DNA from: Comamonadaceae bacterium
GTDB lineage: Bacteria; Pseudomonadota; Gammaproteobacteria; Burkholderiales; Burkholderiaceae_C
Direction: 5' to 3'
Assembly (NCBI GenBank): GCA_947454955.1
Contig: CANGLW010000022.1
Span: 1 to 35,299, forward strand
DNA length: 35,299 nucleotides
Shown piece after piece: positions 1 through 35,299 of this stretch (positions within the stretch are counted from its first letter, which is position 1; each line of letters begins with the position of its first letter). A program made the position numbers and the translations under genes. Under the pieces are notes generated by a model that saw nothing but the letters and a program-made list of their open reading frames with translations, searched no databases and had not been told where the DNA came from.

Positions 1-518
1 GCACGGGCCTTGTCCACATCGGTGCGCGCGCCTTTGGTGATCTCTTTGGCGGTTTGCAGCACGATGCCATCGGTGGGCATGAGTTCGGTGGCTTGCACCC
101 AGGTTTTGAGCGACAGCGGGTCTTCTTTGACCACGGTTTTTTGCGCAAAGTCGTTGCTGCGGTTTTGGGAGCGGATACGGCTGGTCAGCTCCAGCACGGG
201 CTTGTCGATGGTCGGTGCAAATTCAGCGACCAACATGCGCGCGCCGTATTTGGCATCTGACACCAACTCGGTTTTCGTGGCATTGCCACTCCAGGTGCTG
301 TCAAGCGACTGCTGGTAGTCGGTGTTGATCGAGGGCACGGGCAACCACACACGGGTGGTGCCTTTGGCTACAGCCACCTCAACGCGGGTGGTGAACTCAA
401 ACTCACGCCAGGTTCCGGGCTGGGGGTTGAACTGGCGCTCTTGCGCCAGGGCAGTGCCCGCCACACCGGGCAAGGCCAGGGCCGAGGCGGCCTGAACGAA
501 TTGACGACGATTGACCAT
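1..518 (-). CDS. Transglutaminase-like exported protein (N-terminal part, runs off the window)
   Basis: The open frame starts at the ATG complementary to 516-518 and continues past base 1, giving about 172 residues. The first 26 residues carry an Arg-Arg-Gln-Phe pair, a hydrophobic stretch and an Ala-x-Ala cleavage site, so it looks like a Tat or Sec export signal. The next part resembles the N-terminal beta domain that precedes a bacterial transglutaminase-like domain (the VWLPVPS and MLVAEF stretches). The catalytic Cys-His-Asp region would lie outside the window and cannot be checked. A strong ribosome site (TAAGGAG, complement of 523-530) overlaps the stop of the TlpA gene upstream, so the two are probably translationally coupled. 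The family is recognised from general pattern only. What it processes in the periplasm is unknown. Confidence 0.7.
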   Translation of the reverse strand, partial: MVNRRQFVQAASALALPGVAGTALAQERQFNPQPGTWREFEFTTRVEVAVAKGTTRVWLPVPSINTDYQQSLDSTWSGNATKTELVSDAKYGARMLVAEFAPTIDKPVLELTSRIRSQNRSNDFAQKTVVKEDPLSLKTWVQATELMPTDGIVLQTAKEITKGARTDVDKAR

Positions 519-520
519 GC

Positions 521-1069
521 TTACTCCTTAAGTTCGCGCAACACAGACACTTGAGCGGAGGCAGGCTTGATCAACGGACTGATGAGTCGCTGCGCCTGGG
601 GTCCCGCCCAATCAAATTCACCTAAAACCATCACCTGAGGTTGACCACGCACATCCAACAACACGGAGGTGGGAAAGATACGACGTGTCCACGCCTTGGT
701 GGTTGAACCATCACGGTCTAACAATACCGGAAAGCTCAAAGGCACAGCCTCTAAAAAGCGGTTGATTTTCGCTGGATTTTCCTGGTAGTTCACTGCCAGC
801 ACCACCAATCGCTCCGGGTATTGCCGGCTCAAGGCCACCAAAGAAGGCATTTCCTGGCGACAGGGCTCACACCAGGTGGCCCAAAAATTGAGCAAGACCA
901 CCTTGCCGCGCAGTTGCTCTAGGCTCCATGGGCGCCCATCCAGGTCGGCCAACTCCAGGGCCGGCACGGCCTTGCCCTTGGGCCAAGGGGTGATGGCCGC
1001 ATCGGCCCAAACCATGGGGGTGAACCACATGGCCAGCACCAGGATCACACTTCGCCTGAAAAATCTCAT
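521..1069 (-). CDS. TlpA-family thiol-disulfide reductase
   Basis: A 182-residue thioredoxin-fold protein. An N-terminal hydrophobic segment (about residues 6-22) is a signal peptide or anchor placing it in the periplasm. The redox motif is WCEPC with Cys67 and Cys70, preceded by the FWATW stretch typical of TlpA/ResA proteins; a PTSVLLD stretch near residue 135 supplies the usual cis-Pro region. Such proteins reduce disulfides in exported proteins, for example during cytochrome c maturation or metal-site assembly. The start is preceded by AGGA at a good distance. Its stop lies within the ribosome site of the following transglutaminase-like gene, so they form a two-gene unit. It is transcribed away from egtD. 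I see no specific evidence that links it to selenium chemistry, though a thiol reductase next to a selenium locus is notable. Confidence 0.88.
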   Translation of the reverse strand: MRFFRRSVILVLAMWFTPMVWADAAITPWPKGKAVPALELADLDGRPWSLEQLRGKVVLLNFWATWCEPCRQEMPSLVALSRQYPERLVVLAVNYQENPAKINRFLEAVPLSFPVLLDRDGSTTKAWTRRIFPTSVLLDVRGQPQVMVLGEFDWAGPQAQRLISPLIKPASAQVSVLRELKE

Positions 1070-1125
1070 GGGCGCATCCTAAGTGGCTCTGAATGTCCTT
1101 GTAATCTGCTGTGCTTATCAAGGTT

Positions 1126-1154
1126 TTGGCTCTCTGCCCATCGGTCAGTATCAT
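1126..1154 (+). promoter_or_regulatory. Candidate sigma70 promoter for egtD-senB-senC
   Basis: TTGGCT at 1126-1131 and TATCAT at 1149-1154 are separated by 17 bases and match the -35 and -10 consensus at four and five of six positions. Transcription would begin near 1161, fifteen bases before the egtD ATG. This argues against the longer upstream reading frame that begins at 1083. Read by eye only. Confidence 0.45.
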
Positions 1155-1175
1155 GGCTTGACGTTGGACGCAGAC

Positions 1176-2156
1176 ATGAAAACTCCCGAATTCCTACAAA
1201 TCCATCACGACGACCATGCGGCCATCCGCGACGAATTGATTCAGGGCTTGAGCGCACCGAAGGCGCATACCTCCCCGAAGTTCCTGTACGACGCGCTGGG
1301 TTCACGCTTGTTTGAGGCCATCACCGAACTGCCCGAGTACTACCCCACCCGCACCGAAGCTGCGATTTTCAAAACGCATGGCGCCGCCATGGCCGCCTGT
1401 GTGCCGCCTCATGCCACCTTGATCGACCTGGGTGCGGGCAATTGCAACAAGGCTGCGGCGTTGTTCGATCGCTTTGCCCCCAAGCGCTATGTGGCGGTGG
1501 ATATTTCGGTCGACTTTTTACGCGGTGCGCTCGAGTGCCTGCAACGCCAATACCCCGAGCTCGACATGATGGGCATCGGGCTGGATTTCTCCAGTAGCCT
1601 GCGACTGCCTGCACAGGCAGGTAGCCCCCAAGACCCGCGCATCTTGTTCTACCCAGGCTCGAGCATTGGCAACTTCACGCCTGAACAGGCTCTGAGCTTC
1701 CTGCAAGACGCGCATCAAGCTTGTGGCAGCGCATCTCACAGTGGTTTGCTCATTGGGGTTGACCTGGTCAAAGACCATGCCGAACTCCAAGCCGCCTACG
1801 ACGACGCGCTGGGCGTGACTGCGGCGTTCAACCGCAACCTCCTGCCCCACATCAACCGCGTGGTGGGCAGCGATTTGCGTCTGGCCGATTGGCGGCACCT
1901 GGCGCTGTTCAACCCCAAAGACTCGCGCATTGAAATGCACTTGCTGGCCAACCGCGACCTGACCGTCACCTGGCCGGGTGGCAGCCGAGACTTTGCCAAA
2001 GACGAACGCATCCACACCGAGAACTCTTACAAATGGACGGTGGCAAGTTTTTCAGAACTTCTGCAGCAAGCAGGTTTCGCCAAGCCTCAGGTGTGGACCG
2101 ATGCGCATGACCCCGCCCATGGCCGCTTTGCGGTGATGTGGGCAAGCGCCCGTTAA
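1176..2156 (+). CDS. egtD: L-histidine N-alpha-methyltransferase EgtD (hercynine synthase)
   Basis: EgtD transfers three methyl groups from S-adenosylmethionine to histidine, giving hercynine, the betaine scaffold of ergothioneine and selenoneine. The 326-residue product matches the family's usual 320-330. Visible hallmarks are the FLYDALGS stretch followed by ITELPEYYPTRTE near the N-terminus, the SAM-binding DLGAG (residues 84-88), the FYPGSSIGNF stretch in mid-protein and a C-terminal SY/F-rich part ending in a short strand. I chose the ATG at 1176 because homology starts just after it, a GGACG ribosome site precedes it and a promoter sits directly upstream; the frame is open back to 1083. 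It leads an operon with senB, whose start lies three bases after its stop. No egtB/senA-type sulfoxide or selenoneine synthase gene is adjacent. Confidence 0.93.
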   Translation: MKTPEFLQIHHDDHAAIRDELIQGLSAPKAHTSPKFLYDALGSRLFEAITELPEYYPTRTEAAIFKTHGAAMAACVPPHATLIDLGAGNCNKAAALFDRFAPKRYVAVDISVDFLRGALECLQRQYPELDMMGIGLDFSSSLRLPAQAGSPQDPRILFYPGSSIGNFTPEQALSFLQDAHQACGSASHSGLLIGVDLVKDHAELQAAYDDALGVTAAFNRNLLPHINRVVGSDLRLADWRHLALFNPKDSRIEMHLLANRDLTVTWPGGSRDFAKDERIHTENSYKWTVASFSELLQQAGFAKPQVWTDAHDPAHGRFAVMWASAR

Positions 2157-2159
2157 GCC

Positions 2160-3146
2160 ATGCCCCAACGCGTGGTCATCGTCAGCCCTGCATTGTCAGA
2201 TGCCAACAACGGCAACTGGCAGACGGCTCGGCGCTGGCAAGGTTTCTTGCAATCGCAATACGCGGTGAGGATTGTCAAAGCCTGGCCAGATGAGCAAGCC
2301 CAAGATGATGCGGTGATGCTTGCACTGCACGCCAAACGATCCGCACCCGCCATTCAAGCCTGGGCGCAGCGTCATGGCGCCCCCGCAGAAGGATCGCCAG
2401 GCCTGGGCGTGGTGCTCACCGGCACCGACCTGTACCGCGACATCCAAGAAGATGCCAGTGCCCAGCAGTCTTTGCGACTGGCGCGACAGCTCGTGGTGTT
2501 GCAGCCGCTGGGTGTGGATGCACTGCCCGCAGATTTGAAGGCCCGCACGCGGGTGATCATCCAGTCCACACGCTCACGCCAAGCGCAGACCAAAACCCAG
2601 CGGCATCTGCGCGCGCTCATGGTGGGCCATTTGCGCGCAGAAAAAGACCCGCAAACCTTGATGGCGTGTGCTGGGCTGCTTCAAAAAGAAGAGCACATCC
2701 TGATTGACCATGTTGGCGCGGCCTTGGATGACACCCTGGGTCAGCAAGCCCGCCACACCATGCAAACCCATCCGCATTACCGCTGGCTGGGCGCGCTACC
2801 GCACGAAGCAACGCGCAAACGCATCGCTGCCGCCCACGTGCTGGTGCATGCCAGCCGCATGGAAGGCGGCGCGCATGTGGTGATGGAAGCGGTGTGCAGC
2901 GGCACGCCGGTGATCGCTTCGCGCATCGACGGCAATGTGGGCATGCTCGGCGCAGACTACGATGGTTACTTTGAGGCGGGTGACGCACAGGGTCTGGCAC
3001 AGTGTTTGAAAAGGGCCGCACATGAGCGCGGTTTTCTCCAACACCTGGCCCGGCAATGTGCCTTGCGTGCGCCCTTGTTTGCGCCACAGGCTGAACGATC
3101 CGCGTTGTTGGACCTGGTGAGCCATTTGATACATAAGAGAACATGA
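2160..3146 (+). CDS. senB: Selenosugar synthase SenB (TIGR04348-type glycosyltransferase)
   Basis: The product (328 residues) is a GT-B fold, GT4-like enzyme of the type placed next to SelD homologues in selenoneine clusters. SenB makes a selenosugar from selenophosphate and a UDP-sugar, the first Se-C bond of the pathway. The start matches the family's usual VVIVSPALS...NGNWQTA N-terminus. The nucleotide-sugar site shows the GT4 E-x7-E pattern with Glu235 and Glu243 (EGGAHVVME), followed by the SGTPVIASRIDGNVG stretch. It begins three bases after egtD and its stop overlaps the start of senC (ATGA, 3143-3146), so expression is coupled. The assignment as SenB rests on domain recognition plus operon context. 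A general glycosyltransferase role is the alternative but unlikely here. Confidence 0.9.
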   Translation: MPQRVVIVSPALSDANNGNWQTARRWQGFLQSQYAVRIVKAWPDEQAQDDAVMLALHAKRSAPAIQAWAQRHGAPAEGSPGLGVVLTGTDLYRDIQEDASAQQSLRLARQLVVLQPLGVDALPADLKARTRVIIQSTRSRQAQTKTQRHLRALMVGHLRAEKDPQTLMACAGLLQKEEHILIDHVGAALDDTLGQQARHTMQTHPHYRWLGALPHEATRKRIAAAHVLVHASRMEGGAHVVMEAVCSGTPVIASRIDGNVGMLGADYDGYFEAGDAQGLAQCLKRAAHERGFLQHLARQCALRAPLFAPQAERSALLDLVSHLIHKRT

Positions 3147-5425
3147 AATCAACTTCGCAACCGGTGGTGCGCGACATCATCCTGATTGGCGGGGGACACA
3201 GCCATGTGGGCGTGCTCAAACGCTTTGGCATGAAGCCCGAACCAGGTGTGCGCCTGACCGTCATCTGCACCGATGTGCACACCCCCTACTCGGGCATGTT
3301 GCCTGGGTATGTCGCGGGTCACTACAGCTACGACGATGTGCACATCGACCTGGGGCGCTTGTGCATGTTTGCCGGGGCCCGCTTGTTTCGCGACGAGGTG
3401 ATCGGCATCGACCGCGCACAACGCAAAGTCATCTGTCGCAACCGCCCGCCGGTGGCTTACGACCTGCTGTCCATCAACATCGGTTCAACCCCGCAACTCA
3501 AGGTCAGCGGCTCGGAGTTGGCCGTGCCGGTCAAACCCATCCATGGCTTCAATGTGCGTTGGCAAGCTCTGTTGTCACGCGTGCAAAACCACACCCGTGG
3601 TCCGCTGCGCATTGCCGTGGTGGGTGGTGGGGCCGGCGGCGTGGAGTTGCTGCTGGCCATGCAACACCGTTTGCGCGCAGAACTCAAAGCCCTGGGGCGC
3701 GACGTCAACATGCTGCAGTTTGCTCTGGTGCATGCCGGCGCACATATTTTGCCCACCCACAACCCGCGGGTACGCCAAACATTTGAGCGCGTGCTGCGCG
3801 AGCGTGATGTGAACGTTCACCTCAACGCCGAGGTCACCCGCGTGGACCGTGGGCTCTTGATTTGCAAAGACGGTCAACAGTTTGATGCCGATGAGGTGAT
3901 CTGGGTGACCCAGGCCGGCGGTGCACCTTGGTTGAAAAACACGGGCCTGAGCCTGGACCGTGAAGGCTTCATCCTGGTCAACAACAAGCTGCAAACGCCC
4001 GACGACGCCTTGATTTTTGCAGCCGGTGACATCGCCACCATGCGCGATCACCCCCTAGAAAAAGCCGGGGTGTTTGCGGTGCGCATGGGCCCTGTGTTGG
4101 CGGACAACTTAAGAGCAGCGTTGCGCGATGAACCTTTGCAAACGTACGAGCCGCAAAAACATTGGCTGGCGCTGATCAGCACCGGCAACCGTTATGCGGT
4201 GGCTTCGCGCGGCAACTGGGGTTGGGCGGGCGCCTGGGTTTGGCGTTGGAAAGATTGGATCGATCGGCGCTTCATGCGCAAGTTCTCTGAATTCCCGCCC
4301 ATGAGCCCGCAGCCGGCGAACACCACCGCGAACACAGCCCTGAAAATGAGCTCGGAAGAATCCTTGCAGGCCATCTCTGCCATGGCCATGCGCTGCGGCG
4401 GTTGCGGCGCCAAGGTGGGCGCCACTGTGCTGTCGCGTGCCTTGGGGCAATTGAATGTGGTGCATCGCGACGATGTGCTCATCGGCCTCAAAGACCCCGA
4501 CGATGCAGCGGTGGTGCGCATACCCCCGGGCAAAGCCTTGGTGCACTCGGTCGATTTTTTCCGCGCCTTTGTGGACGACCCTTACCTGTTTGGCCGCATT
4601 GCGGCCAACCATGCGCTGGGCGATATTTTTGCCATGGGCGCGCAAGCGCAAACAGCCACCGCCATTGCCACCGTGCCACCGGGGCTGGAACACAAGGTCG
4701 AAGAGTTGTTGTTCCAAATGATGACCGGCGCGGTGGAAGTGCTCAACGACGCCGGTTGCGCCTTGGTCGGCGGCCACACCGGCGAAGGTGCTGAGCTGGC
4801 TTTGGGCTTTGCGGTGAACGGCCTGATTGACGAGAACACACCAGGCCTGATGCGCAAAGGTGGCATGCAGGTGGGTGATGTTCTGATCCTCACCAAACCC
4901 ATCGGCACCGGCACCTTGTTTGCCGCGCACGCCAAACTGGCCACCAAAGGACGCTGGATCGATGCGGCCTTGGCCAGCATGGCCATGAGCAACCGCCAGG
5001 GCTCGGACATCCTGCGTGAATTTGGTGCCACCGCCTGCACAGACCTCACCGGCTTTGGCCTCTTAGGTCACCTGGTTGAAATGACCAAACCTTCGGGCGT
5101 GGACGCCGAGCTGAATTTAGCGGCTTTGCCTTTGCTCGAAGGCGCTACAGAAACCATAGCAGCAGGTATTGTGAGTTCGCTGCAACCAGCCAATGTGCGC
5201 TTGCGCCGTGCGCTGCGCAACCAGGAAGACTTCATCCACCACCCGCGTTACCCCTTGCTGTTTGACCCGCAAACCGCAGGTGGCTTGCTGGCCACCGTGC
5301 CGGCCGATCAGGTGCAGGCTTGTGTGGCCAAACTGCGTGCGGCAGGTTACATCCAAACCGCGATCATCGGTCGCATTCTTCCCATGGGTGAGGCCCTCGA
5401 GCCGGTGGTGTTGATCGACGCTTAA
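3143..5425 (+). CDS. senC: SenC: NADH-dehydrogenase-like flavoprotein fused to selenophosphate synthetase (SelD)
   Basis: A 760-residue two-domain protein. Residues 1 to about 385 form a pyridine-nucleotide/FAD oxidoreductase: GGGHSH near residue 16, a second dinucleotide motif GGGAGG at 161-166, and an AAGDIA stretch before the C-terminal FAD contact. Residues about 411-760 are a complete SelD: catalytic Cys421 and Lys424 in CGGCGAK, then ALGDIFAMG, GGHTGEGAE, TDLTGFGLLGH and DPQTAGG. SelD makes selenophosphate from selenide and ATP. The flavoprotein half may deliver selenide by reducing an upstream selenium species, which is inference. The residue at the active position is Cys, not selenocysteine. 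The fusion is known in proteobacteria. In this operon it should supply selenophosphate to SenB; it could also feed tRNA or selenoprotein pathways. It carries one copy of the 17-bp GCTAC repeat at 5144-5160. Confidence 0.93.
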   Translation: MKSTSQPVVRDIILIGGGHSHVGVLKRFGMKPEPGVRLTVICTDVHTPYSGMLPGYVAGHYSYDDVHIDLGRLCMFAGARLFRDEVIGIDRAQRKVICRNRPPVAYDLLSINIGSTPQLKVSGSELAVPVKPIHGFNVRWQALLSRVQNHTRGPLRIAVVGGGAGGVELLLAMQHRLRAELKALGRDVNMLQFALVHAGAHILPTHNPRVRQTFERVLRERDVNVHLNAEVTRVDRGLLICKDGQQFDADEVIWVTQAGGAPWLKNTGLSLDREGFILVNNKLQTPDDALIFAAGDIATMRDHPLEKAGVFAVRMGPVLADNLRAALRDEPLQTYEPQKHWLALISTGNRYAVASRGNWGWAGAWVWRWKDWIDRRFMRKFSEFPPMSPQPANTTANTALKMSSEESLQAISAMAMRCGGCGAKVGATVLSRALGQLNVVHRDDVLIGLKDPDDAAVVRIPPGKALVHSVDFFRAFVDDPYLFGRIAANHALGDIFAMGAQAQTATAIATVPPGLEHKVEELLFQMMTGAVEVLNDAGCALVGGHTGEGAELALGFAVNGLIDENTPGLMRKGGMQVGDVLILTKPIGTGTLFAAHAKLATKGRWIDAALASMAMSNRQGSDILREFGATACTDLTGFGLLGHLVEMTKPSGVDAELNLAALPLLEGATETIAAGIVSSLQPANVRLRRALRNQEDFIHHPRYPLLFDPQTAGGLLATVPADQVQACVAKLRAAGYIQTAIIGRILPMGEALEPVVLIDA
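5144..5160. repeat. 17-bp GCTAY-N7-RNAGC repeat, copy 5 (inside senC)
   Basis: GCTACAGAAACCATAGC, read as Ala-Thr-Glu-Thr-Ile-Ala in the C-terminal SelD domain of senC. Confidence 0.55.
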
Positions 5426-5435
5426 CGCTTGCCAC

Positions 5436-6065
5436 ATGACCGATTGGCTCAGCTTCAGCCCGGCCTTGTCTGATCTGCAAACCTGGCAGCTGCAGTTCGA
5501 TGCTTTGTACGCCAGCCACCCGGTTCTGCTCAGCCTGGCTTACCTGGCGGTCTTCACCGTCATCACCGCGCTGTGCTTGCCCGGGGCGGCTGTTTTGATG
5601 CTGCTCAGTGGCGCAAGCCTGGGCTTGTGGGCAGGCACTTTGCTGGCCACCCTCGCTTCAGCGTTAGGCGCCACACTGACCATGCTGGCTGTGCGTTGGG
5701 GTTGGCGTGCGCGCACCGAACAGCGGTGGCACACGCAACTCCAAGAGGTCAATGCGGGCCTGGCGCAGCATGGATGGCTTTATGTGCTGTGGCTGAGGTT
5801 GGTGCCCCTCATTCCTTTTGTGCCTTTGAACATTTTGTGTGGTTTGACCCGCCTGTCTGCCACGCGTTTTGCTGTGGCCAGTTTTGCTGGCATGCTGCCG
5901 GGCACAGCGGTGTATGTGCATGCAGGTGTTCAATTGGCGCAATTGCAAACCCTGGAAGACCTGTGGTCGCCACACATGTTGGGGGCGTTGATGCTACTGG
6001 TCTTGCTGACCAGCTTGCCCTTGCTCAAACCGCTAGGCCAACGCCTGCTCAGGCTCAAAACCTAG
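5436..6065 (+). CDS. TVP38/TMEM64 (VTT-domain) membrane protein
   Basis: A 209-residue integral membrane protein with about five hydrophobic segments. The VTT/DedA-like hallmarks are visible: a PGAAVLMLLSGASLG stretch near residue 50, a following small-residue helix, and RLVPLIPFVPLNILCGLT near residue 120 followed by FAGMLPGTAVYV. Family members have been linked to lipid scrambling and to metal or selenite handling, but no single substrate is established. It starts ten bases after senC and is the last gene of the egtD-senB-senC operon. Its final 33 bases overlap the 3' end of the convergent phosphoesterase gene. From context it may serve selenium compound movement or membrane protection; that is inference. 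Confidence 0.85.
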   Translation: MTDWLSFSPALSDLQTWQLQFDALYASHPVLLSLAYLAVFTVITALCLPGAAVLMLLSGASLGLWAGTLLATLASALGATLTMLAVRWGWRARTEQRWHTQLQEVNAGLAQHGWLYVLWLRLVPLIPFVPLNILCGLTRLSATRFAVASFAGMLPGTAVYVHAGVQLAQLQTLEDLWSPHMLGALMLLVLLTSLPLLKPLGQRLLRLKT

Positions 6066-6947
6066 TTGACCCTGAATGCGCGTGAAGTACGACACATGCG
6101 CATCAGACCCAGACGGCCACTGCGTCAAAAAGTCTTGTTCCCAACGCGCGGCATCGTAGACCAACGGCAATGCCTGGAGATGCACACCGGCTTTCACCAC
6201 ACCATACAGCGCCTGTGGTGAAGGCACCGAGCTGATGCGGGTGATGAGCCCTTGCCGGCGACCAGAAAAATTGGGCATGCCTGCAGCCCCGTTGTTGATG
6301 ACAACGCCATGTGTGTGTTGCTTGAGCACAGGCACGCATGTGTGGCTCGATGCAAACACATCCACCTGCGCTTCTTCGAACATCCGTGCAAGCCACGCAT
6401 CGTTGTGCAGCTCCGTGAGCGCGCTGTGATCAAAGCCCCAGCCGGCCAGCGACTCTGCATCGCCATGAACAACGGCCACGCGCAAGCCCGAGACCTCGTA
6501 GCGCGCATGCATGGGCAAAGCCGACAAACACTCACGCAAGTCTGGGTGTTGATGCAAGGCGGCTTTGAGCCGCGCATGGATGCGGTTGGAACGCGCCACC
6601 ACCTCAGCACCGACTGACTCAGGGTAGGCACAGCCGCAGCCCGCATCATCCAAAGCGGTGCACAACTCGGCTTCTACATTGCCGGCAATCGCATCGTGTT
6701 GCAGCACGCGGGTATTGACCTCGCGCAGCATGGCAGCGTCCACATTGAACCAGTTGAAGTCGCCGTTGAAACACATCGTCACGGGCCCTGGTTCTTGCGC
6801 CAACAGCTGGTCGAGCGCATCGAGTGCTGGCACATTGCCGTACAAGCCCCCCACCACATACAAGGTATGGGCCTGACGCAATGGCGCTTTGGCCAGCGCT
6901 TGCGGGCCGTAGCGGTAAGACAAAGGGCAGCTGCGTCCGAGTGTCAT
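6033..6947 (-). CDS. Calcineurin-like metallophosphoesterase, degenerate active site
   Basis: The 304-residue product has the outline of a YfcE/ApaH-type metallophosphoesterase: a YGNVPALDAL helix near residue 36, a NGDFNWF stretch, AGNVEAEL, VVHGDAES and a late SSHTCVPVL. The usual first motif (Asp-x-His-Gly-Asn) reads Gly34-Leu-Tyr36-Gly-Asn, so the Asp and His metal ligands are missing, and the Gly-His-x-His motif is also altered (SSHTC). It may use a different metal arrangement or be a non-catalytic member. Its start overlaps the stop of the ABC ATPase (ATGA at 6944-6947), making it the last gene of the long arsS operon. Its end overlaps the TVP38 gene tail to tail. I assign fold with fair confidence and no substrate. 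Confidence 0.75.
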   Translation of the reverse strand: MTLGRSCPLSYRYGPQALAKAPLRQAHTLYVVGGLYGNVPALDALDQLLAQEPGPVTMCFNGDFNWFNVDAAMLREVNTRVLQHDAIAGNVEAELCTALDDAGCGCAYPESVGAEVVARSNRIHARLKAALHQHPDLRECLSALPMHARYEVSGLRVAVVHGDAESLAGWGFDHSALTELHNDAWLARMFEEAQVDVFASSHTCVPVLKQHTHGVVINNGAAGMPNFSGRRQGLITRISSVPSPQALYGVVKAGVHLQALPLVYDAARWEQDFLTQWPSGSDAHVSYFTRIQGQLGFEPEQALA

Positions 6948-7687
6948 GGGGTTTGGTAGAGCTGGTTCAACACCGTGTCGTTGACCTGTGCAGTTGGCAG
7001 GTCAAACATCACGCGTCCTTGGCGCAACCCTATCACACGGTCGGCCAGCAGTGGCAAGAGGGCGGTGTTGTGAACCACGGTGATGAGTGTGGCTTGTTGT
7101 GCCGCTTGAAACAACTGCGCGCATGACTGCGCCGCAGCCACCGGGTCGAGTGCGGCAGTGGGCTCATCGGCCAGCACCAGCTCAGGGCCTTGCATGAGCA
7201 AACGCGCCAGAGCCACTTTCTGTCGCTCACCACCTGAGAGTTGGTCACACCGCACATCCGCCAGGTCAGCAGCCCCCACACGTTCCAGTGCCAAACGCGC
7301 CAAGGCTTGTTCTGGCGCGGCATACAGGCGCAGCCAACTGCGCCAGCCCCTGATGCGACCCAAAGCGCCGATCAACACATTGTCCAGCGCACGCAAGCGC
7401 CCCACCAAATGCAGCCCTTGCCACAGATGCCCGACCTTCGAGCGCAAGGCACGCAAATCTTGCTGGCGCATGCCAGGGCTCACATGCGCACCCAACACCT
7501 GCACCCGTCCCTGCGAAATAGGAACCAGGCCACTCAACACTTTCAACAGCGTTGATTTGCCAGCGCCGTTGTGCCCCACCACAGCCACACGCTCACCAGC
7601 GTGTACATGCAGATGGTCAATCTGCAAAATGATTCGGCCCTGCACCTCACAACGCACATCATGCAGGCTCACCACCGCCGCGCTCAT
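6944..7687 (-). CDS. PhnC-like ABC transporter ATPase (putative selenium-oxyanion importer)
   Basis: A 247-residue ABC ATPase. Walker A is GHNGAGKST (residues 38-46), the signature LSGGERQ at 150-156, and Walker B LVLADEP at 170-176 followed by TAALD. Sequence style and partner genes place it with phosphonate-type (PhnC) ATPases. I use the ATG at 7687 because it overlaps the stop of the permease gene (ATGA, 7684-7687) and homology begins directly after; the frame extends upstream to 7777 without family similarity. Together with the permease and binding protein it would energise uptake of an oxyanion. The neighbouring selD-type and arsS genes suggest a selenium or arsenic oxyanion rather than phosphonate; the substrate is inference. 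Confidence 0.88.
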   Translation of the reverse strand: MSAAVVSLHDVRCEVQGRIILQIDHLHVHAGERVAVVGHNGAGKSTLLKVLSGLVPISQGRVQVLGAHVSPGMRQQDLRALRSKVGHLWQGLHLVGRLRALDNVLIGALGRIRGWRSWLRLYAAPEQALARLALERVGAADLADVRCDQLSGGERQKVALARLLMQGPELVLADEPTAALDPVAAAQSCAQLFQAAQQATLITVVHNTALLPLLADRVIGLRQGRVMFDLPTAQVNDTVLNQLYQTP

Positions 7688-8565
7688 AGCAAGGCCTGCC
7701 GAATGCGCCGGCTCATGGCATCGAAAGCAGCGACCATGAGCACGATGACGATGAGCACCGTGGCCAAGCGTCCCCATTGAAAGAGTGAGGTGGCTTCGGT
7801 GATCAACAGCCCCAAGCCCCCAGCGCCAATCAGCCCCAGGATGGTGGAGTCACGGATGTTGAACTCCCACACATACAAATGGCTGGACACCAACTGCGGC
7901 AACACCGCAGGCCACACCGCATTGAAAAACACCTGGGCAGGTGTGGCACCCACGCTGCGCACCGCATCCACCGCGGCCATGTCCAGCGACTCCATGCTTT
8001 CAGCAAACAACTTGCCATAGGTGCCCATGCTGTGCAGCGCAATCGCCAAAATGCCAGCGGTGGGCCCCAAACCCACAATGCCCACCAACACCAGGCCAAA
8101 CACCAGGGTGTGAATGGCACGCGCGGTGTTGAGCACCCCATTGGCCATGGCAGCCAACAACTGAGGCGCATGCAGGTTACGTGCGGTGAGCACCGCCAAA
8201 GGTAAGGCCAGCAAGGCGCCCAACAAGGAACCCAGCGTGGCAATTTTCAAGGTGACCCAGGCAGCGCGCGCCAGGCCGGCCAAGTACTCGCGTTCCAACT
8301 GCGGGCGGTTCTCCACACGCAAGACCCGACCCTCGTCGTTTTTGTATTCCAGCGCCGGGTTGCCCCACCACAGGTCCAGAAAGCTGGGGTGCGCAAAGTC
8401 CTGCGCGGTCTTGATGAGGTTCTGAAGAGGCTGACGGCCCAGGCTCACATCACCATCAAGCCACAGCGAACTCAGGCAGGCCACCACCAGCGCGGCATAC
8501 ACAAGCACCAAGCTGAAAAAGCCCAAGCGCCCACGCAAACTCAGTGGTCCCGACAAGCTCGCCAT
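7684..8565 (-). CDS. PhnE-like ABC transporter permease
   Basis: A 293-residue inner-membrane permease with an N-terminal membrane segment, a periplasmic loop of about 75 residues and four to five further membrane helices. The cytoplasmic EAA-type loop is visible (ESMESLDMAAVDAVRSVGA near residue 200), followed by a proline-rich turn and the DSTILGLIGAGGLG stretch typical of PhnE. It sits between the binding protein (19 bases upstream) and the ATPase (overlapping start), the usual order of a three-part importer. No phosphonate degradation genes (C-P lyase, phosphonatase) occur in the window, which weakens a phosphonate role. Confidence 0.88.
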   Translation of the reverse strand: MASLSGPLSLRGRLGFFSLVLVYAALVVACLSSLWLDGDVSLGRQPLQNLIKTAQDFAHPSFLDLWWGNPALEYKNDEGRVLRVENRPQLEREYLAGLARAAWVTLKIATLGSLLGALLALPLAVLTARNLHAPQLLAAMANGVLNTARAIHTLVFGLVLVGIVGLGPTAGILAIALHSMGTYGKLFAESMESLDMAAVDAVRSVGATPAQVFFNAVWPAVLPQLVSSHLYVWEFNIRDSTILGLIGAGGLGLLITEATSLFQWGRLATVLIVIVLMVAAFDAMSRRIRQALL

Positions 8566-8584
8566 GTCAACGCAACGTCACGCT

Positions 8585-9460
8585 TTACTTGGCCTGCAGC
8601 TTGCCTGTGGCAAGGCCTGCATCGCGAATGGGTTTGTAGTACGTGTTGTCTTTGCTGACAAAACCGGTGTAGTGCGTGGGCAGCAAGTTGGGCTGCTGCT
8701 TCAAGGCTGGCCCCACAGCCGCTAAGGCGGCTTGCAATTGACCCACCAACGCTTTGTCAGCAAAGACAGACTTGCTCACGGCGAACGCGTCATTGGGCAG
8801 GGGCGCAGATTGCCAAATCACCACCGATTGATCAGCCTTGATGAGGCCCTCTTCAATCATGGCGTTGCGGTTGCGGTTGTAGTCTGCACCGGCATCGAGC
8901 AAACCTTGCGTGACTTGCGTCTCAATGGCCTGGTGTTTGGTGTAAAGCACTTTGGAAAAATAACGCTCTGGGTTGATGCCTTGCGTCATGAAATAGTGCA
9001 AAGGAATCAGGTAGCCGGATGTGGAGCCTTTGTCGCCAAAGGCGAACGTTTTACCCTTGAGGTCCGCCACGGTTTTGATGCCCGACTTGGGGTGCGTGAC
9101 CATGATGGCGTGGTACTCGGGCTTGCCATCGTAAAGAATCGTGGCCACCGCTTGGGCACCGGCCTCGTGGTTGGCCAGCACATAACCCCAAGGCCCCATC
9201 AGGGCCAAATCGGTTTCGCCGTTGGCCAGAGATTTGGCCAAGCCCTCCCAACTGTCAACCGTGCGCAATTGCACCTCCCGACCCAACTTGCTGGCCAGGT
9301 AAGCCGCCAGGGGTTGGTAGGTCGCATCGTTCTTTTCTTTGTCGGGTTGAAACAAGCCCACGCCCAAACGCAAAGGTTCTTTCGCAGCAGCTTGCCAAGG
9401 CAGGCACAAGCTCAACAAGGACAAAAGACTTAGCAATAAAAATCGGGTACAGCTCAGCAT
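8585..9460 (-). CDS. PhnD-like periplasmic binding protein, putative selenate/selenite receptor
   Basis: Type-2 periplasmic binding protein of the phosphate/phosphite/phosphonate group (about 291 residues). A hydrophobic leucine-rich signal peptide ends near an Ala-Ala-Ala site, then the family's LRLGVGLFQPD start, ETDLALMGPWGYVLA in the first lobe and KGKTFAFGDKGSTSGYLIP around the ligand cleft. I prefer the ATG at 9460; a GTG start at 9493 is possible and would overlap the upstream gene by 28 bases. From memory, a subfamily of PhnD-like receptors found beside selenium genes is named putative selenate ABC transporter receptor, and this copy sits in that context. Ligand identity is therefore inference; phosphite or phosphonate remains possible. 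Confidence 0.85.
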   Translation of the reverse strand: MLSCTRFLLLSLLSLLSLCLPWQAAAKEPLRLGVGLFQPDKEKNDATYQPLAAYLASKLGREVQLRTVDSWEGLAKSLANGETDLALMGPWGYVLANHEAGAQAVATILYDGKPEYHAIMVTHPKSGIKTVADLKGKTFAFGDKGSTSGYLIPLHYFMTQGINPERYFSKVLYTKHQAIETQVTQGLLDAGADYNRNRNAMIEEGLIKADQSVVIWQSAPLPNDAFAVSKSVFADKALVGQLQAALAAVGPALKQQPNLLPTHYTGFVSKDNTYYKPIRDAGLATGKLQAK

Positions 9461-9465
9461 GGCAT

Positions 9466-10221
9466 TCAAGGTAACAGAGAGGGAAAGTCGCACGGCGAAT
9501 CGGTTGACACAAAATGCAGATCAGCAAATCCAGAGCGCACAGATTCACCGGTGTTGTCGGTGTCAGCCGCCACGGCCAGCAAGGTCAATCGCACATCTTG
9601 CAGGTTGATGGGGCCGAACACACGTTGTGCGTCGTCCCACACATTCACACGCTCGCTGACCCACTGTCCCAGTTGCGCTGCGCCGCTGCGTTGGACTTTC
9701 ATGTGCGCTCGGTCGGTGTAGACATTGGGATGCAAAGTGCCCACCGGGTTGTCTTTGTCCCACACATAGTTGATGGCGCCATCGGGCACCAAGTCGCTGT
9801 AAATCGTACGCGCGATTTTGAGCTTGGCGCGTGTGGCCAAACTCATGCTGGCCGAAGGCAAATCAAACGCCACGTAGACCCTGGCCGGGTAATCATCACC
9901 CGACTTCTTGAACATGTCGGCCTGCTGAACCAGGCGCTCTACCCGCCAACGCCAGCACAACACCGGGGTTTGCGACAAATCCACCTTCACCTCGCGCGCC
10001 AGCAAGGCCATGCTGGCCTCTGCGCGCGCTTCCACCGCATTCACGCCCTCCCACACCACAGCCTGATAAGCCGTGGGTTTGAGCTTGTTGATGGGCACCA
10101 CCCGCCAAGGCTTGGGCAGTTGACCCGCAGGCGCCTGAAAACGACCGGCCCACACCACTTGCGCTGAGGCATGCGACATCAGGCTGGCCAGCAGCATCGC
10201 CATCAGCGTCTTAAGCCACAT
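9466..10221 (-). CDS. DUF3047 periplasmic protein
   Basis: A 251-residue exported protein with a signal peptide of about 20 residues ending in an Ala-x-Ala site. The DUF3047 signature is clear: a CWRWRVE strand near residue 110, followed by KKSGDDYPARVYVAFD, then a NYVWDKDNPVGTLHPN segment and the closing GESVRSGFADLHF. Function of the family is not known; its fold appears to be a beta-rich ligand-binding or carbohydrate-binding type. Its start overlaps the end of the TIGR04282-like gene by 11 bases and it lies five bases upstream of the binding-protein gene, so it is firmly part of the arsS operon. A role in binding or exporting the pathway product is a guess. Confidence 0.85.
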   Translation of the reverse strand: MWLKTLMAMLLASLMSHASAQVVWAGRFQAPAGQLPKPWRVVPINKLKPTAYQAVVWEGVNAVEARAEASMALLAREVKVDLSQTPVLCWRWRVERLVQQADMFKKSGDDYPARVYVAFDLPSASMSLATRAKLKIARTIYSDLVPDGAINYVWDKDNPVGTLHPNVYTDRAHMKVQRSGAAQLGQWVSERVNVWDDAQRVFGPINLQDVRLTLLAVAADTDNTGESVRSGFADLHFVSTDSPCDFPSLLP

Positions 10222-10852
10222 GCTGAGCCCCAGTTTTTAGCGCTGTGATCAGCGCTTGGTCAGGCCAATGCAACAGATCCGCAGGCTCATCGATGTCATG
10301 CAAGGTCGGCCCCACCCACACCGAGGTGTGGGACAAGCGTTGAAGGGTCAAGGCGCACACCTTGGGCGTGCTCCAGGGCATGTCGTCAAACACAGCTTGC
10401 CAAGCTCTCAAACCCAGCAAACCATAGCCGCCATCGGCTGTGGGCAAGAGGCACGCCTCATGCGTGAGCAAGGTTTTCGCTGCGCTTTGCAACAGCTCGC
10501 TGGTCAGCTGTGGCAGGTCAGTGCCAATGAGTAAGACTTGCTCTTTTTTTGATAGCGCGCTTTGCACAGCACGCGACATGCGTTGACCCAAATCGCCATC
10601 ACCTTGGGCCGACCAGTTCAAGTCGGACGGCAAACCCAGTGACGACCAGGCAGGGGCTTGCGGATCGGGCGATGCGCAAATGGTCACGCCATGAATGTGG
10701 TCACCCCGCGCGGCTAAGGCTGCAGCCACCGTGCGCGCCAACATGCGCTGCGCCAATTGGGCAGCGCCTGGCGCACCCAAGGCCGGGATGAGCCTGGTTT
10801 TCACCTGACCGGCCAAAGGCGCTTTGGCCATGATCACCAATTGCGTGGTCAT
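10211..10852 (-). CDS. TIGR04282/DUF2064-type glycosyl- or nucleotidyltransferase
   Basis: A 213-residue protein whose N-terminus (MAKAPLAGQVKTRL) is the hallmark of the DUF2064 family, related to nucleotide-diphospho-sugar transferases and named for arsenosugar biosynthesis in its TIGR04282 branch. Further matches are LIGTDLPQLT in mid-protein, ADGGYGLLGLR and PWSTPKV. I start it at the ATG at 10852, one base after the stop of the preceding gene; an upstream GTG at 10891 would add 13 residues without family similarity. The partners on either side and the ArsS homologue suggest that it activates or transfers the sugar part of an As- or Se-containing compound. The biochemical reaction is unproven. 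It contains one 17-bp GCTA repeat (10540-10556). Confidence 0.85.
   Translation of the reverse strand: MTTQLVIMAKAPLAGQVKTRLIPALGAPGAAQLAQRMLARTVAAALAARGDHIHGVTICASPDPQAPAWSSLGLPSDLNWSAQGDGDLGQRMSRAVQSALSKKEQVLLIGTDLPQLTSELLQSAAKTLLTHEACLLPTADGGYGLLGLRAWQAVFDDMPWSTPKVCALTLQRLSHTSVWVGPTLHDIDEPADLLHWPDQALITALKTGAQHVA
10540..10556. repeat. 17-bp GCTAY-N7-RNAGC repeat, copy 1 (inside the TIGR04282-like gene)
   Basis: On the minus strand the sequence is GCTATCAAAAAAAGAGC, an imperfect inverted repeat with an A-rich centre. It matches the other five copies in length and end sequence, but sits in a different reading frame from the other coding copies. Confidence 0.5.
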
Positions 10853-10853
10853 G

Positions 10854-11519
10854 TCAGCGGTATGCGCGTGCCAAAGACTCAGCGGGTGCACCCAGCCAAT
10901 AAGCCAGACGCAAACGCCACATCAAAAAAATGGTGCGCCACACGCCACGCTGTTCCCAGCGCCGACCCGAGGTGATGACCTGGTAGCGCAAACATGCCGG
11001 TGCGCTGATGGCTTTGAGGGCTGCAGACATCTCGATGTCTTCCATCAAAGGCTGATCAGGAAAACCACCCGCTTGCAGATAGGCCTGACGCGTCATGAAC
11101 ATTGCTTGGTCGCCCGTGGCAATGCCTGTCAGGCGTGAACGCCAGTTCATCAACGCAGCCACCACACGCAGCATCTTGGCTTGGCCTTGAATCTGCACAT
11201 CAAAGCGGCCCCAGGCGCGGTGTTGCAAGGCCTCTTGAACACGGGCCAAAGCGGCTTCAGGCAGTTGGGTGTCAGCATGCAAAAAAAGCAGATGCGGCGC
11301 TTGCGTGGCCAGGGCGCCTGCGTTCATCTGACGCGCGCGACCGCGCGATGCATGCACCACGTTCAGGCCAGCGGAGCGTGCCAGGTGCACGGTGTCATCG
11401 GTGCTGCCACCATCGACCAAGATCACCTCGGCATTCACAGCGATTTGTTGCAGATGCGCATGCAGCGCCGGTAGGTTGGCCGCCTCGTTGAGCACAGGTA
11501 CGACGATGGCCAGTTGCAT
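10854..11519 (-). CDS. TIGR04283-type GT2 glycosyltransferase
   Basis: A 221-residue GT-A fold family 2 glycosyltransferase. Visible are the start IVVPVLNEAANLP, the nucleotide-binding DGGSTDDT (Asp36 onward), SRGRARQMNAGA and the HADT metal-site motif at 81-84. These are the features of the TIGR04283 branch, named for its association with ArsS in arsenosugar biosynthesis. It starts two bases after the arsS stop and is followed after one base by the TIGR04282-like gene, giving the triad seen in such loci. The acceptor is unknown; in this setting it may be a 5-deoxyribose-like arsenic or selenium compound (inference). Confidence 0.9.
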   Translation of the reverse strand: MQLAIVVPVLNEAANLPALHAHLQQIAVNAEVILVDGGSTDDTVHLARSAGLNVVHASRGRARQMNAGALATQAPHLLFLHADTQLPEAALARVQEALQHRAWGRFDVQIQGQAKMLRVVAALMNWRSRLTGIATGDQAMFMTRQAYLQAGGFPDQPLMEDIEMSAALKAISAPACLRYQVITSGRRWEQRGVWRTIFLMWRLRLAYWLGAPAESLARAYR

Positions 11520-11521
11520 GG

Positions 11522-12505
11522 CTAAGCGTTGAGCGCACCACCACAGCTGCTACCCGCACCAGCGGTGCAACCGTAGCAGTGGTCTGCCACGCGGATGGCT
11601 GCACCCAGCGGGTTTTTGAACAGCAAGTCGCGCAAGTGGGGGCGATGCACTGGGCTGATGTCCAACACCTGCATGGGGGGCATGGGCAGTTCAAGCTGCT
11701 GGTTGAAATCACAATCGAACAAGTGGCCTTGCCAGTCCACGCTGATGAGGCTGCGGCACATCACATGCGCCAGGTTGGCATCGGCATGGTTTTGCTGCAG
11801 CAAGGTCATGTAGTTGTTGAACTGACCTTTGGAAATCAACATCGAGCCAAAGCGCTGGATGGGCATGTTGGCCAAGGCATACAGGTCATTGAAGACGATG
11901 CCAAAGTTGGCGCCCAATTCACGTTGGTAGTCCGCCTTGAGTTGCGCTTGCGCAGGCGGCAACACCGCGCCTTGCGGGTTGTAAACCAGGTTGAGTGTGA
12001 GGCCCGTGCCCGGCTTGCCGTAACCCAAAGCGTTGAGACGCTGCAAGCCGGCGATGCTTTTGTCAAACACCCCCGCGCCACGCTGCTTGTCCACATTGTC
12101 CAGCGAGTAGCAAGGCAGGGAAGCCACCACCTGCACCCCTTGTTCAGCCAAAAAGTCAGCCAGGTCTTCATGGCCGGGCTCGAACAAAATGGTGAGGTTG
12201 CAGCGGTCAATGACCTGCACACCCAAAGCGCGCGCTTCACGCACCAGACGCTTGAATGAGGGGTGCAGCTCGGGCGCACCGCCGGTGAGGTCCAGGGTTT
12301 CAATGTCGCGCGCTTTGATGACCTCAAGCACCAGGTCGATGGTGGCCTCGTCCATCATCTCGGTGCGGTTGGGGCCGGCGTTCACGTGGCAGTGCACGCA
12401 CGATTGGTTGCACTTGTAACCCAGGTTGAGCTGCAGGGTGGTCAAACGCTCGCGGCGGATGGCGGGAAAGCCTTGAATTTCAAGTAAGGGAAGGGTGGCA
12501 TGCAT
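11522..12505 (-). CDS. arsS: ArsS-type radical SAM enzyme (arsenosugar biosynthesis family, DUF3641 C-terminus)
   Basis: A 327-residue radical SAM protein. The cluster motif is CNQSCVHC with Cys32, Cys36 and Cys39, followed by LDLTGGAPELHP, the SAM-contact region. The C-terminal third matches the cysteine-rich ArsS domain, with Cys310, Cys313 and Cys321 in CYGCTAGAGSSCGG as candidate ligands of a second iron-sulfur cluster. In characterised systems ArsS transfers the 5'-deoxyadenosyl group of SAM to dimethylarsenite. No arsM methyltransferase is in the window, so the acceptor here could be a selenium species; that is inference. Some family members carry selenocysteine, but this gene has no in-frame TGA before its TAG stop. 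It is the first gene of an eight-gene operon, divergent from mtnP. Confidence 0.9.
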   Translation of the reverse strand: MHATLPLLEIQGFPAIRRERLTTLQLNLGYKCNQSCVHCHVNAGPNRTEMMDEATIDLVLEVIKARDIETLDLTGGAPELHPSFKRLVREARALGVQVIDRCNLTILFEPGHEDLADFLAEQGVQVVASLPCYSLDNVDKQRGAGVFDKSIAGLQRLNALGYGKPGTGLTLNLVYNPQGAVLPPAQAQLKADYQRELGANFGIVFNDLYALANMPIQRFGSMLISKGQFNNYMTLLQQNHADANLAHVMCRSLISVDWQGHLFDCDFNQQLELPMPPMQVLDISPVHRPHLRDLLFKNPLGAAIRVADHCYGCTAGAGSSCGGALNA

Positions 12506-12566
12506 AGGGCATTTGTAGCAATTCGGTGCCCGTCCAAAGACTGGAAAAGCAGCATGAAAGTCTAGC

Positions 12567-12596
12567 CTAATACCTTGAACCTTTCATTACACTCAA
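12567..12596 (-). promoter_or_regulatory. Candidate promoter of the arsS operon
   Basis: On the minus strand TTGAGT (complement of 12591-12596) and TATTAG (complement of 12567-12572) are 18 bases apart, each matching the consensus at four positions. It overlaps the proposed mtnP promoter, so the two directions may compete or share a regulator. Weak, read by eye. Confidence 0.3.
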
Positions 12597-12604
12597 ACTA
12601 TCTA
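12575..12604 (+). promoter_or_regulatory. Candidate sigma70 promoter of mtnP
   Basis: TTGAAC at 12575-12580 and TATCTA at 12599-12604, 18 bases apart, fit a sigma70 promoter moderately well. Transcription would begin just ahead of the hairpin at 12614-12629. Confidence 0.4.
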
Positions 12605-12613
12605 ACCCAGCAT

Positions 12614-12629
12614 GGGGCCAGGTGGCCCC
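12614..12629 (+). promoter_or_regulatory. Perfect inverted repeat in the mtnP leader
   Basis: GGGGCCA, GG, TGGCCCC forms a seven-base perfect inverted repeat (a six-base stem with a four-base loop when folded as RNA). It ends about six bases before the AAGGA ribosome site of mtnP. It could be an operator or an RNA hairpin that modulates translation. I do not recognise a riboswitch class. Confidence 0.45.
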
Positions 12630-12645
12630 GACACAAGGACAGCTC

Positions 12646-13506
12646 ATGACCCAAGCTCTGGTCGGCGTGATTGGCGGCAGCGGCCTCTACAACATGGACG
12701 CCTTGCAGAATGTGCAAGAGGTGCAGATGGACACGCCTTTTGGCGCCCCGTCTGACAGCTTCATGTGCGGCACGGTGCACGGCGTGAAGGTGGCGTTTTT
12801 GGCGCGGCATGCACGTGGCCACCGCCTCATCCCATCTGAGGTGCCATACCGCGCCAATGTGCATGCCTTCAAACAGCTGGGGGTGAAGTACCTCATCTCC
12901 ATGTCGGCGGTGGGGTCGCTCAAAGAAGAGCTGGCCCCGCTGGACATGGTGCTACCCGACCAGTTTGTGGACCTGACCAAACACCGTGCCTCCACCTTTT
13001 TCGGCAATGGTGCGGTGGCGCATGTGTCGATGGCACAACCGGTGTGCTCGGCTTTGTCTGATGTGTTGGCTCGCGCGGTTGCTAGCCTGCAAACGCCACC
13101 CAAACTGCACCGTGGTGGCAGCTATGTGTGCATGGAAGGGCCGCAGTTTTCCAGCCTGGCTGAATCGCAGTGGTACCGCAGCATGAACGCCAGCGTGATT
13201 GGCATGACCAACATGCCCGAGGCCAAGTTGGCGCGCGAAGCACAAATGGCCTATGCCACCCTGGCCATGGTGACCGACTACGACTGCTGGCACCCGCGCG
13301 AAGCGCATGTCACCGCCGATGCGGCCATTCAAAACCTGATGAAAAACGCCAGCAACGCGCAGCACATCGCCGCGCGCGCCATCGAGTTACTGGGGCAAGA
13401 GCAACCTGTGTCTGAGGCCCACAGCGCTTTGCAGCACGCGCTCATCACCTCACCTGAGGCGATGGCCCCCGAGGTGCGTGCGCGGCTGGACGTGCTGTGG
13501 CGTTGA
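12646..13506 (+). CDS. mtnP: S-methyl-5'-thioadenosine phosphorylase MtnP
   Basis: A 286-residue purine nucleoside phosphorylase-family enzyme that splits 5'-methylthioadenosine into adenine and 5-methylthioribose-1-phosphate in methionine salvage. Visible are GGSGLY at 10-15, ARHARGHR near residue 50 (phosphate contact), MSAVGSL, a SYVCMEGPQFSS stretch, GMTNMPEAKLAREA and the TDYDCWH motif characteristic of 6-aminopurine-accepting MTA phosphorylases. The ATG at 12646 has an AAGGA ribosome site; the frame is open to 12622. It is divergent from arsS. Some MTA phosphorylases also cleave 5'-deoxyadenosine, the by-product of radical SAM enzymes, or related 5'-substituted adenosines, so co-regulation with arsS would make sense (inference). 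Confidence 0.92.
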   Translation: MTQALVGVIGGSGLYNMDALQNVQEVQMDTPFGAPSDSFMCGTVHGVKVAFLARHARGHRLIPSEVPYRANVHAFKQLGVKYLISMSAVGSLKEELAPLDMVLPDQFVDLTKHRASTFFGNGAVAHVSMAQPVCSALSDVLARAVASLQTPPKLHRGGSYVCMEGPQFSSLAESQWYRSMNASVIGMTNMPEAKLAREAQMAYATLAMVTDYDCWHPREAHVTADAAIQNLMKNASNAQHIAARAIELLGQEQPVSEAHSALQHALITSPEAMAPEVRARLDVLWR

Positions 13507-13543
13507 GCCGCGAAAAACGCAGGCCTTAGGGCAAACGCAAGCT

Positions 13544-15217
13544 TCAGAACAGGCCCGAAATTTTGCCGTTGTCGTCCACGTCGATGCGCAGCGATGCGGG
13601 TTCTTTGGGCAGACCCGGCATGGTCATGATGTCGCCGCAGACCATCACCACAAACTCGGCACCGGCACTCAAACGCACCTCGCGCACATTCACCACGTGA
13701 CCGCTGGGGGCGGCGCGCAGCTTGGGGTCGGTCGAGAACGAGTACTGGGTTTTGGCCACGCACACCGGGTAGTGCCCAAAGCCATCAGCCTGCAGCTTGT
13801 CGATTTTTGCTTTCACCGACGCATCGGCCGAGATGTCTGCCGCGCCATAAATTTGCGTGGCGATTTTGCGCATCTTCTCCCACAGCGTGTCTTCGTCGGC
13901 GTAGGCAAATTTGAGTTGCGCTTGACCCGACTCAGCCAGCTTCACCACCTCGCGCGCCAGGTCTTCTGCACCCGCCGAGCCATCGGCCCAATGGCGGGCC
14001 ACCACCACCGGCACACCGCGCTCTTGCATGCGCTGCTTGAGCAAGGCCAATTCTTCGGCGGTGTCAGAGGTGAAGTGGTTGATCGACACCACGCAGGGCA
14101 AACCGAAGCTGCGCAGGTTGTCCACGTGGCGCTGTAAATTGGCCATGCCGCGGTCCAGCGCCGCCAGGTCTGGCGTGTTGAGGTCTTGAGCCGCCACACC
14201 GCCGTGGTGTTTGAGCGCGCGCAGCGTGGCCACCACCACCGCGGCATCGGGTTTGAGGCCCGACTTACGGCATTTGATGTCGATGAATTTTTCAGCGCCC
14301 AGGTCCGCACCAAAACCGGCCTCGGTCACCACGTACTCACCGAGCTTCAACGCGGCTTGCGTGGCGGTGATGGTGTTGCAACCGTGGGCGATGTTGGCAA
14401 ACGGCCCGCCGTGGATGATGGCCGGGTTGTTCTCGAGTGTTTGCACCAAGTTGGGTTTGATCGCGTCTTTCAAGAGTGCCGCCATGGCGCCCTGGGCCTG
14501 CAGGTCTTTGGCGCGGATGGGCGTTTGCTCGCGGGTGTAGCCCACGATGATTTTGCCCAAGCGCTCTTTCAAATCTTTGCGCGAGGTGGCCAGGCAGAAA
14601 ATCGCCATGACTTCAGAAGCCACCACGATGTCAAAACCATCCTGACGCGGAAAGCCGTTGCCCGGGCCACCCAAAGACACCACGATGTCACGCAGCGCAC
14701 GGTCGTTCATGTCCACCACCCGCTTCCAGGTGATGCGTCGCACATCAAAGCCCAGCGTGTTGCCGTGGTGGATGTGGTTATCAATCAAGGCCGAGAGCAG
14801 GTTGTGCGCCAGCGCAATCGCGCTGAAGTCGCCGGTGAAGTGCAGGTTGATGTCCTCCATCGGCACCACCTGCGCATAGCCACCACCGGCTGCGCCACCC
14901 TTCATACCAAACACCGGGCCGAGCGACGGTTCGCGCAGCGCAATCACCGTGCGTTTGCCGATGCGGTTGAGCGCATCGCCCAAGCCCACGGTGGTGGTGG
15001 TTTTACCTTCACCCGCAGGCGTGGGGCTGATGGCGGTGACCAAAATCAGCTTGCCTTGGGGGCCCGGGTGCTGATCGAGCCAGCTCAGGTCAATCTTGGC
15101 TTTGTAGTGGCCGTAAGGCTCGAGCGCGTGCGCGGGAATGCCCAGGCGTTCCTGGCCGAGTTGAAGAATGGGTTGAAGTTTCGCGGCTTGTGCGATCTCG
15201 ATGTCTGAACCTGGCAT
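13544..15217 (-). CDS. fhs: Formate-tetrahydrofolate ligase
   Basis: A full-length 557-residue enzyme that joins formate to tetrahydrofolate with ATP, giving 10-formyl-THF for one-carbon metabolism. The ATP-binding [10 protein letters not shown] (66-75), [20 protein letters not shown], the NLHFTGD stretch, and NHFTSDT in the C-terminal half are characteristic. A GGGAGA ribosome site precedes the ATG. It converges on mtnP with a 37-base gap lacking a clear terminator, and follows the FIST gene on the same strand at 125 bases, so it probably has its own promoter. Nothing unusual is seen in it. Confidence 0.97.
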
Positions 15218-15274
15218 GGAGTCTCCCTCGGTGTAGGTGTTGGTTTTGGTTTTGATGTGGATCTAGAGCGCAAG

Positions 15275-15304
15275 ATCGTAACCCGAACCGCCAAGCCTGA
15301 CCAA
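15275..15304 (-). promoter_or_regulatory. Weak candidate promoter for fhs
   Basis: On the minus strand TTGGTC (complement of 15299-15304) and TACGAT (complement of 15275-15280) lie 18 bases apart, about 60 bases before the fhs ATG. Match to consensus is modest. The rest of the 125-base gap shows no other clear element. Confidence 0.3.
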
Positions 15305-15342
15305 GCCCACCAACCTTAGCCAACCGCTCGGGGTGAAGACCC

Positions 15343-16608
15343 TCAGGCTTCAGCGGTGAAGACCGTGAGCACCCCGGTGTAGCCATAGAGGTGGTTGCGC
15401 GCGATTTCGCCACCTGCGAAAAAGCCCACCAGCGGCACATCGCCCAAAGCACGCCGCACAATTTGCAGCTCGGCACTCGGCCCGCCAAAGTGCGGGCCAC
15501 CCCGCCCAGAACAACTCACGTACACCGCGCCAGCCATGCGACGAGCCGGGTGCGGGGCAGCTTCGGCCTGGGTCGCGTCCAGCGCTTGCGCAGTGGCCAG
15601 GGGCAATTCTTCAGGTTCGAGCTCTTCGCGAATTTCAGCGCAAATGCGCATCAAGTCTGCGCGCGCGGCTTGCATGTTGCGCTGGCAAAACGCCAGCTCG
15701 GTGCCGTTGACCACCAGGTCCGCCACCGCCACACCGCGGCGTTGCGGGTCGAGCCCGACGATGTGGCGCACCATCACGTCCGAGCCGAAATTACCGGTGC
15801 GACCAATGAAAGCTTCGTCTTGGCCTTGCGTACTTGTGAGGCCCACCAAGGTAGCGCGCACTTTCTCCAACGCTTGTTGCGGTTGGTCGAGCGAGACTTT
15901 CAAATCATCCAGCAAGACATCCAGCGCGGGCTGGCCATCGAGCTTGAGCACCAGGTTGCGGTCAGCCTCGGTGATGGTGCGCGACTTGGAGACCGGCAAA
16001 CACCCTTGCGTGACGCGCGAGACCAGGGCCACCTCAGACCCAAAGGCCACGCCACTCAAGCCACCATGGAACACACCCTTGGACAAACCTTGGCCGCGGA
16101 TGAAGCCATCGCCCCCCACCGCGAACTGCACGCTGTCGCCACGGCTGGCAGACAAGCCACCGAACACATAACCGGTGTCGGTGCGCTCGGCCATTTCTTC
16201 AATCAACTCGGCCAAGTCGGGCGTGTGGCCGTCGGCGTGAATCAGTGCAGTGTGAGGCTCAAAGCCCAGGCCCAGCGGAGCCACGCCTGAGAACACGCGG
16301 TACTGGTCGGCGGGCAAGTCGCACAGCATGACGCTCAGGGCTGGCTCGTCAAAATACTCCACGTTGTTGGCGCACACCCCCACACCCACGGTGCCCACCC
16401 AGTCGGTCACCTCGGGCAGTTCGTTGCGCAGGTATTCAAGGATGTCTTGGGCTTGTGCGGCGTAATGGTCGGTGATGTAGAGCAGCGCCAGCGTGGGGTT
16501 GGTCGCGTAATCGGGCAAGGCGGTTTGCGCACGCAACTGCGCCACCACCAAGCCAGCGGCCATGGCCCACTGCGGGTGGGTGGCATGGGCGTGCGGAAAC
16601 AATTTCAT
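15343..16608 (-). CDS. FIST-domain sensory protein
   Basis: A 421-residue soluble protein with FIST N (about residues 20-210) and FIST C (about 225-400) domains. The first shows VGVCANNVEYFDEPALSVM and GYVFGGLSAS; the second ends in the typical VPLVGFFAGGEIARNHLYGYTGVL. FIST domains are thought to bind small ligands such as amino acids and often feed two-component or chemotaxis systems; this copy stands alone, with no kinase or diguanylate cyclase domain. I use the ATG at 16608 rather than an in-frame TTG two codons upstream. It follows the PhaM-like gene by seven bases, so the two may be cotranscribed. The ligand is unknown. Confidence 0.85.
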   Translation of the reverse strand: MKLFPHAHATHPQWAMAAGLVVAQLRAQTALPDYATNPTLALLYITDHYAAQAQDILEYLRNELPEVTDWVGTVGVGVCANNVEYFDEPALSVMLCDLPADQYRVFSGVAPLGLGFEPHTALIHADGHTPDLAELIEEMAERTDTGYVFGGLSASRGDSVQFAVGGDGFIRGQGLSKGVFHGGLSGVAFGSEVALVSRVTQGCLPVSKSRTITEADRNLVLKLDGQPALDVLLDDLKVSLDQPQQALEKVRATLVGLTSTQGQDEAFIGRTGNFGSDVMVRHIVGLDPQRRGVAVADLVVNGTELAFCQRNMQAARADLMRICAEIREELEPEELPLATAQALDATQAEAAPHPARRMAGAVYVSCSGRGGPHFGGPSAELQIVRRALGDVPLVGFFAGGEIARNHLYGYTGVLTVFTAEA

Positions 16609-16615
16609 GGGCAAT

Positions 16616-17329
16616 TTATGCGCTCTTTCGGGCTGCAGGCCTTTTGGCAGCTGGTTTCTTTGCTATTTTTTGAGTAGCTACTTTTTTAGGCGCTGATTTT
16701 TGAGTTGCCGCTTTTTTGACAGCCCCTGAAGCCTCGCCAACGCCAGAAGCTGATGCCTGCGCTTTGGTCACATCTTGCAAGGCCTGGCTGGCGATTTGCT
16801 GAAACTGCTGCGTGAGCGAGCCCCAAAGCTGCAAGGGGTCCAAGTTGGAGGTGGCCGGTTCTGCGGCCTTGGCCTGCTTTTTTTCCGCCTCTTGTTTGAC
16901 AGCTTGCGCTTCTTCTTTGGCCTGTTGGCGGGCCTTGGCTTGGTCTGCTTTGTCCTTGGCTTCTTGCTCGGCTTTTTGCTTGTCTTGTTGAGCTTGCTGA
17001 GTTTGTTGTGCTTGCGTGGCACCCGTGAAATCCGGGAACTGGAAAGCTTTGGCCATGGCGCTCATGTCCATGTTCATGCCCTTCAAGGTCGCCAGGGTCA
17101 TCTTCTGCACCTCCAGCGCCTGGATGGTGGCTTTGAGCGCGGTGGTGTTTTGCTCTAACCAGAACAGCACGGCCTTGAGGTCGGTGATGCGCTTTTCCAG
17201 CTCTTCGGGGTCGAGGGTGGGGGCCACCCAACTGCTCACACCCGGCATGGGGCTGCTGGTTCCCTTGGAGAGGTTTTGCAGAAAGTCAAAGCCCGGCACG
17301 AATTTGGCAAACGATGCAGCGTCGCTCAT
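16616..17329 (-). CDS. phaM: PhaM-like polyhydroxyalkanoate granule regulatory protein
   Basis: A 237-residue protein resembling PhaM of Ralstonia, which binds PHA synthase and DNA and governs granule number and segregation. The conserved N-terminal part shows FVPGFDFLQNL and DPEELEKRITDLKAVLFWLEQN. The centre (about residues 100-165) is a Gln/Lys/Glu/Ala-rich coiled coil. The C-terminal tail is Lys-Ala-Pro rich like histone H1 and fits DNA binding. The ATG at 17329 has a strong AGAGGAG ribosome site; the frame is open nine codons further. The tail contains a short internal duplication (ATQKSAPKKV, ATQKIAKKPA) and one copy of the 17-bp GCTAC repeat. No other PHA gene is in the window. Confidence 0.85.
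   Translation of the reverse strand: MSDAASFAKFVPGFDFLQNLSKGTSSPMPGVSSWVAPTLDPEELEKRITDLKAVLFWLEQNTTALKATIQALEVQKMTLATLKGMNMDMSAMAKAFQFPDFTGATQAQQTQQAQQDKQKAEQEAKDKADQAKARQQAKEEAQAVKQEAEKKQAKAAEPATSNLDPLQLWGSLTQQFQQIASQALQDVTKAQASASGVGEASGAVKKAATQKSAPKKVATQKIAKKPAAKRPAARKSA
16662..16678. repeat. 17-bp GCTAY-N7-RNAGC repeat, copy 2 (inside phaM)
   Basis: On the minus strand GCTACTCAAAAAATAGC, read in frame as Ala-Thr-Gln-Lys-Ile-Ala. The same Ala-Thr-x-x-Ile-Ala reading is found in senC and the DUF3108 gene. Confidence 0.55.
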
Positions 17330-17388
17330 GGTCACTCCTCTGAAGCAGTCACTCAAGCTTAACGCATGGGACCCCTCAAGAGGTGACT

Positions 17389-18375
17389 TTACTCAACCTT
17401 GCCGATGCGCTGCACCACCGCGGCCATGATTTTGGCGTCTTGCAGCACAAAGCGCTCGAACTCCGGCGCGTCTTGGTATTGAAAGCTGCTGCCCGCCGAG
17501 GCCAGGGCCTGCTTGGCGCGGGGGTCTTCCACCGCCGCTTTGGCGGCAGCGCGCAACCTGGCCACCACCGGCTCGGGCGTGCCCGCGGGCACAAACATGC
17601 CGGACCACTGCGAATAGGTGATGGGCAAGCCCAGCTCTTTGAGGCTGGGCACCTCGGGCAAGGCGCTCAAGCGGCCTTCGCCCCAATGCGCCAGCGCGCG
17701 CAATTTGCCTGCTTTGATTTGCTGCACCACGCTGGACGGGCCCGTGGAGACCGCATCCACCTGACCGGCCAACACCGCCATGATGGCCGGGCCAGCGCCG
17801 GTGTAAGGCACGTGCAGCATGAAGGTGTTGGTGCTGGCCTTGAGCTGCTCCATGGGCACGTGCATGGTGCCGTAGTTGCCCGAGGAACCAAAGGTCACCG
17901 CGCCCGGGTTGGCCTTGGCATGCGCCAAAAACTCGGCCAAAGTTTTCCACGGACTCTCGGCACGCACCACCAAGACCGTGGGGTCAGCGGTGAAGCGGGC
18001 CACCGGCTTGAGTTGGTCCAGCGTGAACATGGGGGCGCGCTTGAGCACCTTGTCAGCCTCAGGCAAGACCACCACCGATGAGAGCGCCATCAGCACGTTG
18101 TAGCCATCGGCCTTGGCCTTGGCCACCTGGGCCATGCCGATGCCGCCACCCGCACCGCCTTTGTTCTCCACCACCATGGACTGCTTGAGCGCGCGGCCCA
18201 TGGCCTCTGCCACCGGGCGACCCACCGTGTCAGCCACCCCGCCAGGCGGGAAAGGCACCAGCATGGTGACCGGACGGGCCGGGTACTCGTCTTGGGCCTG
18301 GGCTATCCAGGGCATCAGCCCTAAACCAGCAGCTTGCGCGGTGGCGAGAAAACGGCGGCGTGAGACGTCATGCAT
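17389..18375 (-). CDS. Bug-family periplasmic solute receptor (tripartite tricarboxylate transporter type)
   Basis: A 328-residue extracytoplasmic receptor of the Bug family. It begins with an Arg-Arg-Arg-Phe-Leu signal resembling a Tat signal and a cleavage site near residue 28. The mature start YPARPVTMLVPFPPGG is the family hallmark and contributes to carboxylate binding; PYTGAGPAIMAVLAGQVDA follows in mid-protein. The ATG at 18375 has GGAAGG upstream. No TctA/TctB membrane partner is present, which is common for this expanded family in Burkholderiales. It lies 19 bases downstream of an FAH-family hydrolase, so the pair probably serves uptake and breakdown of an organic acid; the acid is not known. 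Confidence 0.93.
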   Translation of the reverse strand: MHDVSRRRFLATAQAAGLGLMPWIAQAQDEYPARPVTMLVPFPPGGVADTVGRPVAEAMGRALKQSMVVENKGGAGGGIGMAQVAKAKADGYNVLMALSSVVVLPEADKVLKRAPMFTLDQLKPVARFTADPTVLVVRAESPWKTLAEFLAHAKANPGAVTFGSSGNYGTMHVPMEQLKASTNTFMLHVPYTGAGPAIMAVLAGQVDAVSTGPSSVVQQIKAGKLRALAHWGEGRLSALPEVPSLKELGLPITYSQWSGMFVPAGTPEPVVARLRAAAKAAVEDPRAKQALASAGSSFQYQDAPEFERFVLQDAKIMAAVVQRIGKVE

Positions 18376-18394
18376 GGCGATGCCTTCCAAGACT

Positions 18395-19273
18395 TTAGAT
18401 TTCTTCAACCGGGTTGTTCAACTCGCCCAGGCCCGAGATGGCCACGCGCACCACGTCACCGTGACGCAAGAACTTGGGCGGGTTGAAACCCACACCCACA
18501 CCCACCGAGGTGCCGGTGGCGATGATGTCGCCGGGCAGCAAGGTCATGCCCATGGACATGGTTTCGATCAAGGTGGGCACGTCAAAAATGAGTTGCGAGA
18601 TGTGGGCGTTTTGGCGCTGCTCGCCGTTGACCCAGGTCTGCATGGTCATGTCGGTGGGGGCCTCGTCGCGCGAGGTCATCCAGGGGCCCAATGGGCAGAA
18701 ACCGTCGAGCGATTTACCCAAGAACCACTGCGCGTGGTTCTTCTGCATGTCGCGGGCGGTCACGTCGTTCAAGGCGACAAAGCCCCACACATGGTTCATG
18801 GCATTGGCTTTGCTCACGCCTTGGCACACCGAGCCGATCACCACGCCAATTTCACCCTCGTAGTCCACCGAGGTGGTTTGTTTGGGGTTGAAACGGATCG
18901 GGTCGGTCGGGCCAGACAGGGTGTGGGTGGCCTTGGTGAAAATTTGCGGGAAAGCGGGAATGGCCGAAGCGCCCGAGGTGGCGTTGAAGCCAGACTTGTC
19001 GAACTCCAGGGCGTGCTCGTGGTAGTTCTTGCCCACGGCAAAGGGGTTGCGCAAAAACGCGGTCAGGGGCGAGAGGAATTTCACCGAGCCCAGGGGCACA
19101 CGCTGTGTGACTGCCGCTTGCACGGTGGCCGCGGGAATGTTGTTCTGGATGATGTTGAGAACAGGGTTGGCGTGCGCGGCCAACTCACCACCCACCAGGG
19201 CGACTTGCCCAGCGGCTTCGTCCACCAAAGCCAAATGCGTGGCACCAGCCAACGAGATGCGTGCGATTTTCAT
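18395..19273 (-). CDS. Fumarylacetoacetate hydrolase (FAH) family protein
   Basis: A 292-residue FAH-superfamily enzyme. Metal ligands are visible in the DYEGEIGVVIG stretch (Glu-x-Glu), with FVALNDVTARDMQ after it, a GKSLDGFCPLGPW loop, and GDIIATGTSVGVG near the C-terminus. Family members cleave or decarboxylate oxo acids, for example acylpyruvates, 2-keto-3-deoxy sugar acids or homoprotocatechuate intermediates. The sequence does not by itself choose among these. It is the first gene of a unit with the Bug receptor. A 74-base gap separates it from the copper chaperone gene upstream on the same strand. Confidence 0.9.
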   Translation of the reverse strand: MKIARISLAGATHLALVDEAAGQVALVGGELAAHANPVLNIIQNNIPAATVQAAVTQRVPLGSVKFLSPLTAFLRNPFAVGKNYHEHALEFDKSGFNATSGASAIPAFPQIFTKATHTLSGPTDPIRFNPKQTTSVDYEGEIGVVIGSVCQGVSKANAMNHVWGFVALNDVTARDMQKNHAQWFLGKSLDGFCPLGPWMTSRDEAPTDMTMQTWVNGEQRQNAHISQLIFDVPTLIETMSMGMTLLPGDIIATGTSVGVGVGFNPPKFLRHGDVVRVAISGLGELNNPVEEI

Positions 19274-19347
19274 GAGAACTCCAAAACAAAACTGCTTGGG
19301 AGTGTAGGTCTCGCACGCACCTGCACAGGTGCGTAGCTCTACTTAGC

Positions 19348-19830
19348 TCAGTGTTTGTGCTGGCTGTGGTCCATGCCGGGCGTGCCCGATGGCATGGTGC
19401 CAGGGGCGCGGATGGCCACGGGCAAGGCGATCTCCACCTTGCTTTGCACACCTTTGGGGTCTTTGAACACCAGGGTCAGGGGCACGGTGGTGTCTTTAAG
19501 CAAAGGCGTTTTGAGGTTCATCAGCATCACGTGGTAGCCACCTGGCTTGAGCTCCACGGTTTGGCCGGCGGGCAAATCCAGCGCGCTCACTGCGCGCATG
19601 CGCATCACATCGCCTTCCATTTTCATTTCATGCACCTCAGACACACCGGCCACCGGGGAAGACACCGACAGCAGCTGCAACCTTTCTTTGGCGGTGATCT
19701 TCATGAAAGCACCGGTGGCCTGCTGGCCCTGCACCGAGGGGCGCGCCCAGGCGTCTTTGACTTCAACGTTTTGGGCTTGCGCCAAACCCAGAGCAAACAT
19801 GAGGGCTGAGAGGGTGAAGATGTTTTTCAT
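19348..19830 (-). CDS. Periplasmic copper chaperone PCu(A)C
   Basis: A 160-residue exported protein of the PCu(A)C family, which hands Cu(I) to cytochrome c oxidase and other cuproenzymes. Signal peptide of about 19 residues. The H-x-M, M and H-x-M ligand pattern is visible: VHEMKMEGDVMRM near residue 65-80 and GGYHVMLMNLK near residue 100. The C-terminus is rich in His and Met (MDHSQHKH), a likely extra copper site. I start at the ATG at 19830; a TTG two codons earlier is possible. The ribosome site is weak. It ends the DUF2946-TonB-YcnI-PCu(A)C operon, following the YcnI-like gene by 15 bases. Confidence 0.93.
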   Translation of the reverse strand: MKNIFTLSALMFALGLAQAQNVEVKDAWARPSVQGQQATGAFMKITAKERLQLLSVSSPVAGVSEVHEMKMEGDVMRMRAVSALDLPAGQTVELKPGGYHVMLMNLKTPLLKDTTVPLTLVFKDPKGVQSKVEIALPVAIRAPGTMPSGTPGMDHSQHKH

Positions 19831-19845
19831 GGTCAATTTTGGTGG

Positions 19846-20373
19846 TCAATGGTGGTGAACCGTGTTGGAAGGAATCACGTCGAGCAAAGCGGCGGGGGCT
19901 TTCATGCCTTTGGTGCTGGTGCCATTGCCAGGCACCTCGGCCCAATCGGTGGCACCTTGGTCGCAAGTTTGCAGCACCTTGAACCACAGGGGGCCGCCCT
20001 GCACCGCCAGCTGCCCGCGCAGCACAAACTCATCGTACCAAGCATCGGGCAAGGCGTGTTCGGGTGAGGTGGCGGTCCAGGTGATCTCCACCACATCATC
20101 GGTGATGGTTTTGCCATGGCTCACATAAGGCTTAGCCAGTGTTTCGCTTCGCACACTCAACTTCCAGCCGGTTTTGGGCATGGGCTTGGCGCCTTGAAAA
20201 CCTGCGGGCAAGCTCACGCGGATGCCGGTGGTGGGCCGCCCATCGCAGCCATGGCCCACACGAAAAGCAGCGCGGTAGGAGGTGTTGGCCAAAGCCACGG
20301 GCTCGGCCAGCACCACATGGGCTTGCGCTGCTGCGCTCAAACAGCTCAAGGCCAGGGTGATGATGTGTTTCAT
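19846..20373 (-). CDS. YcnI-like (DUF1775) copper-binding protein
   Basis: A 175-residue exported protein. Signal cleavage after Ala-Gln-Ala would leave His19 as the new N-terminus, as in YcnI proteins where the amino-terminal His helps form a copper site. The family's YRAAFRVGHGCDG and SLPAGFQGAKPMPKTGW stretches are present, with a TWTATSPEHALPD segment in mid-protein. A short His tail (HHH) ends it. No C-terminal membrane anchor is seen, unlike Gram-positive YcnI. I choose the ATG at 20373, since homology starts there; the frame is open 15 codons more and would overlap the receptor gene. Probably holds or passes copper in the periplasm. Confidence 0.88.
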   Translation of the reverse strand: MKHIITLALSCLSAAAQAHVVLAEPVALANTSYRAAFRVGHGCDGRPTTGIRVSLPAGFQGAKPMPKTGWKLSVRSETLAKPYVSHGKTITDDVVEITWTATSPEHALPDAWYDEFVLRGQLAVQGGPLWFKVLQTCDQGATDWAEVPGNGTSTKGMKAPAALLDVIPSNTVHHH

Positions 20374-20414
20374 GTGTTGTCTTTCATTCAATCGGTGAAT
20401 TCGATGGGGTGAAT

Positions 20415-22814
20415 TCAATGGGTGTATTTCAGCTCAAAGGTGTAATTGCGCTGCGGGTAGGGGTGGAAGTTCCAGTACTGGTAGCTGTTGAGGTTGTCGA
20501 TCGCAAATGACGCGGTCCAGTGCTTGTCAACCTTGTAGCGCGCGCGGATGTCGGTGGTGAAGTACTCGCTCACGCCCATGTAGGTGTAGCCGTAAATATC
20601 GGCGTTGTTGAGCGTGCGAAACTGCGGACCGCTGTAACGCGCGCCCACGGCCACGTTCCAACGCTCGTCCACCTTGTAATTGGCCAATGCACTGGCGCGC
20701 CAAGTGGGGATGTTGGGCTGCATTTTGCCGATGGTGTCGCCCACACTGGCCACGTAGCCGGTGTTGTCCACAATTTTCGAGTCGGCATAGGTGATGCTGC
20801 CCCACAGGTCCAAGCCGCGGGTGAACACATCAAAACCGCTGTAGGCCAACTCCAAACCTTTGGTCAGAATGCGGTCCACGTTGGAGATGCGGCTGATGGT
20901 GCCGCCGTTGTCCAGAAAAGTGATCTGGCTGTAGATCGAATCTTTGGTTTCTTCAGCGAAGAAGGTGACCCGCAGCAAACCGCTACCGGTGTCTTTTTCC
21001 ATCGAGAGTTCGGTGGTCCAGGACTTCTCGGGCTTGAGGTTGGGGTCGTTCACAAATTGCGAATTGGCGTTGGTGGTCGCGCCATACAACTCACTCAAGG
21101 TGGGCATGCGCACCGCGCGACCTAAGGAGGCTTTGAGCACCGTGTCCTCACGCCATTGGTTAGACATAGCAGCCTTGGGCGAGAGGTAAAACTCTTCACG
21201 TCGCTCAAAGTTGTAAGAGGTTGAGGACGCCGCATTGCTGGTGCCAGACGCAATGTCGGTGCGCCCGTCAAACACCGACCACTGCTCCGCACGCAAACCC
21301 AGCACCGACTTCCATCTCGGGGCGAAGGACCAGGTGTCTTGCGCAAAGGCGCTGAGCAAGTTCGACTTGCCCGCAAAGGCGTTGTTCAACACACCCGCGC
21401 TGCCTGAGATCCAGTTGTCGGTGTTGTTGACGCGGTAGTTCAAATTGCCCTGGTCTTGTTGCAAGCCCATGTCCACCACGTGCTGAGCATGTTCAGGCCG
21501 CCAAGTGCCTTTCAAAGCCAAGGTGTTCCAACCCGAGCCTTTACCGCTGGCGATCGTGCCTGCACCGCCCGAGAGCGCACCGGGCAAAGGGTTGCTGCTG
21601 GTGTTGGTCGCGCCGTTGTTGCGACGTTCGTCTTTGACGTAGTCGTACAAGCTGGCAGCCAGTTCCCAGTCCCACACGCCCTGGGTGTTGGTTTTGAGCG
21701 AGAGGCCGTGCATGGCGTGCAGCAACTGCTCGTTGCTCAGCGCAAAGTCAGTGCCTGTCAAAGCGCTGTAGTTGTTACCGCTGATGCTGTAAGAGCCGCT
21801 GTAAATGGGTTGCCCAGCCGCATTGCGCAGGTAGGTGGTGGGGCGATTCTCGGAAGCGTTTTGCCACAGGCCCAATTGGTAAGTGGCTTTCAGGGTGGAT
21901 GACACGTCGTAGGCCAGTTTGAGTTTGGTCTGGTCTTGGATGGTGTGGTACTGCGTGCCTGAGCCCAACACATAGATGGGCGCGCCACTGGTGTTGCGGT
22001 CAGGCATGGCGCCTGTCACATTGCCGTTGGTGGTGGTCAAGGTCGAGGTGGAGGGCGTGACCGTTTTGAAGGTCAAAGGCTGCCCATTGCTGTCGGTGCG
22101 TGAGCCCGCCAAAAACCAAGACCAGTCGCCGCTCTTGTTGCCCAAGGTGAACGCGCCTTGGCTGCCGCCATAGGTCTCGTTGGTGTTGTACATCGAGAAG
22201 GGCTGGATGTTGTGTTGCAGCTTGACCGTGGCTTGGAACGCTTGGGGCATGCGCGTCACATAGTCCACCACCGCACCGACCGAGTTGCCCGGGTAGGCGG
22301 CCGAGAAGGGGCCGTACATCACATCGACCCGCTCGATCTCTTCGGGGCTGACCATGTTCCAGCGCGGTGCGTAGCTCAGCGTGCTCACGCCTGAGCCCAG
22401 CAGGTTCGACAAGGGAATGCCATCGGCAAACACCATGGAGCGCGGGCTGTTGCTGGTGCCCGAGGCCCGGCTGGAAAGCATGGCGTGGTTGTAGTCCCCG
22501 ATGTAGCGCTTGCGCACCAAGAGGCTGGGGAAGTAGCGCAGCGCGTCTTCGCTGTCATAAGCCGCCACGGTGTTGTCGATCTGCTCGCGCGTCACGCCTT
22601 CGATGGTGGTGGGAATGTGGGTGGGCAGCGAGGTGGGTTGGCCGCTGCTGACGGTCACGACGCCCAGCGATTTCACAGGGGCTGAAGTTGCCGTTGGAGT
22701 GACCGTTTGAGTGACCGTTTGAGTTGCGGTTTGCGTGGCTGTTTGAGCTGCAACCTGCGAGGCCAGTTGAAAATAAACCATGGCCATTGCCAAGGCAAAA
22801 GGAGAACGATGCAT
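20415..22814 (-). CDS. TonB-dependent outer-membrane receptor, probably for copper or a copper complex
   Basis: A 799-residue TonB-dependent receptor. After a signal peptide comes a linker of five four-residue Gln-Thr-x-Thr repeats (about residues 24-43), then the plug: EDALRYFPSLLVRKRYIGD, SRASGT, VFADGIPL and EEIERVDVMYGPFSAAYPGNSVGAVV. The 22-strand barrel fills the rest and ends in NYTFELKYTH. A clear TonB box is not obvious; the VVTVSSG stretch after the linker is the candidate. Substrate is inferred from neighbours: DUF2946 upstream, YcnI-like and PCu(A)C downstream, a grouping that points to copper acquisition. The ribosome site is weak. Confidence 0.9.
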   Translation of the reverse strand: MHRSPFALAMAMVYFQLASQVAAQTATQTATQTVTQTVTPTATSAPVKSLGVVTVSSGQPTSLPTHIPTTIEGVTREQIDNTVAAYDSEDALRYFPSLLVRKRYIGDYNHAMLSSRASGTSNSPRSMVFADGIPLSNLLGSGVSTLSYAPRWNMVSPEEIERVDVMYGPFSAAYPGNSVGAVVDYVTRMPQAFQATVKLQHNIQPFSMYNTNETYGGSQGAFTLGNKSGDWSWFLAGSRTDSNGQPLTFKTVTPSTSTLTTTNGNVTGAMPDRNTSGAPIYVLGSGTQYHTIQDQTKLKLAYDVSSTLKATYQLGLWQNASENRPTTYLRNAAGQPIYSGSYSISGNNYSALTGTDFALSNEQLLHAMHGLSLKTNTQGVWDWELAASLYDYVKDERRNNGATNTSSNPLPGALSGGAGTIASGKGSGWNTLALKGTWRPEHAQHVVDMGLQQDQGNLNYRVNNTDNWISGSAGVLNNAFAGKSNLLSAFAQDTWSFAPRWKSVLGLRAEQWSVFDGRTDIASGTSNAASSTSYNFERREEFYLSPKAAMSNQWREDTVLKASLGRAVRMPTLSELYGATTNANSQFVNDPNLKPEKSWTTELSMEKDTGSGLLRVTFFAEETKDSIYSQITFLDNGGTISRISNVDRILTKGLELAYSGFDVFTRGLDLWGSITYADSKIVDNTGYVASVGDTIGKMQPNIPTWRASALANYKVDERWNVAVGARYSGPQFRTLNNADIYGYTYMGVSEYFTTDIRARYKVDKHWTASFAIDNLNSYQYWNFHPYPQRNYTFELKYTH
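22687..22746. repeat. Five tandem 12-bp units in the receptor linker
   Basis: Five 12-bp units in tandem, two of them identical (GTGACCGTTTGA at 22699-22710 and 22711-22722) and three diverged. They encode Gln/Pro-Thr-x-Thr tetrapeptides between the signal peptide and plug of the TonB receptor. Change in unit number would alter linker length without shifting the frame. Confidence 0.75.
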
Positions 22815-22867
22815 GTAAATCTCTGAAGAAAAAACACAACGCAGGTCAATGAATCATTGACGATGAC

Positions 22868-22884
22868 GCTATCAATTCAGGAGC
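22868..22884. repeat. 17-bp GCTAY-N7-RNAGC repeat, copy 3 (intergenic)
   Basis: GCTATCAATTCAGGAGC lies in the 101-base gap between the TonB receptor start and the DUF2946 stop. It is the only copy found outside a gene and closely resembles copy 1 (GCTATCAA... GAGC). Confidence 0.4.
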
Positions 22885-22915
22885 CACCAAAAGGCAAGCG
22901 CCTGAGACAGTTTTT

Positions 22916-23314
22916 TCAGAGAGCAGGTGGGCCGCGTGGCGGCAAAGGGGCGGCTGTGCGTGCCGCGATATGCGCTGCAGGCACAGGCTGCAGGGCGTAA
23001 GACAAAGCCAGTTGCACAGCTGGCAGGCTTCGCGCCACTGGCGGTGGGGCAGAGACCGTGCCACACAGCGGGCAGTCCAAGCTGGTGTGCAGCTGGCCTT
23101 TGAGCTGGGTGCCCAGCTTGGGGTCTTGCAGGTCCAGGGCCTGCTGGCTGCCGTCCATGGCGGTGACGAGCATTTTCATGCTGCCCATGCCGGTGCACAG
23201 CAGCTCAGCACCCTGGGGTTTGAGCAGGGGCGAGGCCATGGCCACCCCCACCGACGCGACAAACCACACCAAGAGCAACTTGGTGAGGAAGTGAGCGCGA
23301 CGCAGAAGGTCCAT
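22916..23314 (-). CDS. DUF2946 family small exported protein
   Basis: A 132-residue protein with one N-terminal hydrophobic segment (about residues 10-28). The DUF2946 pattern is visible: a [10 protein letters not shown] stretch near residue 40, the metal-like DCPLC motif near residue 80 and an ending [15 protein letters not shown]. Family members occur beside TonB receptors and copper genes; the Cys-Pro-x-Cys pair and Met residues suggest copper binding, which is inference. It starts 23 bases after the crotonase-family gene and leads the copper operon, separated by about 100 bases from the receptor gene. Confidence 0.85.
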
Positions 23315-23337
23315 GGCGTGATTATCTCAAAACATGA

Positions 23338-24135
23338 TCATTCAAATTTGGGTGCGCGTTTGCCTTGCAACGAGGCCACGCCCTCGCGCACATCGGGGCC
23401 AGCAAAGCCCATGAACTCCAGGGCCAGCGAGGTGTCAAAGGTCGGGCCGGCTTGGCGCAGCCAGTTGTTCAAGGCGTACTTGGTCCAGCGGATGGCGGTT
23501 TGGCTGCCGTTAGCCAGGCGGTCGGCCACCTCGTAGGCTTTGTTGAACAGCTCGGCCTCGTCCACCACCAAGGACACCAAGCCAATGTCGTGCGCTTCTT
23601 GGCCGCTCAAGGGCTCGCACAGCATCAGGTGGTACTTGGCCTTGGCCATGCTGCACAACAGCGGCCAGACAATGGCGGCGTGGTCGCCCGCAGCCACGCC
23701 CAGGCGGGTGTGGCCATCGACAATCTTGGCGGTTTTGCTGGCGATCGAGATGTCAGCCAGCAAGCCGGCCACCAGCCCCGCGCCCACAGCCGGGCCGTGC
23801 ATGGCGCTGACAATCGGTGTGTCGCAGTTCACGATGTTGTAGACCAGGTCGCGCGCCTCGCGCCACACACGGCTGCGCACCGCAAAGTCGGTGCTCATGT
23901 CTTGCACCAGGCCCAAATCGCCGCCGCCTGAAAAACCCAAACCTTCACCACGCAGCACGGCCACGCGCACCGATTCGTCACGCCCCACATCGCGCCAGAT
24001 TTCGGTGAGCTCGCGGTGGCCGTTGTGGTCGGCGGTGGGCAGCTTGCCGTTGAGCGCACGCATTTGAATGTCGAGCACGCAGTTGTTGGGGCCGCGGCGG
24101 GTGATGGCCAGGGTTTGGTAGTGGTCGTAGTTCAT
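23338..24135 (-). CDS. Enoyl-CoA hydratase/isomerase (crotonase) family protein
   Basis: A 265-residue crotonase-fold protein. The oxyanion-hole regions are visible: [14 protein letters not shown] near residue 65 and [22 protein letters not shown] near residue 110. The first catalytic Glu of classical hydratases (in the QPE position) appears to be His here, within [19 protein letters not shown]; a branch of the family has this GDHAA pattern, so the reaction may differ from hydration. The ATG at 24135 has a GGAG ribosome site; the frame is open 40 codons upstream without similarity. It lies just upstream of the copper operon, with no functional link that I can see. Confidence 0.88.
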
Positions 24136-24238
24136 GAGGTCTCCAGTTTTTTGTGGGTCTTGCCAGCCAAGTATTTTGACGGCAATCAACACAGGCACGC
24201 GGCTGCGCTTGCAAGATAGGCCCCACAGGAGAGCAACC

Positions 24239-24607
24239 ATGCAACTCAGATACACCCAACCCTATGAATCCACCTTGCGCCAAATGCGTGAGAGCCTGTT
24301 GGCGCAACTGCGCGAACAGCGCGGCGGCACCGTGGGGCGCGCCGAAGTCGCGGCGGAACGCTTCAGCAACGCGATGGACGACCGCGCACAGTTCACCACC
24401 GAGCATGATTTGGACATCGCCCTGGGTGAACGTGAAGCGCAGGAACTGCACGACATTGACGACGCGCTCGAGCGCATCCGCCTGGGGCGTTTTGGCATTT
24501 GCACCGACTGCGGCGCGGTGATTGCGCTGGCGCGCTTGCAGCTCAGCCCTTACGCCAGCCGCTGCTTAGCCTGCCAGCGCAAGCACGAGTTCGGTCACGA
24601 GCACTGA
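24239..24607 (+). CDS. DksA/TraR-family zinc-finger protein
   Basis: A 122-residue protein. Its N-terminal two-thirds is charged and helical (coiled coil), and the C-terminus carries a four-Cys zinc finger: Cys88, Cys91, Cys109 and Cys112 (CTDC... CLAC). It is shorter than DksA (about 150 residues) and resembles the small TraR/YbiI-type members, which enter the RNA polymerase secondary channel and modulate transcription. The DDAL at about residues 74-77 recalls the acidic tip of DksA's coiled coil. A strong AGGAGA site precedes the ATG. It stands alone between divergent and convergent neighbours. Target genes are unknown. Confidence 0.9.
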
Positions 24608-24613
24608 ACCCCT

Positions 24614-25627
24614 TCAAACCGCGTTGGCCTGGCGCACTTCCTGGTGAATGGCGCCAAAGATGGACTGCCCGTCTTTGCCCTTCATCTCAATGTGCACCGT
24701 GTCACCGAACTTCATGAAGTCGGTGTGGACTTGCCCGTCTTGGATCATGTCCATCGCACGCTTTTCTGCAATGCAGTGGTAGCCCTTGGGCCAGGACATT
24801 TGCGCACCCTGGCCGCTGCCCTGGTTGCTCACCGTGCCTGAACCCAGGATGGTGCCGGCACGCAAACGACGGGTTTTGGCAGCATGGGCGATGAGCTCAC
24901 CAAAATGAAACTGCATCTCGGGGCCGGTGTCGCACAGGCCCACCGTACGCTCGTTCCAAGCGGTTTGCAAACTCAAGTTCAGGCGCCCGTGAGTCCAAGC
25001 CTCGCCCAATTCATCGGGCGTAACCGCCACAGGCGAAAACGCGGTGGCCGGTTTGCTTTGCACAAAGCCAAAGCCCTTGGCCAATTCGTCAGGAATCAAA
25101 TGGCGCAAGCTCACGTCGTTGACCAGCATCAACAGGCGCACCGCGTCCAAGGCTTGGTTGGCGTCCACCCCCATGGGTACATCGCTGGTGACCACGGCAA
25201 TCTCAGCTTCAAAGTCAATGCCATGCGCTTCCGACACCGCCACGATCGGGTCTTGCGGGCCACTCAGGTCATCACTGCCGCCCTGGTACATCATGGGTTC
25301 TTTCAGATAACTCTCGGGCAACTCCGCGCCGCGGGCCTGGCGCACCAACCGTGCATGGTTCAGGTAAACCGAGCCGTCCAACCACTGGTAGGCGCGGGGC
25401 AGCGGGGCCATGCACATCGCGGGGTCAAACGGGAAAGCGTGGCGCGCCTTGCCCTGGTTGAGGGTGTGCGACAGGTCTTGCAGTTGCGGCGAGAGGAAGT
25501 TCCAGTCGTCCAGCACTTGTTGCAGCGTTTGCGCGATGCCCGTCGCATAATGGGCTGTGCTCAGGTCACGTGAGACCACGACGAGTTGACCGTCGCGCGA
25601 GCCGTCTTTGTAAGTCGCAAGTTTCAT
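24614..25627 (-). CDS. Fumarylacetoacetate hydrolase-family protein
   Basis: A 337-residue FAH-superfamily enzyme with the extra N-terminal domain found in one branch (LATYKDGSRDGQLVVVSRDL at the start). Metal-site stretches are DFEAEIAVVTSDV and VNDVSLRHL, and GSGTVSNQGSG closes the active-site loop. Longer than the FAH protein at 18395-19273 and only distantly like it. It probably cleaves a carbon-carbon bond in an aromatic breakdown product such as an acylpyruvate or fumarylacetoacetate; the substrate is not decided. I use the ATG at 25627 because the family start is there; the frame runs on to 26131 only as the antisense of the DUF3108 gene. Confidence 0.88.
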   Translation of the reverse strand: MKLATYKDGSRDGQLVVVSRDLSTAHYATGIAQTLQQVLDDWNFLSPQLQDLSHTLNQGKARHAFPFDPAMCMAPLPRAYQWLDGSVYLNHARLVRQARGAELPESYLKEPMMYQGGSDDLSGPQDPIVAVSEAHGIDFEAEIAVVTSDVPMGVDANQALDAVRLLMLVNDVSLRHLIPDELAKGFGFVQSKPATAFSPVAVTPDELGEAWTHGRLNLSLQTAWNERTVGLCDTGPEMQFHFGELIAHAAKTRRLRAGTILGSGTVSNQGSGQGAQMSWPKGYHCIAEKRAMDMIQDGQVHTDFMKFGDTVHIEMKGKDGQSIFGAIHQEVRQANAV

Positions 25628-25658
25628 GGGTGTTTGGTTCAGGGCGGATCCCCAAATT

Positions 25659-26792
25659 ATGAACGCGCCACACCGACCCTGGCCAACAGCCCTGTGGCTG
25701 CTGACTTTGGTGGTGTTGCTGGCGCACCTTTGGTTGCTCAACGGCAGCTTGAGCGCCCTCGTGCTCTCGCCAGGTTCTCGCGCACCCTCGCAAGCGGCCA
25801 CGGTGCTTTTGCAGTTGCAGCCAGCGCCCGAGCGGCCTGCACCTTCAACGACCTTGAAGGCTGCGAGCAAGCCCAGGCCATCAAAGCCACCCACATCTCC
25901 CGTGCCACCCTCTGCTGTCGACTCACCAAGCACGGCAAGCCTTGATGTTTCAGATGCACCAAGCACGCAGGTAGCAAGTGCATCCGAGGCGCCAAGCGCC
26001 ACCGCAATCTCTTCAGACAACACACAGGTTTTCAGCAATTCAAGCCAAGAGCAGCAAGAAGAAGCAGCTACCAATTCCATAGCAAAAGACTCTGCCGCTG
26101 AAGCAACAAAGCCCAGCGGGCCGGTCATCACCGAAGCTGGCAGCTACCCACCAGTGGCAGTGCCCGGGCCGCTCAAGCTGCTCTACAAATTGCAGGGGCA
26201 GGCCAAGGGTTTCAATTACTCGGCCAAAGGTGAGATGCTGTGGTTACCTGCCGGGCAGCGTTATGAGGCGCGGCTGGAGATCAGCGCATTTTTGCTGGGC
26301 TCGCGGGTGCAAACCAGCCGCGGCGACATCACCGCCAACGGTCTTCAACCCCAACGTTTTTCAGACAAGGTGCGCTCTGAAGTGGCTGCGCATTTTGATT
26401 GGACGCAGCGCAAAGTCATTTTCAGTGCCAACACCCCGCAAGCCGATTTGCAAAATGGCGCGCAAGACCACCTGAGCGCTTTCATCGCTTTGGCGTCCTT
26501 GTTGGGGGGTGATTTGCAGCGCTACCTGCCCGACGGAGAAATTCGCCTGCAAGCTGTTGGCCCGCGTGAGGCTGACATGTGGCGGGTGTTGATGAGTGGC
26601 GAAGAAACCCTGGACCTACCTGCTGGCAAGTTTGCCACCTACAAACTCACCCGCCCGCCCGTGAAGCCTTACGACTTGAATGTGGAGCTGTGGATGGCAC
26701 CCAGCCTGGGCTTTTTGCCCGCGCGCATTCGTTTGACGCAACACAACGGCGATTACATTGACCAGCTGCTGCAATCAAGCACTCAACCCTGA
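25659..26792 (+). CDS. DUF3108 domain protein with Pro/Ser-rich linker
   Basis: A 377-residue protein in three parts: an N-terminal membrane anchor (about residues 10-30), a Pro/Ser/Thr/Ala-rich linker of about 120 residues and a C-terminal DUF3108 domain (about residues 165-375; LLYKLQGQAKGFNYSAKGEM, YEARLEISAFLLGS, ETLDLPAGKFATYKL, VELWMAPSLGFLPARI). The arrangement recalls TonB-like or cell-envelope proteins with a periplasmic domain; function is unknown. I start at the ATG at 25659; an ATG at 25626 is also in frame. It is divergent from the FAH gene with a gap of about 30 bases. The linker holds a copy of the 17-bp GCTAC repeat. Confidence 0.82.
   Translation: MNAPHRPWPTALWLLTLVVLLAHLWLLNGSLSALVLSPGSRAPSQAATVLLQLQPAPERPAPSTTLKAASKPRPSKPPTSPVPPSAVDSPSTASLDVSDAPSTQVASASEAPSATAISSDNTQVFSNSSQEQQEEAATNSIAKDSAAEATKPSGPVITEAGSYPPVAVPGPLKLLYKLQGQAKGFNYSAKGEMLWLPAGQRYEARLEISAFLLGSRVQTSRGDITANGLQPQRFSDKVRSEVAAHFDWTQRKVIFSANTPQADLQNGAQDHLSAFIALASLLGGDLQRYLPDGEIRLQAVGPREADMWRVLMSGEETLDLPAGKFATYKLTRPPVKPYDLNVELWMAPSLGFLPARIRLTQHNGDYIDQLLQSSTQP
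26067..26083. repeat. 17-bp GCTAY-N7-RNAGC repeat, copy 4 (inside the DUF3108 gene)
   Basis: GCTACCAATTCCATAGC, read in frame as Ala-Thr-Asn-Ser-Ile-Ala. It lies in the disordered linker, where an insertion would be tolerated. Confidence 0.55.
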
Positions 26793-26809
26793 GTGCTCAA
26801 CCCTGAGTC
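26782..26809. repeat. Tandem 14-bp duplication spanning the DUF3108 stop codon
   Basis: CTCAACCCTGAGT occurs at 26782-26794 and again at 26796-26808, one base apart. Each unit contains a short inverted repeat (CTCA...TGAG). The first copy holds the stop codon. It may be a recent slippage duplication or a weak transcription-end hairpin; no T-run follows. Confidence 0.7.
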
Positions 26810-26886
26810 CTATAGGGTGTTGCAGCAACTCTTGAAGTTTGGCGAGTCGTCTTCATTTAACATGGTGTTCACACAGAGGTCATGCC

Positions 26887-27171
26887 ATGCAATTGCTCTA
26901 CGAATCTGACACGTTTGCCGTCACCCACCTGGCCCCGGAGGCTAAAGTGAACGCGGCCGACACCACGCCTCAAGAGCACGCACTCGTGCGTCATGGTTTT
27001 GAGATTGTGGACAAGCGCTCGGGCAAAGAGGTGTACTTGGACGGCTCGTGGGCGGAGCTGTTTCAAGAAAAGCTGCAAGCTTGGCAACGCCAGTCGCCCA
27101 CCCAAGAAGAGGTGGAAGACACGCTCGACGGTTACGCCGGTCTGGCGCAAATGCCGGTGACCGTGCACTGA
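26887..27171 (+). CDS. DUF3567 family protein
   Basis: A 94-residue soluble protein of the betaproteobacterial DUF3567 (BTH_I0359-like) family. The start MQLLYESDTFAVTHL, RHGFEIVDKRSGKEVYLDG and the following WAELFQEKLQAW segment are characteristic. Function is unknown; it is widespread as a single gene in Burkholderiales. The ATG at 26887 has GAGGT eight bases upstream; the frame runs back to 26839 without similarity. It converges on the AbrB-family gene with a gap of six bases. Confidence 0.85.
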   Translation: MQLLYESDTFAVTHLAPEAKVNAADTTPQEHALVRHGFEIVDKRSGKEVYLDGSWAELFQEKLQAWQRQSPTQEEVEDTLDGYAGLAQMPVTVH

Positions 27172-27177
27172 CAGCTT

Positions 27178-28230
27178 TTAGTTTTTAGGCGCTGCGATGA
27201 AGCGCCGGTAAATCGGCTCAAGCAAGACCAACACCGCCATCAGGCGCGAGACCTGCAGGGCTGTCACCATGGGTGCGCCGAGTTGCAAGACCTTGGCGGT
27301 GATGGACATCTCAGCAATGCCGCCCGGTGCGGTGGCCAGCATCATGGTGGCCGGGTGCAGATCAGTCATCCACGACATGACGATGCCAAAGCCCGCGCAC
27401 AAGGCCATCAAGCCCAAGGTGCCCAATGCCACCAGGGCCAACCAGCGCGGTGCTGCCATCACAAACTGACGGGTGAAGCGTACCCCCAAGCTCACCCCAA
27501 TCACCAACTGCGCCGCATTCACCCAAGACGCGGGCAAGGTGGACAGGCGCACATCCCAAGCCGTCAGAACCATGGCCACCAACAACGAGCCCATGAACCA
27601 GGGGTTGGCACGGTCATAACGGTCCAGCAGGTAGCTGCAAACCGCAGCCAGCGCATAAAGGCCAGCCAGCCCCCACCACCGCACATCAGGGGTGATGAAG
27701 CCACTGCGGTCCAGCCCATGCAAGCCGCTGAACTGCATGGCAAAGGGAATGAGCACGGTGACCATGAGCAAACGCAGGCTGTGGGCCGAGGCCACCAAGT
27801 CGGTGCGGCCCTGGGCGCGCTCGGCCAAGAGCGTCATCTCCGACGCGGCGCCTATGGCCCCCGCAAAAAAAGTGGTGGCCCGGTCCAAACGCGGTTGGCT
27901 GGGGTCATGCAGATGGTGCAAAAAACAACCGAACAACCAACCCAAAGCCAGTGCCCACACCACCCCCAACAAAATCGCCCACCACAAGCTGCCCACCAGG
28001 CGCATGACCTCGGGCGTGAAATACAAACCCAGCGCCAAACCCACGGTGCATTGCGCCGCGTTACGCAAGGGCGTGGCACTCAGGGTGGGCGCGCCGACGA
28101 TGGAGGCCAGCGCGGTGGCCAGCAAGGGGCCAATCATCCAAGGCAGGGGCGTTTGCAAGGCCAGGCAAATTTGCGCACCCAAGCAGGCCACCCCCAGCGT
28201 GCCCACAACAGACAAGGCATTTTTCAACAT
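27178..28230 (-). CDS. AbrB-family (PF05145-type) membrane protein
   Basis: A 350-residue integral membrane protein with about ten hydrophobic segments in two similar halves. Each half has an Ala/Gly-rich signature: PLPWMIGPLLATAL near residue 30 and a TMMLATAPGGIAEMS stretch near residue 285, with GAIGAASEMTLLAE in the first half at the matching place. The internal duplication is typical of the AbrB (so-called ammonia monooxygenase) family, whose substrate is unknown although transporter function is likely. It is not related to the Bacillus AbrB repressor. I choose the ATG at 28230; upstream sequence is the antisense of the ChaN-like gene. Confidence 0.87.
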   Translation of the reverse strand: MLKNALSVVGTLGVACLGAQICLALQTPLPWMIGPLLATALASIVGAPTLSATPLRNAAQCTVGLALGLYFTPEVMRLVGSLWWAILLGVVWALALGWLFGCFLHHLHDPSQPRLDRATTFFAGAIGAASEMTLLAERAQGRTDLVASAHSLRLLMVTVLIPFAMQFSGLHGLDRSGFITPDVRWWGLAGLYALAAVCSYLLDRYDRANPWFMGSLLVAMVLTAWDVRLSTLPASWVNAAQLVIGVSLGVRFTRQFVMAAPRWLALVALGTLGLMALCAGFGIVMSWMTDLHPATMMLATAPGGIAEMSITAKVLQLGAPMVTALQVSRLMAVLVLLEPIYRRFIAAPKN

Positions 28231-28252
28231 GGTCAGGGCGTAGTATCGCGTG

Positions 28253-29113
28253 ATGTCCTGCCCCTCATTCATACGCCGCACCTGCCTGCTGTTCTTGCTT
28301 GGCTTGCTGTCTGCTTGTTCAGCATTCAATGCGCCCTCAAGCCATAAATGGCAAGCCCCAGGCGCTACAGAATTTGAAGCATTTGCCACCGCGCCGGTCT
28401 TGCTGCTGGGTGAACAGCACGACGCGCCTGAGCACCACCGCATCCAAACCGAGCTGGTGACTTGGTTAACAGCCCGTGGCCGCTTGGGCGCTTTGGTGCT
28501 GGAGATGGCCGAGCTTGGCCGCAGCACCCAAGGGTTGCCAGTAGCGGCTTCAGAGGTCGAGGTGAAAGCTGCGCTGTCCTGGGCCGACGCGGCTTGGCCC
28601 TGGGCTGACTACCGCGGCGCTGTGATGGCGGCGGTGCGCGCCGGCGTGCCGGTGATCGGCGCCAACCTGAGCCGCACCGAGCTGCGCGCAGCCATGAGCA
28701 ACACAACACTGGACGCAGCGCTTGGCGCACCAGCCCTGAGCGTGCAAGACGAGCGCATGCGCAGCGGCCACTGCGGCATGCTGCCCGAGAGCCAAATCCG
28801 CCCCATGACCCGGGTGCAAATTGCCCGAGACCAAGCCATGGCCAAGGCTTTGCAAGCCGCGCTGGCTGCGGACCGCCAAGCAGCCCAAAACACATCACAA
28901 CACACCACAGTGCTTTTGCTGGCCGGTCACGGCCATGTGGACAAAACGGTGGGCATCCCGCAGCACATGACCGTGCCCCTGCGGGTGGTGCGCATGCAAG
29001 CCGGTGGCGAGATGAGCCCCACGCTCGCAAGCGACCCCAACGCCGACTTGGTGTGGCTCACCCCTGCCCTGCCACCCACCGACTACTGCGCTGGTCTGAC
29101 AGGCAAGCGCTGA
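28253..29113 (+). CDS. ChaN-like (Tiki superfamily) heme-binding lipoprotein
   Basis: A 286-residue predicted lipoprotein: signal peptide with lipobox Leu-Ser-Ala-Cys22. The body matches the ChaN/haem-binding uptake family: VLLLGEQHDAPEHHRIQ near residue 50, LVLEMAELGR, a GAVMAAVRAGVPVIGANLSR segment, and LLLAGHGHVDKTVGIPQHM near residue 225. Family members bind heme and may act in iron uptake; related Tiki proteins are metalloproteases, sharing the G-E-x-H start. A GTG one codon upstream (28250) is an alternative start. It is divergent from the AbrB-family gene with 22 bases between, so promoters must overlap coding DNA. It carries one 17-bp repeat copy. Confidence 0.85.
   Translation: MSCPSFIRRTCLLFLLGLLSACSAFNAPSSHKWQAPGATEFEAFATAPVLLLGEQHDAPEHHRIQTELVTWLTARGRLGALVLEMAELGRSTQGLPVAASEVEVKAALSWADAAWPWADYRGAVMAAVRAGVPVIGANLSRTELRAAMSNTTLDAALGAPALSVQDERMRSGHCGMLPESQIRPMTRVQIARDQAMAKALQAALAADRQAAQNTSQHTTVLLLAGHGHVDKTVGIPQHMTVPLRVVRMQAGGEMSPTLASDPNADLVWLTPALPPTDYCAGLTGKR
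28364..28380. repeat. 17-bp GCTAY-N7-RNAGC repeat, copy 6 (inside the ChaN-like gene)
   Basis: GCTACAGAATTTGAAGC, read as Ala-Thr-Glu-Phe-Glu-Ala just after the lipoprotein signal. It is preceded by GGC, as in the senC copy, so GGCGCTACAGAA is shared by the two. Confidence 0.45.
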
Positions 29114-29139
29114 CACCTTAGGCGCGTCATCGATCCTTG

Positions 29140-29159
29140 GCGCAAGCGCTGTCTTGCGC
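29140..29159. other. Perfect 7-bp hairpin downstream of the ChaN-like gene
   Basis: GCGCAAG, a six-base loop, CTTGCGC. No T-run follows on either strand, so it is not a classical terminator. It lies in the 277-base gap before bcsD, where I see no convincing promoter and no recognised riboswitch (no c-di-GMP aptamer seen by eye). Confidence 0.45.
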
Positions 29160-29390
29160 TGACGACGCTCGGCCATGACTTCCTGCTCACGCCTGCTTTG
29201 ACAGGCGGCTGCGAGCGCGCCCCAGCACGGGTTTTCGGCGCTTTTCTGAGCTTTGAAATTCAGCGAAATCGGTAAAAACGACATACCTGCTCTTGCTCAG
29301 CATCAGCAGTAAGTCCGCGAACCCAAGGCCAGGCAGGGGTGCCACTGGGTGAGCCGAAGGCGCAGATGCGCCAGACCCTGGAGTGAACAC

Positions 29391-29864
29391 ATGCAAAACA
29401 CAAGCCAAGAAAGCAGTCCGGATTTGTTGAATTACCTGGCCAAGCGGCGCTGCTCGCCCCAATGGCAACGCTTTTTACACGCGCTAGCTGCGGAGTTTTC
29501 GTCGGCCCTGTCAGTGGGCGACCTGCGCACCTTGAGCCGTCGCATCGGCACCCGCTTTGCCAATGACGTGCCCCTCAACAACTTCCCCACCTTGGACACC
29601 TTACAGGCCGAAATCTCCCGCGTTTGGGGCGAACTCGACTGGGGTTATGTGAACCTGGTGCAGCAAAACGACTGCGTGGAAATTCAGCACTTCTGCTCGC
29701 CCTTGTCGGCGGGCTTGGGCAAAGCCGGCTCCGAGTGGTGCGCCGGTTTTTTAGAGGGCGTTTACCAGCAGTGGTTTGAGCAACAAGGCGCAGCCGGCTT
29801 GCGCGTGAGCCAAACCCACACCACCGACCCGCTGGGCAATGTGTTTTTCCGACTCAGCCGCTGA
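29391..29864 (+). CDS. bcsD: Cellulose biosynthesis protein BcsD
   Basis: A 157-residue protein, matching the size of BcsD/AxCeSD (about 156 residues), an octameric periplasmic or cytoplasmic channel-like scaffold that helps order cellulose chains. Recognisable stretches are the RRCSPQWQRFLHALAAEFS start, LSRRIGTRFA, DWGYVNLVQQNDCVEIQHFCSPL and the ending TDPLGNVFFRLSR. The ATG at 29391 has a GGAG site; the frame extends 14 codons upstream without similarity. It is the first gene of the bcs operon. Presence of bcsD indicates a type I cellulose system able to make ordered fibrils. Confidence 0.88.
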   Translation: MQNTSQESSPDLLNYLAKRRCSPQWQRFLHALAAEFSSALSVGDLRTLSRRIGTRFANDVPLNNFPTLDTLQAEISRVWGELDWGYVNLVQQNDCVEIQHFCSPLSAGLGKAGSEWCAGFLEGVYQQWFEQQGAAGLRVSQTHTTDPLGNVFFRLSR

Positions 29865-29879
29865 ACGGACGGACCTGAC

Positions 29880-30692
29880 GTGAACAGCCTGAACGACACC
29901 GCCAAGCTCTACCAACTCTTCGGAGGCCAAGCGGGCGACTACCAGGAGCTGCGCCGCAGCGACCAGGCCAAGTTGGCCAAACAACGCTGGCCGCTGTTGG
30001 CCTGGCTCGACCTGAGCGCTTTGCATGTGAGCGAAGCGCCCAAAGTTCAGCTGGGTGAAACGCCTCACGCCAGCGCGGCAGCCCGCCCAGCACCCAACAA
30101 CGCGCCACTGTCGACCCCCTTGAGCCCGCAGTTCACCAACCCGCCGAGCTCACACGTGAATGCACCTTTGAGCACGTCATTGAGCGCCCCATTGAGCACA
30201 CCTTTGAAAGCGCCGATGACGCCCATGGCTCCGAGCCTGAGCCCAGCCGCTCGCGCCATGGCGGGCAAACCCGTGGCACCCACACAACCAGCCTGGTTGC
30301 CTGCCTCACCTACTTTGCCTGCTGCGCAAGCTGTGCCGTCTTCGGCGCCGGTTAACACCACACTGAAGCCACCCGCTGCGCCCGCTGGCCCAGCAATCAC
30401 GCCGACAACCAGCACCAGCCCTGCCACTGCGCCCTATCTGCAGCAGCTCTTGGATCCACCCGCACGACTGCAGGCCTTGGGGACAGCGCCTCAAGTGGTG
30501 ACGCCTGTTGCGTCCGCACCCGTTGCACAAGCTCCCAGCACCGTAGCTGCGCCAAACGCTGAGAACACAGCTGATGTCAGCAACAACACCTTGCGTGACA
30601 TTTTTTCGCGCATCGCTCAACCGACGCCTTCTCCCACCAACCCCACGCAGCCTGCGGGCTCGCTGTGGTCCAACCTGACTTCCAGACTATGA
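29880..30692 (+). CDS. bcsP: BcsP-like protein: BcsR-like N-terminus with proline-rich tail
   Basis: A 270-residue protein starting at GTG, 15 bases after bcsD. Residues about 5-45 (LYQLFGGQAGDYQEL... RWPLLAWLD) resemble the short BcsR protein, which controls the BcsQ ATPase. The remainder is disordered, rich in Pro, Ala, Ser and Thr, with repeated Asn-Ala-Pro-Leu-Ser-Thr units around residues 75-105. In other bacteria a proline-rich partner (BcsH/CcpA) organises BcsD into a cytoskeleton-like array, so this protein may join the two roles. That is inference. Its stop overlaps the start of bcsQ (ATGA, 30689-30692). The tail ends in a WSNLTSRL segment that may be a docking peptide. Confidence 0.82.
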   Translation: MNSLNDTAKLYQLFGGQAGDYQELRRSDQAKLAKQRWPLLAWLDLSALHVSEAPKVQLGETPHASAAARPAPNNAPLSTPLSPQFTNPPSSHVNAPLSTSLSAPLSTPLKAPMTPMAPSLSPAARAMAGKPVAPTQPAWLPASPTLPAAQAVPSSAPVNTTLKPPAAPAGPAITPTTSTSPATAPYLQQLLDPPARLQALGTAPQVVTPVASAPVAQAPSTVAAPNAENTADVSNNTLRDIFSRIAQPTPSPTNPTQPAGSLWSNLTSRL

Positions 30693-31462
30693 AGATCATC
30701 TCTGTGGTCTCCGCCAAAGGCGGTGTGGGCAAAACCACTGTCACCGCCACCCTGGCCCATGCCCTGGCGCGTCAAGGTGCGCGCGTGCTGGTACTCGACC
30801 TGGACCCGCAAAACGCGCTGGCCCTGCACTTTGGCATCCACCCCAACGAACAGCGCGGCCTCTCGCGCGCCACCTTGGCGCAACAAACCTTGCGCAGCGT
30901 GGTGATGGAGAGTGCGAGTGGCGCCTTCATCGTGCCTTATGGCATCGTCAATGAAGACGACCGCGGTCGCTTTGAGCGCCTGGTGGAAAACCGTACCGAT
31001 TGGCTCACCAACCACATCCAAAGCCTGGGCTTGCCCAACGACACGCTGGTGTTGATCGACACACCGCCCGGACCATCGGTATACATGAAGCACGCCTTGC
31101 ACTGCGCCAACCTGGTGGTGGTGGTCACCTTGTCAGACGCCGCGTCTTACGCCACCGTGCCCATGATGCAGCGCCTGGTGCAAACCTATTGCATGAACCG
31201 CCCGGACTTCCTGGACTGCCTGTACGTGGTCAACCAGGTGGACAAGAGCCTGCAGCTCTCCAAAGACGTGACCCACTTGATGATGGAAACCTTTGGCGAC
31301 CGTGTGATTGGCTTGGTGCACCGCGACCAATCGGTGTGCGAAGCCCTAGCCCAAGACCGCAGCGTGATTGACTACGAACCCGGCTCGCAAGCCAGCAGCG
31401 ACCTGCGCAGCGCGGCCGAACGCATCAACCAACGGTTGCAAGCACAACCCCTTGTGGCATGA
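30689..31462 (+). CDS. bcsQ: Cellulose synthase-associated ATPase BcsQ (MinD/ParA family)
   Basis: A 257-residue P-loop ATPase. The deviant Walker A is KGGVGKTT at residues 10-17, Asp of VLDLDPQN near residue 42 is the switch region, and LVLIDTPPG near residue 117 is Walker B. BcsQ works with BcsR in placing and stabilising the cellulose synthase complex at the cell pole. I start at the ATG at 30689, which gives the canonical MKIISVVSAKGG N-terminus and overlaps the previous stop; the frame extends eight codons upstream. Its stop overlaps the bcsA start (ATGA, 31459-31462). Confidence 0.93.
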   Translation: MKIISVVSAKGGVGKTTVTATLAHALARQGARVLVLDLDPQNALALHFGIHPNEQRGLSRATLAQQTLRSVVMESASGAFIVPYGIVNEDDRGRFERLVENRTDWLTNHIQSLGLPNDTLVLIDTPPGPSVYMKHALHCANLVVVVTLSDAASYATVPMMQRLVQTYCMNRPDFLDCLYVVNQVDKSLQLSKDVTHLMMETFGDRVIGLVHRDQSVCEALAQDRSVIDYEPGSQASSDLRSAAERINQRLQAQPLVA

Positions 31463-33672
31463 ACAACCCTCACGACCCCTATTTGAACGGCACCAAGCCC
31501 GAAGCGCTGGAGCCCTTGAGCCGCGGCCAAAGCCGTTGGCTCAACTTCAGCGAAGGTTTGCTGGGCTCTGCGATCTGGGACAACCCCTTGAGCCGCGGCT
31601 TGCTGGGCTTGCTCGCGCTGGGCATGGCCTACAGCGTGATGGCTTCGCCCCTGGACTTTTTCTCACAAAGCGTGCTGGGCGTCGTCACGGTGATGATGAT
31701 TTTTTTCCTGCGCAAGATCCCGGGTCGCTTCACCACCATCGTGATGATTTGCTTCTCGCTGCTCACCGCGATGCGCTACATCTGGTGGCGCATGACCGAC
31801 ACGCTGGGTTTCGAATCCACCAGCGAAGCCGTGATTGGCTACGCCTTGGCAGGCGCTGAGTTGTACGCCTTTGTGGTGCTGGTCATCGCTTACTTTCAAA
31901 CTGCTTGGCCGCTGGAACGCAAGCCCGTGCCACTGCCCAAAAACAACCAGCTCTGGCCCACGGTGGATGTGTTCATCACCACCTTCAATGAGCCCCTCGA
32001 GGTGGTCAAGCAAACCATTTTTTCTGCGAAAAACCTGGACTGGCCCACCGACAAGCTCAAGGTGTATTTGCTTGACGATGGTCGTCGCGATGAGTTCCGC
32101 AAGTTCTGTTTTGAAGCAGGCATCAACTACATCACGCGCGACAGCAACGTCAACGCCAAGGCTGGTAACTTGAATAACGCGCTGGCGCAAACGCGGGGTG
32201 AGTTTGTGGCCATGTTCGACTGCGACCACATCCCCGCGCGCTCGTTCTTGCAAGTCTGCATGGGCTGGTTCCTCAAAGACCCCAAGCTGGCCATGCTGCA
32301 AACACCGCACGTGTTTTTCTCGCCAGACCCGTTTGAGAAAAACCTCGAGACCTACCTGCGCATTCCCAACGAGAGCGAGCTCTTCTACGGCATCGTGCAA
32401 GACGGCAACGACCTGTGGAACGCCACCATGTTCTGCGGCTCTTGCGCCATCATGCGCCGCGCACCGCTGCTCGAGGTGGGTGGTGTGGCGGTAGAAACCG
32501 TGACCGAAGACGCCCATACCTCCTTGAAGCTCACCCGCGCGGGCTACAACACCTGCTACCTCAAGATCCCGCAGGCTGCGGGCTTGTCCACCGAGAGTTT
32601 GTCCGCACACATCAGACAGCGCGTCCGCTGGGCGCGGGGCTTGGCGCAAATTGCGCGTGTGGACAATCCCTTCTTGATTGGCGGCTTGAGCTTTGGTCAG
32701 CGCTTGTGCTACTTCAGCTCGATGCTGCACTTCTTCTACGGCCTGCCGCGTTTGATTTTTCTCACCGCGCCGCTGGCCTATGTGTTCTTTGGCGCCAACC
32801 TGATTCAAGCCGAGGCCTACACCATCATGGCCTACGCCTTGCCTAACTTGGTGGTGGCGAGTTTGACCAACTCACGGGTGCAGGGCAAGTTCCGTTACTC
32901 CTTCTGGAACGAGGTGTACGAATCGGTGCTGGCCTGGTACATCTTGTGGCCCGTGCTCACCGCGCTCATCAGCCCCAAATCAAGCAGCTTCAACGTGACG
33001 GCCAAAGGCGGTGTGATCGAGCAGTCATTTTTTGACTGGGGCATCTCGCGCCCTTATCTGTTTTTGCTGGTAGGCAACATGGCAGGGCTGTTCATTGGCA
33101 TCTCGAATTTCGTGAACGGTGTCGAGAAGGACTACCCCACTTTGTTCTTCAACCTGTTCTGGATCAGCTACAACGTGATGATCTTGTGCGCCAGCTTGGC
33201 GGTGGCAAGCGAAACGCGCCAGATCCGCGCCACACCGCGTGTGGCCGCCTGGTTGCCTGCATCGCTCAAGCTGTGCGACGGCAAGGTCATCACCTGCCAC
33301 ACCGAAGATTTTTCAGCCCAGGGTTTGGGTCTGAGCATCCCTGCCAACCTGGTCTTGCCCAAAGACAGCAAGCTGCAAGTGTCCTTGTTCCGTGGCGATG
33401 CTGAAGCGGCATTTCCCGCTCTGGTCACCTTCTGCGGTCAAGGCCGTTTGGGCTTGCGCTTTGACAAGCTCAGCCTGGAGCAGCAAACCGAACTCACGGG
33501 CATGACCTTCTCGCGTGCCGATGCCTGGATCAGCACCTGGGGTCAAAAGCAACAAGACAAACCGCTCTCAGCGTTGACGGTGGTGGCCACCATCGGACGG
33601 CGCGGTTTCACCCAGTTGCTGCGCAATATTTATTTCACCATCTTCCCGCCACGGGCCAACAAAACCCCTTGA
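31459..33672 (+). CDS. bcsA: Cellulose synthase catalytic subunit BcsA with PilZ domain
   Basis: A 737-residue inner-membrane GT2 enzyme that polymerises glucose from UDP-glucose and threads the chain across the membrane. All catalytic motifs are present: DDG at Asp206, DCD at 254-256, TED at 349-351 with the general base Asp351, and QRVRW at 387-391. Membrane helices flank the catalytic domain. The C-terminal PilZ domain has the c-di-GMP motif R590-x3-R594 (RATPR) and D617-x-S-x-x-G, so the enzyme should be switched on by cyclic di-GMP. Start overlaps the bcsQ stop; the stop overlaps the bcsB start by one base (TGATG). Confidence 0.97.
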   Translation: MNNPHDPYLNGTKPEALEPLSRGQSRWLNFSEGLLGSAIWDNPLSRGLLGLLALGMAYSVMASPLDFFSQSVLGVVTVMMIFFLRKIPGRFTTIVMICFSLLTAMRYIWWRMTDTLGFESTSEAVIGYALAGAELYAFVVLVIAYFQTAWPLERKPVPLPKNNQLWPTVDVFITTFNEPLEVVKQTIFSAKNLDWPTDKLKVYLLDDGRRDEFRKFCFEAGINYITRDSNVNAKAGNLNNALAQTRGEFVAMFDCDHIPARSFLQVCMGWFLKDPKLAMLQTPHVFFSPDPFEKNLETYLRIPNESELFYGIVQDGNDLWNATMFCGSCAIMRRAPLLEVGGVAVETVTEDAHTSLKLTRAGYNTCYLKIPQAAGLSTESLSAHIRQRVRWARGLAQIARVDNPFLIGGLSFGQRLCYFSSMLHFFYGLPRLIFLTAPLAYVFFGANLIQAEAYTIMAYALPNLVVASLTNSRVQGKFRYSFWNEVYESVLAWYILWPVLTALISPKSSSFNVTAKGGVIEQSFFDWGISRPYLFLLVGNMAGLFIGISNFVNGVEKDYPTLFFNLFWISYNVMILCASLAVASETRQIRATPRVAAWLPASLKLCDGKVITCHTEDFSAQGLGLSIPANLVLPKDSKLQVSLFRGDAEAAFPALVTFCGQGRLGLRFDKLSLEQQTELTGMTFSRADAWISTWGQKQQDKPLSALTVVATIGRRGFTQLLRNIYFTIFPPRANKTP

Positions 33673-35299
33673 TGCCGCTGTCCATCATGACCACTTCATT
33701 GCACCAACGTCTTGCACGCAACCGCCTCACACCGCTGATCTTGGCGATGTCGGTGCTGGTGAGCACCAGCGCGCCCGCCATGTCGGCCCAGGCCAAGCGC
33801 TACACCCGCATGATTGACGAACCCGAAGAAGCTGCGCCGCTGCCCAACCGTCAAGTGAAGTACAGCCTCAAGCAACTCGGCGCGCAAAACAACATGCAGC
33901 TGCGTGGCTTGCTGGGCCGTGCTGGTTTGGTCATGATGAACCGCGGTGACGAGGTGGTGGTGGGCGCCAAGCTGCGCTTGAACTACACCTACTCGCCCGC
34001 GCTGCTCTCCGACATCTCGCACATCAATGTGGTCATCAACGACCAGGTGGCTTACGCGATTCCCGTGCCGCAGGAACAAGGCGGCTTGAATGTGCAGCGC
34101 GAGATCAACCTGCCTGCGCGGTTGTTCACCGAGACCAACCGCCTCACCTTCGAGTTGGTGGGCCACTACACCCGCGAGTGCGAAGACCCCGCACACACCA
34201 GTTTGTGGGCCACCATCGGCAATGAGAGTGAGTTGGAACTCACCATGGCGCCCTTGGCCATCACCAACGACTTGGCCACCTTGCCCTCACCCTTCTTCGA
34301 CCCGAACGACACCACCCAAGTGGCCTTGCCCATGGTGTTTGCAGGCGCACCCAACAACGGCGTGCTTGAGGCGGCGGGCACATTGGCTTCGTGGTTTGGT
34401 GCTTTAGGCGATTTCCGCCGCACCCGCATCACCACCATGGTCGATCAACTGCCCCCCAAAGGCAATGCGGTGGTGGTGGCCCTGGGCAGCGCCCTGCCAC
34501 CTGGCTTGGAGGCTGAAGCTTTGCAAGGCCCCACGGTGAGCATGCACACCCACCCCAAAGACCCCAACGGCAAGGTGTTGTTGGTGCGTGGCCGCACTGA
34601 AAAAGAATTGCGCATTGCCGCTAACGCGGTGGCCTTGGGTGCAGGCACCATGTCTGGGCCGTCTGCGCTCATCACGTCGCTCAGCGACCTCAAACCGCGT
34701 AAACCTTATGACGCACCGAAGTGGATTCCCGGTGACCGTCCGGTGAAGTTTGGTGAGTTGGTCAAGCCCGAGTTGCTCACCGTCAACGGCACACGGCCTG
34801 AGCAAATTCGCGTGAACCTGAACATTCCACCCGATTTGTTTGATTGGAAAACCAAAGGCCTGCCGCTGGACCTGAAGTACCGCTACACCCCGCCGCGCAA
34901 CCTCAACAACTCCACCATGAATGTGAGTGCGAACAACCAGTTCCTCTCGTCCATGCGTTTGTTGCCACGCGATATGACGCCCACCGATCAGGTCACGCAA
35001 ATGCTGCAGCAAGTCGCCCCCGCCAAAGGTGACCCGACACTGAGCCAAGCGCGCATGCATATCCCGCTCTACAAAGTGCCGGCATCGGGTCAGCTGCAGT
35101 TCACTTACATCTACGACTTGCCCAAAGACGAGCCGTGCAAGAACGTGCCTGAAGACGCGTTGGACAATGTGCGCAGCACCATCGAAGCAGAGTCCACCGT
35201 GGACATCTCGGGCTTCTCGCACTTCATCGCCATGCCCAACTTGGCGGCCTTTGGCAATGCCGGTTTTCCGTTCACCCGCATGGCGGACTTGTCGCAAAC
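33672..35299 (+). CDS. bcsB: Cellulose synthase periplasmic subunit BcsB (5' part, runs off the window)
   Basis: An open frame of about 542 residues to the end of the window. The N-terminus carries a signal (hydrophobic residues about 18-38, cleavage near Ala-Gln-Ala). BcsB features are visible: a cellulose-binding domain start VKYSLKQLGAQNNMQLRGL near residue 60, YTRECEDPAHTSLWATI near residue 170 and the second domain's FTYIYDLPKDEPCKNVPEDAL. BcsB guides the polymer through the periplasm and its last helix activates BcsA; that helix lies outside the window. The start may be the ATG at 33672 (TGATG overlap with bcsA) or one at 33687; no clear ribosome site precedes either, consistent with coupling. 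Confidence 0.93.
   Translation, partial: MPLSIMTTSLHQRLARNRLTPLILAMSVLVSTSAPAMSAQAKRYTRMIDEPEEAAPLPNRQVKYSLKQLGAQNNMQLRGLLGRAGLVMMNRGDEVVVGAKLRLNYTYSPALLSDISHINVVINDQVAYAIPVPQEQGGLNVQREINLPARLFTETNRLTFELVGHYTRECEDPAHTSLWATIGNESELELTMAPLAITNDLATLPSPFFDPNDTTQVALPMVFAGAPNNGVLEAAGTLASWFGALGDFRRTRITTMVDQLPPKGNAVVVALGSALPPGLEAEALQGPTVSMHTHPKDPNGKVLLVRGRTEKELRIAANAVALGAGTMSGPSALITSLSDLKPRKPYDAPKWIPGDRPVKFGELVKPELLTVNGTRPEQIRVNLNIPPDLFDWKTKGLPLDLKYRYTPPRNLNNSTMNVSANNQFLSSMRLLPRDMTPTDQVTQMLQQVAPAKGDPTLSQARMHIPLYKVPASGQLQFTYIYDLPKDEPCKNVPEDALDNVRSTIEAESTVDISGFSHFIAMPNLAAFGNAGFPFTRMADLSQ

Follow-up and report, generated by a model that had tools for sequence, protein, structure and literature searches.

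A contig from a Comamonadaceae bacterium (Burkholderiales) carries a sen operon that runs tail to tail into an arsS operon. Do the two form a single pathway, in which arsenosugar-named enzymes build a seleno-compound as the first-pass annotation proposed, or do they encode separate metalloid modules? We analysed the window, that is, the whole 35,299-nt stretch (contig CANGLW010000022.1, assembly GCA_947454955.1), alongside related loci and genomes.

Gene content of the window

Profile scores of each ORF uphold all earlier gene calls between 1176 and 12505 and give the following map.

1176-2156, + strand: egtD, histidine N-alpha-methyltransferase (hercynine); TIGR03438, 359 bits (cut-off 290.9); ORF open from 1083
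2160-3146, + strand: senB, selenosugar synthase; TIGR04348, 435 bits (cut-off 300)
3143-5425, + strand: senC, FAD oxidoreductase-selenophosphate synthetase fusion; TIGR03169, 507 bits (cut-off 310); selD, 297 bits (cut-off 125)
5436-6065, + strand: TVP38/VTT membrane protein, end of the sen operon; VTT domain (Pfam)
6033-6947, - strand: pep, metallophosphoesterase-fold protein; Pfam Metallophos_2, 26.9 bits, just below the cut-off of 27
6944-7777, - strand: phnC-like importer ATPase; TIGR02315, 205 bits, below the cut-off of 266
7684-8565, - strand: phnE-like importer permease; TIGR01097, 230 bits (cut-off 216.7)
8585-9493, - strand: phnD-like importer binding protein, HtxB-like; TIGR03431, 167 bits, below 261; wider TIGR01098, 171 bits (cut-off 112)
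9466-10221, - strand: DUF3047 protein; PF11249, 215 bits
10211-10891, - strand: TIGR04282 nucleotidylyltransferase-like transferase; 187 bits (cut-off 134); PF09837; MobA-like NTP transferase PF12804, 27.9 bits (cut-off 27)
10854-11519, - strand: TIGR04283 family-2 glycosyltransferase; 278 bits (cut-off 182)
11522-12505, - strand: arsS, radical SAM enzyme; TIGR04167, 454 bits (cut-off 300)
12622-13506, + strand: MTA phosphorylase, divergent from arsS; TIGR01694, 318 bits (cut-off 275)

Most of these ORFs exceed curated cut-offs, which rules out chance ORFs as an explanation of the calls; the TVP38 and DUF3047 genes were identified via Pfam only. The MTA phosphorylase gene is an addition to the earlier list. 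The minus-strand genes are tightly packed, with gaps of -94 to +19 bases by longest-ORF starts. The closest relative locus (L003, Hylemonella sp. UBA6679) has the same genes in the same order, with the MTA phosphorylase gene in the same place. The reported stop-to-stop overlap of 33 bases (6033-6065) is confirmed. In L003, however, 32 bases separate the two genes, so the overlap is not conserved and a functional role for it is ruled out.

Kayrouz et al. reportedly described the selenoneine pathway SenABC in 2022. Both the EgtD and the selenophosphate synthetase that this pathway requires are encoded in the window with scores over the cut-off, and senA lies on another contig of the same genome (499 bits, cut-off 420). 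The closest solved chain to SenB in alignment is RsSenB (8k5u), against which it keeps N20/T23 (NWQT), the lysine of the K158 region and EGGAHV, and the SenC translation carries CGGCGAK. Judged by these sequences, egtD-senB-senC is the selenoneine pathway, complete at the genome level: EgtD would provide hercynine, SenC selenophosphate and SenB the selenosugar, and SenA would join hercynine to the selenosugar. The set matches SenABC in having all four genes above cut-off, and differs in that senA sits on a separate contig and a TVP38 gene closes the sen operon. The SenB residues compared are those named in the accessible part of PMC10891094; PMC10702425 is a further reference for SenABC and selenoneine.

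ArsS clusters with and without arsM

The locus was compared with two samples. The first, the order draw, holds 399 genomes of the window's order, 107 with and 292 without arsS; in its scans for arsS, senB and pep, no more than five candidates were scored per genome. The second holds 189 ArsS loci, 109 of them fetched from the order draw, with flanks of up to ~10 kb and 188 distinct ArsS proteins (L059 and L166 share an identical one); L160, from which no ArsS was extracted, is left out. Profile matches in these loci number 132 for a TVP38-MerA-like fusion, 118 for TIGR04283, 112 for TIGR04282, 60 for DUF547, 52 for pep, 51 each for DUF3047 and FAD3169, 38 for arsM, 27 for MTA phosphorylase, 12 for PhnD-like proteins and 5 for senB. 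The fusion is near-full (>850 bits) in 111 loci, some of the 132 matches being partial, and the match in L037 is an ordinary mercuric reductase. Relatives of the window's TVP38 protein in ArsS loci mostly form the N-terminal portion of this fusion.

The absence of arsM from the locus, which the first-pass annotation had pointed out, extends to the whole genome. PRK11873 reached 48 bits at best with all 12 candidates scored, and a custom ArsM profile gave nothing at E<=1e-15 among 16 of 16 candidates. An arsM could possibly lie in a gap of this 94.8%-complete assembly, though the genome of L003 also has none. The reported absence of arsB, arsC and arsR likewise agrees with the ORF lists of the window, inspected by eye. 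Nor, then, is arsM always found elsewhere in genomes with this locus, which was one part of the outcome that would have spoken against the proposed seleno-pathway. By the cut-off used, 69 of the 107 ArsS genomes of the order are arsM-less. A first scan, with at most five candidates scored per genome, missed some arsM, and the 88 arsS-bearing genomes without a match were rescored (42 of 47 candidates in G236). Genomes count as arsM-bearing if they matched in the first scan or at E<=1e-25 on rescoring; G028, G115 and G295, with arsM-profile E-values of 1e-16 to 1e-18, are classed as arsM-less. If most ArsS genomes of the order do lack ArsM, their methylated arsenic may come from other producers, or ArsS may have another substrate.

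ArsS was characterised by Cheng et al. 2021, as cited in the part of PMC12159101 available to us, and its clusters carry the arsenosugar name because of their ArsM-linked examples. Conservation above 97% is seen at 88 ArsS positions, nine of them cysteines, and the window's protein keeps CX3CX2C and the rest. No conserved position cleanly separates the 38 arsM-type from the 52 pep-type proteins, which speaks against a distinct ArsS active site in the pep-type clusters. In the ArsS tree, the window and L003 proteins sit in a clade of 20 rows (support 95), of which 14 have arsM in the locus. This placement of the window's ArsS within arsM-linked ones makes arsenic the likelier substrate of the cluster. 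The locus resembles the ArsM-ArsS oxo-arsenosugar pathway in this placement, in its conserved ArsS positions and in an ArsS and both transferase families above NCBIfam cut-offs; it differs in having no arsM in locus or genome and in having pep and an HtxB-like importer instead. The new element is the make-up of the arsM-less cluster, the ArsS cluster itself being widespread. A search of plasmids for ArsS, and one unannotated plasmid stretch, contributed nothing more, and a literature search that did not reach subscription papers found no paper on ArsM-less ArsS clusters or on ArsS with Sen proteins.

pep and the HtxB-like importer

Across the 189 ArsS loci, arsM and pep never occur together. 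In all 52 loci that have it, pep lies downstream of arsS on the same strand, and in the order draw 55 of 56 pep-bearing genomes also carry arsS. This exclusion from arsM loci and near-confinement to ArsS genomes make pep a concrete component to test. Its AlphaFold model (pLDDT 85.8) indicates a metallophosphoesterase fold: Foldseek placed 1nnw first and also SapH (3qfn/3qfm), at E-values of 5e-11 and 7e-11 and with TM by target of ~0.7, while the pep profile matched nothing at E<=1 among solved structures by sequence. The predicted fold is thus shared with calcineurin-like phosphoesterases of the 1nnw or SapH kind. Unlike those, pep has GGLYGN, GNVE and SHTC where we take GDxHGN, GNHE and GHTH to be usual, together with four cysteines (C7, C104, C106 and C204) invariant in family alignments. 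G33, G34, Y36 and C204 are invariant, and V91 nearly so, at what by eye correspond to metallophosphatase motif positions. pep may occupy arsM's place in the operon, and its invariant cysteines would suit the handling of a thiophilic metalloid.

The best solved relative of the importer's binding protein is HtxB (5me4, 179 bits). Its pocket, WPYSTSHYRD, is of the HtxB-like hybrid type, and WPYSTSH[YF]RD is common to all 11 full-length HtxB-type proteins of ArsS loci; ten of these loci contain pep and none arsM. The twelfth PhnD-like match, in L020, is partial and has another pocket; it is ~10 kb away from arsS, next to an arsM-type cluster. The window's protein keeps the W52, P71, Y97, T129, S130, R178 and D206 positions of HtxB importers and hybrids, as given in the accessible parts of PMC5700983 and PMC6629693, and S128, H158 and Y176 (Y/F176 across the ArsS-locus importers) as in the hybrids of the latter. 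It differs from the hypophosphite importers in being encoded in an ArsS operon. Two statements in the available text of these sources stand against an arsenical ligand: HtxB does not bind methylphosphonate up to 10 mM (PMC5700983), and the hybrid pocket's expected ligand is phosphite (PMC6629693). A PhnDEC phosphonate importer is ruled out by the TIGR03431 score and the differing pocket. A selenate importer is likewise ruled out: the window's protein scores 109 bits against TIGR04553 (cut-off 250), whereas the binding proteins that neighbour sen genes in L225, L226 and L228 reach 384-417 bits with the pocket YGFSTSHNSY. The window's importer type goes along with ArsS clusters and is unlike the type found next to those sen genes, which lends no support to a joint seleno-pathway.

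We consider it probable that the locus joins, tail to tail, two functionally separate metalloid modules, selenoneine synthesis and a variant ArsS arsenosugar pathway that lacks arsM. In the second, the putative importer would take up a small tetrahedral oxyanion, most attractively an arsenical methylated beforehand, for example dimethylarsinate, which corresponds among arsenicals to hypophosphite, the ligand of HtxB. Once reduced to As(III), the arsenical would receive a 5'-deoxyadenosyl group from ArsS, and MTA phosphorylase would strip the adenine to leave 5-arsenoribose-1-phosphate, which TIGR04282 would activate as a nucleotide sugar for transfer to an acceptor by TIGR04283. Gene identity excepted, we infer these steps, the MTA phosphorylase and transferase ones from family chemistry. 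The observed basis is the gene content, the exclusion between arsM and pep within loci, the importer pocket class, the nesting of ArsS and the sen co-occurrence; most of the 189 ArsS clusters also have no sen genes nearby. With an HtxB-type importer in only 11 of the 189 loci, such uptake cannot feed most arsM-less clusters.

Association of ArsS with SenB

What stands against two modules is the genome-level association of ArsS with SenB, which they leave unexplained except by shared habitat or lineage. senB occurs in 68 of 107 arsS-bearing but 50 of 292 other genomes (OR 8.4, excluding two sub-cut-off senB matches in G016 and G227), and in 40 of 55 genera with arsS versus 21 of 110 without. 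The co-occurrence expected by the first-pass annotation thus exceeds simple chance among genomes, but physical linkage is rare: counting the window, senB lies in the flanks of 5 of the 189 ArsS loci.

The association would also fit an arsM-less ArsS that acts with its transferases on selenium and, with SenB and SenC, makes a product other than selenoneine, either a 5'-seleno nucleoside or a selenosugar. senB is found in 47 of 55 pep-bearing but 21 of 52 other ArsS genomes, the majority of ArsS genomes are arsM-less, and long arsM is not tied to senB (8/24 vs 110/375, in a scan of limited arsM recall). However, among ArsS genomes without pep, senB is not significantly richer in arsM-less (12/27) than in arsM-bearing ones (9/25; p 0.58), and it is missing from 8 of the 55 pep-bearing and 31 of the 52 pep-less genomes. 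All 47 genomes with pep and senB have a SenA-family match (42 above cut-off), so in these genomes SenB's product probably has a consumer already. An independent-pairs test on the ArsS tree, with 6 pairs on supported branches, gave no significant result (averages of 1.8 in the same direction, 0.5 opposite and 3.7 without difference). With ArsS unchanged at its conserved positions and placed within arsM-linked enzymes, with arsM directly behind arsS in the adjacent sen-arsS loci L037 and L209, and with an ArsM-like match elsewhere in the genome of L035, we regard this proposal of the first-pass annotation as improbable, its anatomy giving it no support. A related reading takes the pep-type clusters as one more role for the ArsS scaffold, linked to SenABC: with pep standing in for ArsM, they would yield a selenium-bearing or mixed As-Se ribofuranoside. 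Such coupling would explain senB in pep-bearing genomes despite rare adjacency; we think it rather improbable.

Both modules may instead be accessory traits of the same lineages that met by chance, their association reflecting ecology or descent. On the ArsS tree, pep shows 20 changes and senB 17, compared with ~33 and ~32 when shuffled, and so both follow lineage. In the order draw without the window, senB lies within 20 kb of arsS in one of 67 genomes with both (a lower bound, given assembly breaks), with 0.67 expected. This account appears unlikely, since the association persists among families (20/26 with arsS vs 9/23 without, p ~0.01, the total of 49 being assumed from the highest label seen) and sen genes adjoin arsS in four arrangements (window/L003, L035, L037 and L209).

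Some of these arrangements, together with the genome co-occurrence, recall a joint arsenic-selenium chemistry, in which the ArsS product carries or needs selenium (a selenoarsenical sugar, for example) or selenide or selenophosphate serves arsenic handling. We know of no biochemistry of this kind. A single run of sen and arsS genes (in L209) among the 109 order-draw loci, linkage near expectation and sen-free flanks in most ArsS loci make it a doubtful reading, improbable to our minds, yet the ArsS-SenB association renders an arsenic-selenium metabolic link directly testable. In L053, L068 and L079 an oxidoreductase-SelD fusion adjoins arsS, with no senB in the flanks. L209 (genome G306) holds a co-directional series of senB, selD, arsS, arsM, the TVP38-MerA fusion, DUF3047, the two transferases and the FAD protein, in which profile-hit starts put no gap above ~135 bases; senA is divergent.

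The minus-strand operon as an ArsS cluster

Profile scans (NCBIfam and Pfam) bore out the gene list of the first-pass annotation. In the window, egtD, senB, senC, phnE, arsS and the two transferases TIGR04282 and TIGR04283 all score over curated cut-offs, and phnC and phnD are below-cut-off NCBIfam matches to their phosphonate families. That annotation had overlooked an MTA phosphorylase gene, which lies divergent to arsS at 12622-13506. Spaced by -94 to +19 bases (longest-ORF starts), the minus-strand genes look like one operon. The 33-base overlap of stops between plus-strand TVP38 and the minus-strand phosphoesterase-like gene (hereafter pep) is present in the window but is not kept in L003, the locus of the nearest relative, Hylemonella sp. 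UBA6679, whose ArsS is 86% identical to the window's and whose gene set and order are identical; because L003 has a 32-base gap there, the overlap is of little meaning in itself. Elsewhere in the window, inspection by eye suggests a cellulose synthesis operon in a ParA-like ORF followed by BcsA- and BcsB-like ORFs (30665-35297, running off the window), and a TonB-dependent receptor in a large ORF at 20415-22814.

One sample of ArsS loci came from GTDB species and comprised the best 80 of 118. A second, of 109 loci, came from the window's order, where 106 of 399 genomes, besides the window's own, have ArsS. Both samples plus the window, minus one locus (L160), gave 189 loci in which ArsS could be scored, with 188 distinct proteins between them. 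Neighbours were counted within the fetched flanks, using profiles built from ArsS neighbours.

Table. Neighbours in 189 ArsS loci (including the best 80 of 118 from GTDB)
TVP38-MerA profile: 132 (near-full fusion in 111)
TIGR04283: 118
TIGR04282: 112
DUF547: 60
pep: 52
DUF3047: 51
FAD protein resembling the SenC N-terminus: 51
arsM: 38
MTA phosphorylase: 27
PhnD-like protein: 12

These recurring neighbours indicate that the window's minus-strand operon is an ArsS cluster shared by many bacteria and no composite unique to the window. A gene of ~440 aa also occurs in the ArsS or senB loci L032, L035, L139, L209 and L229, 40-70% identical to the L035 copy, which has a weak ATP-grasp match.

arsM, pep and the element used by ArsS

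The arsenic methyltransferase gene arsM and pep, present in 38 and 52 loci, were together in 0 of 189 (Fisher p = 1e-6, kinship ignored). Among the 131 loci with both flanks of at least 6 kb, the counts were 32 and 36, again never together (p = 7e-6, kinship ignored). Of the two ArsS loci in genome G126, the first kind of gene, arsM, is in one and pep in the other. In all 52 of its loci pep lies downstream of arsS on the same strand, and 55 of the 56 order genomes (of 399) matched by the pep profile have arsS. At the genome level the two genes are not exclusive, with arsM in 13/55 pep-positive and 25/52 pep-negative ArsS genomes. In profile scans of the order draw, 38 of the 107 ArsS genomes gave an arsM match and 69 gave none; G021, G037, G068, G143 and G232 are single-contig ArsS genomes without a match. 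The gene was likewise not found in the window's own genome, in that of L003, or in 21 of 23 tested genomes drawn from the 59 arsM-less loci of the GTDB set (best 80 of 118).

An alignment of 36 pep proteins has four invariant cysteines, C7, C104, C106 and C204. The AlphaFold model (pLDDT 85.8) has a calcineurin-like phosphoesterase fold, with 1nnw and SapH as its best solved structural matches. By eye, what we take to be the phosphoesterase motifs GDxHGN, GNHE and GHTH read GGLYGN, GNVE and SHTC in pep, and we infer a phosphoesterase scaffold turned to thiol-based use.

On an ArsS tree of 118 rows, built by a quick method, the window and L003 fall inside a supported 20-row clade in which arsM is in the locus of 14 rows and pep in the fetched loci of the window and L003 only. 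Across the 189 ArsS proteins, 88 positions are conserved in >97%, nine cysteines included, and no position cleanly separates arsM-type from pep-type ArsS. Nesting in an arsM-rich clade, together with the lack of a splitting position, favours the view that the window ArsS would perform the same chemistry as arsM-linked ArsS, on arsenic.

Selenoneine genes and their association with arsS

The gene senA lies outside the window, on contig C40 of the same genome (499 bits versus a cut-off of 420); egtD, senB, senC and senA are the known selenoneine pathway. The window SenB aligns over almost its full length to the solved Se-glycosyltransferase RsSenB and retains its NWQT, lysine and EGGAHV positions, which are marked by mutagenesis in the relevant passages of PMC10891094.

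It had been proposed that the ArsS cluster and the sen genes jointly make a seleno-product, which is unproven. The co-occurrence that this idea predicts was found: of 399 genomes, 107 have arsS, 118 senB over cut-off and 68 both (OR 8.4, p = 4e-18); senB is in 40/55 genera having arsS versus 21/110 without (p = 3e-11), and in 20/26 versus 9/23 families (49 families assumed). Further in its favour, senB is richer in pep-positive ArsS genomes (47/55 versus 21/52 of the others, p = 1e-6; 39/42 counting pep by fetched locus), and long arsM itself is not associated with senB (8/24 with arsM versus 110/375 without, in an arsM scan of limited recall). However, among pep-negative ArsS genomes senB is in 12/27 without arsM and 9/25 with it (p = 0.58), an independent-pairs test on the ArsS tree (six usable pairs) was not significant, and senB is mostly far from arsS in genomes with both. 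In the order draw minus the window, senB was within 20 kb of arsS in one genome, G306, where 0.67 were expected; in G135 it lies ~31 kb away. The co-occurrence of arsS and senB is present and unexplained.

Five of the 189 ArsS loci have senB in their flanks: the window, L003, L035, L037 and L209. In L209, from G306, positions 7408-17125 carry on one strand senB, selD, arsS, arsM, TVP38-MerA, DUF3047, TIGR04283, TIGR04282 and an FAD protein, with gaps of at most ~135 bases (profile-hit starts), and senA divergent and upstream. This putative operon combines sen genes with a full arsenosugar set including arsM; sen adjacency is no substitute for arsM.

A SenA-family match (E<=1e-60) was found in 47/47 pep-positive senB-positive genomes, 42 over the cut-off, and in 20 of the 33 tested (of 50) genomes with senB and no arsS, 14 over the cut-off. 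The pep-type ArsS therefore accompanies a full selenoneine pathway, not a SenB seeking another user. SenB may be used outside selenoneine too. The 13 of 33 genomes without a SenA match at this threshold are G013, G027, G042, G049, G086, G092, G103, G168, G173, G225, G242, G252 and G362 (senB loci L231-L243); two groups of recurring neighbours around their senB (7/13 and 6/13 loci) are flagellar MotB and MotA, judged by the L233 members.

The importer

The window's binding protein scores under the cut-offs of PhnD (167 versus 261 bits) and of TIGR04553, a putative selenate protein (109 versus 250 bits); by sequence, the solved protein closest to it is HtxB (179 bits), which binds hypophosphite. 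Dimethylarsinate, like hypophosphite, is a tetrahedral anion carrying two oxygens, so a methylated arsenical is an attractive candidate ligand. This hypothesis, if true, would explain a cluster without arsM. The best reading of the window is a selenoneine pathway adjoining an arsM-less ArsS cluster, with an HtxB-like importer and pep where others have arsM.

We compared pockets at ten positions named in the pocket descriptions of PMC6629693 and PMC5700983. In ArsS loci, each of the 11 HtxB-type proteins of full length has WPYSTSH[YF]RD, the 'HtxB-like hybrid' pattern in that part of PMC6629693, whose authors there expect hybrid pockets to bind phosphite; in the binding passages of PMC5700983, HtxB itself does not bind methylphosphonate. 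Both points count against the arsenical hypothesis. Among 11 fetched senB loci, three PhnD-like proteins near senB, over the TIGR04553 cut-off, have YGFSTSHNSY. With the hybrid pocket common to ArsS-locus proteins and the other pocket near senB, the window's importer belongs with the ArsS module. At ArsS locus L020, a partial PhnD-like protein encoded in the flank shares the pocket of the YGFSTSHNSY proteins. The TIGR04553 PhnD-like proteins of L225, L226 and L228 lie within ~6 kb of senB.
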